DNA from: Lysinibacillus fusiformis
Lineage (GTDB): Bacteria; Bacillota; Bacilli; Bacillales_A; Planococcaceae
Direction of reading: 5' to 3'
NCBI RefSeq assembly: GCF_007362955.1
Contig: NZ_CP041696.1
Coordinates: forward strand, 2,418,001 to 2,482,000
Length of the DNA stretch: 64,000 nt
Position 1 is the stretch's first letter. Each line of letters begins with the position of its first letter. Both the position numbers and the translations under genes were made by a program. Positions 1 through 64,000 of this stretch are shown piece by piece. The notes beneath the pieces were generated by a model. The model was not told the origin of the DNA, searched no databases, and worked only from the letters and a program-made list of their open reading frames with translations.

Positions 1-1356
1 CAAGCAATCATCCGTGAAGGTTTGAAAAACGTAACGGCTGGTGCAAACCCAGTAGGTATTCGTAAAGGAATCGACAAGGCGGTAGCAGCAGCTCTAACTG
101 AATTACATGCCATTTCTCGTCCAGTAAGTAACAAAGAAGAAATCGCACAAGTCGCGGCTATTTCTGCTGCTGACGAAGAAGTTGGTGAATTAATCGCAGA
201 AGCTATGGAGCGCGTTGGTAACGACGGCGTTATCACAATCGAAGAGTCAAAAGGCTTCACAACTGAGCTTGATGTTGTAGAAGGTATGCAATTCGACCGT
301 GGTTATGCATCTCACTATATGGTAACAGACACAGATAAAATGGAAGCGGTACTAGAAAACCCTTATATTTTAATTACAGATAAAAAGATTACGAACATTC
401 AAGAAGTTCTACCATTATTAGAGCAAGTGGTACAACAAGGTCGTCCACTGTTAATTATCGCTGAAGATGTTGAAGGTGAAGCTCTTGCCACACTTGTTGT
501 CAACAAACTACGTGGTACATTCAACGCTGTAGCGGTTAAAGCGCCTGGATTCGGTGATCGTCGTAAAGCAATGCTTGAGGACATCGCAATTCTTACAGGT
601 GGTCAAGTAATCACTGAAGAATTAGGATTAGATCTAAAATCTGCCGATATTACTTCACTTGGTCGCGCAGCAAAAGTTGTTGTCACAAAAGACAATACAA
701 CAATCGTAGAAGGCGTTGGCGGTGCAGATGCAGTTGAAGGTCGTATTGGTCAAATTCGTGCGCAACTTGCTGACACAACTTCAGAATTTGATAAAGAAAA
801 ATTACAAGAACGTCTTGCAAAACTTGCTGGCGGGGTAGCAGTCATTAAAGTGGGTGCTGCAACAGAAACAGAATTAAAAGAACGTAAACTCCGCATTGAA
901 GATGCTCTTAACTCTACTCGTGCAGCAGTTGAAGAAGGTATCGTTTCAGGTGGTGGTACGGCACTACTTAACGTATATGCAGCAGTTGAAAAAGCGGCTG
1001 ACGTAGTAGATGGAGACGTAGCGACAGGCGTTAAAATCGTCCTTCGCGCATTAGAAGAACCAGTTCGCCAAATTGCCAACAATGCAGGTCTTGAAGGTTC
1101 GATCATCGTGGATCGCCTAAAACGCGAAGAAATCGGTGTAGGCTTCAATGCTGCAACAGGCGAATGGGTAAACATGATGGAAGCAGGCGTAGTAGACCCA
1201 GCGAAAGTAACTCGCTCAGCACTACAAAACGCAGCATCTGTCGCAGCTCTATTCCTAACAACGGAAGCGGTAGTTGCAGACATTCCAGAACCAGCTGGTG
1301 CAGGCATGGGTATGCCTGACATGGGTGGTATGGGTGGTATGGGCGGCATGATGTAA
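1..1356 (+). CDS. groEL: Chaperonin GroEL, 3' part (5' end outside window)
   Basis: This is the 60-kDa chaperonin that forms the double-ring ATP-driven folding chamber with GroES in the cytoplasm. The frame is open from base 1, so the gene starts upstream; about 451 of the usual ~540 residues are present. The apical and equatorial signatures are visible, including the [12 protein letters not shown] segment, and the protein ends in the GGM-repeat tail typical of bacterial GroEL. The TTG at 22 is an internal leucine codon, not a start. groES and the CIRCE operator would lie outside the window. Family identity is certain from sequence. Confidence 0.98.
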
Positions 1357-1367
1357 TAAGCCGCTTG

Positions 1368-1388
1368 AACCCTTGATATATAAGGGTT
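1368..1388 (+). terminator. Weak stem-loop after groEL
   Basis: A perfect 7-bp stem (AACCCTT/AAGGGTT) with a 7-nt loop lies 12 bases after the groEL stop codon. It lacks a good T-tract, so it may stabilise the transcript end or act as a leaky terminator ahead of the stronger hairpin at 1445. Confidence 0.4.
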
Positions 1389-1444
1389 TGTATGTAAGAT
1401 GGAAGTGAAATGCTAACATTTTGCTAACAGAGTGGATTATAATC

Positions 1445-1489
1445 GAGGCTTCTCATCAGTTGTGTAAACTTTTGGGAAGCTTCTTTTTT
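1445..1489 (+). terminator. Rho-independent terminator downstream of groEL
   Basis: The stem GAGGCTTC/GAAGCTTC (one G-U pair) is followed by six Ts. It is the likely end of the groESL transcript. The rest of the 1357-1698 gap holds only a short direct repeat (see findings) and AT-rich promoter-like sequence for the next gene. Confidence 0.7.
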
Positions 1490-1698
1490 CATTTCCTTTG
1501 TTACGTGGAGGTAGACGTTCAGTTTGTATTAATAAATCATTGTTCTCGTCAACAGCTCTTTTATGATTAGGACTACATAAATTATTTTCAATGCGTTTAC
1601 TATAAAGAGGCATTCGTTTAAATCAATAAAGATTTATTGTAAATCGATAAAATTTATATTAAAATCGAATTAACAATAAATAAGTGAGGTGCTTTTTT

Positions 1699-2181
1699 AT
1701 GAAAAGAGGTTCAACACTCTTTTTAAAGATCGCTGTTATTTTTAGTGGAATTCCTGTACTTGCTTTGTGCATATTTTTCGTACCTGAAATAGCAAATTTT
1801 GCAGCAGAACTGTATCCAGATCATGAATATATCAAATATCTTGTTTTCATCGACCTGTATGCAACGGCTATCCCTTTTTACTACGCTTTGTATCAGGCTA
1901 TTAAACTTTTAAGCTATATCGATAAGAGTAAAGCGTTCTCGGAATTATCTGTTAAAGCTTTAAAGATTATTAAATATTGTGCATTTATCATTAGTGGGTT
2001 GTATGTGGTAGCCATGCCACTCTTCTATCTCATAGCGGAAATGGACGACGCCCCGGGCCTCATATTAATTGGAATGGTCTTTATTTTTGCTTCTATGGCA
2101 ATTGGAGTGTTTGCTTGGGTTCTTCAAAAGCTTTTAAAAGAGGCGATCGATATAAAATCAGAAAACGATTTAACAGTCTGA
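1699..2181 (+). CDS. DUF2975 family membrane protein (YoaS-like)
   Basis: Small integral membrane protein of about 160 residues with four hydrophobic segments (roughly residues 10-30, 45-65, 95-115 and 125-145). The length, the segments and the partner gene match the DUF2975 family (B. subtilis YoaS). I chose ATG 1699 because TGAGGTG sits seven bases upstream; the longer GTG frame from 1684 would begin inside that ribosome site. Nine bases separate it from the Xre regulator gene, the usual two-gene arrangement of this family. The molecular role of DUF2975 proteins is not established. Confidence 0.75.
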   Translation: MKRGSTLFLKIAVIFSGIPVLALCIFFVPEIANFAAELYPDHEYIKYLVFIDLYATAIPFYYALYQAIKLLSYIDKSKAFSELSVKALKIIKYCAFIISGLYVVAMPLFYLIAEMDDAPGLILIGMVFIFASMAIGVFAWVLQKLLKEAIDIKSENDLTV

Positions 2182-2190
2182 GGTGGGGAT

Positions 2191-2412
2191 ATGACGATTA
2201 TTATTAATATTGATGTGATGTTAGCAAAACGAAAAATGAGCGTAACGGAGCTTTCAGAGAGGGTTGGGATTACGATGGCGAACCTTTCTATTCTGAAAAA
2301 CGGGAAAGCAAAAGCGGTTCGTTTTTCAACATTAGAAGCGATATGTAAGGCTTTGGATTGTCAGCCAGGTGATATTTTGGAGTACAAAAGTGATGAAGAC
2401 ACGCAAGGATAA
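2191..2412 (+). CDS. Xre-family HTH regulator (YozG-like)
   Basis: A 73-residue protein that is essentially one Cro/CI-type helix-turn-helix: the recognition region VGITMANLSILKNGKAKAV lies around residues 25-43, followed by the conserved LEAICKALDCQPGDIL segment. Such minimal regulators regularly follow DUF2975 genes (B. subtilis yozG after yoaS), and here the two are probably one transcript. The GGTGGGG ribosome site lies just upstream of the ATG. The target is probably its own operon, by inference. Confidence 0.8.
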   Translation: MTIIINIDVMLAKRKMSVTELSERVGITMANLSILKNGKAKAVRFSTLEAICKALDCQPGDILEYKSDEDTQG

Positions 2413-2425
2413 TAAAGTAGGAAGA

Positions 2426-2458
2426 AGCGTTAATCCAAGAGGGATTAACGCTCTTTTT
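2426..2458 (+). terminator. Terminator after the DUF2975/Xre pair
   Basis: A perfect 11-bp stem (AGCGTTAATCC and its complement) with a five-base loop is followed by CTTTTT. Confidence 0.85.
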
Positions 2459-2510
2459 ATGGAGCTTATTATACGAGCGAGGGAGGTTAGGCGAAAATGA
2501 ACTAGTATGT

Positions 2511-2550
2511 AAAAGCCCCAATGAATTCTCCTGAATTCATTGGGGCTTTT
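2511..2550. terminator. Strong hairpin before the iron-uptake operon
   Basis: Long, near-perfect inverted repeat: AAAAGCCCCAATGAATTC and its complement around a 4-nt TCCT loop, with A- and T-runs at the two ends. It can work in both directions and insulates the downstream Fur-box promoter from readthrough. Confidence 0.7.
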
Positions 2551-2647
2551 ATTTTTCGTTATTGAGGTTGAGAAGCAACAATTTCGCGAATTTTTCTTAA
2601 ATAAAATTTCTTGTTGTATTTCATATAATAATAAATTACAATACTAA

Positions 2648-2668
2648 TGATAATGATAATCGTTATCA
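2648..2668 (+). promoter_or_regulatory. Fur box
   Basis: The 19-21 bp palindromic core TGATAATGATAATCGTTATC is a near-perfect match to the classical Fur operator (GATAATGATAATCATTATC). It lies about 35 bp before the first gene of a ferric-siderophore-type ABC operon, so iron-dependent repression by Fur is the expected control. Confidence 0.9.
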
Positions 2669-2701
2669 TTTGTAATTAGTATTGTAGATAGAGGTGGAAT
2701 C

Positions 2702-3781
2702 TTGAATAAACAAGATATAAACAGAATAGGGATGGGCAACATTTATTATGTGATTATTGTTCTTTTAATAGCCTTAATATTGTTATCCGCTGTTTTTTCT
2801 ATATCGATAGGACAAGTGAATATACCGTTCAAGCAATCTATGGACATATTATTGCATGCTATCACCAATGGACGGCTTGGATCTCTAGATAATGTCCAAA
2901 GTGAATCTTACTTGAATATTATTTTACAGGTGAGGATGCCTCGCGTTATTTTGGCATTGTTGATAGGTATAGGTCTTTCATTGTGTGGAACCGTCATGCA
3001 AGCAGTCGTGCAAAATCCGCTTGCTGACCCCTATATACTTGGCATTTCGTCAGGTGCTTCATTAGGTGCAACATTTGCCATTCTAGTTGGATTTGGTAGT
3101 AGTGCGCTTTTAGCTCAATTTGGTGTAGCGTTCGGCGCCTTTGTTGGTGCAATGTTTACGTCAATGGCAGTACTGATTTTATCGAGTATAGGCGGTAAAG
3201 CGACATCGGTAAAACTCGTTCTTTCAGGGGTTGTCATTGGTGCACTATGTAGTTCTTTCTCAAGTCTAATTATCTTTTTTGCTAATGATGCCGAAGGGAT
3301 TAAAACCGTTACATTTTGGTCTATGGGAAGCTTGGCCTCCGCAAGTTGGGAGAAAACGCCTATTATGGCAGTAGTAATTTTACTTGGTTGTGGACTGTTC
3401 CTGTTCCAACATCGCGTATTAAATACGATGCTACTAGGTGATGAGTCAGCTATTACCCTTGGTATTAATTTAAGTGTCTATCGTAAATTTTATATGATTG
3501 TCACTGCGCTTATTACAGGAACAATGGTTGCATACGCAGGAATGATTGGTTTTGTAGGTTTGATTATCCCTCATATCACAAGGGGAATTTTTGGGGCGGA
3601 TCATAAACGATTAATGCTGGGTACTTTACTTTTAGGTGGTCTTTTCATGATTTGGGCAGACATCCTGTCAAGAACATTAATACATAATGTGGAATTGCCT
3701 ATTGGAATCATTACTTCAGTTATTGGATCGCCATTATTTATCTACATGATTGTCAAAAAAGGCTACAACTTCGGAGGGTAG
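2702..3781 (+). CDS. Iron-siderophore ABC transporter permease (FecCD family)
   Basis: Polytopic inner-membrane permease of about 359 residues, the usual FecCD length. The family-specific segments VRMPRVILALLIGIGLSLCG, QNPLADPYILGISSGASLGA and GFVGLIIPHITR (the loop that contacts the ATPase) are all visible. It would move a siderophore-bound iron complex across the membrane together with the next two gene products. The start is TTG 2702, five bases after GAGGTGG; ATG 2732 is the alternative. It is first in a three-gene operon under a Fur box. The actual siderophore cannot be told from sequence. Confidence 0.92.
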   Translation: MNKQDINRIGMGNIYYVIIVLLIALILLSAVFSISIGQVNIPFKQSMDILLHAITNGRLGSLDNVQSESYLNIILQVRMPRVILALLIGIGLSLCGTVMQAVVQNPLADPYILGISSGASLGATFAILVGFGSSALLAQFGVAFGAFVGAMFTSMAVLILSSIGGKATSVKLVLSGVVIGALCSSFSSLIIFFANDAEGIKTVTFWSMGSLASASWEKTPIMAVVILLGCGLFLFQHRVLNTMLLGDESAITLGINLSVYRKFYMIVTALITGTMVAYAGMIGFVGLIIPHITRGIFGADHKRLMLGTLLLGGLFMIWADILSRTLIHNVELPIGIITSVIGSPLFIYMIVKKGYNFGG

Positions 3782-3784
3782 AAA

Positions 3785-4546
3785 ATGGAATTGACTGCAA
3801 AGGACATGGAAATAAGGATTGGGAAGAAGGATATTGTTAAAAATGTTTCAATCCTCGTAAAAAAACAACAATTTGTTGGCCTTATTGGACCAAATGGATG
3901 TGGCAAATCAACGTTATTAAAAAGTATTTATAAAAGCTTGGTTCCTCAAAAGGGGATGGTTTTTTTAGATGATTTGGATGTCTTAAAAACTTCAGAGAAA
4001 AAAATTTCTCAGCGCTTGGGTGTAGTAGGACAGTTTAATGAAATGAACTTCGATTTGACCGTACAGCAAATGGTTATGTTGGGCAGGACACCCCATAAAA
4101 AAATGCTAGAGTCGGATAAACAAGAAGATTTTGAGATAGTGGAGGAAGCTTTAACAACAACAAATTTACTTGATTACAAAAATCGTGGTTTCTTATCGTT
4201 GTCTGGTGGAGAAAAGCAAAGGGTTATTCTTGCGAGAACTATTGCGCAACAACCGAAATTCATGATTTTAGATGAACCGACGAACCACCTAGATATTCGC
4301 TATCAGATTGAAATTTTATCGTGTGTAAAAGGTTTGAACATTGGCGTACTAGCCGCCCTTCATGATTTAGAAATGGCAGCGCATTACTGCGACTATCTGT
4401 ATGCGATAAAAGATGGAGAGGTCTATGCTCACGGTACACCTGAAGAAGTTTTAACATCAGATACAATTCAAGCATTGTATCAAATAAAATGCCAAACATA
4501 TACGAATCCTGTTACAAATGGATTAAGTTTTGCTTATGGAATATAG
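3785..4546 (+). CDS. Iron-siderophore ABC transporter ATP-binding protein (FecE/FhuC type)
   Basis: Cytoplasmic ATPase of about 253 residues that energises the FecCD permease encoded three bases upstream. Walker A is GPNGCGKST (about residue 37), the signature motif is LSGGEKQR, Walker B is FMILDEPTNHLD, and the switch histidine follows in AALHDLEMA. The gene overlaps no neighbour, but the ribosome site of the lipoprotein gene lies over its stop codon, so translation is likely coupled. Part of the Fur-regulated operon. Confidence 0.93.
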   Translation: MELTAKDMEIRIGKKDIVKNVSILVKKQQFVGLIGPNGCGKSTLLKSIYKSLVPQKGMVFLDDLDVLKTSEKKISQRLGVVGQFNEMNFDLTVQQMVMLGRTPHKKMLESDKQEDFEIVEEALTTTNLLDYKNRGFLSLSGGEKQRVILARTIAQQPKFMILDEPTNHLDIRYQIEILSCVKGLNIGVLAALHDLEMAAHYCDYLYAIKDGEVYAHGTPEEVLTSDTIQALYQIKCQTYTNPVTNGLSFAYGI

Positions 4547-4556
4547 GAGGATCACT

Positions 4557-5567
4557 GTGAAAAAGAAATTATTACTTGGAATTGGTTTAGCGGCCATGTT
4601 AACATTAACAGCTTGTGGAGGGACAACTAAAAGTACCTCAAAGGTAACAGAAACGCAAGATCATTACCCATTGACGATTCAAAACTTTACGAAAGCTGAA
4701 GGTGGAACAACATGGGATAAGAAAGATCAAGTGTTTGAAAAAGCACCTGAAAGAATAATGGCTAATACTCGTCCAGCGGCAGAACTGTTATTGCATTTAG
4801 GCTTAGGCGATAAAATTGTAGGGGTAGGGGCAAACTTCGGAGAACCCGATAAATCAGTAGAAGAAGCATATTCGAAATTAAATATACTAAGTGACGAGTA
4901 TGTTGGTAAAGAAGTAACTTTAGGAACTAACCCAGACTTAGTCTTTGGACGAGGCGGTTTATTTGATAATGCAGACTGGGGTGTAGGTACAGTAGATACA
5001 CTCAATGATATGAACATTAAAACGTATGTACTAGAGTCATCTGTTACAGGCGGAACGTATGATTCTATTTATAAAGACATTGAAAACATCGGTGAAATCT
5101 TTAATGTTCAAGATAAAGCAGATAGCTTTATAAAAGAACTAAAAGACAGACAAACAGCCATTACTTCAAAATTAGAAAGCATTAAAGACCACAAAACTTT
5201 TGCTTATCTGCATACAAATGATCCAAAAGAGCTTTTTGTATATCCTGCACACGATGAAACATTCTTCAATGATGCCTTTAAAATGGTAAAGTTAGATAAT
5301 ATATTTAAGGATGAGTTAGGTGATGTAAGTGTTGAAACGCTTATTGAGTCTGATCCAGATGTTTTGATCATACCAAACTGGGATGGCTCTGACCTTGAAA
5401 AAGTGCGTGAAGCGATTTATGCGAATCCAAAGTTATCAAGCATGAAGGCAATCAAAAATAAACAAATTTATATAGTAGATTACAATTATTTGTTTGGTTA
5501 TGGTTATAACACGGTCGATGGGATGGAACTTTTAGCTAAAGAAATGTATCCAGAATTGTTTAAATAG
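4557..5567 (+). CDS. Iron-siderophore substrate-binding lipoprotein
   Basis: Extracytoplasmic solute-binding protein of the class III (FecB/BtuF) type. It has a lipoprotein signal peptide ending in a clear lipobox (LTLTAC, cysteine about residue 21), then the two-lobe periplasmic-binding domain joined by a long helix. PERIMANTRPAAELLLHLGL and PDVLIIPNW are family-typical. I chose GTG 4557 because AGGAGG lies six bases upstream; the longer frame from 4530 would begin inside the ATPase gene. The Fur box and partner genes indicate ferric-siderophore binding; the ligand is not known. Confidence 0.9.
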   Translation: MKKKLLLGIGLAAMLTLTACGGTTKSTSKVTETQDHYPLTIQNFTKAEGGTTWDKKDQVFEKAPERIMANTRPAAELLLHLGLGDKIVGVGANFGEPDKSVEEAYSKLNILSDEYVGKEVTLGTNPDLVFGRGGLFDNADWGVGTVDTLNDMNIKTYVLESSVTGGTYDSIYKDIENIGEIFNVQDKADSFIKELKDRQTAITSKLESIKDHKTFAYLHTNDPKELFVYPAHDETFFNDAFKMVKLDNIFKDELGDVSVETLIESDPDVLIIPNWDGSDLEKVREAIYANPKLSSMKAIKNKQIYIVDYNYLFGYGYNTVDGMELLAKEMYPELFK

Positions 5568-5624
5568 ATCTAGTGAAAATGAATGGAAATTTACTACAAT
5601 TACTGAAATGGTAGATAATAAAAA

Positions 5625-5670
5625 GGACTTGCCAAAAGGGTGCTAAAACTTATTGGCAAGTCCAATTTTT
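5625..5670 (+). terminator. Terminator of the iron-uptake operon
   Basis: A ten-base perfect stem (GGACTTGCCA/TGGCAAGTCC) with a 19-nt loop is followed by AATTTTTATTT. The rest of the 5568-5833 gap shows no convincing gene. Confidence 0.8.
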
Positions 5671-5789
5671 ATTTAAGGCTCTAGAGATTTAAATTATACT
5701 GTTTCTACTGTATGAAATCATGTTGAAGGAGCTTCTACAACAGTAATTAGAACATGAGAGTCGGCTACATCAGTTGGACATGAAAAGAT

Positions 5790-5824
5790 GCCCCTTTGCA
5801 GTTTATCAGATGCAAAGGGGCTTT
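5790..5824. terminator. Bidirectional terminator between convergent operons
   Basis: An 11-bp perfect stem (GCCCCTTTGCA/TGCAAAGGGGC) stands just beyond the end of the minus-strand PPTase gene. It would end that transcript and backs up the iron operon terminator on the plus strand. Confidence 0.75.
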
Positions 5825-5833
5825 ATTATCGTA

Positions 5834-6514
5834 TTAAACAAGCTCATTCCTGTTTAATATTGTTTGTTTAACAGAGGACTGTTCTCGATCCCAACAAATT
5901 GTAATAGGATGTTGTTGGTCAACATATAACGATTGTGTAAAAATGTCCTTACGCTTGCTTTTTAATTCAACTGTATCCAATGACTTTGGCGTTGCGTTTG
6001 GAAATAGTCCAGTTTTATAGATGGCTTCCTTCATTGTCCAGAGTTCGTAAAATAACTTAGATCGATCAATTTTAGAATATTGATTAATCCTATTTATTTC
6101 TCCCTCTGACATGGCATAGGCCATTACATCTTCATTTAAACATTCTATCTTTTCAACATCCACCCCAATATGACCTTGGTGGGTTAGCGCGGCGACAATC
6201 CATTCGCCAGAGTGTGAAAGATTAAAATCGCCTTGCCAACTATCTTGGTTGGCAAGATAGGGGCGACCCATCGCATTGCGAGCAATTATTGCATGTTGTA
6301 TATCCGCAAATTCGCGAATCATCCATCTAACTAGAACAGTTCCTAGTAATGCCCGTTGCCTATCCTGCCAATGCTTGTACCTTAATATTCTAAGTCGATC
6401 TTCATGGGGAAGCTTAAATAAGAATGCTTCAGATTCCCATTGTAATAATTGCGGGCCAATAGGGAGCATGAATAAGTGTACGCCACTTTTCATCGTACCT
6501 AATCTCGACATCAT
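5834..6514 (-). CDS. 4'-phosphopantetheinyl transferase (Sfp type)
   Basis: Enzyme that transfers the phosphopantetheine arm of CoA to the serine of carrier domains, converting apo-carrier proteins to the active form. The family motifs are present: GRPYL followed by FNLSHSGEWIVAAL, the GVDVEKI Mg-binding motif and WTMKEAIYKTG. At 226 residues it matches the Sfp class rather than the short AcpS class. Its ATG overlaps the stop codon of the NRPS gene by four bases (ATGA), so the two are translationally coupled and this enzyme probably activates that carrier domain. Confidence 0.93.
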   Translation of the reverse strand: MMSRLGTMKSGVHLFMLPIGPQLLQWESEAFLFKLPHEDRLRILRYKHWQDRQRALLGTVLVRWMIREFADIQHAIIARNAMGRPYLANQDSWQGDFNLSHSGEWIVAALTHQGHIGVDVEKIECLNEDVMAYAMSEGEINRINQYSKIDRSKLFYELWTMKEAIYKTGLFPNATPKSLDTVELKSKRKDIFTQSLYVDQQHPITICWDREQSSVKQTILNRNELV

Positions 6515-9500
6515 CTGACTCCTACAGGTAGTGGCTCCGGAAAATAGCCCATTTGGATGCCATAATTAATCATTGTTCGGATAAAGGTTGGATTTGGCTC
6601 TGCACAAGTGACACCCGTATTCATGAGAAATTCCTGTGTTTTATTGGTATTAAATATAAATGGTGAGTCGCTTGCTCCATCACCATCAAGCTGAGCAATA
6701 GCTAGTGATAAATACTCCTGCAATGTTTGTGAATGATCCCCGTTTAATAACCAATGTTCATACTCATCTGCGGCTATCATTTCTAACTCATAACCAAGTC
6801 CCTTCAGACCTTCAATAAAATTGAGGTATGTTAGGGGGACAGGGTTACACAGGTGGAATGTATGTCCATTCGATTTGGGCTGGCAAGCAAGTGCAACAAG
6901 CGCTTGGCTGGCATAATTTATCGGTGTAAAATCAACATGCCAGTTTGCTTCCGGCGTTTTCCCTAAACAAAGCATAGATTTAATCATTCGATAAAAAGCA
7001 TTATCATCCATATTGCGTTGGAACTTACCTGTTTCAGAGTGACAAGTTAAATTTCCTACACGGTAAATGGAAACTGGAATCCCATCTTCCACAGCATTTC
7101 TAACAAGTTTCTCTGCCTCTAACTTACTTTGGTTATAGACATTCTCAAGGAATACATCATAGTCAAAATCTCCATGAACTTGATTGTGTTCCCATTGGCT
7201 TGCAGCGAGCTCCTCTGGAATCCCAATTGTTGAGACATGATGGAAATGAACACCAGCTTTGCGTTTCGCAAGCTCAAGTAAGTACCTAGTTCCCTCAATA
7301 TTGACATCGTGAAAATGTGCAGCCGCGCCAAAATGTCTTACATCTGCACCACAATGTATAATTGCATCGATTTTTTCAGTAAGTGTACGTTCATCTTCAG
7401 TTGATAAATTGAGTGCCAGTTTCCCTAAATCACCTTGAATAACTGTTACGCGCTTATTAAGCTTAGCAACGATTGCTTCATCGAAATAAAATCGCATACT
7501 CTCTTTTAATTTTTCATCTAGTGTTACATGAGAACTTTCTCTAATCAGACAATATATATGGGCGTTTGATTTAACCAATAGCTCGTATAATACATGGCTT
7601 CCTAAGTAGCCTGTGGCACCTGTCAATAAAACAGTACGCATAGGCAATGGTTTCTTGGTCCCAGTGACTGGCAGAGCACCTGGCTCCATCAAATCCTTCA
7701 GAACCAAATCAGCGGACCGATCAGTTGTATTATTTTCTTCAGGTTGATAGTTACTCATATAGTTATCTAATTCTGCAATGGTTTGATACTGGAAGAAATC
7801 TTGTATTTTTAAAAATGGCGCATGTTTTTTTACTTGAACAAGAATTTCAAGTATTTTTAGTGAATGTCCACCAATATGAAAGAAATTATCATGAATCCCG
7901 ACACGCTCAATACCAAGTACTTGCTCCCAAGCATGCGTTAACATTCGTTGTATGGCATTTTCAGGCGCATCATAGTGACTTGCTAAAGGTGTAGCAACAT
8001 CCATCTCAGCTAATAGTTTACGATCGATTTTACCAGTAGGGGATAATGGCATTTCTAGGACTTCAATTAAGCGCTCAGGTAACATATATTCAGGTAGATT
8101 ACTTGCCAAATACTCCCGGATTTCGGCCTGTTCTACAGATATACCACCGAATACAGTGTAGTAAGCGAATAAGCTATTATTACCATCTGCCATTTTCTTC
8201 GCAAGAATTACTGCTTCTTGAATGCTAGGCTGATTGGCCAACACAGCTTCAATTTCCCCAATTTCAATTCGAAATCCTCTTACTTTGATTTGCGAATCTT
8301 TGCGACCTACAAATTCAATGACACCGCTTGGCAATAAGCGTACTAAATCACCTGTTCGATACATTAACTTCCCTGGCTCAACTGAAAATAAATGGGGAAC
8401 AAATGCTTCGGCAGTTTTTTCAGGCTGATTTAAATAACCAGCGGCTAAACCGGTACCTGCGATATATAATTCTCCAGGCTCATTGATAGGACAAAGTTGA
8501 CTTTCCTTATTGACAATATACATTTCATAATTTGCAATCGGTTTGCCAATAGGTATACTTGATTGGCTGTCTGTCACTTTATCTTTCACTCTGAAATAAG
8601 AAGACAAGACTGTACATTCTGTTGGGCCATATACATTTATAATTTCTGTACTTGTCCCAAATTTTTCTTGCCATTTTTGCAAAACGGCAGACATCAGTGC
8701 TTCTCCACCGACTGACAAATATTTAAGTGATGACAATGCATCTTTTTGCTCTATAGGCAAATACGTAGCAAGTTGAGTAAAGAAAGCATTTGGTATAGTG
8801 GCCGCCGTAACTCTTTCCCGCTCAATCATATCAGCAAATGCCTCAATCGATACCCGTTCTATACTTGTTAACATATGTAATCTAGCACCAGAGAAGAAAG
8901 CCGTAAACGTTTCCGTTATAGATGGATCAAAACTATAGGAGATAAATTGAGAAAAGACATCCTGCTCGGTAGCGTGATAAATTCTTTGATTATCCGTTAT
9001 TAAATTGATAACAGAGTAATGTCTGAGCATCGTACCTTTAGGCTTGCCCGTAGATCCTGAGGTATAAATGATATAGGCTAAATCAACAGGATCTAAATCG
9101 ATGTTGATATTCTCTGTTGAAAATGTTTCTTCCATTTGATTCAGTGTAAAAACTGTGCGAGAGTGAAAATCGCTATGTAGTAAATCATCAAGTAATTGAG
9201 TATGTTCAACTTTGGTTAATATAAATGGAGCACCTGTATCGTTCAATAGATAATGACAACGTTCTTGCGGATAGCTCGGATCAATGGGCACATATACGCC
9301 ACCAGCCTTCAAAATACCTAGCAGGCTAATCACAGTTTCCTTGCATCGCTCCATCACAATCGCTACATAATCGCCTTTTTGTAGCCCATTAGCTACCAGC
9401 ATATGTGCAATTTGATTGGAGCGCTCATTTAGCTGACGATAAGTCATCGTACCACCATCAAACGACAATGCAATTCTATTTGCAAACAGTGCAGCTGATT

Positions 9501-9684
9501 GATAAAAAATTTCTGGTATTGTTTTATCTTTTTCATAAGAGGCTTCCGTGTGGTTTAACGCAAGATATAAGTTCTTTTCCTCATTCGTTAACAGTTGCGT
9601 AAGATTGGCAGGTAGCAACTGTTGGTCATAAATTTTTGTTTTAAGATGGGGTGTAACTAAATCAAGTCCTCGTTTTAAATTCAA
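6511..9684 (-). CDS. Single-module NRPS: adenylation-carrier-terminal reductase (A-T-R)
   Basis: Protein of about 1057 residues with three domains. Adenylation (about 50-555): core motifs YIIYTSGSTGKPKG, NVYGPTE, YRTGDL, GRKDSQIKVRGFRIE and SPTGKIDRK. Carrier (about 580-645): FFHIGGHSLKIL, with the pantetheine serine near residue 608. Reductase (about 685-1050): TGATGYLG NAD(P)H fold and the YNQSK active-site pair near 850-854. It should activate one amino or carboxylic acid, load it as thioester and release an aldehyde or alcohol. No condensation domain exists, yet the N-terminus keeps a C-A linker-like stretch (LNHTEASYEKDKTI). I chose TTG 9684, nine bases after AGGAG; TTG 9693 abuts the ribosome site. 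The substrate is unknown. Confidence 0.92.
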   Translation of the reverse strand: MNLKRGLDLVTPHLKTKIYDQQLLPANLTQLLTNEEKNLYLALNHTEASYEKDKTIPEIFYQSAALFANRIALSFDGGTMTYRQLNERSNQIAHMLVANGLQKGDYVAIVMERCKETVISLLGILKAGGVYVPIDPSYPQERCHYLLNDTGAPFILTKVEHTQLLDDLLHSDFHSRTVFTLNQMEETFSTENINIDLDPVDLAYIIYTSGSTGKPKGTMLRHYSVINLITDNQRIYHATEQDVFSQFISYSFDPSITETFTAFFSGARLHMLTSIERVSIEAFADMIERERVTAATIPNAFFTQLATYLPIEQKDALSSLKYLSVGGEALMSAVLQKWQEKFGTSTEIINVYGPTECTVLSSYFRVKDKVTDSQSSIPIGKPIANYEMYIVNKESQLCPINEPGELYIAGTGLAAGYLNQPEKTAEAFVPHLFSVEPGKLMYRTGDLVRLLPSGVIEFVGRKDSQIKVRGFRIEIGEIEAVLANQPSIQEAVILAKKMADGNNSLFAYYTVFGGISVEQAEIREYLASNLPEYMLPERLIEVLEMPLSPTGKIDRKLLAEMDVATPLASHYDAPENAIQRMLTHAWEQVLGIERVGIHDNFFHIGGHSLKILEILVQVKKHAPFLKIQDFFQYQTIAELDNYMSNYQPEENNTTDRSADLVLKDLMEPGALPVTGTKKPLPMRTVLLTGATGYLGSHVLYELLVKSNAHIYCLIRESSHVTLDEKLKESMRFYFDEAIVAKLNKRVTVIQGDLGKLALNLSTEDERTLTEKIDAIIHCGADVRHFGAAAHFHDVNIEGTRYLLELAKRKAGVHFHHVSTIGIPEELAASQWEHNQVHGDFDYDVFLENVYNQSKLEAEKLVRNAVEDGIPVSIYRVGNLTCHSETGKFQRNMDDNAFYRMIKSMLCLGKTPEANWHVDFTPINYASQALVALACQPKSNGHTFHLCNPVPLTYLNFIEGLKGLGYELEMIAADEYEHWLLNGDHSQTLQEYLSLAIAQLDGDGASDSPFIFNTNKTQEFLMNTGVTCAEPNPTFIRTMINYGIQMGYFPEPLPVGVR

Positions 9685-9705
9685 TCCTGACAACTCCTAT
9701 TTTGT

Positions 9706-9745
9706 AAAAAAAGTATTCAATGGAAAAGTCATTCCCATTGAATAC
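9706..9745 (-). terminator. Terminator between the chemoreceptor gene and the NRPS gene
   Basis: On the minus strand an 11-bp perfect stem (GTATTCAATGG/CCATTGAATAC) is followed by seven Ts. It starts eight bases after the chemoreceptor stop and ends only about eight bases before the NRPS ribosome site, leaving no room for a separate NRPS promoter between them. Confidence 0.8.
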
Positions 9746-9752
9746 CTTTTCA

Positions 9753-11504
9753 TTATGATTTCACTATAAATGTATTAACAACACTCAGTAATTCAGTAGA
9801 TAGCTCTGTTAATACTTGTGCCTCGTCTGAAACTTTGTGCACAGTATTTAGCTGAGAAACAGAAGCTTCAGCTACCGCCCGTGTATTATCTCTAGAATGT
9901 CCCGAAAACTTCTCCATATCCTGAACAGATGAAGTTACTTCTTCCATACCTGCAGCCATTTCTTCAATTGTTGCTGATAGTTCTTGAATTTGACCTGAAA
10001 CCTGATGAATCGAAGTTAAAATTTGACCAAAAGACTTTTCAGAATCGTTAATCATCAACAAACCATTATCTACTTCCTTCACAGCATGCATCATCACATT
10101 GACAGATTCATTTGTATCATTTTGGATATGAGATATAAGCGTGGAGATTTCTCTCGCCGATGCCTCTGATTGCTCAGCAAGTTTGCGCACTTCATCTGCC
10201 ACCACCGCAAAACCACTTCCAGCTTCTCCCGCCCGTGCTGCTTCAATGGCAGCATTCAAAGCCAGTAAATTCGTTTGAGATGCAATGCCTGTAATGATAC
10301 CGACGATTTCCTCGATTTTACCTGAATGGGCACCTAACATTTTTACTGATGCTGCTGATTGATTTACCGCGTTACTGATTGCATTCATCTGTGCCACAGA
10401 ATTGTTGGTTGAATCATTTCCTTTTTCAGCTTCCTCTGAAGCAAGAATAGAGGATTCAGCTATCTGATTTGATGTCATTGCAATACGTTGAATACCAATA
10501 CTCATTTCCTCAATCGTTATTGAACTTTCTTGCGCTTTTTGAACTTGTAAATCCGCGCCGCCAGCAATTTCCTGCATGGATGAAGCAACATTATTATAAG
10601 AATCTGTTGCTACTTGCATATGTGTAGATAAAACATGTGCTGAATTTGAGACACGTGACGAAACATTCGTTGCACTCTGAATGACTGTTCTCAAATTTTC
10701 TATCATCAGATTAAAATTATTTGTCAGCAAGCCGATTTCATCATTTGAATTAACAGGCAAAGCTTCAAGTTCCAAATTTCCTTCAGCCACTTTTTTCGAT
10801 TGCAGTGAAAGTTGTTGAATGGGTGTTAGCTTCCTTTTTAACAGCGAATAAACGACGATTGAAGAACCTATTAAGAAAATAACGGTAACTAATAGTGTCC
10901 ATAATGCTTCTGACATCGCTTTAGCGGTTACCATAGATACATCATAGTCAATGGCATAAGCGGCTAGGATAGAGCCATTCTCATCTAATATAGGTGTTAA
11001 TCCTGTTTTATAGCTTCCAAACTTATCGCTATATATATCGGTTGCAGTTGCCTTTTCTGTTTCAAAAACCTCTTTGATTCTTGCAAGAAAATCTGTGGAT
11101 AGACCCATTTCAATCATGTCTTGATTATATTCTGCACCCGAATCTAAAATACTAGATGAAAGAACAGGAGCATTTATATTTTTACCATCTACTGTAATGA
11201 GAAATAAGTTTGTGATAATGTCAGAAGCATCATTGATTTTATCCATTTCTTTTGTCAAAAGACGGGCATCTGCATTATCAGCGCTAGGTTGCTCCAATAT
11301 AGAATTTATTGTATCAAGATCTATTGTTTGAGATAAAATCATCCCTTTATCAAAGAGGGATTGATCCATATCTTTTAAATTGCTATTTTTTACGATGTAA
11401 TACGAAAGTCCCATAGTGACTAATCCGAATAATAGTAAGATACTTACCATAATAACTGTCAATTTCTTACTGATTGACAATTGCTTTTTCTGGCTTTTTT
11501 TCAT
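9753..11504 (-). CDS. Methyl-accepting chemotaxis protein
   Basis: Transmembrane chemoreceptor of 583 residues. An N-terminal TM helix (about 13-35) precedes an extracytoplasmic dCache/sCache-like sensor (about 36-195), a second TM (about 196-218), HAMP (about 219-275) and the MCP signalling coiled coil with the conserved hairpin tip [22 protein letters not shown] (residues about 409-430). It would signal through CheW/CheA. The ligand is unknown. AGGAGGAAGAG lies upstream of ATG 11504. It is transcribed toward the NRPS gene but separated from it by a terminator. Confidence 0.93.
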
Positions 11505-12151
11505 ACTCTCTCTCTTCCTCCTAAAATTACATATAAGACATATTTCTAGTGAAAAATGGACAACCGATGATGTAACGGCAAAATGTAAATGAAATAAATG
11601 CTATGCTGCAGTAACTAGGTTGATGTAATCATATAAGGTATTCATTTTACTTTTTGTCAGTATTTCTTTCAGAAAATAGTAAAGTAATCCATTCATTACC
11701 TAATCTTAATCAACTATACTGCCTAAAAATCTGATTCACAACCCAAAGAACTAACTATTTACACAGTAAAACTTTGATAACACAATAATATTATTAGTAT
11801 TTTATTACCATTTATTTTAGGTTTTTGTGCATATTTTTATTTAAAAATTATAATTAATTAGTATGAATCTAAAATGGTGAGTAATGTCTATTTCCGTGGA
11901 CGCTAAATCTTAAGCATATATGTACGCCAATAAATGAATAACTGTGCCATAGTTTTTCATACAGTAATGCATTGAATTCTTAATATATTTATTTTCGAAA
12001 ATAATTGTGACGAACATTTCGGCAATATTATGAGTTGCAGTATGTTGGGTTCATAAGATCTTGAAGAAAATATATTAAAATCGAAATTGTTATAAAATAT
12101 AACAAAGTTAATTATAATAGAAGAAAATACTTTTAAGGATGTTTAAAAATA
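11505..12151. other. Intergenic region between divergent chemoreceptor and AAA-ATPase genes
   Basis: About 650 bp, very AT-rich, with no ORF or RNA gene that I can support. It holds the divergent promoters; the only distinct element is the palindrome at 12087-12105 next to a TATAAT box. Confidence 0.6.
12087..12118 (+). promoter_or_regulatory. Palindrome and -10 box upstream of the AAA/TOPRIM cassette
   Basis: TTGTTATA-AAA-TATAACAA (12087-12105) is a perfect 8-bp inverted repeat. It ends seven bases before TATAAT (12113-12118), which is well placed as the -10 of the cassette. A protein bound here would cover the -35 region, so it is an operator candidate; the regulator is unknown. Confidence 0.45.
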
Positions 12152-13489
12152 ATGGCCATTATAAAAATCAAGAAAATTAAGGTGCAAAATTTAAGAAATG
12201 TACGTAATGGTGAGATTGCATTATCGGTGGATTTTGAGTCATTTTTTAAGGCGAATGTTGTTGGTATTTACGGCCAAAATGGTTCAGGGAAAACGACAAT
12301 TGTTGATGCATTTGGGTTACTGAAGACACTTATTTCTGGTTGGCTTGCTGACGTTAAACTGCCTACTCGAGAAAAACGAATGATTATGGCAGGGACGGAC
12401 AAAGCAAGTATCGATATAGAATTTCTTGTGGAAAATCAATTTGGTACTTTTTATGTCCATTATTTTGTGGAGTTACAAGAAGACGGAAAAAGATTGTACA
12501 CAACGGCCGAGCGATTGACTTACAGAGAAAACGAAAAAGGCAAACGCGCAAAGGTTCTTGTTTATGTGACAGAAGAGGATGTGCAAATACGTAATGCATC
12601 CCTTCTAGATATGACTGAGAAACAGCGTGTCCAAATGCTTGTCATCCATCAATTAGCAAGAAAGCAATACATGTCTTTTATCTTTCACAAAGATTTAAAG
12701 TTATTGTTACGAGAGAAGTTGACTGAACTAGAAATGCAACTGCTGCATAATTTGGCAATCGACTTTAATCAAGATTTGCATATTGTAAACAATCAAAACA
12801 TCGCCCCTTTATTTGAAGAGCGGTTTATACCATTTAGCGTCCATTTAGAAAGAACGCGTGGTTCAATTTCTTATGATTTGAATGGACCAGCATTATTACC
12901 AGAAGATGCTTTTTATGTATTATGCGAAGTGATTGAACAAAGTAATCGCGTATTAGCTACGATTATACCAGGGCTTACAATTAAAATTAATGTTATTACC
13001 GAGCAGACTTTAGATAGTGGTGAAAAGGGGATACGATTCGAGTTTTTATCGCAACGAGGTGACCGTGAATTACCTCTTCGAACTGAATCAGAGGGGATTT
13101 TAAAAATTATTTCAGTGCTTAGTGTACTAATCGCTGTCTATAATAATCCGAATGCTTGCGTGATCATTGATGAATTAGATTCCGGTATATTTGAATATTT
13201 ATTAGGCGAGTTGTTAACAGTGATTGATGAGGGTGGGAAAGGACAGCTTATTTTTACATCCCATAATTTACGTGTGTTAGAGGTGCTTGCCATTAAAAAC
13301 TTATGGTTTACGACGACAAATGAAAATTACCGATATATGCAACTCAAGGGCATTAAAGAAGTGAATAATGCGAGAGATGTCTATTTACGTGCCATTCAGT
13401 TAGGTGGACAGGACGAAGAGGTTTATAGGGAAACAAAAACATTTAAAATCAAACGTGCTTTTAGAAAAGCAGGTGTGCAACATGACTAA
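12152..13489 (+). CDS. AAA family ATPase (ABC/SMC-like, AAA_15/AAA_21 type), likely defence component
   Basis: A 445-residue cytoplasmic ATPase of the OLD/SMC-like class. Walker A GIYGQNGSGKTTI is at residues 38-50, Walker B CVIIDELDSG at 336-345, and the switch histidine TSHN near 370; the middle is long and variable. No nuclease domain is fused. The gene overlaps the downstream TOPRIM gene by eight bases, so the two are made together. Known two-gene systems with this composition (PARIS AriA/AriB, AbiL, some OLD-like pairs) act against phage; that function here is inference. The ATG is weakly preceded by AAGGATG. Confidence 0.85.
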   Translation: MAIIKIKKIKVQNLRNVRNGEIALSVDFESFFKANVVGIYGQNGSGKTTIVDAFGLLKTLISGWLADVKLPTREKRMIMAGTDKASIDIEFLVENQFGTFYVHYFVELQEDGKRLYTTAERLTYRENEKGKRAKVLVYVTEEDVQIRNASLLDMTEKQRVQMLVIHQLARKQYMSFIFHKDLKLLLREKLTELEMQLLHNLAIDFNQDLHIVNNQNIAPLFEERFIPFSVHLERTRGSISYDLNGPALLPEDAFYVLCEVIEQSNRVLATIIPGLTIKINVITEQTLDSGEKGIRFEFLSQRGDRELPLRTESEGILKIISVLSVLIAVYNNPNACVIIDELDSGIFEYLLGELLTVIDEGGKGQLIFTSHNLRVLEVLAIKNLWFTTTNENYRYMQLKGIKEVNNARDVYLRAIQLGGQDEEVYRETKTFKIKRAFRKAGVQHD

Positions 13490-14216
13490 AAAGGTACTAT
13501 TGATTATTGTTGAAGGACAAACAGAACAAATTGTGTTAGAAAATTATCTAGATGAACATTTTGTTAATTCAACGATTCGTTTTGATGTGCAACGAGAGGA
13601 TATCCTAACGAAGTGGGATTCTAAAAAGAATATACCTAATATTAAAAATAGTGTGGGACGAGTTATTCACAACTATTTAGAAAAGTATAAGTTTTTAGCG
13701 AAAGATTTAACTGCTGTTGTTCATATTACAGATGCGGATGGATGCTTTATAGCACCAGAATTTGTACAGGTGAAGTCAGATATTGAACAAAATTTATACT
13801 ACACTGAGGATGCAATATTTGTAAAAACAGAGAAGCGTAAGGAGCAGATTGAACAGCGTAATGAGATGAAGGCAAATAATGCTAAAATTCTAATCGCCAA
13901 TGATCATTTTAGTATTAACCGGTTAAAAGTACCCTATCAGCTTTTTTATTTTTCAACTAACTTAGAGCATGTTTTGTGGAATGAGCGCAATGAAGTTGCG
14001 ACTGAAAAAATTCATAAAGCGGATACCTTTATTGACAATTTGTCAGGCTCTATTGAAGAATTTCTTGGAGAATTTCTTCCTGTAAATGCTGCACTTTCTT
14101 ATAGGAAAAAAATGAAAGAGAGCTGGACGTTTTTAATGGACGGCCGTAATTCTCTTCAACGTGGAACAAATGTGCCATTATTGTTTGAAATGATTAAGTC
14201 CAGTGTGCAAAAGTAA
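13482..14216 (+). CDS. TOPRIM-fold protein partnered with the AAA ATPase
   Basis: A 244-residue protein with TOPRIM hallmarks: the N-terminal strand LLIIVEGQTEQIVLENYL with the catalytic-type glutamate at residue 11, and VVHITDADGCF giving the DxD pair at 84 and 86. This resembles the nuclease partners of anti-phage ATPases (RloB-, DUF4435- or OLD-TOPRIM-like), but I cannot assign the exact family. I chose ATG 13482, which overlaps the ATPase stop by eight bases; a longer frame from 13404 lies wholly within the ATPase gene. A terminator follows immediately, so the cassette has exactly two genes. Confidence 0.8.
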   Translation: MTKKVLLIIVEGQTEQIVLENYLDEHFVNSTIRFDVQREDILTKWDSKKNIPNIKNSVGRVIHNYLEKYKFLAKDLTAVVHITDADGCFIAPEFVQVKSDIEQNLYYTEDAIFVKTEKRKEQIEQRNEMKANNAKILIANDHFSINRLKVPYQLFYFSTNLEHVLWNERNEVATEKIHKADTFIDNLSGSIEEFLGEFLPVNAALSYRKKMKESWTFLMDGRNSLQRGTNVPLLFEMIKSSVQK

Positions 14217-14225
14217 TGTATGAGA

Positions 14226-14250
14226 AACTCCCATGAGTGGGAGTTTTTTT
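14226..14250 (+). terminator. Terminator of the AAA/TOPRIM cassette
   Basis: A perfect 8-bp stem (AACTCCCA/TGGGAGTT) with a TGAG tetraloop leads straight into a run of Ts. Confidence 0.9.
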
Positions 14251-14277
14251 ATGTGCATAAAGAAATTTTGGAAAAAG

Positions 14278-14303
14278 TGTAACAATATAAGTGTTCTAGC
14301 GAC
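14278..14303 (+). promoter_or_regulatory. Candidate ECF-sigma promoter
   Basis: TGTAAC and CGAC are separated by exactly 16 bases, closely matching the Bacillus ECF consensus TGAAAC-N16-CGTC. It stands 33 bp before an ECF sigma gene, as expected for autoregulation. Confidence 0.55.
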
Positions 14304-14335
14304 TTATTCGAGAATGGAGAAAGTGGGGTGAAGTT

Positions 14336-14845
14336 TTGCTGGAGGAGAAAATACAAATTGCACAATTGTATGATGCCTATCATCGTGATGTGTATCATTT
14401 TGCGCTTTACTATACGAATAGTAAGCACGAGGCAGAAGATATTACACAAGAGACATTTTTAAAAGTACTTAAACAGCTGAAGCATTTAAAAAATACGGAT
14501 AAAGTAAAAACGTGGATTTTATCGATTGCTCGAAATACAGCGGTAGATATACATAGAAAACAAAAGATGAAACGCCTATTAACAGAGAAGCTTAATCGGC
14601 AGCCAATACTAAAGGACATTCAGGAACCTCCAGAAATAGTAGCAAAAAACGAGCAGTGGCAAACAGTACAAGAAGCTTTAATGACCTTGAAATCACATGA
14701 TCGCACAATCATTATTTGCCGTATGTTAAAAGACTACACCATTCAAGAAACTTCAGCCATTCTTGGCATTTCGGAAGTGAAGGTACGTGTCGATTTTCAT
14801 CGGGCTATGGCAAGGTTGCGTAAAAAAGTAGGGAGGGATGATTGA
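14336..14845 (+). CDS. RNA polymerase ECF-type sigma factor
   Basis: A 169-residue sigma-70 family protein with only regions 2 and 4. Region 2 includes YHFALYYTNSKHEAEDITQETFLKVLK (about residues 20-46) and WILSIARNTAVDIHR; region 4 includes the HTH IQETSAILGISEVKVRVDFHRAMARLR near the C-terminus. It would direct polymerase to stress or envelope genes and be held by the anti-sigma protein encoded next. The start is TTG 14336 behind GGGGTGA. Its stop and the next start share bases (TGATG). Confidence 0.93.
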   Translation: MLEEKIQIAQLYDAYHRDVYHFALYYTNSKHEAEDITQETFLKVLKQLKHLKNTDKVKTWILSIARNTAVDIHRKQKMKRLLTEKLNRQPILKDIQEPPEIVAKNEQWQTVQEALMTLKSHDRTIIICRMLKDYTIQETSAILGISEVKVRVDFHRAMARLRKKVGRDD

Positions 14846-15642
14846 TGGAGAATCAAGACCATAAGCTATTCGATGCGCTAAAAAAACGACCTGATAAAGA
14901 GCCAGACAAGATCTTTTCTAACCAGTTGCGTCAACATTTGCAAAAAGGTCAAAGCGTGAAAGGAAAACGTTTTTCCTTTGCAACAATACTAACGATTCCA
15001 GTAACAATTGCTGTTCTAGCATTTTTAACAATGATTAGTACAGGGCAAACTTTAGAAATAAAAAGTGCAGCACAGCTTACGATCATCCAGGAGAAAAATC
15101 TCATTTTTACAGGAGGCCTATGTTTATTGATAGCCCTCTTAGTGTTTATTATTTTTGTTTATAGCAAGGGGTATACGAAAGGAAGACTTGTCTATATGAC
15201 GTTTTCACTGTCTTTAGTGACATGGGTGGGAAACTTAGTGTACGCCGAGAATCAACGATTAGTAGAGCCTATCGTATTACCTACGTACAGTGATTCTTTT
15301 AACTTCGATAATAATCAATTATTATGCACGTCCGAGACAATTATGAGTAGTGAAGAAACCCTACAAACTGTGATAACTGGTCCGTATACGATGCAACAAG
15401 AAAATAATTCGTTTTGGAAGATAGATGAGAATGGCTTACTTTTTACTGTGTTAAAGGATGAAAAGTTTGCATTTACTTTTGTAGTAAAAACACCTTCCTA
15501 CAATAAGAAAGTTTATGATGCATTGCTCACAATACGTAATGATCGAAGTGAGAACTATGAGGTGCTACGTATGATGCCATCCACTTTCAGAGGAAGATAT
15601 GACCTAATGGGGGAGGCGCAGGGTAATGAAAAATCCTTATGA
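14845..15642 (+). CDS. Putative membrane anti-sigma factor
   Basis: A 265-residue protein with a charged, about 50-residue cytoplasmic N-terminus (HKLFDALKKRPDKEPDKIFSN), three hydrophobic segments (about 47-66, 87-108, 115-135) and an extracellular C-terminal domain. This layout plus position directly after the sigma gene is what anti-sigma factors show; I do not recognise a specific family. ATG 14845 overlaps the sigma stop and follows GGGAGGG. The next gene begins 17 bases before its end, so all three are co-transcribed. Confidence 0.7.
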   Translation: MENQDHKLFDALKKRPDKEPDKIFSNQLRQHLQKGQSVKGKRFSFATILTIPVTIAVLAFLTMISTGQTLEIKSAAQLTIIQEKNLIFTGGLCLLIALLVFIIFVYSKGYTKGRLVYMTFSLSLVTWVGNLVYAENQRLVEPIVLPTYSDSFNFDNNQLLCTSETIMSSEETLQTVITGPYTMQQENNSFWKIDENGLLFTVLKDEKFAFTFVVKTPSYNKKVYDALLTIRNDRSENYEVLRMMPSTFRGRYDLMGEAQGNEKSL

Positions 15643-16180
15643 TTATCTAATTGGTGGATTTAGTTTTATTTTTATTGATTTGAGGTTATACGGTGAAATG
15701 CCTGATATAGCACCAGATTTTATTGGGTATGCATTTTTGGTCTATGGTATCTATCTATTACCGGTATTTCATAATTTAAAGCGTTGGTCGAAAAATTTTG
15801 CCATTATTTTAATGGTGATGTCATTTTTAGTGGAGTTAAATCAATGGTTTGGGTCACTGCTACTTGGGCAAGTCGGCGAACAGTTCATGCAGTTTTTACT
15901 GATTGTCTTTATGTATTATGTTTTTCAATTATTGCTACATATTCATGAGAATAAACAATTAGAAGTTAAAACGTTTAAAACGTATCAAAAGTTTATGGCA
16001 TTGATGCTTTGCGGATTTGTGATTGATGCTTTTTCTATGAATGTTGAGGCTAGCTTGCGGGAAAACCTTTACTTTCTAGGAGCCATACTTCAGATAATAG
16101 CATATATACTATTTAGTAACTATTGTCGCGCTGGCTCTAAATACTTTAAAGAAATGAAGAAGGTCCATTCGCTACAATAA
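15626..16180 (+). CDS. Hypothetical membrane protein of the sigma/anti-sigma operon
   Basis: A 184-residue protein made almost entirely of five or six hydrophobic helices with short loops. No family is recognised. It overlaps the anti-sigma gene by 17 bases and its stop codon lies inside the operon terminator, so it belongs to the sigma-factor unit. It could take part in signal sensing for the anti-sigma factor, which is inference from position only. GGGGGAGG precedes the start by about ten bases. Confidence 0.65.
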   Translation: MKNPYDYLIGGFSFIFIDLRLYGEMPDIAPDFIGYAFLVYGIYLLPVFHNLKRWSKNFAIILMVMSFLVELNQWFGSLLLGQVGEQFMQFLLIVFMYYVFQLLLHIHENKQLEVKTFKTYQKFMALMLCGFVIDAFSMNVEASLRENLYFLGAILQIIAYILFSNYCRAGSKYFKEMKKVHSLQ

Positions 16181-16197
16181 GCGCTGGACCTTTATTT
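16161..16197 (+). terminator. Terminator of the ECF operon
   Basis: The stem AGGTCCA/TGGACCT encloses the stop codon and is followed by TTTATTTT. Confidence 0.7.
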
Positions 16198-16205
16198 TGT
16201 ATTCT

Positions 16206-16930
16206 TTGAAAACCCCCTGCTATGCGGGGGGTTCCGGAAAGCTTTTAGCTATGGACAAAAAAAAAACCCCAATCGTACAATAAGGTCAGGTCTGGTCAAC
16301 CGACTTCGTACGAAAGGAGTCTCCAAAATGGATAATAAAAGTTTAGCACATACAACATGGAATTGTAAGTATCATATCGTCTTCGCACCGAAATACAGAA
16401 GACAAGTTATTTATGGTCAAATCAAGGCGGATGTAGGAAGAATACTACGTCAGTTGTGTGAAAGAAAAGGTGTAGAAATTATTGAGGCAACAGCATGTCC
16501 GGATCATATACATATGTTGGTGAGTATACCGCCGAAACTAAGTGTATCTTCGTTCATGGGCTATATAAAAGGGAAGAGTAGCTTAATGATTTTCGATCGA
16601 CATGCCAATTTAAAATATCGATATGGAAATCGACAATTTTGGTGTCGAGGATACTATGTGGATACAGTCGGTCGAAATCGAAAAGTGATTCAAGAGTATA
16701 TCAAGAACCAATTACAAGAAGATATCCTACATGACCAAATGACAATGAAAGAATTCATTGACCCGTTCACAGGAGAAGAAATCAAGAGAAAGAAAAAATA
16801 AGTAAGCCGCTTTAGCGGTTGGTGTGGAAACAGAGTGCGGTTGGCGGACCTTCAGGATGTCTTTAGACATGGGCCAGTACCCCAGCGTTTCACGCGCAGA
16901 GCAAACCACCAGTTATACTGGTGGTTCTGA
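16206..16930 (+). mobile_element. IS200/IS605-family insertion sequence (tnpA only)
   Basis: A solo Y1-transposase element. The left end has a GC-rich hairpin (CCCCC/GGGGG, 16213-16231); the right end has a perfect 10-bp hairpin (AACCACCAGT/ACTGGTGGTT, 16904-16926). Subterminal hairpins instead of inverted repeats are the hallmark of this family, which transposes as single strands. A further stem (CGTAC/GTACG, 16274-16312) sits just before the transposase ribosome site and may limit its translation, as known for IS200. No tnpB is present. The exact cleavage sites are not determined. Confidence 0.85.
16328..16801 (+). CDS. tnpA: IS200/IS605 family transposase TnpA
   Basis: A 157-residue HUH single-strand transposase, the normal IS200 length, apparently intact. 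The metal-binding histidine pair is in ACPDHIHMLVSIPP, and the nucleophilic tyrosine is in the C-terminal helix (IQEYIKNQ). The N-terminal HTTWNCKYHIVFAPKYRR is typical of the family. A clear AAAGGAG site precedes the ATG. It lies between the ECF operon and the spore-cortex hydrolase gene. Confidence 0.96.
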   Translation: MDNKSLAHTTWNCKYHIVFAPKYRRQVIYGQIKADVGRILRQLCERKGVEIIEATACPDHIHMLVSIPPKLSVSSFMGYIKGKSSLMIFDRHANLKYRYGNRQFWCRGYYVDTVGRNRKVIQEYIKNQLQEDILHDQMTMKEFIDPFTGEEIKRKKK

Positions 16931-17082
16931 ATTTTTTACATGGCTATATTTCTGTAATTTTTCTTGTACGAACTCGAGAAAATTACTACCTAACTATGTA
17001 TGTTTTACAATGACATGTTTCCTTGTACGATTTCATAAGCTTTATAGGTATGATTTCATCACGCTAAGAAGGAGGCAATCAC

Positions 17083-18372
17083 ATTCAAATACATGTTGTA
17101 CGGGCAGGAGAGTCCATATGGAGTATTGCGCAAGCTTATGGGACAACGGTTCAGAGCATTGTTGACGCCAATCAAATTCCTGATCCCAATCGATTAGTCA
17201 TTGGGCAAGCACTTGTGATTCCAATTGTGGGGAGTTTTTATTATGTGCAGCCTGGAGATAGTCTATGGTCAATTGGCCACCGCTTTGGCATCAATTATTT
17301 AACGCTAGCACAGGTAAACGGTATTAGTCCTAATCAGCCTTTATCAATTGGTATGCGACTTTATATTCCACCAGCTCCGAAAACAAGGGCTGAAACATTG
17401 GCTTATTTAGAGCCGAGGGGTACATCTGTAAGTGAAGCACTACTGAGTCAAGCTAGAGAAGCGGGACCTTATCTAACGTATCTTGCATTATTTAGCTATG
17501 AGGCAAGGAGAGATGGCACACTAAAGGTGCCACCAAGCCAAGGTGTGCCAGAGATTGCGAATGATACAGGGGCATCTCTGGCGATGGTCATCACCAATTT
17601 AGAAGATTTCCGATTTAGTGGTGAGTTAGCAAGGGATATTTTCCAAAGCACGGCTGTACAAGATTTGCTATTTGAAAACATTCTTAAAGAAGCAAAGCGG
17701 ATAAGTAGCATCAAAGATATTCATTTTGATTTTGAAAATTTACCAGGTGATCAAAAAGAAGCCTACAACAATTTTTTAAAAAGAGCAGTGGAACGTTTCC
17801 ATGCAGCGGGTTATACGGTCTCTACAGCGCTTGCTCCAAAAACAAGTGCTAACCAGCAAGGTCCGTGGGTTGTTGCGCATGACTACAAAGCCCATGGAGA
17901 AATTGTGGACTTTGTATTGCTAATGACTTATGAATGGGGCTATTCTGCGGGACCACCTATGGCAGTGTCCCCACTTCCAGAGGTAGAAGCAGTAGTAAAA
18001 TATGCGGTAAGCGAGATACCGGCAAACAAAATATTGCTCGGGCAAAATCTATATGGTTATGACTGGACATTGCCCTTTGTACAAGGAGGTCCCATTGCTG
18101 AAGCAGTTAGCCCACAAAGAGCTATTGAGATAGCTAAGAAATACAATGCAGCCATTCAATTTGATTGGAGGGCGCAAGCGCCTTTCTTTGAATATTACGA
18201 CGAGCAGGGGAGAGCACATATTGTTTGGTTTGAAGACGCCAGATCAATACAAGCAAAGTTCAACTTAATTAAACAGTACAAGCTTCGTGGAGTTGGTTAT
18301 TGGAAGCTAGGCCTACCATTCCCGCAAAATTGGTTATTGATTAGTTCAAACTTCGATGTGGTGAAAAAATGA
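17083..18372 (+). CDS. yaaH: Spore cortex N-acetylglucosaminidase SleL/YaaH (LysM-LysM-GH18)
   Basis: Spore-located cortex-lytic enzyme with two N-terminal LysM repeats (about residues 3-47 and 50-96) and a GH18 barrel. IHFDFENLPGD carries the catalytic DxxDxE-type motif (here D-F-D-F-E), and VLLMTYEWGYSAGPP and GYWKLGLPFPQNW match B. subtilis YaaH closely. The first LysM repeat is encoded upstream of any ATG/GTG/TTG in frame. The best start is ATT 17083, seven bases after GAAGGAGG, giving an N-terminus like the usual MQIHVV. A start at GTG 17215 would remove one LysM repeat. The product hydrolyses muramic-lactam-containing cortex during germination. Confidence 0.9.
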   Translation: MQIHVVRAGESIWSIAQAYGTTVQSIVDANQIPDPNRLVIGQALVIPIVGSFYYVQPGDSLWSIGHRFGINYLTLAQVNGISPNQPLSIGMRLYIPPAPKTRAETLAYLEPRGTSVSEALLSQAREAGPYLTYLALFSYEARRDGTLKVPPSQGVPEIANDTGASLAMVITNLEDFRFSGELARDIFQSTAVQDLLFENILKEAKRISSIKDIHFDFENLPGDQKEAYNNFLKRAVERFHAAGYTVSTALAPKTSANQQGPWVVAHDYKAHGEIVDFVLLMTYEWGYSAGPPMAVSPLPEVEAVVKYAVSEIPANKILLGQNLYGYDWTLPFVQGGPIAEAVSPQRAIEIAKKYNAAIQFDWRAQAPFFEYYDEQGRAHIVWFEDARSIQAKFNLIKQYKLRGVGYWKLGLPFPQNWLLISSNFDVVKK

Positions 18373-18503
18373 GGAATTATAGATATTTCTTTTACTCAAT
18401 ACCCAATCTATTTTCTTCGAAGTGGAAATAGTCTGTAAATATCATTCCCAATTTTGGTAATGTAGTATATAATTATGGTAAATAGTATTTTAGGAGGGAT
18501 ATT

Positions 18504-20729
18504 TTGGGTAAATTTAAAAAGTTAGGTATTATTTTAACATCTACTGCATTCACTGTTGGTGTACTTTCGCCAATTTCTCAAGCTTCTGCAAATGGAAAGG
18601 AATCATCAGAGAGAATTGAGATTCAAGTAGCTTCAACGGAGACAAAAGTCACAAAAAGCACGCTTATTAAGCAATTGCGTACACTATTCCCAGACAAATT
18701 CAATTTCGTAACAGATAATGATTTCCAAACGGGACGTGGGCATTTCTTTAGAGATGATACGACAATCCGTTACGAATTAAGCTTCCATAAAACAATCAAT
18801 GGCAAAGATGTTTATGGTAGTTTTACCTTTAAGGGAGACGATTTAGAACTAGAAAATTTCCATTATCAACCTGCTAATATAGCAGATGCTGTCTATCCAG
18901 CGAAGTATTCAGAGACTGAGGCACAAAAAATAGCACAGGATTTCCTGAAAAAATTCCCGAATACGGAAAGCTACAAACTTAGAGAAGATGGCTTTGGATT
19001 TGGTTATGATTTTAATATGAGTAGACCGTTATCACAGCCGATTAATTATACGTTTGTTTATTCACCAACACATAATGGTGTGCCAATTAGTGATCAGCAA
19101 ATTTCTATTGACGTTCTTGCCAATGGAGAAATTACAGGTATGTATCGTAATACAGAGTCCATTAGTAAGGCAACGTTCGATAATTTAGAACAGAAAAAGA
19201 ATGAGGTAGATATTCTTGCGCAGGTTCGTGATAACTTAGCAGTAGAGCTACGTTATTTTATTGACTACAACTATCAAACAGGTGACCGTAATGTAAAGCT
19301 TGTCTATATGCCAACTAGTGGTTTCAATGGTGTACATGCTTTAACAGGACAGTGGCAAACAGCGAACGGCTTCTCTTCACAGGTGCCAAAGACGAAAAGT
19401 GTAGAAAAGCTTTCAGCACAACCGCTTGCACCGAGAAAGAGTGGCATGACGATAGCAGAAGTTGAAGAATTTGCAAAATCATTCTTGAAAGTCGATGCTG
19501 ACAAAGCAAAGCTACAGATTGAAATGGTTGACGAAAGAGAAAATGAAAACGGCGAGACAATTTACTCAGTAGGTTATACGTACATGTATGATAATGGTGG
19601 CTCAGGTTCATCATTTGAAATTAATAAAGCAACAGGTGAAATTATACAGTACCATGACTTACGTAGAGAATTCACAAAGACAGATGATGCAGCAACTACT
19701 ATCTCTAAGGATGCTGCACTGACGAAGGCAATCGAATACTTAAAGGAATGGGCTCCATCCTATATGCATGACTATGCGAAGCCAATCGATGAAGTTGTAT
19801 TTGAGGAATATAGTAAGCAATATTACTTCTCCTTCCCGCGCGTTGTAAATGGCATTGCGGTTGTCGGCGATGAAATGAGTGTAAGTATTAATGCAGATGG
19901 TTCACTAGGTTCTTTATGGATTAACAACCAAAAGATTGATAATTGGCCAACTACAAGCAAGGCTATTTCAGCTGATAAAGCAAAAGAATCATATAGCAAG
20001 GCACTGAAGTTACAGCTCCAGTATGCTAAGCAAAATAGTGAGGACAAACAGCACTTTGATTTAGTGTATTCTCCAACTTTCGGTGGTAATTTATACAATC
20101 AAATCGATGCCATTACTGGTGAATGGCTAAATAGTATAGAAAGTTCAAAAGAGACACCAGTAATTTCTCACCCGACAGCTGCGGATGAGTTGAATTACTT
20201 ATTAAGCCAAAATGTGTTAGAAGTTAAAGACCCAGCAAGTTTTAATGCGGATACAGCTGTGACAAAGGGAGAAGCGTTGAAAATTATGCTAAAATCTATG
20301 ACCTATGGCTATTTTGGTTCGTATAGCGAAGGTGATAAGCAATCCTTCAATAATATAGATAAAAACCATCCATTGTATGCTATCGTTGAACAAGCTGTAA
20401 CTATGGGCATTTTACAACCAGCTGATCAATTTGCAGTAGATACAACATTGACTCGTCAAGAGCTTGCAGAATGGTATGTCCGTGTACTACGTTTAGAAAA
20501 TGCTGCAAAGCATAGCGACATTTACAAGTTAAACTTCGCTGATGCAGGCACTATTGATCCAAAGTACGCAGGGTACGTAGCTTTAGCAAGTGCAATGGGA
20601 TTAATCGATGCGCAGCAAAATAACTTTAATGCGACTGAAAAAGTGACATATGCTGATCTAGCAGTTTCGACAATTCGTTTAGCACGTGCAATTCACGAGA
20701 ACGACAGTAACCGTAATTACTATTATTAA
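18504..20729 (+). CDS. Secreted YcdB/YcdC-repeat protein with C-terminal SLH-like domains
   Basis: A 741-residue exported protein. The signal peptide ends near SQASA (residue about 30). Residues about 45-550 contain repeated YcdB/PepSY-like units, each with the pattern of a helix then LVYxPTxxGxxxxxIxAxTGEW; three or four copies can be counted. The C-terminal 190 residues show SLH-type repeats (TRQELAEWYVRVLRL), which would anchor it to secondary wall polymers. TTG 18504 follows AGGAGGG by five bases. The function of the YcdB family is not established; PepSY-like units are often peptidase-inhibitory. Confidence 0.75.
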   Translation: MGKFKKLGIILTSTAFTVGVLSPISQASANGKESSERIEIQVASTETKVTKSTLIKQLRTLFPDKFNFVTDNDFQTGRGHFFRDDTTIRYELSFHKTINGKDVYGSFTFKGDDLELENFHYQPANIADAVYPAKYSETEAQKIAQDFLKKFPNTESYKLREDGFGFGYDFNMSRPLSQPINYTFVYSPTHNGVPISDQQISIDVLANGEITGMYRNTESISKATFDNLEQKKNEVDILAQVRDNLAVELRYFIDYNYQTGDRNVKLVYMPTSGFNGVHALTGQWQTANGFSSQVPKTKSVEKLSAQPLAPRKSGMTIAEVEEFAKSFLKVDADKAKLQIEMVDERENENGETIYSVGYTYMYDNGGSGSSFEINKATGEIIQYHDLRREFTKTDDAATTISKDAALTKAIEYLKEWAPSYMHDYAKPIDEVVFEEYSKQYYFSFPRVVNGIAVVGDEMSVSINADGSLGSLWINNQKIDNWPTTSKAISADKAKESYSKALKLQLQYAKQNSEDKQHFDLVYSPTFGGNLYNQIDAITGEWLNSIESSKETPVISHPTAADELNYLLSQNVLEVKDPASFNADTAVTKGEALKIMLKSMTYGYFGSYSEGDKQSFNNIDKNHPLYAIVEQAVTMGILQPADQFAVDTTLTRQELAEWYVRVLRLENAAKHSDIYKLNFADAGTIDPKYAGYVALASAMGLIDAQQNNFNATEKVTYADLAVSTIRLARAIHENDSNRNYYY

Positions 20730-20768
20730 TTTAATTTTATTCAGTAGATGAATACTGTTTAGCTGAAA

Positions 20769-20801
20769 GGGCATCTCCTAATGTTGGGAGATGTCCTTTT
20801 T
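20769..20801 (+). terminator. Terminator after the YcdB-SLH gene
   Basis: The stem GGGCATCTCC/GGAGATGTCC (one G-U pair) with a loop of eight bases is followed by TTTTT. Confidence 0.85.
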
Positions 20802-20854
20802 CGGTTAGTTTACACTCCATTTGGGAATGATAATGTTAGAAAGGAGTGTAAGTG

Positions 20855-21322
20855 ATGGGAAGTTTTAAGTTTTTATTAGCAGCGCTTTTACTAGCAGGAG
20901 TGCTTTATGGTTGTAATAAGGATGAGGTAAAAAATGTACCCGCTAATGCTCCTACTGAGCAAAATACTACGCAACAAGTGAACGAAAATGCGACTGAGGT
21001 AACGGAGTTTAACTTTCTAGAATTTTCATTAGATGTTGATTATTCAGCAACAGAGTCATATGATGTAGAATTTGAAAATAAAAAATCTGGTATCGAGGCA
21101 AAGTTAACAGATGATCGTAATAATGAAAGGTTGCAAGGTGATGAGGCTTATACGAAGCTAGAGCCGTTATTTAAACAGTTGACATTCGATTCGACAACGC
21201 CAAATGATAAAGTGATTGAACAGGTAATTTCAGTGTTTCATATTGCAGACGACTTCCAATCCATTGAAGTTGAAGTGGAGTTTGCTGATGGCACAGAAAA
21301 GGAATTTAAACAAATGAAGTAA
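20855..21322 (+). CDS. YusW-like lipoprotein
   Basis: A 155-residue probable lipoprotein: a hydrophobic leader ending in VLYGC (lipobox), a Thr/Asn/Gln-rich linker, then a small beta-rich domain (FNFLEFSLDVDYSATESYDVEFENKKSG) and a repeat-like end. This matches the YusW family of Bacillales. ATG 20855 is eight bases after AAGGAG; the GTG three bases upstream is less well spaced. The role is unknown. It is flanked by a terminator upstream and the divergently unrelated mhqR region downstream. Confidence 0.65.
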   Translation: MGSFKFLLAALLLAGVLYGCNKDEVKNVPANAPTEQNTTQQVNENATEVTEFNFLEFSLDVDYSATESYDVEFENKKSGIEAKLTDDRNNERLQGDEAYTKLEPLFKQLTFDSTTPNDKVIEQVISVFHIADDFQSIEVEVEFADGTEKEFKQMK

Positions 21323-21464
21323 ATATAGTTTCCTATGCATTAATTTGTGTAGGGAACTTATTATTGATGCGACGAGAAACATGTGACTTCAGCCGTGGGC
21401 GGGTTAAAGCTAGTAAGAAAGATAAGGAAAAGTGATTGATGTTTGATAGGCTATGTGTTATTAT

Positions 21465-21497
21465 TATCTCGAATTAAAGATATTTAATTTCGAGGTA
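21465..21497 (+). promoter_or_regulatory. Possible split MhqR operator before mhqR
   Basis: The half-sites TATCTCGAAT and its near-inverse TTTCGAGGTA lie 13 bases apart, just upstream of the mhqR ribosome site. Each resembles an arm of the operator at 21967, suggesting autoregulation. Confidence 0.5.
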
Positions 21498-21516
21498 AAT
21501 GAAATGAGGGAGTCGT

Positions 21517-21951
21517 ATGAAGGAAGACAATCGTAATTTAAAAGCATTTACGGTCATGTTCCGAGCCTATCAAGCAATTCAAGATGCGACAAAGAAGGAT
21601 TTACTTCATTATGATTTAAATCAAACAGAATTTGGGGTACTTGAATTTTTGTACCACTATGGCGAACAGCCGATTCAAGTCATTGGTAAGAAAATATTAA
21701 TTGCTAGCAGTAGTATTACGTATGTTATTGATAAGCTTGAGCAGAAGGGCCTTGTTTGTCGTCGTGCATGTCCAAGAGATCGTCGTGTTACCTATGCATT
21801 GTTAACAGATGAAGGACAAGTATTAATGGCAAGAATTTTTCCACAGCATGAGCACATTATAAATGAAATTTTTGAAGTATTAGATATACATGAAGTGGAA
21901 ACAATGATCCTGTTACTTAAAAAGGTCGGCCATAATGCCGCTAAAAAATAA
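21517..21951 (+). CDS. mhqR: MarR-family transcriptional repressor MhqR
   Basis: A 144-residue winged-helix regulator of the MarR family: the recognition region IGKKILIASSSITYVIDKLEQKGLVCR (about 52-78), then the wing PRDRRVTYALLTDEG. The following genes (glyoxalase-fold dioxygenase, MhqN-type nitroreductase, FMN reductase) and the operator sequence match the B. subtilis MhqR regulon, which responds to 2-methylhydroquinone, quinones and catechols. In B. subtilis mhqR is unlinked to mhqNOP; here it sits directly in front. Confidence 0.87.
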   Translation: MKEDNRNLKAFTVMFRAYQAIQDATKKDLLHYDLNQTEFGVLEFLYHYGEQPIQVIGKKILIASSSITYVIDKLEQKGLVCRRACPRDRRVTYALLTDEGQVLMARIFPQHEHIINEIFEVLDIHEVETMILLLKKVGHNAAKK

Positions 21952-21966
21952 AATTTTTTAACCATA

Positions 21967-21984
21967 TATCTCGAAATCGAGATA
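21967..21984 (+). promoter_or_regulatory. MhqR operator
   Basis: TATCTCGA-AA-TCGAGATA is a perfect 8-bp inverted repeat. It agrees with the published MhqR box (tATCTcgaAtTCgAGATa). It ends four bases before the AGGAGG of mhqO, so repression here would control mhqO and the genes behind it. Confidence 0.85.
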
Positions 21985-22003
21985 AATAGGAGGAGCTAAT
22001 ACT

Positions 22004-22987
22004 ATGAATCACTTAAAAGGAATCCACCACGTTACAGCTATTACAAGTAGCGCTGAAGAAAACTACAAATTTTTTACGTATGTGTTAGGCATGCGTTTAG
22101 TGAAAAAAACGGTCAATCAAGATGACATTCAAACGTATCACTTATTCTTTGCAGATGATAAAGGTAGTGCAGGAACAGATATGACATTCTTTGACTTCCC
22201 GAATATTCCAAAGGGAGTTCATGGCACAAATGAAATTTCAAAAACATCTTTCCGTGTGCCAACTGATGTAGCCTTAGACTATTGGGTAAAACGATTTGAT
22301 CGTCTAAATATTAAACATACGGGCATTAAAGAGCAATTCGGAAAGCAAACTTTATCTTTTGCTGATTTTGATGATCAACACTATCAACTTATTTCTGATG
22401 AAAACAACACAGGTGTTGTATCAGGCACACCATGGCAAGACGGACCAATCCCTCTCGAATATGCAATTACAGGATTAGGTCCAGTATTTGTGCGTGTTGC
22501 TGATTTAAAATATTTTAAAGACATGCTAGAAAAAGTAATGCTCTTCACAGAAATTGCAAATGAAGGTGACTATCACTTATTCGAGGTAGGCGAGGGCGGT
22601 AATGGTGCACAAATAGTGGTAGAATATAACACTGTTTTACCAGTAGCTCGTCAAGGTTTTGGTACTGTGCATCATGCTGCATTCCGTGTTGCAGATCGTG
22701 CTGTTTTAGATGAATGGACAGAGCGTTTAGAAGGTTTTGGCTTCCATACATCTGGATACGTAAACCGTCACTTCTTTGAATCACTGTATGCGCGTGTGGC
22801 ACCTCAAATATTATTTGAATGGGCAACAGATGGTCCAGGTTTTATGGGCGATGAACCTTATGAAACGCTAGGTGAAAAATTATCATTGCCACCTTTCTTA
22901 GAAGCTAAACGTGACCAAATTGAAGAGCTAGTACGCCCTATTGATACTGTAAGAAGTACGATTTCTTTCGATAAAGAATATGAGTAA
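22004..22987 (+). CDS. mhqO: Ring-cleaving dioxygenase MhqO (VOC fold)
   Basis: A 327-residue vicinal-oxygen-chelate protein built of two glyoxalase-like halves. The metal ligands are visible: the first histidine in GIHHVTAIT, the second in GTVHHAAFRVAD, and the glutamate in PQILFEWATDGPGF. It is the hydroquinone/catechol-specific dioxygenase of the quinone-detoxification regulon, cytoplasmic. AGGAGG precedes the ATG and the MhqR operator lies just before that. The nitroreductase gene follows after 26 bases. Confidence 0.9.
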   Translation: MNHLKGIHHVTAITSSAEENYKFFTYVLGMRLVKKTVNQDDIQTYHLFFADDKGSAGTDMTFFDFPNIPKGVHGTNEISKTSFRVPTDVALDYWVKRFDRLNIKHTGIKEQFGKQTLSFADFDDQHYQLISDENNTGVVSGTPWQDGPIPLEYAITGLGPVFVRVADLKYFKDMLEKVMLFTEIANEGDYHLFEVGEGGNGAQIVVEYNTVLPVARQGFGTVHHAAFRVADRAVLDEWTERLEGFGFHTSGYVNRHFFESLYARVAPQILFEWATDGPGFMGDEPYETLGEKLSLPPFLEAKRDQIEELVRPIDTVRSTISFDKEYE

Positions 22988-23013
22988 TAATTTATTATAT
23001 GGGGGTCGTATAA

Positions 23014-23631
23014 GTGGAATTTACAAAACTAATAGACAAACGTCGGTCTGCAAACAATTTTATCAAAGAAGTCCAAATGACCGAGGAGGATATTCGTCCA
23101 ATTTTAGAGGATGTAAAGCTTGCGCCATCTGCATTTAATTTACAACATGCAGAATACATTATTGTCCTCGATGAGGAAATGAAAGAAAGAGTACGCGAAG
23201 CGGCATTTGGTCAATATAAGGTGCATGCAGCTTCGGGTGTGATTTTAGTGTTAGGAGATAAAGAAGCTTATAAACAAACGGTCCATATTAACCAGGGAAT
23301 GGTTGATTTAGGTATTATTACTGACTATGAGCTTCAGCATCTTATTGATGAAAATACGAACTTTTACGAAGAACGAGGCGAGGAATTTAAGAGGGAAGAT
23401 GCAATTCGTAATGCATCTCTTTCAGCTATGTTATTCATGTTGGCTGCAAAAAATCGTGGCTGGGATACATGTCCAATGATTGGTTTTGATCAAGAAAGAA
23501 TGAGAGCTCTGTTCAATGTGCCAGACACGCAAGAAATTGCACTGATGATTACAATCGGCAAGGAAAAAGAAAGTAGTCGTCGCCTACGTGGATATCGTAA
23601 ACCAGTTGAAGAATTTGCAACCTATTATTAG
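23014..23631 (+). CDS. mhqN: NAD(P)H nitroreductase MhqN
   Basis: A 205-residue FMN-dependent nitroreductase. The N-terminal KLIDKRRSANNF matches the FMN-phosphate-binding RRS motif, and APSAFNLQHAEYIIV and the C-terminal LMITIGKEKESSRRLRGYRKP are typical. It probably reduces quinones or nitroaromatics by two electrons. The start is GTG 23014 behind GGGGG. It follows mhqO in the same operon. Confidence 0.88.
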   Translation: MEFTKLIDKRRSANNFIKEVQMTEEDIRPILEDVKLAPSAFNLQHAEYIIVLDEEMKERVREAAFGQYKVHAASGVILVLGDKEAYKQTVHINQGMVDLGIITDYELQHLIDENTNFYEERGEEFKREDAIRNASLSAMLFMLAAKNRGWDTCPMIGFDQERMRALFNVPDTQEIALMITIGKEKESSRRLRGYRKPVEEFATYY

Positions 23632-23693
23632 TGCAGTATAAAATAAAATTGCACAACAAATAATAAATGCAATGAACATTTAGGAGGAACATC

Positions 23694-24236
23694 ATGAAAG
23701 TAGTAGCAATCGTGGGTAGTATCCGTAAAGAATCTTATAATAAACAATTAGCAAATTTCATTCAAAAACGCTATACAGAAAAATTTGAGCTTGAAGTATT
23801 AAACTTACGTGATTTACCAATGTATGACCAAGATATCGAAAATGAAGCCCCACAAGCTGTTTTAGATTTTAAAGCAAAAGTAAAAGCAGCAGATGCAGTA
23901 CTTTGGGTAACACCAGAATATAACGGTACAGTACCAGGGGTTATGGTGAATGCAATTGACTGGTTATCTCGAGTAGACAAAGTAATGGTGGGTAAGCCTT
24001 CTTTCATAATGGGTGCATCAATGGGTAACTTAGGTACCGTTAAGGCACAATTACATTTACGTGATATTCTATTCTCACCAGGCATTAATTCCCCATTACT
24101 TGGAGGGAATGATGTGTATATAGGTGCTGTACACACTAAATTCGATGCTGAAGGTAAATTAACAGATGAAGGTACTGTACAATTCCTTGACCAAGTTATT
24201 GAGAACTTCTTACACTGGATGCCAAAATACGCTTAA
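23694..24236 (+). CDS. NADPH-dependent FMN reductase (azoreductase-like)
   Basis: A 180-residue flavodoxin-fold reductase. GSIRKESYNKQLANFI binds the FMN phosphate, and WVTPEYNGTVPGVMVNAIDWLSR is the flavin-stacking loop of the YhdA/ChrR class. It would reduce quinones or azo compounds using NADPH, fitting the quinone-stress operon. TAGGAGG lies nine bases before the ATG. The gene ends at a strong terminator, closing the operon mhqR-mhqO-mhqN-azr-like. Confidence 0.88.
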   Translation: MKVVAIVGSIRKESYNKQLANFIQKRYTEKFELEVLNLRDLPMYDQDIENEAPQAVLDFKAKVKAADAVLWVTPEYNGTVPGVMVNAIDWLSRVDKVMVGKPSFIMGASMGNLGTVKAQLHLRDILFSPGINSPLLGGNDVYIGAVHTKFDAEGKLTDEGTVQFLDQVIENFLHWMPKYA

Positions 24237-24240
24237 AATA

Positions 24241-24280
24241 AAAGGATGATTCCTCTTTTATGAGAATCATCCTTTTATTT
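24241..24280 (+). terminator. Terminator of the mhq operon
   Basis: A perfect 12-bp stem (AAAGGATGATTC and complement) with an 11-nt loop runs into TTTTATTTTC. Confidence 0.9.
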
Positions 24281-24368
24281 TCAAATAAGACTATCTAATT
24301 GCATCTGCATGAAATCTTCAAACTTTAACGATATAATTTTATGAAATTCAAACAATGGCGGTAAGCGG

Positions 24369-25763
24369 ATGAGTAAACTTTCACTAAAGCTTGGTATTAT
24401 TTTTTTTGTTACATTATTTTGCATTGAGACGTTCATGATGTTTTTTTTACATGTTTCTTTAACCAATTCAAGGGTTGAGGAAGAATTAGCTAGTTTACAA
24501 GCGAGGGGGAATTCACATAGAGCAATATTAGAACAAAATTTCAATTTAGAAACCCTCTCTCATGTAGCATTAATGGAATCAGAAGCAAAGACGGATGTGG
24601 TCATTACTGATAAGGATGGGGGAATATTAGAGAACTCCAAAATCTACCCCGAAACTGAAAAATATATGAGAAACTTAAAGGAACCTATCCCCCATACAGG
24701 CAGCATTTTAGAAGATAATTGGAAAAAAGAAGCGTTTATAGCAACAATAAGCCCAATTCAAAAGGACCGAACGACGATTGGTTATGTCTACATGTTTCAG
24801 AATACAGCGTCAATACACGCCTTAATGGAGCGATTAAATAAACATTTCCTAATTGTTGGGATAGTCTCTGGATTGGTGACTATCGCTATCATTATTATTT
24901 TATCTAGAAAGCTTGCGCATCCATTAATTCAAATGAAAGAAGCTACCTTGAAACTGAGTAAAGGTGATTTTACAGTAGCTCTTACTACAAACGGCCAAGA
25001 CGAGCTGAGTGATTTATCCAATGCGATACAGAAATTATCGGATGAATTAAAACATTTGAGACAAGAAAGAAAAGAATTTTTATCGAGTATAGCGCATGAA
25101 CTAAGAACGCCTTTAACATTCATTAAAGGCTATACCGACATTCTCTATAAACGTGATTTAAGCGATGAAGCTCGACAGAAGTACTTAGCAATCATTATAG
25201 AAGAAACAAATCGACTTGCGCGTTTAATAAGTGATTTATTTGATTTAGCAAAGATGGATGAAAACTCTTTTGTCGTAGCAAAAGAACGTCTTAATATGAC
25301 CGAGTTTTTTGCAAATATTGAGGAGAGACTTAGTCCAGCTTTTCAGGAAAAACAGATACATTTCACAGTGCAATGTGAAGATAAGTTATCTTTAATGGCT
25401 GATCCATCAAGGTTTGAACAAATTATTATTAATCTACTGCACAATGCATTAGCATATAGTGCTGCTGGAGATACAACTATAGTACATGTCAAACAATTCA
25501 ACGAAACATTACTAATAACGATTGAAGATACGGGAAAAGGTATTCCAAAGAAGGACCTTCCATTTATTTTTGATCGTTTTTACAGGGTAGAAAAATCACG
25601 TACTCGTGCGCTAGGTGGTTCAGGAATTGGCCTTGCGATTGTTAAAGAGCTTGTACATGCACACGGTGGAGAAGTCACAGTTCGTAGTGAAGAAACCAAA
25701 GGAACTACTTTTGAATTAATGTTTAAGGGAGTAGGAACGAATGACAACAATATTATTAATTGA
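24369..25763 (+). CDS. Sensor histidine kinase
   Basis: A 464-residue membrane kinase: TM1 about 6-28, an extracytoplasmic sensor of about 130 residues, TM2 about 160-180, HAMP about 182-235, HisKA with SSIAHELRTPLTF (phospho-acceptor H243) and a HATPase_c domain with DTGKGIPKKDLPFIFDRFYR and GGSGIGLAIVKELV. It pairs with the response regulator whose start overlaps its end by 23 bases. The signal is unknown. The ribosome site is poor (AAGCGG). Confidence 0.92.
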   Translation: MSKLSLKLGIIFFVTLFCIETFMMFFLHVSLTNSRVEEELASLQARGNSHRAILEQNFNLETLSHVALMESEAKTDVVITDKDGGILENSKIYPETEKYMRNLKEPIPHTGSILEDNWKKEAFIATISPIQKDRTTIGYVYMFQNTASIHALMERLNKHFLIVGIVSGLVTIAIIIILSRKLAHPLIQMKEATLKLSKGDFTVALTTNGQDELSDLSNAIQKLSDELKHLRQERKEFLSSIAHELRTPLTFIKGYTDILYKRDLSDEARQKYLAIIIEETNRLARLISDLFDLAKMDENSFVVAKERLNMTEFFANIEERLSPAFQEKQIHFTVQCEDKLSLMADPSRFEQIIINLLHNALAYSAAGDTTIVHVKQFNETLLITIEDTGKGIPKKDLPFIFDRFYRVEKSRTRALGGSGIGLAIVKELVHAHGGEVTVRSEETKGTTFELMFKGVGTNDNNIIN

Positions 25764-26427
25764 TGATGAACCGAGGATGCTGGACTTATTATCTCTCTAT
25801 CTAGAGCCTAGATTTCATTGCATTACAATGTCAGCTATTCAAAATGCGTTAGCTTATTTAGAAGAACAACATGTGGATTTAGTATTGTTGGATATCATGA
25901 TGCCAGAAATGGATGGCTGGCAAGTATGTCAGGAAATTAGGAAGTATTGGGATGTACCCATTATTATGCTAACAGCTAAAGGGGAACAGACTGATATTGT
26001 GAAAGGTCTAAATCTTGGGGCAGATGACTACATTCTAAAACCTTTTGATGAAGAAGAATTACTCGCACGGATACATGCAGTTTTAAGGAGAACTAAACCT
26101 ATTGAAAATGAAATAATATTTGAAGGATTGCGTTTAAATAAGGAGTCTTTTGAATTGCATTTTCAGCAGGAAGAGATTGCTTTAACACCGAAAGAATTTT
26201 CAATGATGGCGTTATTTCTTGAATATCAAAATAAAGTTTTTTCAAGAGAGCAATTAATAGATAGCGTGTGGGGATTTAATGTTTCGATTGAAGACCGGAC
26301 AATTGATTCACATGTGCGTAATTTACGAGAGAAATTGAGAAAAAGCGGTTTTCCAGCCGATCATTATTTACAAACCGTGTGGGGAATCGGCTACAAATGG
26401 TATAAATCGATTGAGGCCGATTGTTGA
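25741..26427 (+). CDS. OmpR-family response regulator
   Basis: A 228-residue regulator with a receiver domain (acidic pair D8/D9, phospho-acceptor D51 in LVLLDIMMPEMDGW, K101-type lysine in DYILKPFDEEELLARI) and a C-terminal winged helix ending VWGIGYKWYK. It is the cognate partner of the kinase encoded upstream, with overlapping reading frames and its own GGGAG site. Target genes are not evident; the divergent YdhK-like gene is the nearest neighbour. Confidence 0.94.
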   Translation: MTTILLIDDEPRMLDLLSLYLEPRFHCITMSAIQNALAYLEEQHVDLVLLDIMMPEMDGWQVCQEIRKYWDVPIIMLTAKGEQTDIVKGLNLGADDYILKPFDEEELLARIHAVLRRTKPIENEIIFEGLRLNKESFELHFQQEEIALTPKEFSMMALFLEYQNKVFSREQLIDSVWGFNVSIEDRTIDSHVRNLREKLRKSGFPADHYLQTVWGIGYKWYKSIEADC

Positions 26428-26500
26428 TGACAAAATGAGTGGCTGCTTTGAAGGCGTGTAAGTACGCCAATAAAAATATGCTTGTATTAGTTAAAGGTAG

Positions 26501-26522
26501 AGGGGCTTATTCAGCAGCCCCT
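26501..26522. terminator. Short hairpin between convergent genes
   Basis: AGGGGCT/AGCCCCT stem with an eight-base loop. T-runs are weak on both sides. Confidence 0.45.
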
Positions 26523-26526
26523 TCAG

Positions 26527-27102
26527 CTATTCATTTTTTGTTAGTTCATCTTCAGTTACCCATTTGTGATTTGTTACAACATCACCATTTGTTGTGGAAA
26601 CATAATCAATCATATAAACGGTTGTTTGTAGTGCCTCATCAATGCGCACCGTTGCATTTACCATGCCTTCCATATGGGATGCATCCGTTTTTACTTCTGT
26701 TCCAGATGTTAATGGTTCGCTACCTGGATTTAATAATTCCTCATGAATGACCCATTTGTGATTCTCCACACGTTTGCCACCTGTAGTAGGTTCATAGGAA
26801 ATCATGTAAGCAGTTGTATCATAAGCTCCAACAATCGTTGCTTCTGCACCTTTCATACCTTCCATATGTCCATTTATAATCACAGCAGTACTACCGACGG
26901 GATACATTGGATTATCTGCATTCTTCAAAGTTGTTGGTACTTCACCAGAACTGGCATGATTCATCGAAGAATGCTCCATTTCAGTCTGCTGTTCAGCAGT
27001 GTTCTGTTTTTTTGTATCGGCTGTATCTTCTGCGCATGCGGATAATGCCAAAAAGGCAACAACCATTAGTAAGCCTACATGCCATTTTCTTTGTAGTTCC
27101 AT
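26527..27102 (-). CDS. YdhK-like lipoprotein with two DUF1541 domains
   Basis: A 191-residue exported lipoprotein: the signal peptide ends in LALSAC. A Met/His-rich linker (MEHSSMNHASS) precedes two tandem DUF1541 units (about 60-120 and 130-190), each with the pattern GxEATIVGAxxTTxYMIxYxxTTxGxxVxNHKWVxxxEL. B. subtilis YdhK has the same domain. The Met/His-rich stretch hints at metal contact, which is inference. I chose ATG 27102, eight bases after AGGAGG, over TTG 27108. It is convergent with the two-component system. Confidence 0.8.
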   Translation of the reverse strand: MELQRKWHVGLLMVVAFLALSACAEDTADTKKQNTAEQQTEMEHSSMNHASSGEVPTTLKNADNPMYPVGSTAVIINGHMEGMKGAEATIVGAYDTTAYMISYEPTTGGKRVENHKWVIHEELLNPGSEPLTSGTEVKTDASHMEGMVNATVRIDEALQTTVYMIDYVSTTNGDVVTNHKWVTEDELTKNE

Positions 27103-27202
27103 ATCCAATTCCTCCTAATTCATTTGCAATTAATGTAGCAAATAAATGTGCAGAAAATATGGATGAAATCAGTATTACCTTACAGAAATAAGGATAACCA
27201 TG

Positions 27203-27245
27203 AAAACTCCGCTTTCAAGCATCTAGCTGTAGAAGCGGAGTTTTT
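27203..27245. terminator. Bidirectional-type terminator downstream of bioY
   Basis: A perfect 12-bp stem (AAAACTCCGCTT/AAGCGGAGTTTT) with an 18-nt loop. It ends the minus-strand bioY transcript. Confidence 0.8.
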
Positions 27246-27258
27246 AAAAAGTTTCTTC

Positions 27259-27858
27259 TTATTTTACAGGAATAATTTTCAGCACCTTTTGCACACGATA
27301 GCCGAAAATACCAGCGAATACTGCTAAGAAAATATCCTTTGGTAATGGAGGCATCATCCACAGCCAAGCCATTTTGTAAGTGAAACCTTCAGGTGCATTA
27401 GCCCATAGTTTGTAAGCAAAGTACATCCAGTTTGTACCGAGTAAATAATTAATGGCGGTGGCAATTAGTGCAGCTAAGACGTAGCTTTTTTTCGTGGCAC
27501 TTCTTTCTATAATAAGTCCTGCTATAAAGGCTGCTAAAATAAAGGTTACGATAAAGCCAAATGTCGGGCTTAAAATTTGTCCGAAGCCACCACCGAAACG
27601 AGCAAATACGGGTGCTCCGGCTAAACCTATACACATATAGACGGTACAGGCAAGTGCACCTTTTTTGCTACCAAGAATAAGTCCTGCTAAAATAGCAAAA
27701 AACGTTTGTAATGTGATAGGTACGCTGCCAACTACCATGAAAGGTGCAAAGGAAGTAATATTGGCACCAATCATCATCAATGTAGAAAATAAGCCAATGT
27801 ATGCAAGATCGACTGTTCTTAATTTATGATGTGACTGTTCAGCTACGGTTGTCATCAT
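27259..27858 (-). CDS. bioY: Biotin transporter BioY
   Basis: A 199-residue membrane S-component for biotin uptake, with about six TM helices. Family-typical segments are present: GSVPITLQTFFAILAGLILGSKKGALACTVYMCIGLAGAPVFARFGGG and PTFGFIVTFI. It works alone or with an ECF energising module encoded elsewhere. GGGGGTG lies before two successive ATG codons (27858 and 27855); either may start. A BirA-type operator lies upstream. Confidence 0.93.
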   Translation of the reverse strand: MMTTVAEQSHHKLRTVDLAYIGLFSTLMMIGANITSFAPFMVVGSVPITLQTFFAILAGLILGSKKGALACTVYMCIGLAGAPVFARFGGGFGQILSPTFGFIVTFILAAFIAGLIIERSATKKSYVLAALIATAINYLLGTNWMYFAYKLWANAPEGFTYKMAWLWMMPPLPKDIFLAVFAGIFGYRVQKVLKIIPVK

Positions 27859-27909
27859 TTCACCCCCATTTAATAAAGTTAATAGTGATATTTTAAGAAA
27901 TTAAAAACT

Positions 27910-27944
27910 TTGTGTCAACTTATTTTCTGTATAAGTTAACACAA
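27910..27944 (-). promoter_or_regulatory. Candidate BirA (biotin repressor) operator
   Basis: The 14-base arms TTGTGTCAACTTAT and ATAAGTTAACACAA form an almost perfect inverted repeat around 7 bases. The AACTT/AAGTTAAC core and spacing fit Bacillus BirA boxes, and it stands about 50 bp before bioY. Confidence 0.7.
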
Positions 27945-28049
27945 ATGCCTGTTCATAGTAATGAGATACATAGGTTAGATATGACAAATAGAAAAAATAG
28001 GTATAGACTACAATAATTATGTATGTTAGAATCGTCATAATTTTAATAT

Positions 28050-28218
28050 TTCAGATACTATTGGTGTGATGCTCTTAAAGCATCACTTAAAAGGGAAGTC
28101 GGTGTAAATCCGACGCTGTCCCGCAACTGTAACGAGGAGTTCTATGATATATAAGCCACTGTTCAAAATGGGAAGGCTGTCATAGCAATGATGAATCGAA
28201 GCCAGGAGACCTGCCAAT
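28050..28218 (+). ncRNA. Cobalamin (B12) riboswitch
   Basis: The B12 box AAGCCAGGAGACCTGCC is intact (28199-28215), and the upstream conserved elements GGTGTGATGCT, GGGAAGTCGGTGTAAATCCGAC and CCCGCAACTGTAA are present in order. It binds adenosylcobalamin and should end transcription of the following BtuC/BtuD-like genes through the hairpin at 28300. Confidence 0.95.
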
Positions 28219-28299
28219 TAGTTTTTTCCTGTAATGCCCACGAGGATGCAAGCAATTACGGACAATTGAAGGATACATTTCTTACTTTTGTTTATTCCA

Positions 28300-28342
28300 G
28301 GGTATTTCTATGCAAATTTTTTTGCGTAGAATACCCTTTTTT
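28300..28342 (+). terminator. Riboswitch expression-platform terminator
   Basis: A stem of about 16 bp (GGGTATTTCTATGCAAA against TTTGCGTAGAATACCC, one bulge) is followed by six Ts, 82 bases after the B12 box and 43 before the coding start. Confidence 0.8.
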
Positions 28343-28385
28343 ATTGCTTCACATCTATCATTTTTGACTAGGAGTTAATAAACAG

Positions 28386-29453
28386 ATGAATAAACAGACA
28401 CAACGCCCAAATAAAAAATTTATCATACTTTCTATGCTGCTCCTTCTATTGCTAATCATTTCAATTACATTCGCTATCATGATAGGTTCCGTTTCTATTA
28501 CACCGTTGTATGTTTGGAAAGTTATCTTTTCCAAAATACCACTCGCCCAAAATTGGGTAGTGCAAGATTGGAGTCGCTCACAAGAAATTATTATTTGGCA
28601 AATTCGTGTGCCACGTGTTTTTCTTGCCGCAATCGTTGGGGGAGGATTAGCCATTGCTGGTGCTGCCATTCAGGCACTTGTTCGTAATTCAATTGCAGAT
28701 CCGTATATTTTGGGGGTTTCATCAGGTGCAACTGTTGGTGCGACGGCCGTCATAATTTTAGGGGCTTTTTCATTTTTTGGCATATACGCTCTTTCCATCT
28801 CAGCTTTTCTCGGCTCATTAATTGCGATTGTATTAGTGTTTTTCTTATCACGTGTCGGTGGGCGAATTTCTATCTTTCGCTTGTTACTAGCAGGAATGGC
28901 GGTATCGTTTATTTTATCTGCCACTTCGAATTTTATATTAATGATGTCGAAGCAAGAGGGTGGCATGAAGGCAGTAATGTACTGGATGCTAGGCAGTCTT
29001 GCAGGTGCAAAATGGAGTAATCTACTCATTCCAACAGTTGTTTTCATTATTGTATTTGTATTGCTGTGGCTCCATTATCGAAATTTAAATTTGTTACTAC
29101 TTGGAGAAGAGGCAGCAGTCACTTTAGGTGTTAATCTACAACAATTCCGGATACAGCTTGTTATTCTAGTGTCCTTACTTACAGGTGTACTTGTGGCAGT
29201 AAGTGGTTCAATTGGGTTTGTTGGTTTGATTATTCCGCATATCGTACGATTAATAATAGGCTCAAATTATAAATACGTTATCCCGATTAGTGCTTTATTA
29301 GGAGCAATTTTCTTAGTTTGGGCAGATGCACTTGCACGAATACTAATTGCACCAGAGGAAATGCCAATTGGTATTATTACTGCATTTTGCGGAGGACCAT
29401 TTTTCATTTGGTTACTGCGTCGTAACAATTATTCTTTCGGTGAAGGAGATTAA
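28386..29453 (+). CDS. Cobalamin ABC transporter permease (BtuC-like, FecCD family)
   Basis: A 355-residue polytopic FecCD permease; conserved segments IRVPRVFLAAIVGGGLAIAGAA, RNSIADPYILGVSSGATVG and GFVGLIIPHIVRL are all present. The B12 riboswitch directly upstream indicates a cobalamin or cobinamide substrate rather than iron. It is about half identical by eye to the Fur-controlled permease at 2702, a paralogous pair. AGGAG lies about 13 bases before the ATG. The ATPase gene follows after five bases. Confidence 0.9.
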   Translation: MNKQTQRPNKKFIILSMLLLLLLIISITFAIMIGSVSITPLYVWKVIFSKIPLAQNWVVQDWSRSQEIIIWQIRVPRVFLAAIVGGGLAIAGAAIQALVRNSIADPYILGVSSGATVGATAVIILGAFSFFGIYALSISAFLGSLIAIVLVFFLSRVGGRISIFRLLLAGMAVSFILSATSNFILMMSKQEGGMKAVMYWMLGSLAGAKWSNLLIPTVVFIIVFVLLWLHYRNLNLLLLGEEAAVTLGVNLQQFRIQLVILVSLLTGVLVAVSGSIGFVGLIIPHIVRLIIGSNYKYVIPISALLGAIFLVWADALARILIAPEEMPIGIITAFCGGPFFIWLLRRNNYSFGEGD

Positions 29454-29458
29454 AAAAT

Positions 29459-30271
29459 ATGACATTAGAAGCGCAACATGTATCATACTCCATTCATGAT
29501 CAGCGTATTTTACATGAAGTGAGTATCCAAATAAAAGAAAAGCAATTTGTTGGCTTAATTGGTCCTAATGGTAGTGGGAAATCAACACTTTTAAAAAATA
29601 TGTATCGTCTATTAAAGCCAGAAAGTGGAACGATTTTACTGAACGAGAAAGACATTTTGCAACAATCGAGCAAATCCATTGCTAAAAATTTAGCTGTTGT
29701 TAGTCAGGAAACACCTTTATTATTCGATTTTCAAGTAATAGATTTGGTTAGTATGGGCAGAACCCCTCATAAAAAATTATTTGAACTTGACCATGAAGAT
29801 GACTTTCGCATTGTTAAAGAAGCATTATCCCAAACGGGCATTGCTCATTTAGAAACGCGTAGCTTCAGCTCCCTTTCAGGAGGGGAAAAAAAACGAGTTA
29901 TGGTTGCTCGTGCTCTTGCTCAGCAAGCCCAGGTGATTATCCTAGATGAGCCAACGAATCATTTAGATATTCAGCACCAACTACAACTGATGGATTTAAT
30001 TCAAACTTTACATTTGACTGTAGTCGCTGCGCTACATGATTTGAATATCGCTGCTATGTATTGTGATACAATTTATGTTTTACAGCAGGGCAGAATCGTT
30101 CATTATGGAACGCCAGAAGAAGTACTGACACCAGCTGTACTATGGGAAGTATTTGGTGTACATGCAGATATTCAAATGCATCATCTGACGGGCAGGCCTT
30201 ACTTAACATATGTATCTGAACAATTCACAAAAATAGCTCCGAAAGAAACATCGACTATCCAAATAACTTGA
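29459..30271 (+). CDS. Cobalamin ABC transporter ATP-binding protein (BtuD-like)
   Basis: A 270-residue ATPase with Walker A GPNGSGKST, signature LSGGEKKR, Walker B VIILDEPTNHLD and the switch histidine in AALHDLNIA. It is co-transcribed with the permease under the B12 riboswitch. No solute-binding protein (BtuF) follows; the operon ends at a terminator. It resembles the ATPase at 3785. Confidence 0.9.
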   Translation: MTLEAQHVSYSIHDQRILHEVSIQIKEKQFVGLIGPNGSGKSTLLKNMYRLLKPESGTILLNEKDILQQSSKSIAKNLAVVSQETPLLFDFQVIDLVSMGRTPHKKLFELDHEDDFRIVKEALSQTGIAHLETRSFSSLSGGEKKRVMVARALAQQAQVIILDEPTNHLDIQHQLQLMDLIQTLHLTVVAALHDLNIAAMYCDTIYVLQQGRIVHYGTPEEVLTPAVLWEVFGVHADIQMHHLTGRPYLTYVSEQFTKIAPKETSTIQIT

Positions 30272-30339
30272 AGGAATATTATGAAGGAAAGTACATAGGA
30301 TAACGCAATAGAAAACCGGACCATAAAGTCTACAGATGA

Positions 30340-30383
30340 AAAAATGGACATCTCTCAATACATTTGAGAAAGGTCCATTTTTA
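30340..30383. terminator. Terminator between the B12 operon and the convergent YdhR-like gene
   Basis: AAAAATGGAC and GTCCATTTTT pair, with an inner stem CTCAA/TTGAG. The A-run and T-run on the two sides allow action in both directions. Confidence 0.8.
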
Positions 30384-30387
30384 TTTG

Positions 30388-30696
30388 TTATTTTTGAATT
30401 GGGCCATGGTTAATCTTAGATAGTGCTTCATTCACTTCAAAAATTTTGCTACGAATAGTAGTGACACCGAAGCTTGTTAAACGAGCAGAATGCATAGCTA
30501 AATATTTTTCAGCACTTTCTTTACTATCAAATAAGTACACGCCACCAGCTTCTTTAGCAACTGCGTTTTCAGTCCAAATCTTCCAGATGAAACTTTCTTC
30601 ATCGTTAATACTTCTTGCTAAGTCTTGAAAACCTTCAGACATTTCTACACCAAAAGGTCCGTCCATTGTAAAGTCAACCTGTAACAAATAAGTCAT
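30388..30696 (-). CDS. YdhR-family putative monooxygenase
   Basis: A 102-residue dimeric alpha/beta-barrel-type protein: MTYLLQVDF at the start and FIWKIWTENAVAKEAGGVYLFDSKESAEKYLAMH match the YdhR family. These are small proteins assigned as putative monooxygenases for aromatic compounds; the reaction here is not known. It is a single gene with its own ribosome site (AAAGGAG). Confidence 0.8.
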   Translation of the reverse strand: MTYLLQVDFTMDGPFGVEMSEGFQDLARSINDEESFIWKIWTENAVAKEAGGVYLFDSKESAEKYLAMHSARLTSFGVTTIRSKIFEVNEALSKINHGPIQK

Positions 30697-30923
30697 TTTC
30701 TTTAACTCCTTTAAAAGTCTTCCTTTAAATTCGCACTAAAACAAGTGAGTAACTAACATCTTGTTGGCCAAACGCTTCAAGCAAGTCTATCGTATTTATC
30801 TTAACAATTACAAAATAAAGATCGCTACTAGCTTGCTCATGAAAAAACGTTTATACGGTATATTTAACAATGGACTGAAGTTGACGCCCTTGACATCTAA
30901 AAAATATTATTTCTTTTTTCACA

Positions 30924-31238
30924 TTAAGCTACTGCTTTTAATCCGGCTACACCAATGATAATAGCAATGATACTAATAATTCGGGTAAAGTTTTTAGATT
31001 CTCCAAAGAAAATAATATTAACGACTACGGCACCAACAGTACCAATGCCAATCCATACTACATAGGCAATACTTAACTGTAAATAGTTAAAGGATGCATA
31101 TAAAAGAGCAAATGACAGACCAAAACCGCCAACATATAATAAGAAATCACGTACAGTTTTCTTCTGACTGTAGAAACGTAAACCAACCACACCGACAATT
31201 TCTGCAATAGATGCTAATAAGACGAGTAACCAACCCAT
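30924..31238 (-). CDS. Small multidrug resistance (SMR) protein, second subunit
   Basis: A 104-residue four-helix SMR exporter (YkkD-like): LASIAEIVGVVGLRF carries the membrane glutamate, and YVVWIGIGTVGAVVVN is the dimerisation region. It works by proton-coupled export of cationic compounds or guanidinium-like substrates. Its ATG overlaps the stop of the first SMR gene by one base (TAATG), so the pair forms a heterodimer of antiparallel subunits, as known for YkkCD and EbrAB. Confidence 0.88.
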   Translation of the reverse strand: MGWLLVLLASIAEIVGVVGLRFYSQKKTVRDFLLYVGGFGLSFALLYASFNYLQLSIAYVVWIGIGTVGAVVVNIIFFGESKNFTRIISIIAIIIGVAGLKAVA

Positions 31239-31591
31239 TATGCTTCTGCCCCTTTCTTTGTATCTTTATCTGTTGGTGAATTATCGGCCAGCTTAAGCCC
31301 AATAACGCCAAGAACTAAAATAAACATAAAGATGGCCTTAATAGCGTTAAATTCACCATCAAAAATAAAAATGTCCATTAAAGTTGTTCCAATTGTCCCT
31401 ATTCCAGCAAAAATTGCATACACAGTTCCAGTAGGTAGGTTTTCACAAGCCTTTGATAGAAAATGAAAATCAAGAGCAATCAGTGATACAATAATAATCC
31501 AATGCCACCAAGTGCTTGCTACATTAAAGCCGAAAATCCAAAACAATTCAAATAAACTCGTTAAACCAACATAAATCCAATCTTTTTGCAT
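31238..31591 (-). CDS. Small multidrug resistance (SMR) protein, first subunit
   Basis: A 117-residue four-helix SMR protein (YkkC-like) with the membrane glutamate in LTSLFELFWIFGF, and TGTVYAIFAGIGTIGTTLMD. A charged C-terminal tail extends about 12 residues beyond the last helix. It is transcribed after the TetR gene, with a palindromic operator just upstream, and is coupled to the second SMR gene. Confidence 0.88.
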   Translation of the reverse strand: MQKDWIYVGLTSLFELFWIFGFNVASTWWHWIIIVSLIALDFHFLSKACENLPTGTVYAIFAGIGTIGTTLMDIFIFDGEFNAIKAIFMFILVLGVIGLKLADNSPTDKDTKKGAEA

Positions 31592-31618
31592 CGTAAAATT
31601 CCTTTCTTAAATAATTTT

Positions 31619-31635
31619 TGACTGACAATCAGTCA
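31619..31635 (-). promoter_or_regulatory. TetR-type operator before the SMR pair
   Basis: TGACTGA-CAA-TCAGTCA is a perfect 7-bp inverted repeat. It lies 28 bp before the SMR start, and its twin is upstream of the TetR gene. Confidence 0.85.
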
Positions 31636-31659
31636 ATCGGACAACAAAAGAGAACGTCA

Positions 31660-32238
31660 CTATTTGTGACGTAGGCCGAGTGCATGATGTAAAAAATCAA
31701 GAAGCTCAAGTTTTTGGAGTTTAATTGTTTCATCCTCACTGTCATCATACAAGTAAATCTGCTCAGCTGCAGACTCTATTAAACCGATAATAAGCTTCGT
31801 AGAGCGTGTGGTATTTAAAGAACTGCGTATAATACCCTTCTTTTGTGCCACTGATAAGAAATTGTTCATCCATTCATAGTATGGTGCATAGATATTTTCC
31901 CATTCTTTCATATGCTCTGTTTGGGTGATACCAGCATAAATAAGAGCAAAGACATCTCGATATTCTTCCGTTAAAGAAAAGACAATATCTATTACTTTTT
32001 CAAGCTGTTGTTCAAATAATTCCTGCCCATGTATGCCTTGTTCAATAGCTGCTATAATTTTTTCGACCATGACTTTTGCAATAGCTGGCATGACGGACAA
32101 ACGTGATGGAAAGTAAAGATAAAATGTCCCTTGTGCAATCCCAGCAACTTTTACAATATCGGACACTTTCGCTTTTTCAATCCCTTTTTCACGAAATACT
32201 TCAATAGCGGCTTGAATAATTTTTTCTTCTTTTGACAT
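31660..32238 (-). CDS. TetR-family transcriptional repressor of the SMR pair
   Basis: A 192-residue TetR protein. The N-terminal HTH reads IIQAAIEVFREKGIEKAKVSDIVKVAGIAQGTFYLYFPSR; the C-terminal domain is variable and would bind the inducer. Two identical-type palindromes (before its own gene and before the SMR genes) indicate that it represses both. The inducer is probably a cationic substrate of the pump, by inference. Confidence 0.92.
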   Translation of the reverse strand: MSKEEKIIQAAIEVFREKGIEKAKVSDIVKVAGIAQGTFYLYFPSRLSVMPAIAKVMVEKIIAAIEQGIHGQELFEQQLEKVIDIVFSLTEEYRDVFALIYAGITQTEHMKEWENIYAPYYEWMNNFLSVAQKKGIIRSSLNTTRSTKLIIGLIESAAEQIYLYDDSEDETIKLQKLELLDFLHHALGLRHK

Positions 32239-32308
32239 TTGAAAATCCCTCGCTTTTGGAGTGCTTAATTCGTATGTTACCGAATAGATGAATTGAAGTC
32301 AAAAGAAA

Positions 32309-32325
32309 TGACTGATAATCAGTCA
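32309..32325 (-). promoter_or_regulatory. TetR-type operator before the tetR-like gene
   Basis: TGACTGA-TAA-TCAGTCA differs from the copy at 31619 only at the centre. It lies 71 bp before the TetR start, so autoregulation is expected. Confidence 0.85.
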
Positions 32326-32390
32326 ATATTTTTTTGTATATATAGGTGCTTTTCCGGGAACTTTACTTTTGAAAGGATACGTGATGACAA

Positions 32391-32549
32391 ATGGAAGAAG
32401 TTAAAATTGCTCAATTAGATCAACAGCAGCTCGATAAAATAAATGAGCTAGAGGAGAAAATTGGTGTTACTTTAGTTGCGTATGATTCTGCAACAACGCC
32501 ATCACAAGGCTCGGGTGTTTATCAGGCCAATAATAATCATCCATCATAA
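32391..32549 (+). CDS. Small hypothetical protein (52 aa)
   Basis: A 52-codon frame beginning MEEVKIAQLDQQQLDKINELEEKIG, then VTLVAYD and a Ser/Gly/Asn-rich tail. It is acidic and helical at the start. It has its own terminator directly downstream, and codon use looks natural. The ribosome site is weak (AAAGGA is 14 bases before the ATG). No family is recognised. It lies between the tetR operator and the EndoQ-like gene. Confidence 0.5.
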   Translation: MEEVKIAQLDQQQLDKINELEEKIGVTLVAYDSATTPSQGSGVYQANNNHPS

Positions 32550-32559
32550 TTGTGGAAAC

Positions 32560-32584
32560 ACCTTGCAGATATGTAAGGTTTTTT
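32560..32584 (+). terminator. Terminator after the 52-aa gene
   Basis: ACCTT/AAGGT stem with a ten-base loop followed by six Ts; short but well placed 10 bases after the stop. Confidence 0.6.
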
Positions 32585-32623
32585 CATTTTATTGAAAAGT
32601 AATGCCTAAAGGAGAGGTCTCCA

Positions 32624-33793
32624 ATGTTTAAAGAGTACTATGCAGATTTACATATTCATATTGGGCGCACGTTAAGTGGACGTGCAGTAAAGATTACAGG
32701 TAGTAAAACTTTAACATTAACAAGGATTTTAGAGACAGCAAGTGCTAGAAAAGGGCTAGACATAATTGGAATTATTGATTGTCAATCGCCTGAAGTAATA
32801 GAAGAAATGACGAAAATGATTAATCGGGGTGAACTGCAGGAATTAGCTGAAGGGGGGCTTCGTTTTCAAGAGACGATTCTAATCCCCGGCTCGGAAATTG
32901 AAATATATGATAGTAACTGTCAAGGACCCATTCATGTGCTAGTTTATTTTCCTACGCTTTTGAAAATGAAGGAGTTTTCGGAATGGATGCGTAAATATAT
33001 GAAAAATATCCATTTGAGCTCGCAGCGTATTTATTGTGATGGTCAAACATTACAAGAAAAGGTACGTGATATAGGGGGACTTTTTATTCCTGCACATGTC
33101 TTTACACCTTTTAAAAGCCTGTTTGGTAAAGGCGTATATCGTAGTTTGACGGAAGTATTTGATCCACAGTTAATTGATGCGGTCGAACTAGGACTAAGCT
33201 CAGATACAAATATGGTGAGTGATATAAGAGAACTTCAACAATATACATTCGTGACGAATTCCGATGCACATTCACTCGGAAAAATTGCACGTGAATACCA
33301 AAAGCTACGGTTAAAGCAGGCAAACTTTTCAGAACTAAAAAAAGCGCTTCATGAATGGCAAGGTCGAGCGATTGTAGCCAATTATGGATTAAATCCCTTG
33401 CTCGGTAAATACCATCAAACAGTGTGTGCAAAATGTGGGGAACAGTTAAAAACAGCAGCGACTTGCTGTACAGTTTGTGGCAGTGTGCAAATTATAAAAG
33501 GTGTTGCGACGCGTATAAAAGAACTATCTGAGCCTATAGAGAATGTTCGTGAAAGACCTCCTTATATTCATCAAGTACCTCTTGAATTTATTCCAGGTTT
33601 AGGACCGAAAACGATGGAACATTTAATTGAAGCTTTTGGTACGGAGATGACTATCTTGCATCGGGTTACAGTAGAACAGCTTGAACAAATCGTGCACCAT
33701 AAAATTGCAAAAATGATTGATTTAGCCCGAACAGGCCAATTAGGTATTGCTGTTGGTGGCGGTGGTGTTTATGGAAAGGTTCAGTCTGAATAG
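32624..33793 (+). CDS. Endonuclease Q-like protein (PHP domain, zinc finger, HhH)
   Basis: A 389-residue protein with an N-terminal PHP metal-binding domain (YYADLHIHIG, PAHVFTPF, TNSDAHSLGKI), a four-cysteine zinc finger (CAKCG at about 270 and CTVCG at about 284) and a C-terminal HhH-like segment (FIPGLGPKTMEHLIEAFG). This order is that of endonuclease Q, which nicks DNA 5' to deaminated bases (uracil, hypoxanthine) and is known from archaea and some Bacilli. Metal ligands of the PHP domain appear intact. GGAGAGG precedes the ATG. Confidence 0.75.
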   Translation: MFKEYYADLHIHIGRTLSGRAVKITGSKTLTLTRILETASARKGLDIIGIIDCQSPEVIEEMTKMINRGELQELAEGGLRFQETILIPGSEIEIYDSNCQGPIHVLVYFPTLLKMKEFSEWMRKYMKNIHLSSQRIYCDGQTLQEKVRDIGGLFIPAHVFTPFKSLFGKGVYRSLTEVFDPQLIDAVELGLSSDTNMVSDIRELQQYTFVTNSDAHSLGKIAREYQKLRLKQANFSELKKALHEWQGRAIVANYGLNPLLGKYHQTVCAKCGEQLKTAATCCTVCGSVQIIKGVATRIKELSEPIENVRERPPYIHQVPLEFIPGLGPKTMEHLIEAFGTEMTILHRVTVEQLEQIVHHKIAKMIDLARTGQLGIAVGGGGVYGKVQSE

Positions 33794-33930
33794 AAAAACA
33801 AATAACTTGGCACACGATAGAAAATAGTAGAGGCGCACAGATAAATTGCAAAATCTTGCAATCATTTAACCTATTTTAATCCATTATCTAGTAAACTAGT
33901 TACTATTAGATTGTTAGGAGGAATAGGGAT

Positions 33931-35550
33931 ATGCAATTTTCAAAGAAATTCCGTTTTTTAGCTGCTGGTGTACTAGCAGTGCAATTAACAATTCCGGCAG
34001 TTGCAAGTGCAGCGGAAACGAGCGATACGATAGCACCAAGCTGGATGAAACAGACAGATTACGTTGCGCTTGGTGATTCCTTGGCACATGGTATGAATGA
34101 GATAGGTGCTATTGGATTGGGGTATACAGATTTTGTAGCGCAAGTTTTGCAACAAGAGGGGTTTATAACATCCTATAACAAAGGATTTGCCTATTCAGGT
34201 TATACAACAAAAAATGTGTTGGCAGACTTACAAAGTGATGTGGAAAAACCAGTGACCGGCTTTGGTTACACAAGTGAGCAGGCAAAACTTCGTGATTCTA
34301 TTAAAGAAGCGGAACTAATAACGTTAACAGCTGGCGCCAATGATTTATTGCCAATTTTAAAAGAGTCACTTGCAACAGGTGTGAACGCAGTAGAAATATT
34401 AAAAGCTTCTCAGGAAGCAATGAAGAATATTGCAGCTATTTTAGTAGAAATTAACCGTCTAAATCCTCAGGCGCAAGTTTACGTAATGGGTTACTATAAT
34501 TCTTTCCCATATTTCAATGAAGATTTACAGTCGCAATTTAAAATGCTACTAGCAGTCATGAATACGTCAATTAAAACAACTGCAGAAAAAGCGGGTGCAG
34601 TATTTGTTCCTACTATAGAGGTTGTGGCCAAAGATGTGGCGAACTATTTACCAAACCCAGAAAATATTCATTTAAGTGAAGCGGGGTACTTAGCTGTAGC
34701 GAATGAAGCATTTTTACCAATTATTAAAGCAAGTACATTATGGGATGCATCTACTGCAATACGAGTAAACGTTGAAAATAGTACAACGGTACAGGTGAAT
34801 TGGCTGGAAGCGACTGATAATGTAGGTGTGACAAAATACAATATCTACGTGAATGGAAAGCTAACTTCTTCACAAAGTGCTGATAAAACGGCTATTATTC
34901 TTGAAAATCTAGCAGAAAATACTGCTTATACAGTTGCTGTAAAAGCAGTAGATGCAGCGGGCAATGAAAGTATACAAAGTCCATCGGTAATGTTTACAAC
35001 AGCGGGTACACTAAGTTTTACAGATACCGAAAATCATTGGGCAAAGGATTTTATTCAAAAAGCAGCAAAAGCAGGTATTATGAAGGGCTATTCTGATGGT
35101 ACGTTTAAACCAGAGCAAAATGTAACACGTGCACAAGTAGCGGCGATGCTAGTCCGAAGCTTAGGTTTAACAACAACAGAAAAAGCACCATTTAAAGACA
35201 TCGCAAACTATGATGCAGAGATGCAACAAGAAATTTCAGCTGCATATGCATATGGTCTGATAAAGGGAAATGATGGACAGTTTAACCCTGGTCAGCCCGT
35301 TACTCGTGCACAGTTAGCGTTAATGATTAGTCGGGCATATGAACAGCAAACGAAGCAAGCCTATGTCACGAAAGATGGAGTGCCATTTACGGATATCGCC
35401 ACTTATAACGAGGAGACAAAGCGTGCAATCAGTATGCTATATGAGTTTGGAATTGTTACGGGCAGTAATGGTGAATTTTTACCGGCTGCTCCAACAAAAC
35501 GAAGTCATGCAGCGAAAATACTCGTGAATTTTGGTGAGTTGTTGAAATAA
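33931..35550 (+). CDS. Surface SGNH/GDSL hydrolase with FN3 and three SLH domains
   Basis: A 539-residue exported protein: signal peptide (to about residue 27), SGNH/GDSL hydrolase (about 40-270) with YVALGDS (nucleophile S50), a GAND block and the histidine of IHLSEAGY (H247), FN3 (about 278-355) and three SLH repeats (about 360-535, with FTDTENHWAKDFIQKA and YSDGTFKPEQNVTRAQVAAML). It is likely a lipase/esterase or deacetylase anchored to the cell wall. The acidic residue usually three before the catalytic histidine is Glu rather than Asp. RBS AGGAGG. Confidence 0.9.
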   Translation: MQFSKKFRFLAAGVLAVQLTIPAVASAAETSDTIAPSWMKQTDYVALGDSLAHGMNEIGAIGLGYTDFVAQVLQQEGFITSYNKGFAYSGYTTKNVLADLQSDVEKPVTGFGYTSEQAKLRDSIKEAELITLTAGANDLLPILKESLATGVNAVEILKASQEAMKNIAAILVEINRLNPQAQVYVMGYYNSFPYFNEDLQSQFKMLLAVMNTSIKTTAEKAGAVFVPTIEVVAKDVANYLPNPENIHLSEAGYLAVANEAFLPIIKASTLWDASTAIRVNVENSTTVQVNWLEATDNVGVTKYNIYVNGKLTSSQSADKTAIILENLAENTAYTVAVKAVDAAGNESIQSPSVMFTTAGTLSFTDTENHWAKDFIQKAAKAGIMKGYSDGTFKPEQNVTRAQVAAMLVRSLGLTTTEKAPFKDIANYDAEMQQEISAAYAYGLIKGNDGQFNPGQPVTRAQLALMISRAYEQQTKQAYVTKDGVPFTDIATYNEETKRAISMLYEFGIVTGSNGEFLPAAPTKRSHAAKILVNFGELLK

Positions 35551-35601
35551 AATTATTCAATACTTATTATATCTTTGTTACATTATCTAGTATGGGCATA
35601 A

Positions 35602-35640
35602 CAAAAGGTAGTGGTTTCGAAATGAGACCCCTACCTTTTG
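35602..35640 (+). terminator. Hairpin after the GDSL-SLH gene
   Basis: A perfect 10-bp stem (CAAAAGGTAG/CTACCTTTTG) with a 19-nt loop containing a partly paired inner stem. The T-run is within the stem, so efficiency is uncertain. Confidence 0.55.
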
Positions 35641-35700
35641 ACGTTCAACTTAGAAAACAAGTATATTTTTAATAAGCTGTTATTTGTAAAGGAGAATGAA

Positions 35701-36069
35701 ATGCTATCTTTTATTTTATCTACAAAAAGATTGTTAGGGGGATTATGGAAGGCATTTAAACGACCACAATTTATATCATTGTTTACAACACTGTCTTTAA
35801 TCATTCTTTCGGGTACCATGTTTTATAAGGGGATAGAAGGTTGGGACTGGCTTGATGCCTTGTATTTTGCAGTAGTAAGTTTAATTCCAACAGGCGTTGA
35901 GACAGGGCTTTATCCAACAAGTGATTTTTCAAAGGTATTCACGATGATTTATTTAGTGATTGGTACAGGGGTTATGTTTATTATGCTTTTAATGCTCGGT
36001 CGATCGATGGTTGATTTTTCAAGTGAAGAAGGGAAACAAGAAAAATCGAAAAAAATTAATAAAAATTAA
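35701..36069 (+). CDS. Two-TM ion-channel-like protein (Ion_trans_2), divergent filter
   Basis: A 122-residue protein with a TM helix (about 25-45), a pore-loop region (DWLDALYFAVVSLIPTGVETGLYP, about 50-73) and a second TM (about 80-102), then a charged tail. The layout is that of small bacterial K+ channels, but the filter position reads T-G-V-E-T-G where TVGYG is expected. I chose ATG 35701, six bases after AAAGGAG; the longer frame from 35638 has no ribosome site. Ion selectivity cannot be told. Confidence 0.7.
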   Translation: MLSFILSTKRLLGGLWKAFKRPQFISLFTTLSLIILSGTMFYKGIEGWDWLDALYFAVVSLIPTGVETGLYPTSDFSKVFTMIYLVIGTGVMFIMLLMLGRSMVDFSSEEGKQEKSKKINKN

Positions 36070-36071
36070 AA

Positions 36072-36118
36072 AGCAGTTCAATAAATCTATTTTATAGATT
36101 TATTGAACTGCTATTATT
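36072..36118. terminator. Bidirectional terminator
   Basis: A 19-bp perfect stem (36072-36090 with 36094-36112) with a 3-nt loop separates the channel-like gene from the convergent yxcD-like gene. Confidence 0.85.
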
Positions 36119-36124
36119 TGATGA

Positions 36125-36412
36125 TTATGAAAGTTTAGCAATAATGCCTTCTTCATCGTCTAACACAAGCTCGATGCCCGTTGAGAACGGATCGCCATGT
36201 AAGACATCTTTGATCCATACACGTAATGCACCGATCATTGCAGGCGTATCTAAAATTTCTGCTTGTCCAGCAATTTCTACTTCTGCACCAAAGCCTGTTT
36301 CATCATCATACATAAGCTCGACTATGATTTCATCGGGTTGAATTTTTTTGTGATATGCTTGTGATAAGCAAATTGCATTAATGATATCTTGCTCATTAAT
36401 TATTTGTGCCAT
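36125..36412 (-). CDS. yxcD: YxcD family protein (DUF2653)
   Basis: A 95-residue acidic cytoplasmic protein. The stretch INEQDIINAICLSQAYHKKI, the VELMYDDETGFGAEV core and the C-terminal IELVLDDEEGIIAKL match the YxcD family of Bacillales. The function is unknown. Its start overlaps the end of the upstream membrane-protein gene by 13 bases, so the two are coupled. Confidence 0.8.
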   Translation of the reverse strand: MAQIINEQDIINAICLSQAYHKKIQPDEIIVELMYDDETGFGAEVEIAGQAEILDTPAMIGALRVWIKDVLHGDPFSTGIELVLDDEEGIIAKLS

Positions 36413-36873
36413 TGTGTAGCTTCCTGTTCTTTACGTTTTTTATCTTTGAACATATTGAAGATTTTAACAACTAGCATCACGATAACTGCGATCGCTGCAA
36501 AGTTAATCAATAAACCTAAAATATTACCAAGTATACCCATTCCGCCGAATAAACTACCGAATAGTAAACCGGCTAAACCACCTAGCATTAAACCCTTCAT
36601 GAGGCCACCAGAGAAGAAGCCGCCCTTTTTAGCGGTAGCTGAATCCGTTTTATTTGTAGAAGTCGTGTTTTTATTTGTTGTTGCATTATTTTGATCTTTA
36701 GATGTATCCTGAGATTTTTGGATATTCGAGCTATTGTTATTGTTTGAGAAGCCCTTCTTACCTGATTTGTACGATTTTGCTTCTGCAGTAGGTGTGTCTG
36801 AAACTAATAGTGTCGCACCAACAGACGCAAACATGAGTGTCGCTGCAAAAAGAGCAGCAAGAATTTTTTTCAT
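36400..36873 (-). CDS. Exported Gly-rich membrane protein, partner of YxcD
   Basis: A 157-residue protein with a cleavable signal peptide (to about residue 31, PTAEA), a low-complexity Asn/Ser/Thr/Lys linker (about 40-80), then a Gly-rich TM pair (GGLMKGLMLGGLAGLLFGSLFGG and INFAAIAVIVMLVVKIF). The pairing with YxcD is typical of Bacillales and the two probably act together, but no function is known. AGGAGG lies before the ATG. Confidence 0.65.
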   Translation of the reverse strand: MKKILAALFAATLMFASVGATLLVSDTPTAEAKSYKSGKKGFSNNNNSSNIQKSQDTSKDQNNATTNKNTTSTNKTDSATAKKGGFFSGGLMKGLMLGGLAGLLFGSLFGGMGILGNILGLLINFAAIAVIVMLVVKIFNMFKDKKRKEQEATQWHK

Positions 36874-37039
36874 TACTTACATTCCTCCAACATAATCTTT
36901 TATTTTGTCATAAAATAGTTCTTAATAGTAAGTTTACATGAACTTATGGGAAAAACAAAATAATCGCTTCAGTAAATTATGAAATAACAAAATGTGTCTC
37001 TATAAAAGATAGGAATACACACAGAATGGGGTGAACATA

Positions 37040-38056
37040 ATGATTCAATCATTAGTAGTATTAATAGCATTATTTTTAATATTGTATTTAACAGAGAAAA
37101 GACGATTTATCAATGTAGTAGTACTTGGCCTACTAGGGTTGTTTGTGTTGAGAGAAATAATCGTGTATTACCCTGTATTGATCCCGAATGAGCAGGGAAT
37201 CATTTCGGAGATGGGGATAGTAATTCTACTAGGAAGTTTCCCTAGTGTAATGTTTGTCTTGTCGATTGCTATGTTTTTTAATAGTAAAGTTTTACTTGAA
37301 AAAGAAGGACGGAAATTTCGGAATTTATTACTAGCTATTATTGGTTTGTGCTTTTTTATCATGATGATTTGGTATGTATTTATTATTTTTAATCATATTG
37401 AAAATGAAGTTTGGCATATCCTTTTCTTCTATGCATTTTTGATTTTTGGATATACAATGTTTTTATATACGAGCGTGATGGCCTACGCAACCGTTTACCA
37501 TTTTACACCTATTACCTATGAACCTAACTATATTATTGCGCTTGGTTCAGGGCTAATTGGTGACAAAGTGCCACCTCTTTTAGCTAGTCGTTTAGATGAA
37601 GCGGTGAAGCAATATAAAAAGTACGGTGAACGTCCTGTTATTATCGTCTCAGGTGGGCAAGGTAATGACGAAAAAGTATCTGAGGCATGTGCCATGAAAA
37701 AATATATAGTTGATGTGCACCAATTACCAGATCAAAAAGTACTAATGGAAGATAAATCGACGAATACTGCACAAAATATGGCCTTCTCCAAAGTAATAAT
37801 GGATAAACATGCACAGGGAAGAAAATATCGTTCTTTGTTTGTCACAAATAATTTTCATGTGTTTCGTGCAAGTATTTATGCAAAAAGGGCGAAAATCGAT
37901 GCCGAAGGTGTTGGCTCAAAAACAGCTTTTTATTATATACCTAATGCTTTTACTCGCGAATTTATTGGTTTATTAGAAATGTATAAATGGGTTCATGTCA
38001 CTGTCTTTTTATTCATTACATTATTTGTAGGAATAATACTGAGAGCGTATGTGTAA
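37040..38056 (+). CDS. YdcF family membrane protein (DUF218)
   Basis: A 338-residue protein with four or five N-terminal TM helices (about 3-150) and an extracytoplasmic-facing DUF218 domain (about 165-310) with IIALGSGLIGDKVPPLLASRLDEA, VIIVSGGQGNDEKVSEA and EDKSTNTAQNM, the family motifs; a last TM lies at the C-terminus. Members are linked to envelope or lipid-linked substrate metabolism. I chose ATG 37040 behind GGGGTGA rather than GTG 37031, which overlaps the ribosome site. Confidence 0.85.
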   Translation: MIQSLVVLIALFLILYLTEKRRFINVVVLGLLGLFVLREIIVYYPVLIPNEQGIISEMGIVILLGSFPSVMFVLSIAMFFNSKVLLEKEGRKFRNLLLAIIGLCFFIMMIWYVFIIFNHIENEVWHILFFYAFLIFGYTMFLYTSVMAYATVYHFTPITYEPNYIIALGSGLIGDKVPPLLASRLDEAVKQYKKYGERPVIIVSGGQGNDEKVSEACAMKKYIVDVHQLPDQKVLMEDKSTNTAQNMAFSKVIMDKHAQGRKYRSLFVTNNFHVFRASIYAKRAKIDAEGVGSKTAFYYIPNAFTREFIGLLEMYKWVHVTVFLFITLFVGIILRAYV

Positions 38057-38065
38057 CCATTCTTG

Positions 38066-38104
38066 AACTGCCTTCCATATAATGATGATAAGGCAGTTTT
38101 TTTT
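38066..38104 (+). terminator. Terminator after the YdcF-like gene
   Basis: A perfect 9-bp stem (AACTGCCTT/AAGGCAGTT) with a 15-nt loop is followed by a run of eight Ts. Confidence 0.9.
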
Positions 38105-38130
38105 ACATAGCGCGCAAGGGAGGGAAAACA

Positions 38131-39417
38131 ATGTATGGTCAATTTTTAGCAAAGCAAAATAAGGAACGAATTAAGTCCTTACAACAGCTAACAACAACAC
38201 AAAATACATGGTTTGCACAAAACATCGCATTACTGACTTTTGAGGAAGTGCAACTAACGACCTTGCAAAAAATGATGTATCAAGTTGTTCAAGGTCTTTT
38301 AAGGAAAAATCAGCAACGCCATCTACAAATTGTGCACCCAGAGCAGACACAGACGGTAAAGGAGAATGTATTAACTCTTTTAGCTGAATATGATGATTTG
38401 TTACGTGAAGCAATCCCTCTCCCGATGTATATTTTAATTTGGCAAATTACTTCACTCGAGAAATTAGCTTATACAACTGAGGTTGTTGACGATGTACTGG
38501 ATGTGGTGGAATGGTATTTTACTCATCAAGATGGAGAAGTTGAAGTATTTGAAGAGGAAGATCTAGATCATGAAGAAATAATTGACTTATATAAAGAAGC
38601 GATCGAAGAAAAAGATGCAGAAGCGCAATTTGAGCTTGGAGAATATTATAGTGCAGATGACGATGCATCTTTTCAGCCTGAAAAATCGATCAAGTGGTTC
38701 GAATTAGCAGCATTGCAGGGCAATGCTGATGCCCAATATGTACTTGGTAACTATTATTTTGAGGGTATCGGTGTGCCAGAAAATATTGATCGTGCGTTCT
38801 CATTCTATAAGGCTGCAGCAAAACAAGGGCATGCAGATGCTGCGAATAACTTAGCTGATATGTATTTTAATGGTGAGGGTGTACCAGAAAATATGGTACT
38901 TGCGAAGCAGTGGTTCGACTTCGCCGCAGCACAAGGTGTAGCAGAATCTATATTTACATTAGGTATTATGTATGAGCAAGGCTTAGGTGTGACAATTGAC
39001 GAAGAACAAGCATTTCTTTCCTATAAGAAATCGGCCGAATCAGGTTATGTAGAGGCACAATATAGACTTGGTGGAATATATTTAGAGGGACAGTTAGGAC
39101 AAATACGAGATGTAAATCGTGGTTTGTATTGGTATGAAAAGGCTGCAGTACAATATCATGTAGATGCCTTTTATGACTTAGGTTTTATTTGGAGTAAAGG
39201 CTTAACAGGTATTCGTAATATAGAAAAAGGCATTCATTGGTTCAAACAAGCAGCACTTCAAGGAGACCCAGAAGCGAAATTACAACTTGGACATATATAT
39301 AACAAGGGAGAAGGTATTCCGCGAAACATTAAAGAAGCTAAAAAATGGTATGGGCTTGCAGTTGAAGCTGGTATCGAAGAAGCCACTATTTTACTTGAAG
39401 AATTAGATAAATTGTAA
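38131..39417 (+). CDS. Sel1-repeat protein
   Basis: A 428-residue cytoplasmic protein. Residues 1-140 form a helical region of unknown kind; from about 165 to the end there are seven Sel1-type (TPR-like) repeats, each about 36 residues with the pattern ALQGNADAQYVLGNYYFEGIGVPENxxxAxxxYxxAA. Such solenoids serve in protein-protein contacts. No enzyme domain is attached. Partners are unknown. AGGGAGGG precedes the ATG. Confidence 0.88.
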   Translation: MYGQFLAKQNKERIKSLQQLTTTQNTWFAQNIALLTFEEVQLTTLQKMMYQVVQGLLRKNQQRHLQIVHPEQTQTVKENVLTLLAEYDDLLREAIPLPMYILIWQITSLEKLAYTTEVVDDVLDVVEWYFTHQDGEVEVFEEEDLDHEEIIDLYKEAIEEKDAEAQFELGEYYSADDDASFQPEKSIKWFELAALQGNADAQYVLGNYYFEGIGVPENIDRAFSFYKAAAKQGHADAANNLADMYFNGEGVPENMVLAKQWFDFAAAQGVAESIFTLGIMYEQGLGVTIDEEQAFLSYKKSAESGYVEAQYRLGGIYLEGQLGQIRDVNRGLYWYEKAAVQYHVDAFYDLGFIWSKGLTGIRNIEKGIHWFKQAALQGDPEAKLQLGHIYNKGEGIPRNIKEAKKWYGLAVEAGIEEATILLEELDKL

Positions 39418-39966
39418 ATTTAATTTAAATAACATATAGGTATTTAAAACTATTATAGACATTGGTTTATATAGTCTTAAAAGACTTCCTGTGAATTTTT
39501 TCTAGGATAGTACACATAGTATGTGGATATTAGTTTATTGGTAAAAAAAAAATGATGGCTAGTTTTATGTTAGAGGTAACAAGGAAACAATTAAAGCCGT
39601 AAAACGTGAAAAAGTAGAGTGTAATGATTAAGGCTACTCCAAAAATCAGGAGTAGCCTTTTTAGTATTTATGTATTATTTTGGTAAGTATAGAATATTTA
39701 GTAAACCAAATCAAGGCGTAAAATGGAAAAATGTGTTTAATATAAAATTGACAATCAGGGATAAAATCTATAATGTATATGAGGTGTTTTGAAATTATGA
39801 ATTAGTGTATTTTTGATTATTTTTGTGAAATTATATTATGTTATTTTATTATAATAATAACTATGCTAATGGAATCTTTTCAAATATTTATAAATATATA
39901 TTGGTAAACGGATATAGTATTTGGCTCAGCTTTTTAAAGTAAATGTTAATGAAAGAGGGAAAATGT
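39418..39966. other. Intergenic region before the HemAT-like gene
   Basis: About 550 bp, strongly AT-rich. It holds an isolated terminator-like hairpin at 39630-39664 more than 200 bp after the Sel1 gene, so a short transcript might end there, but I see no convincing coding frame or RNA family. The last 100 bp hold the promoter and ribosome site of the next gene. Confidence 0.5.
39630..39664 (+). terminator. Terminator in the Sel1-HemAT gap
   Basis: A perfect 11-bp stem (AAGGCTACTCC/GGAGTAGCCTT) with an eight-base loop followed by TTTTAG. Confidence 0.8.
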
Positions 39967-41256
39967 GTGATTTTTCAAAAACAGAAAAAGGCAACGGCAT
40001 TAGATTTGCAACTATACACAGTTAAAATGGATATTTCTAACCGACAGCCCATGGTAAAGCAGATTGAAATGCTTAATTTAACGAAACAAGATTTACAATA
40101 TTTAAAGGCTTTCCAACCATTTGTTGAAGACAATATTAATCACATTGTTGACCGATTTTATGACATGATTGTAACTGAGCGCAGTTTAGTAGATATCATG
40201 AATAGACATAGTTCTGTGGAAAAGCTGAAAGTCACACTCCGTCGTCATATTATTGAAATGTTTAATGGCAGTATAGATGAAGAATTTTATACAAGACGCA
40301 TCAATATTGCGAAAGTACATGTACACATTGGACTTAGAACACAATGGTATATTTGTGCTTTCCAAGATTTAACCATGTCATTTATGGACTTAGTAGAAAA
40401 ACATGTAGAACATCCGATGGACCAATTCAATACGATGCGTGCTATATCTAAGATTTCAAATTTTGAACAACAACTTGTCTTAGAATCATTTGAGAATACA
40501 GTTGTCCAGCTGAAGGAAAATGTAGAACGAGAAAAAGAAGAGGTCGAGAAAAAAATTGTAGAGTCTTCAGAAGGGCTTGCTACGATCTCTCAGGAAACAA
40601 ATGCTTCCTTCCATCTTTTGAATAGGCAATCTGATGAAATTAAGCAACTGGCGAAAAAATCTCTTCAAGTGTCCACTTTAGCGGAAAGCCAGGCGCTAGA
40701 AGGTCGGGAACGATTACAAAATCAATCCATGAATATGAATAATATTATTCATTCACTCGATGATATTACAGATAACGTTGAGCAATTGTCAGATATGTCA
40801 AAGGAAATGGAATCGATCATGAATGTTGTAACAAATATTGCGAACCAAACAAACCTACTAGCATTAAATGCTGCGATTGAAGCAGCTCGAGCTGGGGATG
40901 CAGGAAAAGGTTTTAGTGTTGTGGCAGATGAAGTACGAAAATTATCCGATCAAACGAAGGAATCGGTCACAGCGGTTGCGAGATTATTGCAGAAAACGAA
41001 TGAGCGGACAGATAAGCTCGTTCATTCACTTAGTAATATTCAGGAAGAAGTAGCGTCTGGTGAAGAAAATATGGTACAGACTGAAGGTCAATTCAATAAA
41101 ATATTGGATGCTATGACAGAATCAAAATGTCAAAATGACCTTATGGAAAAGGAAGTACAGGCTGTTGCAGAGATTTTAAGTGAGCTTGGACTTTCTTTTA
41201 ATGAAGTCACTAATTCTGCCGACAAATTAGCGAACTTCGCCCAAAATTTAAATTAA
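39967..41256 (+). CDS. HemAT-like globin-coupled chemotaxis receptor
   Basis: A soluble receptor of about 429 residues. The N-terminal sensor globin (about 20-180) includes [17 protein letters not shown] and the heme-proximal region [20 protein letters not shown]; there is no TM helix. The C-terminal MCP domain (about 200-429) has the tip [21 protein letters not shown]. It would sense oxygen and signal to CheA. I chose GTG 39967, six bases after AGAGGGA; ATG 39943 and 39949 lie before that site and have no ribosome site of their own. Confidence 0.9.
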
Positions 41257-41312
41257 ACTAGTAATTTAACTGCTTTTGTCACAGAAGATGAAGCTAACTA
41301 AAAGATGATAAT

Positions 41313-41617
41313 GAGGCTGGGACAAAAGAGAAAAAGTGTTAGATTGACTGCTGTCGATCTAACACTTTTTTGCTGTAAGCGTTGATGTCCGCTACGGCGG
41401 ACGCCTTCCGGGGGCGTGGCCTGACCCTGTAGTCTCAGGCGTCATGCTAATCCCCCCAGGAGTTGTCGCCTTCGCTACCATCAACTAGTACTCTCTTCTG
41501 AATTTTATTGATTCCAAAAGGAAGAACGTCTAAATTTTACTTCATTTTTAGATGCAAAAAAATTTAATAACGCCCTTTGCTCCTCTTTCTTAAAATTTAA
41601 AGTTATGTCCCAGCCTC
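41313..41617. repeat. 305-bp extragenic repeat element with inverted termini
   Basis: The element opens with GAGGCTGGGACA and closes with its exact complement TGTCCCAGCCTC. Inside is a hairpin (AAAAAGTGTTAGAT.../...ATCTAACACTTTTT, about 41331-41371) and a markedly GC-rich core (41385-41480), unlike its surroundings. No ORF is supported. It is MITE-like in form; ends of this kind occur in several Firmicutes, from memory. No second copy lies in the window. Confidence 0.7.
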
Positions 41618-41935
41618 TTTCTTTTTTAAAAGGGGAAGTTAACACTAATTTACAAGTGTTTAGCGTAGTAAATATCGATGATAATACACAATAATGTACT
41701 AGATGATTTAGAAAATTAGAAAATAATTCAAGAAAAAGAAGGTCTTTAGATATATTTTTCTGAAATTAATTTATTTCTTTAGGATGTTAGTCGTATTTTA
41801 CTCTTGAATTTAAATAAGAAAATTCCGATAATTAGTGTACAGAAACTGTTCAGTTGGTATTTTTATAATAATAGAAGATTTCGTCATATCTACTATTCAA
41901 CTTGCATATTAAGATAGAAAGCCGAGGTGAATCAT
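41618..41935. other. Intergenic region before the SprA-like gene
   Basis: About 320 AT-rich bases after the repeat element; no gene or RNA that I can support. The 3' end carries the GAGGTGA ribosome site of the next gene. Confidence 0.5.
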
Positions 41936-42736
41936 ATGAAACTATCAAATTTAATACAACAAGAAAGTATTTCAAATAACCACATTCGTAAAAAGATTTT
42001 ACAGCGAAAAGAGGCAGGAAATGCGTATCGAAAAAATGCACAGTATTTCCAACCGAAGAAAAATCCTTTATTACTAGAGCTTGAAAATCTCTTATTAGGA
42101 CGTAAAGATCAAGATTTATATGAGCAACATAAAGAAGAGGAAAAGGAAGTAACGCTACAACAGCGAGCAATGATTAGTGACTTACAGCAAACTGAAAAAA
42201 ACGTGCGTGCTCATGAGCAAGTGTATAAAGCTGTAAGTGGTGATAAAGCTGGAGCATTTTCTTATACGCAATCAATAGAATCAGAGAATGAGCTTAATAG
42301 TTCAGATGAAGAGGTTGCTCTAACTGCAGATGCTGGCGTTGTACCCTATGATACTCTACTGATTTTAGAACAAGTTAAGCGTGCTGCACTGGCACCGGTA
42401 GCCCCATCAACGCAAGATTTACGTGTGGCTGTAAGTGTAGATGCTCAAATACAGCAAATACAAGCGAAAGTAAATGGCTTGGATGCAGATGTGAGTGAGC
42501 GATTCAAGGAAGAACCTACTTTTGGGCGAGAAATTATTGAAGTAAAGGTACCAGAACGGTTTGCGAAGGAATTGAAATTGGATCCATTTGCAGATACAAT
42601 TTTCGGTAAGAGCTATGAGGAAGCATTCAAGGCACGGACATTCAAAAGTGCATCGGCAAAGTATGCTACTCATATTCAAATGGCGAAAAATGGCTATCAA
42701 CCTGGGAACAATTCAATGTTTTCAATGACTGCCTAA
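41936..42736 (+). CDS. SprA-related (putative metalloprotease CJM1_0395-like) protein with altered zinc motif
   Basis: A 266-residue protein. The segment LQQTEKNVRAHEQVYKAVSGDKAGAFSYTQSI matches the core of the SprA-related family, where the sequence is normally VRAHEQAHxxAGGxxAGxxSYxYQ with an HExxH zinc site. Here the second histidine is tyrosine (HEQVY), so the zinc site is probably not functional. The rest is helical and charged, with a C-terminal PERFAKELKLDPFADTIFG. I chose ATG 41936, five bases after GAGGTGA. Family assignment is from the motif only. Confidence 0.55.
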   Translation: MKLSNLIQQESISNNHIRKKILQRKEAGNAYRKNAQYFQPKKNPLLLELENLLLGRKDQDLYEQHKEEEKEVTLQQRAMISDLQQTEKNVRAHEQVYKAVSGDKAGAFSYTQSIESENELNSSDEEVALTADAGVVPYDTLLILEQVKRAALAPVAPSTQDLRVAVSVDAQIQQIQAKVNGLDADVSERFKEEPTFGREIIEVKVPERFAKELKLDPFADTIFGKSYEEAFKARTFKSASAKYATHIQMAKNGYQPGNNSMFSMTA

Positions 42737-42760
42737 CGCTATAGATGGGGGATTTTAATT

Positions 42761-43255
42761 GTGGCAAAGGCAAAGCATACGAAAACAAATGCTGTAAGAT
42801 TATTAGAGCAGCAAAAAATACAATTTGATGTCATGGAATATGAAACTGAGGACGGTCAAGTGGACGGAGTGTCAGTAGCTGGAAAAATTGGTCATCCTGC
42901 TTCACGCGTTTTTAAAACTTTAGTGGCAAAGGCCGGAACTCAAAATCTCTTTGTTTTTGTTATTCCAGTGGCAGAGGAATTGGACTTAAAAGCAGCTGCA
43001 AAAGTCGTTGGTGAGAAAAAAATCGAAATGCTTGCTGTGAAAGAGTTACTTGGCTATACAGGTTATATACGCGGCGGGTGCTCACCGGTAGGTATGAAGA
43101 AGCTTTATCCAACAGTCATTGATGCATCTGCGCGTGAGCAAGGGAGCATTATTGTCAGTGCAGGTAAAATCGGCATGCAAATTCATGTACAGCTCGATGA
43201 TTTAATGGCAGTGACAAAGGCACAGCTTGCACCCATTACAACTATCCATTATTAA
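42761..43255 (+). CDS. ybaK: Cys-tRNA(Pro)/Cys-tRNA(Cys) deacylase YbaK
   Basis: A 164-residue editing enzyme that hydrolyses mischarged Cys-tRNA(Pro). The family motifs [31 protein letters not shown] (with the key lysine) and [13 protein letters not shown] are all present. It starts with GTG 42761 eight bases after GGGGGA. Its stop lies in the terminator stem. It follows the SprA-like gene by 24 bases and may be co-transcribed. Confidence 0.93.
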
Positions 43256-43273
43256 TATTATGGATAGTTTTTT
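43240..43273 (+). terminator. Terminator overlapping the ybaK stop
   Basis: AACTATCCA and TGGATAGTT pair around an AT-rich self-complementary loop, followed by TTTTTT. Confidence 0.8.
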
Positions 43274-43440
43274 GATGAATAGAAATGCTTTGGTCAAGCA
43301 TATTTTCGCGCTGGTGTAACTAACAACGCTCAGGAGACTTCAACCATTAGAGATACTTAAGGAATCCGAACTGTATTCTTTCATTATCTAGAAAATATGA
43401 TACAGTTAGAGCAATATCTTACATAGAGGAAGGATTACGA

Positions 43441-44067
43441 ATGCGAAAAATTACGGGATGGCGCTGGACTTTTTTTATCGGTGGCATGATGATTATGGCA
43501 CTTGGCATTACGATGTCCATTAAGGGGAAAATTGTTGGAACGAGTCCGTGGGATGTTTTACATGTAGGTTTGTTTCAAAATTTTGGTTTGACAATTGGGA
43601 CTTGGTCTATTTTAACGGGATTTTTGATAGTTGTTTCAACTTCGCTAGTGTTACGAGAATGGCCCAAAATTGGTACGTGGTTAAATATGTTGCTGATTGG
43701 TTCATTTATCGATGTCTTTAACTGGCTATTGCCGTCAACGGAAATCTATGGATTACAGATCACTTATTTTGTGCTGGGCTTATTTGTTTTAAGCTTTGGC
43801 TGTGGTATGTATATAGCGCCAAATATGGGTGCTGGTCCAAGGGACACCTTAATGATGATTCTTGTTGAAAAGTTTGGTGGAACTATTAAAACAGCGCGAA
43901 TGGGTATAGAGGTACTTGTTACAATTCTAGGAGGGTTACTGGGTGGCCCTGTTGGTGTTGGGACAGTATTAATTGCCTTAACTTCTGGTTATATTGTGCA
44001 ATATTCATTGCCATATTGTCGAAAAGTTTTAATGAAATGTATCGGTAATATGGAGGGCATGATGTAA
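43441..44067 (+). CDS. yczE: YczE/YyaS/YitT-type membrane protein
   Basis: A 208-residue membrane protein with five or six TM helices. GITMSIKGKIVGTSPWDVLHVGLFQNFGLTIGTW and the APNMGAGPRDTLMMILVEK loop are family-typical. In B. subtilis yczE lies near srfA/sfp and affects surfactin production by an unknown mechanism. GAGGAAGG precedes the ATG. It is the last chromosomal gene before the prophage. Confidence 0.85.
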   Translation: MRKITGWRWTFFIGGMMIMALGITMSIKGKIVGTSPWDVLHVGLFQNFGLTIGTWSILTGFLIVVSTSLVLREWPKIGTWLNMLLIGSFIDVFNWLLPSTEIYGLQITYFVLGLFVLSFGCGMYIAPNMGAGPRDTLMMILVEKFGGTIKTARMGIEVLVTILGGLLGGPVGVGTVLIALTSGYIVQYSLPYCRKVLMKCIGNMEGMM

Positions 44068-44080
44068 TATAATGCTAAAA

Positions 44081-44100
44081 AACGTTGATATATCAACGTT
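44081..44100. other. Perfect 20-bp palindrome at the prophage left edge
   Basis: AACGTTGATATATCAACGTT is a loopless palindrome 13 bases after yczE. It could be a terminator remnant, a recombinase or regulator site, or part of the attachment region next to the integrase gene. Confidence 0.5.
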
Positions 44101-44157
44101 TCAGAGCGTTTGGTACACATGAAAATGAAAAAAACTAACATAAAACAAACATTTTTT

Positions 44158-45372
44158 CTAAAAAACATTACTATTAATGTTTTGCATGATGTTTTCGAAA
44201 GTAACTGACATCTTTTCGGAAGCATCATTTTTCATATTTTTAGTAACGTGAGTATAAATCTTCAATGTTGTTTGTGCATCATCATGACCAACCCTTTCCA
44301 TAATGGTTGATAAGTCCACGCCAGCCTCAGTCAACATACTAATATGAGTGTGTCTAAATATATGTGGAGTTGCAGATTTCTTGATACTTGTATAAGTTAA
44401 CAAACGATCCATCCTTTCATTAATATTTTTCTGAACGTATGGGTAACCGTTTGCTCTACAAAATACAAAATTCCCATCATGATACTCGTCTGGATGTACA
44501 TGGCAGTATTGTGCAATTACTTTCATCTGGTTTTTTCTATAAAACTTCAATAAATCCATTATCTTTTTTTCGATTTGTATAGTTCTAACAGAACCTTCCG
44601 TCTTAGGGGGAGTTAATTCGTATTTCTTCATATTATTAGATTCATTATAAAGTGTCTTTGTGATACGAATCGTATTATTTCTGAAATCAACATCTGACCA
44701 TTTTAAAGCACATAATTCACCAGATCGCATTCCTGAGAAGGCTAATAGGTAGAAGCGTTCTATATCTAAGTTTAAACCATGTTTTGTCACAGCATTTAGA
44801 AAATCACTTAATTCTAGATTATCTAGGTATTTTCTTTCGAGCGGTTCTGATTCGATTTCTTCAACAGTTTTTCTTTTTTTAGGGATAACTGCCCCAATAG
44901 TAGGATCGTCTTTAATCAATTTATCTCGAATTGCGTACTTAAAAATCATACCAGCAGTAATGTTAACACCTAAAACCGTTGTCCTAGCGTAGTTTGGTGC
45001 TATTTCATTTAACAATTTCTGATAAGTTGAATGAGTTATAGCAACAATCGAAGTTTTGGCAATAAAACGATTTAGTATCTTTATTTCTGTTTCACGAATA
45101 CGTATTGTCGCTCGTTTAACACCAGACAACGAGTACGTGGCAAGCCATTCCTCAGCAAGTTCATCAAATACAATGTTTTTACTAACTCTTTGATTGATCC
45201 CGTCTTTTTCTAAAGACAGAATTGCATCATTTACACGATTCGTTGCTTCTTTTTTTGTTTTTCCTCTACGTGAAATCTGATTTCTTTTTCCCGTCGCTGG
45301 GTCAGGTGGTCCATCTGCTACACATACCCAACGCTTTTGACCAGATTTTAATTTTATTTCCTCACAAAACAT
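44158..45372 (-). CDS. int: Prophage tyrosine integrase
   Basis: A site-specific recombinase of about 404 residues: an N-terminal Arm-type binding domain (AP2-like, KSGQKRWVCVADGPPDPATGKRNQISRRGKTKKEA), a SAM-like core-binding domain (about 65-165), and the catalytic domain with R in FSGMRSGELCALKW, HIFRHTHISML, and the nucleophile in TTLKIYTHV. I chose ATG 45372, seven bases after GGAGG; the extra N-terminal codons to 45390 are upstream of that site. It is intact and points away from the phage interior, at the left edge, as usual. Confidence 0.95.
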   Translation of the reverse strand: MFCEEIKLKSGQKRWVCVADGPPDPATGKRNQISRRGKTKKEATNRVNDAILSLEKDGINQRVSKNIVFDELAEEWLATYSLSGVKRATIRIRETEIKILNRFIAKTSIVAITHSTYQKLLNEIAPNYARTTVLGVNITAGMIFKYAIRDKLIKDDPTIGAVIPKKRKTVEEIESEPLERKYLDNLELSDFLNAVTKHGLNLDIERFYLLAFSGMRSGELCALKWSDVDFRNNTIRITKTLYNESNNMKKYELTPPKTEGSVRTIQIEKKIMDLLKFYRKNQMKVIAQYCHVHPDEYHDGNFVFCRANGYPYVQKNINERMDRLLTYTSIKKSATPHIFRHTHISMLTEAGVDLSTIMERVGHDDAQTTLKIYTHVTKNMKNDASEKMSVTFENIMQNINSNVF

Positions 45373-45424
45373 TTGTATTCCTCCAATCAATAATATTTTT
45401 AGAATGTATGTTCTTTTTTAGATA

Positions 45425-45865
45425 TTAAAATAGCCCCTTAAATTTCAATTTCACCAGGTCAACCGGGATATGATGTAAGGCAGCTATATCGTATATTGTC
45501 AGTTGTTCCGAAATATATTCTTGTACAAGCTCATCTGATATTAATAATTCAACTGCAAATCGATTGGCTTGATGTTCTATTTTATCTACCGAAAAATAAG
45601 TATTGCTTCTCATGAATGGGGTGTCTACATCAGGATGTAATACCACATGTCCAAGTTCGTGGACACGAACAAACTTCTTTTTGTGTTCAGCAAGATTTGA
45701 ATTTATAAAAATATACTTATTTCTTCTAACATAACGATAGAAGCCGTATATTTCTTCATGTAAATTATGCTCTACTATTTGAATATTCATTTGTTGAGCA
45801 ATTACAGAAAAATCATTTGTTTGATGTTTATTAATCAAGTCTTGGACGATTTCTTTTATCCACAT
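45425..45865 (-). CDS. ImmA/IrrE family metallopeptidase
   Basis: A 146-residue zinc peptidase with HELGHVVLHPD (HExxH) and the helical ANRFAVELLISDELVQEYI region typical of ImmA. In ICEBs1 and related prophages ImmA cleaves the neighbouring repressor to allow induction. It lies between the integrase and the repressor in the same direction. I chose ATG 45865, five bases after GGGGTGA. Confidence 0.9.
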   Translation of the reverse strand: MWIKEIVQDLINKHQTNDFSVIAQQMNIQIVEHNLHEEIYGFYRYVRRNKYIFINSNLAEHKKKFVRVHELGHVVLHPDVDTPFMRSNTYFSVDKIEHQANRFAVELLISDELVQEYISEQLTIYDIAALHHIPVDLVKLKFKGLF

Positions 45866-45884
45866 ACTTGTCACCCCTTAATGG

Positions 45885-46325
45885 CTATTCTTCTCTATAT
45901 TTTTTAGGGATATATTTTTTATTGGCAAGTGTGGCTAACCTTTCAGCATGCTCCAAGGCTTCTAAAAGCGACTCGATTGCTTCTTCGCTCATAGGTTCAC
46001 CCATAAAACTTAAGGCGTCACCGTTATCGTCACTGCTTCCTTCTATTAAATCTTTTTTGATTTTCGCCATTCGCTTTCCGATATCACGTTCATCTTTTTC
46101 TGTTAAAACAGGAGTGAGGTTTTCTTTATTTGTATTTCCTACTAAATAATCAATAGAAACTTCATATAACTCAGCCATCTCTTTTAACATTTTAGTATCA
46201 GGATCTCGGTAATTACGTTCATAGCCAGACAGAGCACCATTTGTAACTCCTAGTTTTTTTGCAACTTCTATTTGTGTTAAACCTTTTTTGTTTCTAGCTT
46301 CTTTCAATCTTTCTCCCAAAGCCAT
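45885..46325 (-). CDS. Prophage repressor (Xre family)
   Basis: A 146-residue repressor with an N-terminal HTH (LGERLKEARNKKGLTQIEVAKKLGVTNGALSGYERNYRDP) and a C-terminal region that ends in EHAERLATLANKKYIPKKYREE. With ImmA it forms the ImmR/ImmA type switch. I chose ATG 46325 behind AGAGGTGAG; the longer frame to 46442 has no ribosome site. The opposite promoter (early genes) would be just to the right, where only one small ORF remains. Confidence 0.9.
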   Translation of the reverse strand: MALGERLKEARNKKGLTQIEVAKKLGVTNGALSGYERNYRDPDTKMLKEMAELYEVSIDYLVGNTNKENLTPVLTEKDERDIGKRMAKIKKDLIEGSSDDNGDALSFMGEPMSEEAIESLLEALEHAERLATLANKKYIPKKYREE

Positions 46326-46460
46326 CCTTCTCACCTCTCGCTGAACTGGATGCTGGACGGAAAAAGTAAGAATTGGATTTCTAAAAACATGGGGGTAAGC
46401 CATACCCATATTAAAAACATCAAAGAAAACATCATTAAACAAATGGTGGGGTGAAGATTT

Positions 46461-46586
46461 ATGTGGAAGTTACTAGTCAAAGATATGTACAAGTTTGAAA
46501 TGAATGGTGCGGCACTAATTAGTACAGGCACATTATTAGTATATGGATTAATCAGTTTGATTAAAAACGTAGCAATAGCATTTTGA
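46461..46586 (+). CDS. Small membrane peptide in the prophage early position (41 aa)
   Basis: A 41-residue peptide beginning MWKLLVKDMYKFEMNG and containing one TM helix (ALISTGTLLVYGLISLIKNVAIAF). A clear GTGGGGTGA site lies six bases before the ATG. It sits where cro and early genes would normally stand, divergent from the repressor. No family is recognised. Similar small peptides in prophages may be toxins or remnants. Confidence 0.6.
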   Translation: MWKLLVKDMYKFEMNGAALISTGTLLVYGLISLIKNVAIAF

Positions 46587-46590
46587 ACAT

Positions 46591-46625
46591 AGTTTCAATA
46601 CTTTCAAAAGTTTCAATACTTTCAA
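46591..46625 (+). repeat. Two-copy 17-bp direct repeat
   Basis: AGTTTCAATACTTTCAA occurs twice with an 18-bp period, directly after the 41-aa gene. It could be a regulator site or a short iteron remnant. Confidence 0.8.
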
Positions 46626-47028
46626 CATTAGGTGATAAAGAAGCAAGAGATGTAAACTAAAGGGGAGGTCGGACAGGTAAATCTTTCTTCCCTTGGTATT
46701 TATAAAATACTAATTATTAGGGAAAGACAGACCGACGACCGACCCGCGCTTGGAAGACTAGTTCGGAGCATGACATACATGGCCGGCCCATATTTTTTTA
46801 AGAGATTAGGTATCTAAATAATATAAAGGGCTTAAAGGAGCTGACTAATATGTGAACTTCGTCCACTTTCCAAATATTTTTCAGTCAAACTTACTACAGT
46901 AACAAAGTGCGCGGATACGCACTATAAACAAAAACACAATTCGCTTTACGATAGTAACGTGGTGCAGCTCTACCACGGTTTCAAAAGTGAGCTATCGACA
47001 ATTAAATAGGTTTAACACAATAGACGAG

Positions 47029-47058
47029 CCTTCATCCTGAGCGGGGATGAGGGTTTTT
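47029..47058 (+). terminator. Terminator in the prophage early gap
   Basis: CCTTCATCC/GGATGAGGG stem (one G-U pair) with a short loop, followed by TTTTTATT. Confidence 0.7.
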
Positions 47059-47262
47059 ATTATGCTTTGAAAACTGCATCAAACAGCCATACAAATAATA
47101 CGGATTGGTTTACGGGTGACCAGGATTATCAGGAACATTAGATACCGAGGAGCGCTGACATGTACTAGTAACCGATAGGGCGGAGTTTGGTGTGGTTTTG
47201 AGAGCAGAAAGTTGTTACAATATCCCATCCCTTGGTTTATGATCGGGTGGGAGGTTAAAGTA

Positions 47263-47913
47263 ATGACTAATAAAAAAACAGAAAAAGAAAAAGAAAAAGA
47301 AAATAACTGGACTAATAGAGATTGGTTTTGGTTATTAGGTATTTTAATCGGCATCATAATATTATTGATTGCCTCAATTTTCGCAAAAAGCTTAAAGATA
47401 GAAACGAATTTCAGCATCATTTCTAGCGCTGTATCTATAGCATTAGCTTTAGTGGCGATATTTTTTGCTTTAAAACAAGATAGTGATAATCAAAGAGTGA
47501 ATGATAATGTTTCACGAATATTAAATAATATTGTCTCTGAGATGGGCGTTGTAAAACATCAAGTAAACAAAATTTCGGATAAAGATATAGCAGACATTAA
47601 GGAAGATACAATGGCAGATGTAAAGAAGGACATCGAAAAGGAAAGCTATACTCAAGAAGAAGTGAATGAGATTGTAAAAAAAGCTGTTGATGAATTCAGC
47701 TCAAAATTTAAGGAAATGACCAATAATAATTCAGTTAATAACGATGCTTTAGTTAGTAATCCGGTTTTTATAAGACTAATACAAGAAATTAGACAAGATC
47801 TTATAAATGAGAATGGTGGATATTCTCATAGACAAATTAATAGAGTTTTTGAATCTAAGTTCGGTTATAAATTACCATTAGATGTTATAAATAAAATATT
47901 GAATGGTAGTTAA
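47263..47913 (+). CDS. Two-TM prophage protein with coiled coil
   Basis: A 216-residue protein: a Lys/Glu-rich start, two TM helices (DWFWLLGILIGIIILLIASIFA and the following ISSAVSIALALVAIFFAL), then a long charged helical region that looks like a coiled coil and a small C-terminal helical domain. The family is not recognised. It lies between the early gap and the terminase genes and ends at its own terminator. I chose ATG 47263, eight bases after GGGAGG. A membrane-located cargo (superinfection-type) role is possible but unproven. Confidence 0.6.
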   Translation: MTNKKTEKEKEKENNWTNRDWFWLLGILIGIIILLIASIFAKSLKIETNFSIISSAVSIALALVAIFFALKQDSDNQRVNDNVSRILNNIVSEMGVVKHQVNKISDKDIADIKEDTMADVKKDIEKESYTQEEVNEIVKKAVDEFSSKFKEMTNNNSVNNDALVSNPVFIRLIQEIRQDLINENGGYSHRQINRVFESKFGYKLPLDVINKILNGS

Positions 47914-47940
47914 ACAACTGTTTTTTGCAGTTGTTTTTAT
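47913..47940 (+). terminator. Terminator after the two-TM prophage gene
   Basis: A perfect 8-bp stem (AACAACTG/CAGTTGTT) with a T-rich loop, then TTTATTTT. Confidence 0.8.
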
Positions 47941-48088
47941 TTTGCCCTGAAAAGCCAGTATCGTGCAGACCTCCCCTTGCTGCTAAACAAACGGTACTTG
48001 CTTTTGAGAGTGAAATAATACCTAAAATCACCAGTAGCTCAAGAGGGTATTTTATGCTATTTTTAGAATACTTAATCGAGGTGATTTT

Positions 48089-48250
48089 ATGGAAAAAGAT
48101 ATTGCAGCAACTGATAAATATCCCATGAACCACAAACGACAGCATGACCTACTCATTGATAGAAAAAAAGACTACATTGTGGAAATTACAAAAGAGCAAA
48201 TCGACAGGTTGATTGAGGATATTGATAAAACATTAAGGACGTCCGAGTGA
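48089..48250 (+). CDS. Small hypothetical phage protein (53 aa)
   Basis: A 53-codon frame: MEKDIAATDKYPMNH at the start and a charged helical end (EITKEQIDRLIEDIDKTLRTSE). GAGGTGA lies four bases before the ATG, and a terminator begins within its last codons. Small genes of this type often precede terminase operons. No family is recognised. Confidence 0.55.
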   Translation: MEKDIAATDKYPMNHKRQHDLLIDRKKDYIVEITKEQIDRLIEDIDKTLRTSE

Positions 48251-48262
48251 CGTCTTTTTCTT
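48238..48262 (+). terminator. Terminator before the terminase genes
   Basis: GACGT/ACGTC stem followed by TTTTTCTTTT; short. Confidence 0.6.
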
Positions 48263-48301
48263 TTGACTAAAATAAGCAACTAGCATAATGGGGTGATGCC
48301 A

Positions 48302-48748
48302 TTGATTGAACGTAAATTAAATCCTAAACAACAAGCATTTGCAGACTACTATATTGAGTTAGGGAATGTAGAACAAGCTGCAATAAAGGCTGGATATAGC
48401 AAAGCCTACGCAAGAGGTAATGCTCATAAATTGGTTGCAAATGTGAGCATAAAAAAATATATAGAAAAACGGATGGAAGAGTTAAAGTCTGAGCGTGTAG
48501 CAGATCAGCAAGAGATTATGGAGTATCTAACTTCTATCATGCGTGGTGAACAGACAGAAGAAACACTTCGAGGAATTGGTGAAGGTGCTCAAACAATCGA
48601 TGATATTGATGTTTCAGCAAAGGATCGTATAAAGGCTGCTGAGATGCTTGGTAAGCGTTTTGCAATGTGGACAGACAAGCAAGAAATCAACGCCAACATT
48701 ACTCCAGTCTTTGTTGACGACATTGGTGGTGAAGGAAATGGCAGTTAA
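48302..48748 (+). CDS. Phage terminase small subunit
   Basis: A 148-residue DNA-recognition subunit. LNPKQQAFADYYIELGNVEQAAIKAGYSKAYARGNAHKLV is the HTH of the terminase small-subunit family, followed by an oligomerisation helix region. It would recognise the pac site for packaging. I chose TTG 48302, five bases after GGGGTGA; the GTG and ATG at 48293/48296 fall inside the ribosome site. It overlaps the large-subunit gene by 11 bases. Confidence 0.9.
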   Translation: MIERKLNPKQQAFADYYIELGNVEQAAIKAGYSKAYARGNAHKLVANVSIKKYIEKRMEELKSERVADQQEIMEYLTSIMRGEQTEETLRGIGEGAQTIDDIDVSAKDRIKAAEMLGKRFAMWTDKQEINANITPVFVDDIGGEGNGS

Positions 48749-50006
48749 GAAACTGTCTGAGTTAATACCACCAGCATTTCATTCGGTGTGGCGAGCATCA
48801 ATCAATCCAGAAATACTTAACGTTGTCTGCAAAGGTGGCCGTGGTTCAGGTAAATCATCTGACGTAGCACATATCATTGTCCAATTGCTTATGAGATACG
48901 CTGTAAATGCTGTTGGCATACGTAAAGTAGACAACACTATTGAAACATCCATATTCGAGCAAATGAAATGGGCCATAAACGAACAAGGGGTGTCGCACCT
49001 ATTCAAAATCAATAAGTCGCCTATGCGGATAACTTATATTCCGCGTGGTAACTACATGATTTTCCGTGGTGCACAAGATCCTACGTGTATCAAATCATTA
49101 AAGAGCGCCAACTTTCCATTTGCCCTGGCATGGCTTGAGGAATTAGCAGAGTTTAAAACAGAAGAAGAAGTAACTACCATTACCAACTCACTATTACGTG
49201 GTGAGCTTGGTGATGGTCTTTTTTATAAGTTTTTTTATACGTATAACCCACCGAAAAGAAAACAATCGTGGGTGAATAAGAAGTATGAGAGCTCATTTCA
49301 ACCCGATAACACGTTTGTTCATAAGTCTACTTATCTTGATAACCCATTCATTTCAAAACAGTTTATCGAGGAAGCAGAGGCAGCTAAACAGCGTAATGAA
49401 TTACGTTATCGATGGGAATATATTGGAGAAGCGATAGGTAGTGGTGTTGTGCCGTTTGATAACTTACAGATTGAAAAAGGTTCAATAACAGATGAAATGG
49501 CAGCAGGTTTCGATAACATACGAAATGCTGTCGATTTTGGTTATGCGACTGATCCTTTAGCATTTGTCCGTTGGCATTATGACAAAAAGAAAAATGGTAT
49601 TTATGCAGTTGATGAATTGTATGGTCAAAAGATTAGTAATCGCGAACTTGCAAGGTGGTTACATACCAAAAAGTATCAATCAGATGAAATATATGCTGAT
49701 AGTGCTGAACCTAAGTCAATTGCAGAATTAAAAACTGAACATGACATTAGACGTGTGAAAGGTGCTAAAAAAGGACCCGATAGCGTTCAGTACGGTGAAG
49801 AATGGTTGGATGATTTAGATTTCATTTGCATTGATTCTAAACGTACTCCGAACATCGCACGAGAGTTTGAAAATATTGACTATCAAACAGATAAGGATGG
49901 CAATCCATTACCGCGTTTAGAAGATAAGGATAACCATACAATCGATGCTACACGCTATGCCTTTGAGCGAGATATGAAACGACCTTCAATGTCAGTTTTA
50001 AAGTGA
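48738..50006 (+). CDS. Phage terminase large subunit (PBSX/SPP1 type)
   Basis: A 422-residue packaging ATPase-nuclease. Walker A is KGGRGSGKSSD (about residues 28-38); Walker B is in FALAWLEELAEF; the nuclease acidic residues are in VDFGYATDPLAFVRW, EIYADSAEP and KDNHTIDATRYAFE. It is full length. I chose ATG 48738, which overlaps the small-subunit gene; the earlier frame from 48648 is inside that gene. It still looks functional though the capsid genes are gone. Confidence 0.94.
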   Translation: MAVKKLSELIPPAFHSVWRASINPEILNVVCKGGRGSGKSSDVAHIIVQLLMRYAVNAVGIRKVDNTIETSIFEQMKWAINEQGVSHLFKINKSPMRITYIPRGNYMIFRGAQDPTCIKSLKSANFPFALAWLEELAEFKTEEEVTTITNSLLRGELGDGLFYKFFYTYNPPKRKQSWVNKKYESSFQPDNTFVHKSTYLDNPFISKQFIEEAEAAKQRNELRYRWEYIGEAIGSGVVPFDNLQIEKGSITDEMAAGFDNIRNAVDFGYATDPLAFVRWHYDKKKNGIYAVDELYGQKISNRELARWLHTKKYQSDEIYADSAEPKSIAELKTEHDIRRVKGAKKGPDSVQYGEEWLDDLDFICIDSKRTPNIAREFENIDYQTDKDGNPLPRLEDKDNHTIDATRYAFERDMKRPSMSVLK

Positions 50007-50015
50007 GGTGATTAA

Positions 50016-51464
50016 ATGCTAATTGAGGATTTATTTCGACCGCGTTGGCATGAACAGATGGAAGAGGTGATAAAAAACATGGTTGCTAGTGTGATTAAGA
50101 ATGAGCAAGTCATAATTAATGAGATTAAAGACTGGGAAGAGTCAGACAAACGTAAGTTGATGCTGGTCGGTGAGAAGTATTATAGAGGCAAAATGGACAT
50201 CATTGAGGAAAAGAAACGTGATGCTGCTTGGAAGTCTAACTTAAAGCTGGTACATGGCTACGTAAAGAAGCTTGTTGACCAAAAGGTTGGATATGTTCTT
50301 TCAAAGCAACCTTCTGTAACAAGTGAAAGTGAAGGATATCAGAAAAAGCTAGATGAAATCTTTGATGCTGGAATGATTAATCGTTTACGTAAGGTAGGAA
50401 AAGAGGCTGTTAACAAAGGTGTAGCTTACCTGCATCCGTACTTCAATGAGGATGGAAAGTTTAGTTTCATGCGCTTCCCAGCTGAGCAAATCATACCGTT
50501 TTATGTAGATAGTGAAGGGATGAAAATAGAGTCGTTTTTACGAGTTTACGAAACTGAACATTATGAAGGTACAACGAAAAAGACTTTGAAAAAGATTGAA
50601 CACTATCACAGTGAAGGCATTGACCGATATGTACTAGAAGGTTCAACACTGATCCTTGATATCCCAGCTGGCGGAAAACAGGGTTATCACTTTTTATTAG
50701 GTAAGCAACCGGTGCTGTGGGAGAAGATACCACTTGTCCATTTCAGGTATAACGAAGAAGAGCAGCCGTTGATTGAGCAAATTAAATCACTTATCGATAA
50801 CTACAACACACAAGCATCGACTAATGCTGATGTTCTTGCTGACATTCCGAATTTCATCTACAAGTTGATTAATTACGGCGGTGTGGATTTAGAAGAATTT
50901 ATAAGAGAATTGAATATATATCGAACTGTTAAAACTGATGAAAATGGCGACGTTGATAAGCTTACTGCAGATATCCAAACAGAGGCTAACGAGAAGGAGC
51001 TTGACCGAACGCGCAAAGCTATATATGAATTAGGCCGTGGTGTTGATACTCTCAACGAAAATCTAGGCAATGCATCAGGTGTAGCTCTTAAATTCCGTTA
51101 CAGTGATTTAGATCTGGATTGCAATATTTTGGAGAGTGAGATGCAGTCGAGCATTGAACATATGATGTGGTTCATCACTCACTATTTGCAGATGATTGGT
51201 GAGGGTGATTTTACTGAAGAAAAAGTAAAGTTTGTTTTTAACCGTGACATCATTACAAATGAGATGGAAGCTGTTGAGATGTGTGAGAAGTCTACTGGTG
51301 TACTTGATGACCAAACTGTTCGTGAAAACCATCCATGGTATACACCTGAAGTTGAGGATAGGTTGGCCAAACAGAAAGCTGAAGAACAGAAAGATATAGA
51401 TGAATACCAGGAGGCTCTTGAGAAACAACGACAAGCTCAAACTGGAATGAATAGCGATGAGTAA
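50016..51464 (+). CDS. Phage portal protein (SPP1 Gp6-like)
   Basis: A 482-residue portal, about the usual length. YYRGKMDIIEEKK, KLVHGYVKKLVDQKVGYVLSKQPSV and VALKFRYSDLDLDCNILESEMQ are typical of SPP1-type portals. It forms the dodecameric DNA channel at a capsid vertex. AGTGAGGTG precedes the ATG. Its end overlaps the minor-head gene by eight bases. Confidence 0.94.
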   Translation: MLIEDLFRPRWHEQMEEVIKNMVASVIKNEQVIINEIKDWEESDKRKLMLVGEKYYRGKMDIIEEKKRDAAWKSNLKLVHGYVKKLVDQKVGYVLSKQPSVTSESEGYQKKLDEIFDAGMINRLRKVGKEAVNKGVAYLHPYFNEDGKFSFMRFPAEQIIPFYVDSEGMKIESFLRVYETEHYEGTTKKTLKKIEHYHSEGIDRYVLEGSTLILDIPAGGKQGYHFLLGKQPVLWEKIPLVHFRYNEEEQPLIEQIKSLIDNYNTQASTNADVLADIPNFIYKLINYGGVDLEEFIRELNIYRTVKTDENGDVDKLTADIQTEANEKELDRTRKAIYELGRGVDTLNENLGNASGVALKFRYSDLDLDCNILESEMQSSIEHMMWFITHYLQMIGEGDFTEEKVKFVFNRDIITNEMEAVEMCEKSTGVLDDQTVRENHPWYTPEVEDRLAKQKAEEQKDIDEYQEALEKQRQAQTGMNSDE

Positions 51465-52050
51465 GTATTGGGAGAGTCGTGCGGCACAACATGAGCTAGA
51501 ATCACAGCTTATTGCCAGTAAATACCTTGCCCGTATGGATGAGCAACTACGTATTGCACAGTCAAACATCATACAGCAAATTGAGGTGTTTTATTCTCGT
51601 TATGCGATAGATAATAAAATCTCATATGCAGAAGCGAAAAAGTACTTAACAGCTAAAGAATTAAAGGATTTTCGCAATATCACGTTACAGCAATACAAAG
51701 CTCTTTCGTTAACAGGCAACTCAGAATACGACCGAATATTAGATGCTATCGGTTATCGTGCCCGTATCTCTCGTTTAGAAATGCTACACTTGCAGATTCA
51801 AATGCAGATGCTTGAGTTATACGGTAACACAAATGGTATACAAGCCTATGCTTACACAGGATTGACAGAGGTTTATGAAAATTCCTACTACAAGACGCTG
51901 TACGATATTGCTACATTTACAGCAGTTTATCAACCTGTCACTAAGCTAACAGATGGAATTATGAAAAATGTACTTACCTACAATTGGTCGGGTAAAGATC
52001 ATCTAACAATACCAATATTGCTACGGTTTCTGTATCAGGGAGTACATTGA
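51457..52050 (+). pseudogene. Minor head protein (SPP1 gp7 family), 3'-truncated by deletion
   Basis: The first about 181 residues are a normal SPP1 gp7-type start (SKYWESRAAQHELESQLIASKYLARMDEQLRIAQ, then LTDGIMKNVLTYNWSGKD). After NWSGKD (codon ending 51999) the frame reads 16 residues of unrelated sequence and stops; those bases are the coding sequence of the fibre-like gene in another frame. The normal C-terminal half (MuF domain) is missing. The join marks one end of a large internal prophage deletion. Confidence 0.88.
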
Positions 52051-53369
52051 CGGTAACAGGGAAAGCGATTGGCTCAACATCGATTATTGTCACAGCTAAT
52101 GATGGAAGTTTATCTACATCTCAAACATTTAATGTGACAGTCGCCAATTCAGCACCAACCTATACACAAATACCAGCCCAGGTAACAAAAAAAGACGTAC
52201 CCATCACACTCAATTTAAATAATTACTTTACAGATATTGATAATGACGTCTTATCTTATACAGCCGCATCAGGTAATGCTAATATTGCAACAGTTACCGT
52301 ATCAGGCAATGTATTAACAATTACTGGACATGCTATAGGCAGTGCAACGATTTCAATAACTGCAAGTGATGGTAAGGGCGCTACGGATCAATGGTTTACT
52401 ATAACTGTAACCAATACAGCGCCAACGGTTTCAGTGTCATCACCTTCTGCAAATATGACCCTGTATGAAAATGATTTATTTAACATTACTGGATCAGCAG
52501 CTGATGTGAATGCCAATCAATCAGTTACAATTTACGCCCAGGTGAATTTTGAGCAAAGGATTGTTTTAGGAATAGGACTAAGTAACGCAGCTATTCCGTT
52601 TAACAAACAGCTTAAATTTAAAGCTGGGAAGTTATTTGATGGCGAAACAGCTATCACAGGTAGTTTAACCGATGGTGTACCTCATACGCTTAAAATTTGG
52701 GCGCAAGACGGTGATGGTGGCCAGTCTCCAAGCACAGATCGTGCATTTTACGTTGTACCAAACCGTCCGCCATCTTTGACAGTAGATACCGTACAACCAA
52801 GTGGCATAATTAATACTGATAAATTTAAAATCAGTGGTACAGCAAGTGATCCAGACGGCAATCCTGTTAAAGCCACTTATAGATTAAACGGAGGCAACAG
52901 CGTTGCTTTAGAAATTGTTGAGGGCAAATGGGAATTTGATATTGCTCTAGCGCAGTTACAAGTTGGATCAAATACATTCGTTGTAGAACTAATGGACAGT
53001 TACGATTTTAAGGTTTCTAAAACCATCAAATTAAATAAAAATGAAGTTAACACGCCTATTTTGCAATCCATTGCTCGCTACAAAATCGAGCCACCAAAGG
53101 GATCTGCAAAGGGCGTTTTATTGTGGATTCAAAGGGATGAAGGACTTAATTTAAACATAGAGCTTTCCATGAGATTAAAAGGTGAACAAGAATTGTATGA
53201 AATTCTCACTCCAATGTATACCGTTCCGGTATATGAGGGTGTAGTGGAAGATGAGTTTTATTACGAAACGTTGGAACCAAAGGACAATATTATCCTTAAA
53301 TTAACTACATCAAGGGATGACGTAATAACTGATAATAAAATTTACTTAATCATGGGGGTGCTTGAATAA
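52002..53369 (+). pseudogene. Fibre/tail-associated protein with Ig-like repeats, 5'-truncated
   Basis: An about 455-residue 3' fragment. It begins inside an Ig-like/cadherin-type repeat (NTNIATVSVSGSTLTVTGKAIGSTSIIVTANDG) that is repeated nearly word for word downstream (NANIATVTVSGNVLTITGHAIGSATISITASDG), followed by two more all-beta domains. There is no ribosome site or natural start; the TTG at 52047 is only the first possible codon. It lies in the place of tail fibre genes, before XkdW/XkdX-like genes. The 5' part and all genes between head and fibre are deleted. Confidence 0.82.
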
Positions 53370-53584
53370 TGCAAAGACGTAAGAGATTGCCAGATGGTAC
53401 ATTGGGGGAGCTTGAAAAAATAGGGTCTATTCCTACAACAGCAGAACAAGTTATGTCATTAGGTGAACAATTAGCTCAAGAAAAAGTTAAAAATATTCAA
53501 AAAGACCTCCTTATTAACAATCTTGGTTCACAGTTAACACAATTAAAATTAGATGTTATCTCAATGAAAGGCGGTGGAGAGTGA
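53369..53584 (+). CDS. Small tail-module protein (XkdW-like)
   Basis: A 71-residue protein: MQRRKRLPDGTLGELEKIG, then a helical region ending in a short coiled coil. Size and place, directly before the XkdX gene and overlapping both neighbours by one base, suggest an XkdW-type tail-module protein. Function unknown. Confidence 0.6.
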   Translation: MQRRKRLPDGTLGELEKIGSIPTTAEQVMSLGEQLAQEKVKNIQKDLLINNLGSQLTQLKLDVISMKGGGE

Positions 53585-53739
53585 TGGATTTTTGGCAAAT
53601 TGCTTTTATCTCGAAATGGGTAACAGCCGTACAATTACGAATTGCAGTGAAAACTCAAGCTAATCCATTTGGAGAGATTACTCCTGAGCAGTACAAAGAA
53701 ATTACAAAGCAAGATTTTGAAACGCAGGCAGAAGCTTAG
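53584..53739 (+). CDS. XkdX family phage protein (51 aa)
   Basis: A 51-residue protein: MDFWQIAFISKWVTAVQLRIAV, then an acidic end with ITPEQYKEIT, the typical XkdX pattern. It stands between the tail module and the lysis genes in many Bacillales phages. GGAGAGTG precedes the ATG. Confidence 0.8.
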   Translation: MDFWQIAFISKWVTAVQLRIAVKTQANPFGEITPEQYKEITKQDFETQAEA

Positions 53740-53766
53740 CGTTATTTTTTATGTTTTTCTAGAGTT

Positions 53767-53822
53767 GTGAGAGCAATCGAGATGGGCAACAGTACGAGTT
53801 ACTGATTCTCGAAGCCTCTCAC
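53767..53822 (+). ncRNA. Nested hairpin between tail and lysis modules
   Basis: Three collinear pairings nest: GTGAGAG/CTCTCAC, TCGAGA/TCTCGA and CAGTA/TACTG. The stem-loop lies 40 bases before the BhlA gene. It may be an intrinsic mRNA structure or weak terminator controlling lysis-gene expression; there is no T-run directly after it. Confidence 0.5.
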
Positions 53823-53862
53823 GGCTATTTATTTTAACTTAATAGGGCAGAGGTGAGGACAT

Positions 53863-54249
53863 GTGATATTAACAGCAATCGTAGGGGCAAAGTTGGCAGA
53901 ACAAATGACAAATAGCCCGAATCCGTGGATTTATTTAGCAGGACTTTTATTAATCGGGTTAGGTATTATTGCACGAAAGATTTTTGTCTACATGGTAGAT
54001 ACGCAAAAAGAATTAAAGGCATTAGACGAGGAACATCGTAATGATTCAAAAGAGCGTGAGAAAACACTGTTAGAACAAGTAGATAAATCAAATAATGCTT
54101 TTCGTAGTCTTGCAGAAAGTCAAAAAGAAATGGCAGACGCGCAAAAAGAAATTGTTACCGCAGTACAAAGTTTGAACGGTGGAATGCAATCGTTAGAAAC
54201 ACGCATGGATACAATCGAAAAATATACATTTAAAAAGGAGAGTGCTTAA
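53863..54249 (+). CDS. BhlA/UviB-type holin-like protein
   Basis: A 128-residue protein with one N-terminal TM (NPWIYLAGLLLIGLGIIARKIFVYM, about 20-44) and a charged coiled-coil tail. This is longer than usual BhlA but has the same layout and location before the holin and amidase. GTG 53863 follows GAGGTGAGG; the ATG at 53861 is out of frame. Confidence 0.7.
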   Translation: MILTAIVGAKLAEQMTNSPNPWIYLAGLLLIGLGIIARKIFVYMVDTQKELKALDEEHRNDSKEREKTLLEQVDKSNNAFRSLAESQKEMADAQKEIVTAVQSLNGGMQSLETRMDTIEKYTFKKESA

Positions 54250-54250
54250 T

Positions 54251-54520
54251 ATGGATTTAACAAACATTTTTATCATTGCAATGACAATCGTTGCTATCGT
54301 TTTAGCAGTTTCGGAGGTGCTTAAAAACACATTTAAAATTAACACTCAGTACATGCCAATTACGTCAGTTGTGATTGGTATTTTTATTGGTCTTGTGTTC
54401 TGGCCGTTATCAGAATATCCAGTGTATGTAATGTTGATGGCAGGGTTTATTGCAGGGCTTACAGCATCAGGTACATTCGATTTATTGAAAGCAGCTAAAA
54501 AGGATGGTGAAAAGCTATGA
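54251..54520 (+). CDS. Phage holin
   Basis: An 89-residue membrane protein with three TM helices (IFIIAMTIVAIVLAVSEVL, MPITSVVIGIFIGLVFWPL, YVMLMAGFIAGLTASG). Size and position before the amidase identify it as the holin, which permeabilises the membrane for the endolysin. ATG 54251 is nine bases after AAAAAGGAG. It overlaps the amidase gene by four bases (ATGA). Confidence 0.85.
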   Translation: MDLTNIFIIAMTIVAIVLAVSEVLKNTFKINTQYMPITSVVIGIFIGLVFWPLSEYPVYVMLMAGFIAGLTASGTFDLLKAAKKDGEKL

Positions 54521-55245
54521 GTTATGTTATCGAACAACGCTTAATGTCAAGTTTGCCAAATAAAGCATTACCTGTAGCAAAGTATGTCATCGCTCATGAA
54601 TCAGGTAACGCTAAAAATAACGGTCCAAATGCGCTAGAAAATGAAATTACCTTTATGAATCGTAATAAAGCCAATGCTTTTACTTCTCACTGGGTAGGTG
54701 GCGGAGGGCGTATTGTACAAATAGCACCTATTAATAAAGTGCAATACGGTTGTGGTCCTAAAGGTAACCCACTCAGCTACGCACAAGTGGAATTAGCGCG
54801 TACATCTGACAAGGATCAGTTCAAAAAGGATTATGCTGCTTATATTTGGTTATTGCGCAAACTTGCTAAAGATGCAGGGATACCAATAGTTTTAGACAGT
54901 AGTGGTAACGGCATCAAGTCACACCGATGGATTACTAATAATCTTGGTGGCACTACTCATGTTGATCCGTATTCGTATTTACAAAGCATGGGAATTTCAG
55001 AAGCTCAATTTAAACAGGATATTAAAAATGGAGTACCCACAACACCAACAACATCAATGCAACCAAAGGAGGAAGCAAAAGTGACAAACTCACTAACATC
55101 AACAGCAAAAGAGGATTTTAGAGGATTATTAAAAGAAATGTATAAACAAGGAATTTTAAAGGTGGATCATAGCGAGAAAGTGGATTTTATGACGGACGGA
55201 GAAGCGTTAGGGTTGCTGATTTCAGTGGTTAAACGGGCATTGTAA
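54517..55245 (+). CDS. N-acetylmuramoyl-L-alanine amidase (endolysin)
   Basis: A 242-residue endolysin with an N-terminal Amidase_2/PGRP domain (about 1-165). Zinc-ligand candidates are YVIAHESGN (H about 27) and KSHRWITNNLGGTTHVDPYS at the end of the domain. A linker leads to a short C-terminal region (about 190-242) that may bind the cell wall. It starts within the holin gene by a four-base overlap and closes the lysis module. Confidence 0.92.
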   Translation: MSYVIEQRLMSSLPNKALPVAKYVIAHESGNAKNNGPNALENEITFMNRNKANAFTSHWVGGGGRIVQIAPINKVQYGCGPKGNPLSYAQVELARTSDKDQFKKDYAAYIWLLRKLAKDAGIPIVLDSSGNGIKSHRWITNNLGGTTHVDPYSYLQSMGISEAQFKQDIKNGVPTTPTTSMQPKEEAKVTNSLTSTAKEDFRGLLKEMYKQGILKVDHSEKVDFMTDGEALGLLISVVKRAL

Positions 55246-55257
55246 TTGTAAGTGAAG

Positions 55258-55290
55258 AAGACCAAGATAATCCATGGCTTGGTCTTTATA
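55258..55290 (+). terminator. Terminator after the endolysin gene
   Basis: A perfect 9-bp stem (AAGACCAAG/CTTGGTCTT) with an 11-nt loop; the T-run is short (TTTATA). Confidence 0.65.
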
Positions 55291-55398
55291 AGGACATTGG
55301 TAATAGAACCATTTATGCATTATTATGTTAAAATTTATAACATTTTTTCGAGAGGTAAGTTATAATTGTAACATTAATATTGTAAAGGGGTAGACAAA

Positions 55399-56280
55399 AT
55401 GAGAAACGTTATTTCATTTCTAAATATGAAAGGTGGGGTAGGAAAAACTACCTTATGTAAAGAAATCGGTTATTATTTATCTAGGAACGGTAAAAAAGTA
55501 TTGTTAATTGATGTAGATCCTCAAGGTAACTTAACACAGTCAATTTTCGAAAAGTATAATTATAAACATCACTATGAAACTGAGACTGAAAGAAATAGAA
55601 AATTTCAAGTTTGCACAGCAACAATTAGCAATGTTTTTGACTATACTTCTGTTGTTGAAGGTGTTAAAGAGTCCGATTTTATATTAAAGTTAGATGACTA
55701 TTTATCAATTATACCTGGTGATTTGAATGCGGTATTTTTTGAACGATCTGGAGGTGGGTCAGAAAGTGAGAATGCTATCAAGAATTTTATAGAAGATTTT
55801 AAAATTAGAGAGTCGTACGATTATATATTAATGGATTGTCCACCGACATTCTCCTTTTATACAACTGCTGCTTTGCTAGCTAGTGATTTTTATCTCTCCC
55901 CAATTCATCCTGACTCTTATTCAGTTCTCGGGATTGATTTATTATTCCAAGTAGTAGAAAGGCTAAAAAAAGTATATCGTGATAGATTTAAAACAACACC
56001 ATTAGACCATCTTGGTGTAATCTTCACTAATATACCCAGAGATGCTAGTATTTCAATAGGAATGAGAAAGATGATGGGTGATATAAGGGGTAGTCAAACT
56101 TTAGATGAATTGGAAGTTAATTTTTTTAAAGAAGTATTTCAAACCAATAGAGAATTTAATAAAAGAATTGATTACTTTATAGCTGATTCAAACAGTGATT
56201 ACTCGTACAGTAATTTGAGAAAGATAATTATAGAATTTGATTCTGTCATCACAAATGCTAATGTTGTTTCTCAAATATAA
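55399..56280 (+). CDS. ParA/MinD-type ATPase heading a prophage cargo operon
   Basis: A 293-residue P-loop ATPase with the deviant Walker A of ParA proteins (NMKGGVGKTTLCKEI, residues 9-23), the LLIDVDPQGN motif near 36-45 and YILMDCPPTFSFYT as Walker B. No ParB or parS partner is next to it; instead two unrecognised genes follow closely. A plain plasmid-partition role is therefore doubtful. Base composition is more AT-rich than the lysis genes, suggesting separate acquisition. AAAGGGG precedes the ATG. Confidence 0.85.
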   Translation: MRNVISFLNMKGGVGKTTLCKEIGYYLSRNGKKVLLIDVDPQGNLTQSIFEKYNYKHHYETETERNRKFQVCTATISNVFDYTSVVEGVKESDFILKLDDYLSIIPGDLNAVFFERSGGGSESENAIKNFIEDFKIRESYDYILMDCPPTFSFYTTAALLASDFYLSPIHPDSYSVLGIDLLFQVVERLKKVYRDRFKTTPLDHLGVIFTNIPRDASISIGMRKMMGDIRGSQTLDELEVNFFKEVFQTNREFNKRIDYFIADSNSDYSYSNLRKIIIEFDSVITNANVVSQI

Positions 56281-56292
56281 GGGGTGATAAAT

Positions 56293-56742
56293 ATGGAATT
56301 AAGACCCGAATTAGCACTAAAAGAAAGAGTCTCGACTATTAAAAAGGCTGATAGCGAAGAAAAAATAAGATTTGAAATGTACAGCATAGTAACAAGTTTG
56401 ATATTATCCAAAGAAGTATTTAATAGAAATATAAATATAAAAGAATTTTTGGATGAATGTCACCCTATTTTTAAAACATATGGAGATTACTTATTTGATA
56501 ATAGGACACTCTTATTAGGAAAGATTCTTAGGGAGATGAAAGAACAAGATAAAAAGTTTTTATATCATTTTGCATTAGATATTAAAGAAGAATTAATCAG
56601 ATGTATTGATAAAGAAAATAATGAAGATACTCCTTCGAATGTAAATCAAATAAGTGTAAAAAATAACAAGGGAAAGAATAACAACAACTACACAGATGCT
56701 TTATTTCAGAGATTCAAAAGAGAGGAGGAATCATCTAAATGA
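56293..56742 (+). CDS. Cargo-operon protein 2, unknown
   Basis: A 149-residue, all-helical, charged protein: MELRPELALKERVSTIKKADSEEKIRFEM at the start, LDECHPIFKTYGDYLFDNRTLLLGKILREMKEQDKKF in the middle, and a low-complexity Asn/Lys linker before a short C-terminal helix. No family is recognised. I chose ATG 56293, five bases after GGGGTGA. It ends in a four-base overlap (ATGA) with the third gene, so all three products are made in step. It may be an adaptor for the ATPase. Confidence 0.7.
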   Translation: MELRPELALKERVSTIKKADSEEKIRFEMYSIVTSLILSKEVFNRNINIKEFLDECHPIFKTYGDYLFDNRTLLLGKILREMKEQDKKFLYHFALDIKEELIRCIDKENNEDTPSNVNQISVKNNKGKNNNNYTDALFQRFKREEESSK

Positions 56743-57416
56743 ACGATGTTGATTTTTCTAAATATAATACGTTTATAAATGAATATTTTCCTAATTCAGG
56801 TGTTAGTGGAAGCCCATATCTAGTAAAGATTTATGAAATAGTAAATAGGAATATCCGCTTTATGAAATTAATAAAAAAAATCGATTCAGATTTACACCAA
56901 GAAAGACAAAGATTATATGATGATTTTCATTTATTAAGTTTAAGAATGCTCTATCATTTACCTTCGAATGATGAATTTATAAATAATGTAATAGTTAGAG
57001 CGACTACTGAAAACATTTTGCGTATTGTTCTATCATTTATTGATGAAAAATGTACAGATATTATTTCCATGTCATACAGTTCTATAATGGATAGTCTTGC
57101 TAAAAAAGGTTTTTCGCAAAGGTATCCAGATTTACATAAAAAACTAAGTAATTATTTTGGTAATTATTCGAAAGATGTCCACGGTCAAAACCTTGTTAAA
57201 CTATCTGAAAAAGAGTATCTGGTTTCTATTAGAGAAGAAAATAGCGAAAAACATTTAAATAAATTATATAGTGTATATGACGAGATTTCACTTACATTTA
57301 TTCCATGTATTTTATCGGAAATGGATGTTAAAAAGAAGACAATTCCTTCAGCAACATTAAGTGAAATGTTAAATTTGGTTGGAGAAGAGGTATATTATAA
57401 ATATTTCTCAAGTTAA
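56739..57416 (+). CDS. Cargo-operon protein 3, unknown, with HEPN-like features
   Basis: A 225-residue mainly helical protein. The stretch RYPDLHKKLSNYFGNYSKDVHG (split here as RYPDLH and YSKDVHG) contains an R-x4-H string and a Y-x-x-x-V-H-G ending similar in look to HEPN-type helical domains, which are often RNases in defence systems. This resemblance is tentative. It is translationally coupled to protein 2 and followed by a terminator, so the operon has exactly three genes. Confidence 0.65.
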   Translation: MNDVDFSKYNTFINEYFPNSGVSGSPYLVKIYEIVNRNIRFMKLIKKIDSDLHQERQRLYDDFHLLSLRMLYHLPSNDEFINNVIVRATTENILRIVLSFIDEKCTDIISMSYSSIMDSLAKKGFSQRYPDLHKKLSNYFGNYSKDVHGQNLVKLSEKEYLVSIREENSEKHLNKLYSVYDEISLTFIPCILSEMDVKKKTIPSATLSEMLNLVGEEVYYKYFSS

Positions 57417-57475
57417 TATTACTACTTCAGTGTTGTAATTGATTGATAAATTCAGATAAACAGACGTGAAAAATA

Positions 57476-57513
57476 ACCAGGTACTCACATTAATCAGTGA
57501 CCCTGGTCTTTTT
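57476..57513 (+). terminator. Terminator of the ParA-led operon
   Basis: ACCAGG/CCTGGT outer stem with an inner TCAC/GTGA pairing, followed by CTTTTTTATT. Confidence 0.75.
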
Positions 57514-57515
57514 TA

Positions 57516-57569
57516 TTGCCAAAATAAGAATATACGTTCTATAATTGAATAAAAAAAGAACGAACGTTC
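57516..57569 (+). promoter_or_regulatory. SOS-type promoter with LexA box before the yolD-like gene
   Basis: TTGCCA (57516-57521) and TATAAT (57540-57545) form a sigma-A promoter with an 18-bp spacer. GAACGAACGTTC (57558-57569) downstream matches the Gram-positive LexA/DinR core GAAC-N4-GTTC, so SOS control is likely. Confidence 0.75.
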
Positions 57570-57586
57570 TTGTTTGGAGTGGTTTG

Positions 57587-57922
57587 ATGTTACGTGATCG
57601 AGGGAATATGAAATGGACAGCAATGATGCTGCCAGAACATTTAACAATGATAAAGGCGTGGAGAGAAGAGCAATTTGCTGAGGCGCCGCGTGAACTGGTG
57701 GAATGGGAACTAGAGGAATTACAGCGAAAAATCCAACAAGTCACTACGATGAAAAAACTTGTAACACTCACGTTATGGGATAATAACACGTTGCATGATG
57801 AGACAGGTTTAATTACTGCAACGGATACGTATAAGAAAGAATTGCTGTTAGAAACCGAAACGGCCATTAAAAGAATATTCGATAAAATCCAAAATGCAGA
57901 ATTAGTTGACGCTGATGATTAA
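57587..57922 (+). CDS. YolD-like family protein
   Basis: A 111-residue protein of the YolD-like family: LRDRGNMKWTAMMLPEHLTMIKAWREEQ is the typical start. In B. subtilis phage SPbeta yolD lies beside the Y-family polymerase gene uvrX and is DNA-damage-induced; it has been proposed to act with that polymerase. Here no uvrX follows. I chose ATG 57587 behind GGAGTGG; the longer frame from 57545 would start within the promoter and LexA box. Confidence 0.82.
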   Translation: MLRDRGNMKWTAMMLPEHLTMIKAWREEQFAEAPRELVEWELEELQRKIQQVTTMKKLVTLTLWDNNTLHDETGLITATDTYKKELLLETETAIKRIFDKIQNAELVDADD

Positions 57923-58256
57923 AGCTGATGAACGTGAACTTTTACATCAATATATTCTATTAGATATGGCTATTAGGTCACTGCAACAGGACTATTCTGC
58001 TCTTGAAAACTTGAAAATATCTAAAGTTTTTTTTCCGTTTGTCGATGATTTGCTCAAAAATCTACGTAATGATTTTTATAATAAAAAGCGATTGTTAGGT
58101 CAGAAGAAAATTAGAGTAGTTAAATGGGTAAAAATAAGTGAGTATTTAAGTGAGGTTACAATCGCTACAAATGGAGAAGATGTTGTACTTCAATATGCTA
58201 AACAAGCTCTTAAAACACAAGTAGAGCAACTATTAGTCAGTAACATGAATAAATGA
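57915..58256 (+). CDS. Hypothetical protein coupled to the YolD-like gene
   Basis: A 113-residue protein, helical at first (ADERELLHQYILLDMAIRSLQQDYSALE), then a basic C-terminal region (KKRLLGQKKIRVVKWVKISEYLSEV). It overlaps the YolD-like gene by eight bases. Genes of this size often accompany yolD in Bacillales, but I cannot name the family. Confidence 0.6.
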   Translation: MIKADERELLHQYILLDMAIRSLQQDYSALENLKISKVFFPFVDDLLKNLRNDFYNKKRLLGQKKIRVVKWVKISEYLSEVTIATNGEDVVLQYAKQALKTQVEQLLVSNMNK

Positions 58257-58257
58257 C

Positions 58258-58294
58258 CAGGACTCATTATTTATGAGAGGCCTGTTTTTTGTGC
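58258..58294 (+). terminator. Terminator after the YolD pair
   Basis: CAGG/CCTG and CTCAT/ATGAG nested pairing followed by TTTTTTG. Confidence 0.8.
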
Positions 58295-58302
58295 AAGTAA
58301 AA

Positions 58303-58330
58303 AGCCACTCGGTGAGTGACTAATTTTTTT
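58303..58330 (-). terminator. Terminator for the minus-strand lipoprotein gene
   Basis: On the minus strand GTCACTC-ACC-GAGTGGC (one G-U pair) is followed by TTTTTAC. The plus strand also has a T-run after the stem. Confidence 0.75.
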
Positions 58331-59093
58331 TATTTAATGATGGATGCTCATCGTAACTATTAACTACATCCGGGAAATTTTCTGTTAAGAAGTTATCCCA
58401 TTTAATTTTATCTAATGTCGCTTTATCAATACTAAATTTCATAACTTCACTATCTTTTTCATTCCCGTATGTATCAACCAGAGGTAACTGCCAATCAACA
58501 TTAATTCGTTTAATATTATTAACTTTTGAAAGTGGTTCTAAAATTTTAATAGAATCCATCCACATACCGCGTTTCATCATATCTAATGTGAAATTGTCTG
58601 AAGCGTTTAATGTTAGATTTAAACTGCTGTCTGTTGCTTCTATTTTTTCAATTACTTTTTTCTTTGAGTTATTATTTTTACCTAGCTTTTCAGTGATAAT
58701 TTTTTCTACTTCATCTGTTGAAACTTTGTTCCTTATATCTGAGATGTTTTGTTGAATTTTTTCTTTTTGTTCTTTTGATAATTCTTCTCTTTTTGTAATT
58801 AAGCCATGTTCCATAATAATATCTGCTTTTTCATCATTAAAAATAATAGTTACTGAAGATTTGGTATCAATACCATCTTCTCCGTCGAAATTTAACGAAA
58901 CTAATTTCTCGTCAAATTGATTTTCTTTGTCATTTTTAGCTTTACCACCGAAAATTCCTTTTACTTCATCATAACTCATACCCTTTTCAATTTGTTTAAA
59001 TTCATCAGGTGTTACTGTACCTACTTCTTCTTCACCACATCCAGCCAATCCTAAACTTAATACTAGTGCAGCGCTAAAAGTTAATTTCTTCAA
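58320..59093 (-). CDS. Prophage-encoded lipoprotein with DUF3862/SmpA-like domain
   Basis: A 257-residue lipoprotein: the signal peptide ends in LGLAGC (cysteine about 19). The region FKQIEKGMSYDEVKGIFGGKAK (about 31-52) is the short SmpA/OmlA-like or DUF3862 unit found in many Gram-positive lipoproteins; the rest is charged and has no known domain. I chose TTG 59093, nine bases after GGAGG. It is the only minus-strand cargo gene; surface lipoproteins in this place can act in lysogenic conversion or superinfection exclusion, which is inference. Confidence 0.75.
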   Translation of the reverse strand: MKKLTFSAALVLSLGLAGCGEEEVGTVTPDEFKQIEKGMSYDEVKGIFGGKAKNDKENQFDEKLVSLNFDGEDGIDTKSSVTIIFNDEKADIIMEHGLITKREELSKEQKEKIQQNISDIRNKVSTDEVEKIITEKLGKNNNSKKKVIEKIEATDSSLNLTLNASDNFTLDMMKRGMWMDSIKILEPLSKVNNIKRINVDWQLPLVDTYGNEKDSEVMKFSIDKATLDKIKWDNFLTENFPDVVNSYDEHPSLNKKN

Positions 59094-59236
59094 AATTATT
59101 TCCTCCATTTCCGTATATTACTAATATATCAATCATTCTAGTTGTTGTCAGCATTGTTTTCGGCGCCTGAGTATAGTGAACAACATATATTTATAGTCCC
59201 TCGATTAGAATTTGTAAAATCCACAAATACTAAAGT

Positions 59237-59440
59237 ATGGACATCGAGACATTAAGCAGTAAAGCAACTTACTACTTTGAAACAGTTAAAACTAATTGTG
59301 ACTTCGTAAAAATCATCCAGTATAAAGGAGAGAAGGGTAATTATTCATTTTATGGATTTTATAAGTGCGTGCGAGGGATTGGGTTAAAGAAAGTTATTTT
59401 AACTCCTGACGGCGATTTTGTGGACTTTATCTCGCTGTAA
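59237..59440 (+). CDS. Small hypothetical protein (67 aa)
   Basis: A 67-residue protein: DIETLSSKATYYFETVKTNCDFVKIIQYKG, then a beta-rich GNYSFYGFYKCVRGIGLKKVILTPDGDFVDF. The composition looks coding, but no good ribosome site is visible before the ATG. No family recognised; it might be a remnant of a longer gene. Confidence 0.4.
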   Translation: MDIETLSSKATYYFETVKTNCDFVKIIQYKGEKGNYSFYGFYKCVRGIGLKKVILTPDGDFVDFISL

Positions 59441-59569
59441 TTTGTAGAACTTTGTCGTAAATTGTAGATACTTCGACAAAATTTTTCATTTGGGCTTGTA
59501 ACCCATTTAAAAATAATGCTTCCAATGCTACCATTAAAGTAACAAATATAAAGAACTCTTGTTCTTAAT

Positions 59570-59740
59570 AAAATGTAAAGGTGGTGCTACTAAATAATCA
59601 GTATTAATAAAGATGAAAATAAAAAAACCACATCTCAAGGTGCAACTTGAAATGCGGTAATAATTCGAGTGACATCCACCCATAAACTAAATGTATTGTA
59701 CCATTTCATCGGTCCAATTAGAAGTGGATGTCCTCATGTA
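59570..59740. other. Decayed type I toxin-antitoxin locus (holin-like toxin type)
   Basis: The plus strand has AAAGGTGG (59577-59584) and, after a stop, a frame IISINKDENKKTTSQGAT (59594-59650) that looks like only the hydrophilic tail of a small holin-like toxin; the hydrophobic N-terminus is missing. The minus strand has an extended -10 (TGGTACAAT, 59703-59695) and a 13-bp hairpin (59627-59658) with a T-run, a short antisense RNA of about 70 bases. The inverted repeat GACATCCAC/GTGGATGTC (59671-59732) brackets its promoter. Confidence 0.5.
59627..59658 (-). terminator. Terminator of the putative antisense RNA
   Basis: On the minus strand ACCGCATTTCAAG/CTTGAGATGTGGT pairs over 13 bp (G-U allowed) with a six-base loop and seven Ts. 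Confidence 0.8.
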
Positions 59741-59754
59741 GAGGGAGATAAATT

Positions 59755-60084
59755 ATGCAAAATCAAACTATTGTCCAAAAAGCATTTATTAAAATCATGG
59801 AAGAACGAGTTTTCCAAGTAGCTTGGGAGAAAGCTAAAGCAGATGAATTATATGTTAAAGCTATTAAGGAAAAAGAAATAGCAATAGATTTATTAAGAGA
59901 TTCACTTAAAAATGGTAAACAAAAAAATCTTTTGGATGATTTAGAATCAGTTTGGGAATTTGTAGACAGAGTAATGCAAGAATACGCATACAGACAAGGT
60001 TTACAGGATAGCCAGATGATACATAAGGAACTTAATACTTATGGTATTGATGTTTCAAAGGAAAGCATGGACGTAATGTTGTAA
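59755..60084 (+). CDS. Small hypothetical prophage protein (109 aa)
   Basis: A 109-residue, wholly helical, acidic protein: VQKAFIKIMEERVFQVAWEKAKADELYVKAIKEKE. GAGGGAG lies seven bases before the ATG, a good site. No family recognised. It is the last gene before the presumed right end of the prophage. Confidence 0.6.
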   Translation: MQNQTIVQKAFIKIMEERVFQVAWEKAKADELYVKAIKEKEIAIDLLRDSLKNGKQKNLLDDLESVWEFVDRVMQEYAYRQGLQDSQMIHKELNTYGIDVSKESMDVML

Positions 60085-60400
60085 ATAAATTTAACTTAAA
60101 CAGTTAAGGAATAATTAAATAATTGCTTGTTATTTTTTTAATAACTAACAAAAAAGTAACGAAAAAAAATAACACAGCGAAGTTACGCGAACTAAATCTC
60201 CTTATTTTAAAAATAGAGTAACAAAAAAATGTCTTAATAAAGGCATGAAAAGGTACACGAAATCGATTCCATCATGGAGGGCATGAAGCCTTTTTATTGA
60301 AAAAAAGCTACTTTTATCGAGATAAAGATAAAAGTAGTTTTTTCATTTTTTAAAGAGATAATTCATATAATGCAGGGCATAAGGCAAAGGGGGAACGACA
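60085..60400. other. Gap at the prophage right edge
   Basis: About 320 bp without a gene. It contains a GGC/GCC hairpin near 60240-60296 and a strong terminator at 60308-60345. The right attachment site should lie here. Confidence 0.5.
60308..60345. terminator. Strong terminator before the ATPase gene
   Basis: A perfect 11-bp stem (CTACTTTTATC/GATAAAAGTAG) with an 8-nt loop, with As before it and TTTTTTC after it. Confidence 0.85.
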
Positions 60401-61477
60401 CTGAACGGAAATGTGACCTATTATTTTGGACACGCATTGACAGGGCAAGGGAGAAAACATTTATATAAAGAAATGATGGAAGAGGCAGAGCTAGTTTATG
60501 TTCTACAAGGCGCACCAACCTTTAAAGGATCGGAGCTACTGAAGGAACTCGGGTATTTTTATGTAAAGCAAGGTTTTGAAGTGGAGTGGTTTAAACATGC
60601 ATTGTTAGAAGATACCGTAGAGGCGGTCTATGTTAGAGGGTGTAATCGATTATTTGTATGGTCATCGGAGTGGGGCATTGAACCAACTTTATTCGGCACG
60701 AAGCATCGTGTGCTGTCTTTTTATGATTGTTTAGAAGAAGAACAGCTTGAGGGGGTTGGAGAAAAACTTGCCAATGCGATGAAGGAGCGAGAGCTATTTC
60801 GTGAAAAGTGTATTACAATGCTAGAAATCGCTAAAAAGCTACATGACGATTGGGAGGTTGTTACACAAAGCTGTATGGATTGGCAAGCTTTAAATAATCA
60901 AGTTGAAAATTTGAAATCGGCTGTTTTTCAATCAATCATACTCAATAAAACAGGCAAGCGCACACACCGATTACTAGGAACATTAACGCCTCAAGGTGCA
61001 CAAAATACAGTAGAGAGCATAACGAAGAATTTGACTAGAAGGTTGATGATTAAGGGCAAGCCTGGCACAGGGAAGTCTTCGCTTATGAAAGGATTAGCCG
61101 ACGAAGCAAATGCAAGAGGGCTAGACGCACAAATTGTGTGGTGTGGTTTGGATGCTGGCTCAGTCGATATGGTCATTATTCCAGAACTGAATTTCTGCAT
61201 TTTTGATAGTACAGAGCCACATGTATTTGATCCACAGGATGGAAGACTAGGCGATGAAATTTTTGATATGGGTCAACATTGCTTACTTTCAGAGGAAGCA
61301 GAAGTGAAAATTGAAGAAATTCGTGTGAAATATAAAGCTGCACTACAAGATGCGATGGGGTATGCAACACGTTACGAGGAGGCAGAGAACACGATACGCC
61401 TGTTAATGGATCGTTGTTTATCGACTGCGTTGTGGCGTGAAAAAACGGCACCTTTATTCGAAAGATTAACAAAGTGA
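60401..61477 (+). CDS. P-loop ATP-binding protein (PRK06851-like)
   Basis: A 358-residue protein with a central Walker A (MIKGKPGTGKSSLMKGL, about residues 215-231) followed by DAGSVDMVIIPELNFCIFDST. The N-terminal half is related in pattern (VLQGAPTFKGSELLKELG), as in bacterial proteins with duplicated ATPase halves; only the second has a full P-loop. The function is unknown. The ribosome site AAAGGGGG is seven bases before CTG 60401 but 19 before GTG 60413, so I prefer the CTG start. An ATG in frame is absent nearby. Confidence 0.7.
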   Translation: MNGNVTYYFGHALTGQGRKHLYKEMMEEAELVYVLQGAPTFKGSELLKELGYFYVKQGFEVEWFKHALLEDTVEAVYVRGCNRLFVWSSEWGIEPTLFGTKHRVLSFYDCLEEEQLEGVGEKLANAMKERELFREKCITMLEIAKKLHDDWEVVTQSCMDWQALNNQVENLKSAVFQSIILNKTGKRTHRLLGTLTPQGAQNTVESITKNLTRRLMIKGKPGTGKSSLMKGLADEANARGLDAQIVWCGLDAGSVDMVIIPELNFCIFDSTEPHVFDPQDGRLGDEIFDMGQHCLLSEEAEVKIEEIRVKYKAALQDAMGYATRYEEAENTIRLLMDRCLSTALWREKTAPLFERLTK

Positions 61478-61545
61478 TTTATTCTAATTGTGCGCTTATG
61501 CTACACTAGGAGCAAGAATAGTTTTTATAGGAAAGGATGATATGT

Positions 61546-62736
61546 TTGTCTAAAATATTAAACGCATTTTTAGATGAAAACCTACAAGCCTTACATGATC
61601 AAGGCTTATATAATGAAATCGACGCAGTAGAGAGTGCAAACGGACCAGTTATTCAGGTGCGTGGTCAGTATCTTATTAACCTATCATCAAATAACTATCT
61701 AGGCTTAGCAACGAATGAAGAATTAAAGCGCATTGCAAAAGCAGCGACAGATAAATATGGTGTAGGCGCAGGGGCAGTTCGAACGATTAATGGTACACTC
61801 GACCTTCATGTGAAATTAGAGAAAAAGCTAGCTGAATTTAAAGGAACGGAAGCGGCGATTTCCTATCAATCCGGTTTCAATTGCAATATGGCGGCGATTT
61901 CAGCTGTGATGGATAAGAACGATGCCATTCTTTCAGATCAATTAAACCATGCTTCTATTATTGATGGGTGTCGCTTATCGCGTGCCAAAATCATTGCTTA
62001 TAATCACTCTGATATGGATGATTTACGTGCGAAAGCAAAAGAAGCCACAGTGTCAGGTTTGTACAATAAAGTGATGGTCATTACAGATGGTGTCTTCTCG
62101 ATGGATGGCGATATTGCCAAGCTACCTGAAATCGTTGAAATTGCTAAAGAGTTTGATTTGATTACTTATGTAGATGATGCGCATGGTTCTGGTGTAACGG
62201 GTAAAGGGAAGGGAACAGTAAAGCATTTCGGCTTAGAAAAAGAAATTGATTTCCAAATTGGAACGCTATCAAAAGCCATTGGCGTAGTTGGTGGTTATGT
62301 CGCAGGTAAGAAAAACCTAATTGATTGGTTGAAAGTACGATCTCGCCCATTCTTATTCTCGACAGCGTTACCACCAGGTGATGTAGCGGCAATTACAGCA
62401 GCTGTTCAAATGCTGATTGACTCTACAGAACTACACGATAAGCTATGGGAAAATGGCCATTATTTAAAAGCGGGTCTTGCAAAGTTAGGCTTTAATATCG
62501 GAGATTCTGAAACACCGATTACGCCATGTATTATTGGTGATGAAAAGCTTACACAGGCATTTTCTCGTCGCCTATTTGAGGAAGGCGTTTATGCAAAATC
62601 AATCGTTTTTCCAACAGTTCCAAAGGGCACAGGCCGTGTTCGTAATATGCCAACAGCGGCACATACAAAAGAAATGTTAGACGATGCACTAGCGATTTAC
62701 GAAAAAGTAGGTCGTGAATTAGGGGTTATTCAATAA
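61546..62736 (+). CDS. kbl: Glycine C-acetyltransferase (2-amino-3-ketobutyrate CoA ligase)
   Basis: A 396-residue PLP enzyme of the alpha-oxoamine synthase family that converts 2-amino-3-ketobutyrate plus CoA to glycine and acetyl-CoA in threonine breakdown. [33 protein letters not shown], the aspartate motif [15 protein letters not shown] and the PLP-lysine region [17 protein letters not shown] are visible. I chose TTG 61546 (MSKILNAFL), nine bases after AAAGGA. The usual partner tdh is not adjacent within the window. Confidence 0.93.
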
Positions 62737-62741
62737 AAAAA

Positions 62742-62780
62742 CGGGGCTCCTCAGTTGTGAGGTGGCCCCATTTTAATTTG
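62742..62780 (+). terminator. Terminator after kbl
   Basis: GGGGC/GGCCCC outer stem with an inner CTCA/TGAG pairing, followed by ATTTTAATTT. Confidence 0.75.
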
Positions 62781-62860
62781 ATTTTTGAAATGACGGATAG
62801 AATCGCGAAAGTGGCGGATAGCACTTTAATTGTCAATAGCCACTCAAATGAGACTGTTTT

Positions 62861-64000
62861 TTAAGATTTTGAGTGGATTGCATTCGCTGATTCTAGCAGT
62901 TGAATGCGTTCATCTGTCACATTCAATGTTTGTAAAATCTCAACATTATGTTGCCCTAAAGTAGGTGCGGCACTTGTCAACTGACCTGGCGTTTTAGAGA
63001 ATTTTGCAGGAAAGCCCAGAGTACGCATTTTGCCAGCGGTTGGATGCTCATATGAAAGGACCATACCACGTTCTAAAATATGCGGGTCATTTAATGCTTG
63101 ATCGTATGAATAGATAGGACTTGAAGGGACGCCATATTCGTCTAATAGCTGTAACCAATGCGTTGCGCTGTGTTTCAAAAGTTCCCTTTCGATGTCTGCT
63201 TCTAATATTTTCACATTTTGAGCACGCAAGTAATTTGTTGCAAATAACGGATTGTCTAACCAATCTGTGCGATTCACGACGTTGGTCGCGAAAATTTCCC
63301 ACAACTTTTGATTACCAGCACCGATTAAAATATAGTCATCCTTCGTTTTAAAGCCTTGATAGGGTGCGGATACACGATGTGCGGTGCCCGTACGTTCAGG
63401 CAATTGACCTTTACCGAAATAAGCAGCAGCTTCCCACACAGTCCAAGCAAGTCCAGATTCTACAAGTGATACATCCACATATTGTCCTTCCCCTGTTCGA
63501 AGCTTATAAATATAGGCCATTAAAATAGATTGTAGAGCTGTTTGAGCTGCAGCAATATCATTAACAGCAAAACCAACTTTGACAGGTCTACCATCAGGTT
63601 CACCCGTCATATGCATTAAGCCACTAAGACCCTGTGCCATAATATCGTAGCCGCCTTTTTGGCTATATGGTCCTGTTTGACCGTAGCCAGAAATGGAGCA
63701 GTAGATGAGTCCTGGATTGATTGCTTTTAATGCATCATAATCAATACCCAGTTTTTTTGTCACACCGGGACGATAATTTTCTACAAGAACATCTACGGAC
63801 TGAATCAACTCTTTGAATAGTTCTAATCCTTCAGGCGTTTTTAAATTGATACAAACACCTTTCTTATTACGGTTGACCATCATATACATATGACTTTCTT
63901 CATTAATGAAGGGGCCCATTGACCGAGTATCGTCTCCATGTGGATATTTTTCAATCTTGATGACTTCGGCACCCATATCCGCCAATACCATTGTGCAATA
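62861..64000 (-). CDS. Family III CoA-transferase (CaiB/BaiF), 5' end outside window
   Basis: At least 379 residues of a class III CoA-transferase: VLADMGAEVIKIEKYPHGDDTR, the active-site region NRNKKGVCINLKTPEG, YGQTGPYSQKGGYD and GLSGLMHMTGEPDGRPVKVG. It moves CoA between carboxylic acids via an aspartyl-CoA intermediate. The frame stays open to base 64000 (YCTMVL...), and the family normally has about 25 further residues before this, so the ATG at 63991 is internal and the gene starts beyond the window. The substrate is unknown. Confidence 0.93.
   Translation of the reverse strand, partial: YCTMVLADMGAEVIKIEKYPHGDDTRSMGPFINEESHMYMMVNRNKKGVCINLKTPEGLELFKELIQSVDVLVENYRPGVTKKLGIDYDALKAINPGLIYCSISGYGQTGPYSQKGGYDIMAQGLSGLMHMTGEPDGRPVKVGFAVNDIAAAQTALQSILMAYIYKLRTGEGQYVDVSLVESGLAWTVWEAAAYFGKGQLPERTGTAHRVSAPYQGFKTKDDYILIGAGNQKLWEIFATNVVNRTDWLDNPLFATNYLRAQNVKILEADIERELLKHSATHWLQLLDEYGVPSSPIYSYDQALNDPHILERGMVLSYEHPTAGKMRTLGFPAKFSKTPGQLTSAAPTLGQHNVEILQTLNVTDERIQLLESANAIHSKS

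Follow-up and report, generated by a model that had tools for sequence, protein, structure and literature searches.

RemAIN comprises the products of STM14_3218-3220 of prophage Gifsy-1 in S. Typhimurium 14028s (Sargen and Helaine 2024). The published lengths of these genes are 840 bp for STM14_3218, 309 bp for STM14_3219 and 663 bp for STM14_3220, and remAIN is reported to block the lytic cycles of phages, both co-resident and incoming. In the introduction of a further paper, RemAIN appears as a tRNA-targeting system and RemN as a HEPN nuclease (PMC12409363). Activation of RtcR in the SOS response requires the same three-gene region; deleting the region lowered this activation 50-fold, supply in trans did not restore it, and mitomycin C brought no rise in the expression of STM14_3217-3220 while the neighbouring genes went up over 32-fold (PMC9879122). 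After DNA damage, tRNAs are cut in the anticodon loop, and RtcR binds the 5' fragments that carry a terminal cyclic phosphate (PMC7790460). Kurasz et al. list STM14_3219 and STM14_3220 without a predicted function and assign HEPN to another gene (3211). The reported absence of a remAIN effect on phage FO1 in strain LT2 is evidence against a simple picture of RemAIN action.

A ParA-type ATPase also stands beside a HEPN-type protein in the ParA/Soj + MAE_18760-HEPN dyad (Anantharaman et al. 2013), which differs from the operon studied here, by its published description, in having two genes and the canonical Rx4-6H motif. GiPD474, a ParA-like ATPase of the Gifsy immunity region with shown phage resistance, is in contrast a single gene, and Bosma et al. 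2025 report no homology with remAIN. The RloC-like ABC-ATPase/HEPN proteins of the PrrC/RloC group are described as RNases gated by an NTPase; their NTPase is an ABC ATPase, whereas our operon encodes a separate ATPase of the ParA fold.

We analyzed a stretch of 64,000 nucleotides from Lysinibacillus fusiformis (hereafter the window), in which a preliminary description had singled out a three-gene operon, headed by a ParA-type ATPase, as the best candidate for an undescribed defence or superinfection-exclusion system. That description picked out a genuine system and was right in its guess at the kind, but the system is not undescribed, RemAIN having been published in 2024.

Layout of the operon and its host prophage

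The three genes are located at 55399-57416 on the forward strand, tightly packed, 3' of an endolysin-like gene and flanked by two hairpins. The first gene (55399-56280, +) encodes protein 1, a RemA-like ParA-type ATPase of 293 aa with an intact KGGVGKTT. The second gene (56293-56742, +), the counterpart of STM14_3219, encodes protein 2, which is small and helical and carries a basic linker ahead of a short C-terminal helix; ATG 56293 is its likelier start, judged from the upstream AAGGGGTG, and GTG 56284 is also possible. The third gene (56739-57416, +), which overlaps the second by four bases, encodes protein 3, an all-helical R-x3-E...H protein of 225 aa and a RemN-like predicted RNase. The open reading frames therefore bear out the operon as it had been outlined, i.e., three genes after the endolysin with an intact P-loop motif and a four-base overlap, and the terminator noticed at its end was recovered as well. 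This terminator-like hairpin, followed by a T run (57476-57507, +), closes the trio, and the fold of 57466-57522 reached -15.9 kcal/mol, with equally stable folds in 0 of 200 shuffles. A weak terminator-like hairpin with a short T run (55257-55287, +; -12.5 kcal/mol, equally stable shuffles 2 of 200) lies between the endolysin and the trio. A simple terminator scan of the window listed neither of the two. These hairpins on both sides of the trio fit the mitomycin C-independent expression of STM14_3217-3220. The operon is AT-rich, with a GC content of 28.3% compared to 36.7% for the rest of the prophage (44158-55245).

A prophage remnant occupies 44158-60286. Reading the translations by eye, we labelled an integrase (44158-45390, -) as well as ORFs resembling a repressor, a terminase, a portal protein, holins and an endolysin; by these labels, location in a prophage is common to the window trio and RemAIN. 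The prophage looks like a remnant because no major capsid, tail tube or tape-measure gene was recognisable by eye in the translations of 51457-53369. The ORF at 52047-53369 (440 aa) begins with Ig-like repeats and is closely joined to a shortened head-protein-like ORF (51457-52050); this junction may be the site where structural genes were deleted. The attachment core may be a 13-bp direct repeat found at 44050 and 60274.

Relation to RemAIN and conservation of the three genes

The comparison with RemAIN was made through L042, a Gifsy-like Salmonella contig whose trio has ORFs of 840 and 663 bp and a middle gene that measures 309 bp from GTG 6902. The downstream flank of this contig matches that of Gifsy-1 (RecE/RecT) at 90% identity with 93% covered, and its upstream flank (O/P region) is 56% covered by SEN34 at 98% and 20% covered by Gifsy-1 at 96%. 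From these lengths and flanks, and not from a sequence comparison, we infer that the L042 trio stands for STM14_3218-3220. A profile of the window clade, built from 24 hand-picked sequences, matched L042 proteins 1, 2 and 3 at 5.3e-63, 1.2e-15 and 3.8e-5, respectively. Profile-profile comparison with a set of 16 mostly gammaproteobacterial-type trios gave 99.3% for protein 2 (P 4e-20) and 96.6% for protein 3 (P 7e-10). BLASTP of the window proteins against L042 gave 40% identity for the ATPase (E 4e-47) and E 0.001 for protein 2, and was not significant for protein 3 (E 6.4); L042 falls in the far third of the 108 neighbours of the window (tree-distance ranks 75, 85 and 87) and is thus very distant. 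As judged by gene order and profile homology to L042, the window trio is a distant RemAIN homologue, and it therefore probably serves in competition between phages, as a weapon of an established type. Both have the order of a ParA-type ATPase, a small protein and a protein of about 220 aa, each matched by profile through L042. They differ in that the window trio occupies the slot after the endolysin in a Bacillota prophage remnant, whereas RemAIN lies in the repressor/recombination region, and in that position 92 of protein 3, H in L042, is N in the window.

Besides the window, 168 loci were collected, 162 of them by the ATPase and 6 by protein 2. The ATPase-retrieved loci consisted of the best 80 of 135 viral-contig relatives, the best 80 of 335 genome relatives, found with an alignment of trio ATPases, and 2 phage records. 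The same gene order with tight spacing, recognized as two ORFs of fitting size after the ATPase, was present at 159 of these 168 loci with the closest ATPases, with median intergenic gaps of -10 and 0 bases; the co-occurrence survey proposed in the preliminary description thus found the trio conserved beyond this prophage. One profile takes in protein 3 at 159 of the 159 loci and protein 2 at 152, the iteration of the protein profile among those candidate loci favouring inclusion. Of the best 80 of 135 viral contigs, 79 contained a match to protein 2 and 76 one to protein 3. Since both best-80 lists hold the closest ATPases, these counts make no statement on more distant ParA proteins. The nine loci that were not counted had either no ParA ORF (L055, L088, L111 and L132) or lacked the two following ORFs (L130, L140, L160, L163 and L168). 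At seven loci (L138, L148, L153, L164, L166, L167 and L170) the ATPase and protein 3 were matched and the middle gene was unmatched by the protein-2 profile, which suggests a divergent or replaced second component there.

The gene-tree distances of the three genes correlate with each other (r 0.74, 0.82 and 0.66; n=109; top shuffled value 0.17). The shuffling leaves shared ancestry in, and the correlation therefore speaks for co-inheritance, not for contact; the single complex of all three products put forward in the preliminary description is hypothetical. The three genes are one widespread, co-inherited unit that is not local to the window. We take the organism names among the trio genomes, some of which are metagenome bins, to represent Bacillota, Pseudomonadota, Bacteroidota, Fusobacteriota, Acidobacteriota and Hydrogenedentota. 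Counting the window's own genome, protein 2 was present in 5 of 32 genomes of the genus and in at least 3 of 398 genomes of the phylum, the latter being a lower bound because the best 10 candidates per genome were scored. Labelled by eye, the four other genus copies differ in their setting: one (L241) adjoins a transposase-like gene and an integrase fragment, another (L242) lies upstream of terminase-like genes and a third (L243) is close to an integrase-like fragment; the copy in L244 (about 9332-10425) is degenerate, with protein 2 and a shortened protein 3 and without ParA. No match was obtained by tblastn with window protein 3 among annotated phages and plasmids, by tblastn with window protein 2 among annotated phages, or by megablast with the trios of two relatives among E. 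coli genomes, and a first scan of genome contigs with protein 3 alone returned zero relatives.

The ATPase, its small partner and the predicted active site of protein 3

Protein 1 matched Pfam AAA_31 (6e-37) and phrog_164 (6e-46), and its P-loop and other ParA residues are invariant in a 35-sequence alignment. Protein 2 matched phrog_6264, a family without functional annotation, in 35 of 35 members, and has N49, Y69 and R74 as near-invariant residues. Its AlphaFold2 model (mean pLDDT 83.3) contains a disordered linker, with pLDDT <50 at 121-129, that is net positive in 93 of 128 relatives and leads to a short C-terminal helix; 94 of the 128 have W within the last 15 residues. Foldseek of protein 2 against the PDB returned nothing at E <= 0.001, and sequence profiles of proteins 2 and 3 found nothing in the PDB. 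The remark that no ParB is visible agrees with Pfam, PADLOC, PHROGs and NCBIfam, where none was listed for proteins 2 and 3; these proteins are likewise without a listed replication or structural family match, and the reading of the operon as prophage cargo holds. Protein 2 could be a tether or activator of the ATPase, or an inhibitor, possibly the 'I' of RemAIN.

The AlphaFold2 model of protein 3 is all-helical (mean pLDDT 91.9). Foldseek returned nothing at E <= 0.001 in the PDB or BFVD, and HepT made up four of the first six PDB chains (E 0.22-0.50, low TM-scores). Across 134 protein 3 sequences, R87 is conserved in 134, E91 in 132 and H148 in 133, position 140 is aromatic in 133, and position 144 is S or C in 130. 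R87, E91 and H148 occur jointly in 131 of the 134 (the R-x3-E...H set), an enzyme-like invariant set. The HEPN likeness of protein 3 had been proposed from the motifs RYPDLH and YSKDVHG. The histidine of YSKDVHG is indeed conserved (H in 133/134), whereas that of RYPDLH is H in 1/134, namely in the window itself, and RYPDLH fails as HEPN evidence. The canonical HEPN motif Rx4-6H, i.e., R at -5 to -7 of H148, is found in 17 of 133 sequences and is missing from window protein 3; we therefore rejected an assignment of protein 3 to HEPN through this motif, which most members lack. An alternative R-x4-H reading (R87, H92) applies to 17 of 134 sequences, L042 among them, and the window has N at 92. 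The acidic motif E-x3-[KR], which is described for many HEPN families (PMC3710099), is present in 121 of 134.

Profile-profile comparison with protein 3 gave 0.1% for HepT (28 sequences from 30 loci) and 0.3% for MAE_28990 (PF18737; 6 sequences), and both relations were rejected. The system models of PADLOC-DB 2.0.0 gave weak partial matches to the window proteins, none of them qualifying; among 34 protein 3 members, the same database yielded four families with one member each, the best being HEC-02B at 2.6e-4. DUF5677 (PF18928) was the sole family with a profile signal for protein 3 (71.6%, P 3.5e-5, 43 columns with 134 rows); the reverse comparison gave 54.5%, and a smaller alignment of 34 rows gave 2.8%. 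None of 34 protein 3 members matched PF18928 over the curated Pfam cut-off. From the DUF5677 loci L171-L205, 33 were fetched, 8 were dropped (one near-duplicate and fragments) and 25 were used, among which 23 carry the pattern R-x3-[ED] and Y-x7-H in likeness to protein 3. DUF5677 may be an unrecognised RNase family.

The likeness to RloC-like proteins lies in R-x3-E and a later H. The label 'RloC-like' is ours and follows PF13166 and Rad50 matches together with the RloC architecture; the triad of PrrC is R320/E324/H356. Six residues are invariant across eight RloC-like C-termini; they include R-x3-E and a downstream H, which in the alignment line up with those of protein 3. The profile comparison of these C-termini with protein 3 was not significant (1.9%, P 0.026; controls P 0.22-0.54). 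The set was drawn from plasmid records, and beyond the query itself none was found in 398 genomes or in viral contigs.

Proposed function, alternatives and genomic setting

Because of its homology to RemAIN, the trio is best read as an anti-phage system in which an ATPase regulates a HEPN-type RNase; this part of the preliminary description stands by that homology, and not by RYPDLH or Rx4-6H. We consider it likely that the trio belongs to the RemAIN family as one of its Bacillota members, i.e., an ATPase-gated, tRNA-cutting prophage-competition system. The operon would be expressed in the lysogen from its own unit, and the ATPase and the small protein would keep protein 3 inactive, the role of protein 2 being a guess. 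When a rival or co-resident phage grows lytically, this might then, again as a guess, alter the nucleotide state or the binding of the ATPase and free protein 3. The freed protein would cut tRNA anticodon loops through R87/E91/H148 without metal and leave 2',3'-cyclic phosphate ends, and translation would halt before phage is made, although this order of events is guessed.

The HEPN-like features of protein 3 would also suit a ParA/HEPN toxin-antitoxin that keeps the prophage by addiction, with the ATPase as antitoxin, protein 3 as RNase toxin and no phage sensing, as Anantharaman et al. postulated for the ParA/Soj + MAE_18760-HEPN dyad. However, the third gene is conserved, a profile relation to MAE_28990-type HEPN, the family compared, was undetectable (0.3%), and RemAIN is reported to act on phages; we regard addiction as unlikely. 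Membership of protein 1 in the ParA family and its invariant Walker residues could instead indicate a partition or positioning system, in which protein 2 would be an adaptor like ParB or McdB, its basic linker and C-terminal helix perhaps stimulating the ParA, and protein 3 would be the cargo. This is improbable, given that a ParB match is absent in Pfam, PADLOC, PHROGs and NCBIfam, that many loci adjoin a recombinase (within 1.5 kb downstream at 25 of 114), which points to integrated elements, and that protein 3 carries an enzyme-like invariant set. The three open frames and the retained near-invariant residues make it very improbable that the trio is an inactive relic of a decayed prophage, even though its prophage, judged by eye, has the appearance of a remnant and the genus relative L244 has a degenerate copy without ParA.

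If the trio is a RemAIN-type competition system, as we favour, the anonymous prophage operon is now tied to a published one. Many phage lineages carry these three genes, as do genomes whose names span six phyla, and where annotation is visible most of them are annotated without function. A broader generalization is offered tentatively, as a proposal that we hold somewhat doubtful: RemAIN could be the first studied case of a very broad family of ParA-gated RNases in at least six phyla with the site R-x3-E...Y-x3-[SC]-x3-H instead of Rx4-6H, the unstudied DUF5677 proteins could be relatives that share this chemistry and are single-gene or ABC-independent, and ParA could work as a sensor or a switch in a tRNA-cutting inter-phage weapon. 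Three residues (R87, E91 and H148) and one pairing are named as testable, and the question whether a ParA-type ATPase, usually a positioning motor, can act as an RNase switch is made direct.

The survey of genomic settings, which the preliminary description had proposed, found mainly prophage and integrase contexts, and no classical defence-island enrichment was seen among the neighbour matches listed. A recombinase was present in the examined flank at 45 of 114 non-redundant loci, within 1.5 kb downstream at 25 and within 1.5 kb upstream at 11. Scanning of 150 of the 202 neighbour proteins gave mostly integrases and repressors (Phage_integrase 15, HTH_3 9, Amidase_2 3), together with a few methyltransferases, mad2, capH and other matches. 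Six phage marker families, taken from a few phages and so missing many, were absent from the examined flank at 45 of 68 non-redundant genome loci; with so few markers, prophage residence is established for many loci and not for every one. At one Flavobacterium locus (L112, 2465-7336), an HTH gene comes after the trio, and so do two genes labelled by eye as a cytosine methyltransferase and a restriction-type gene.
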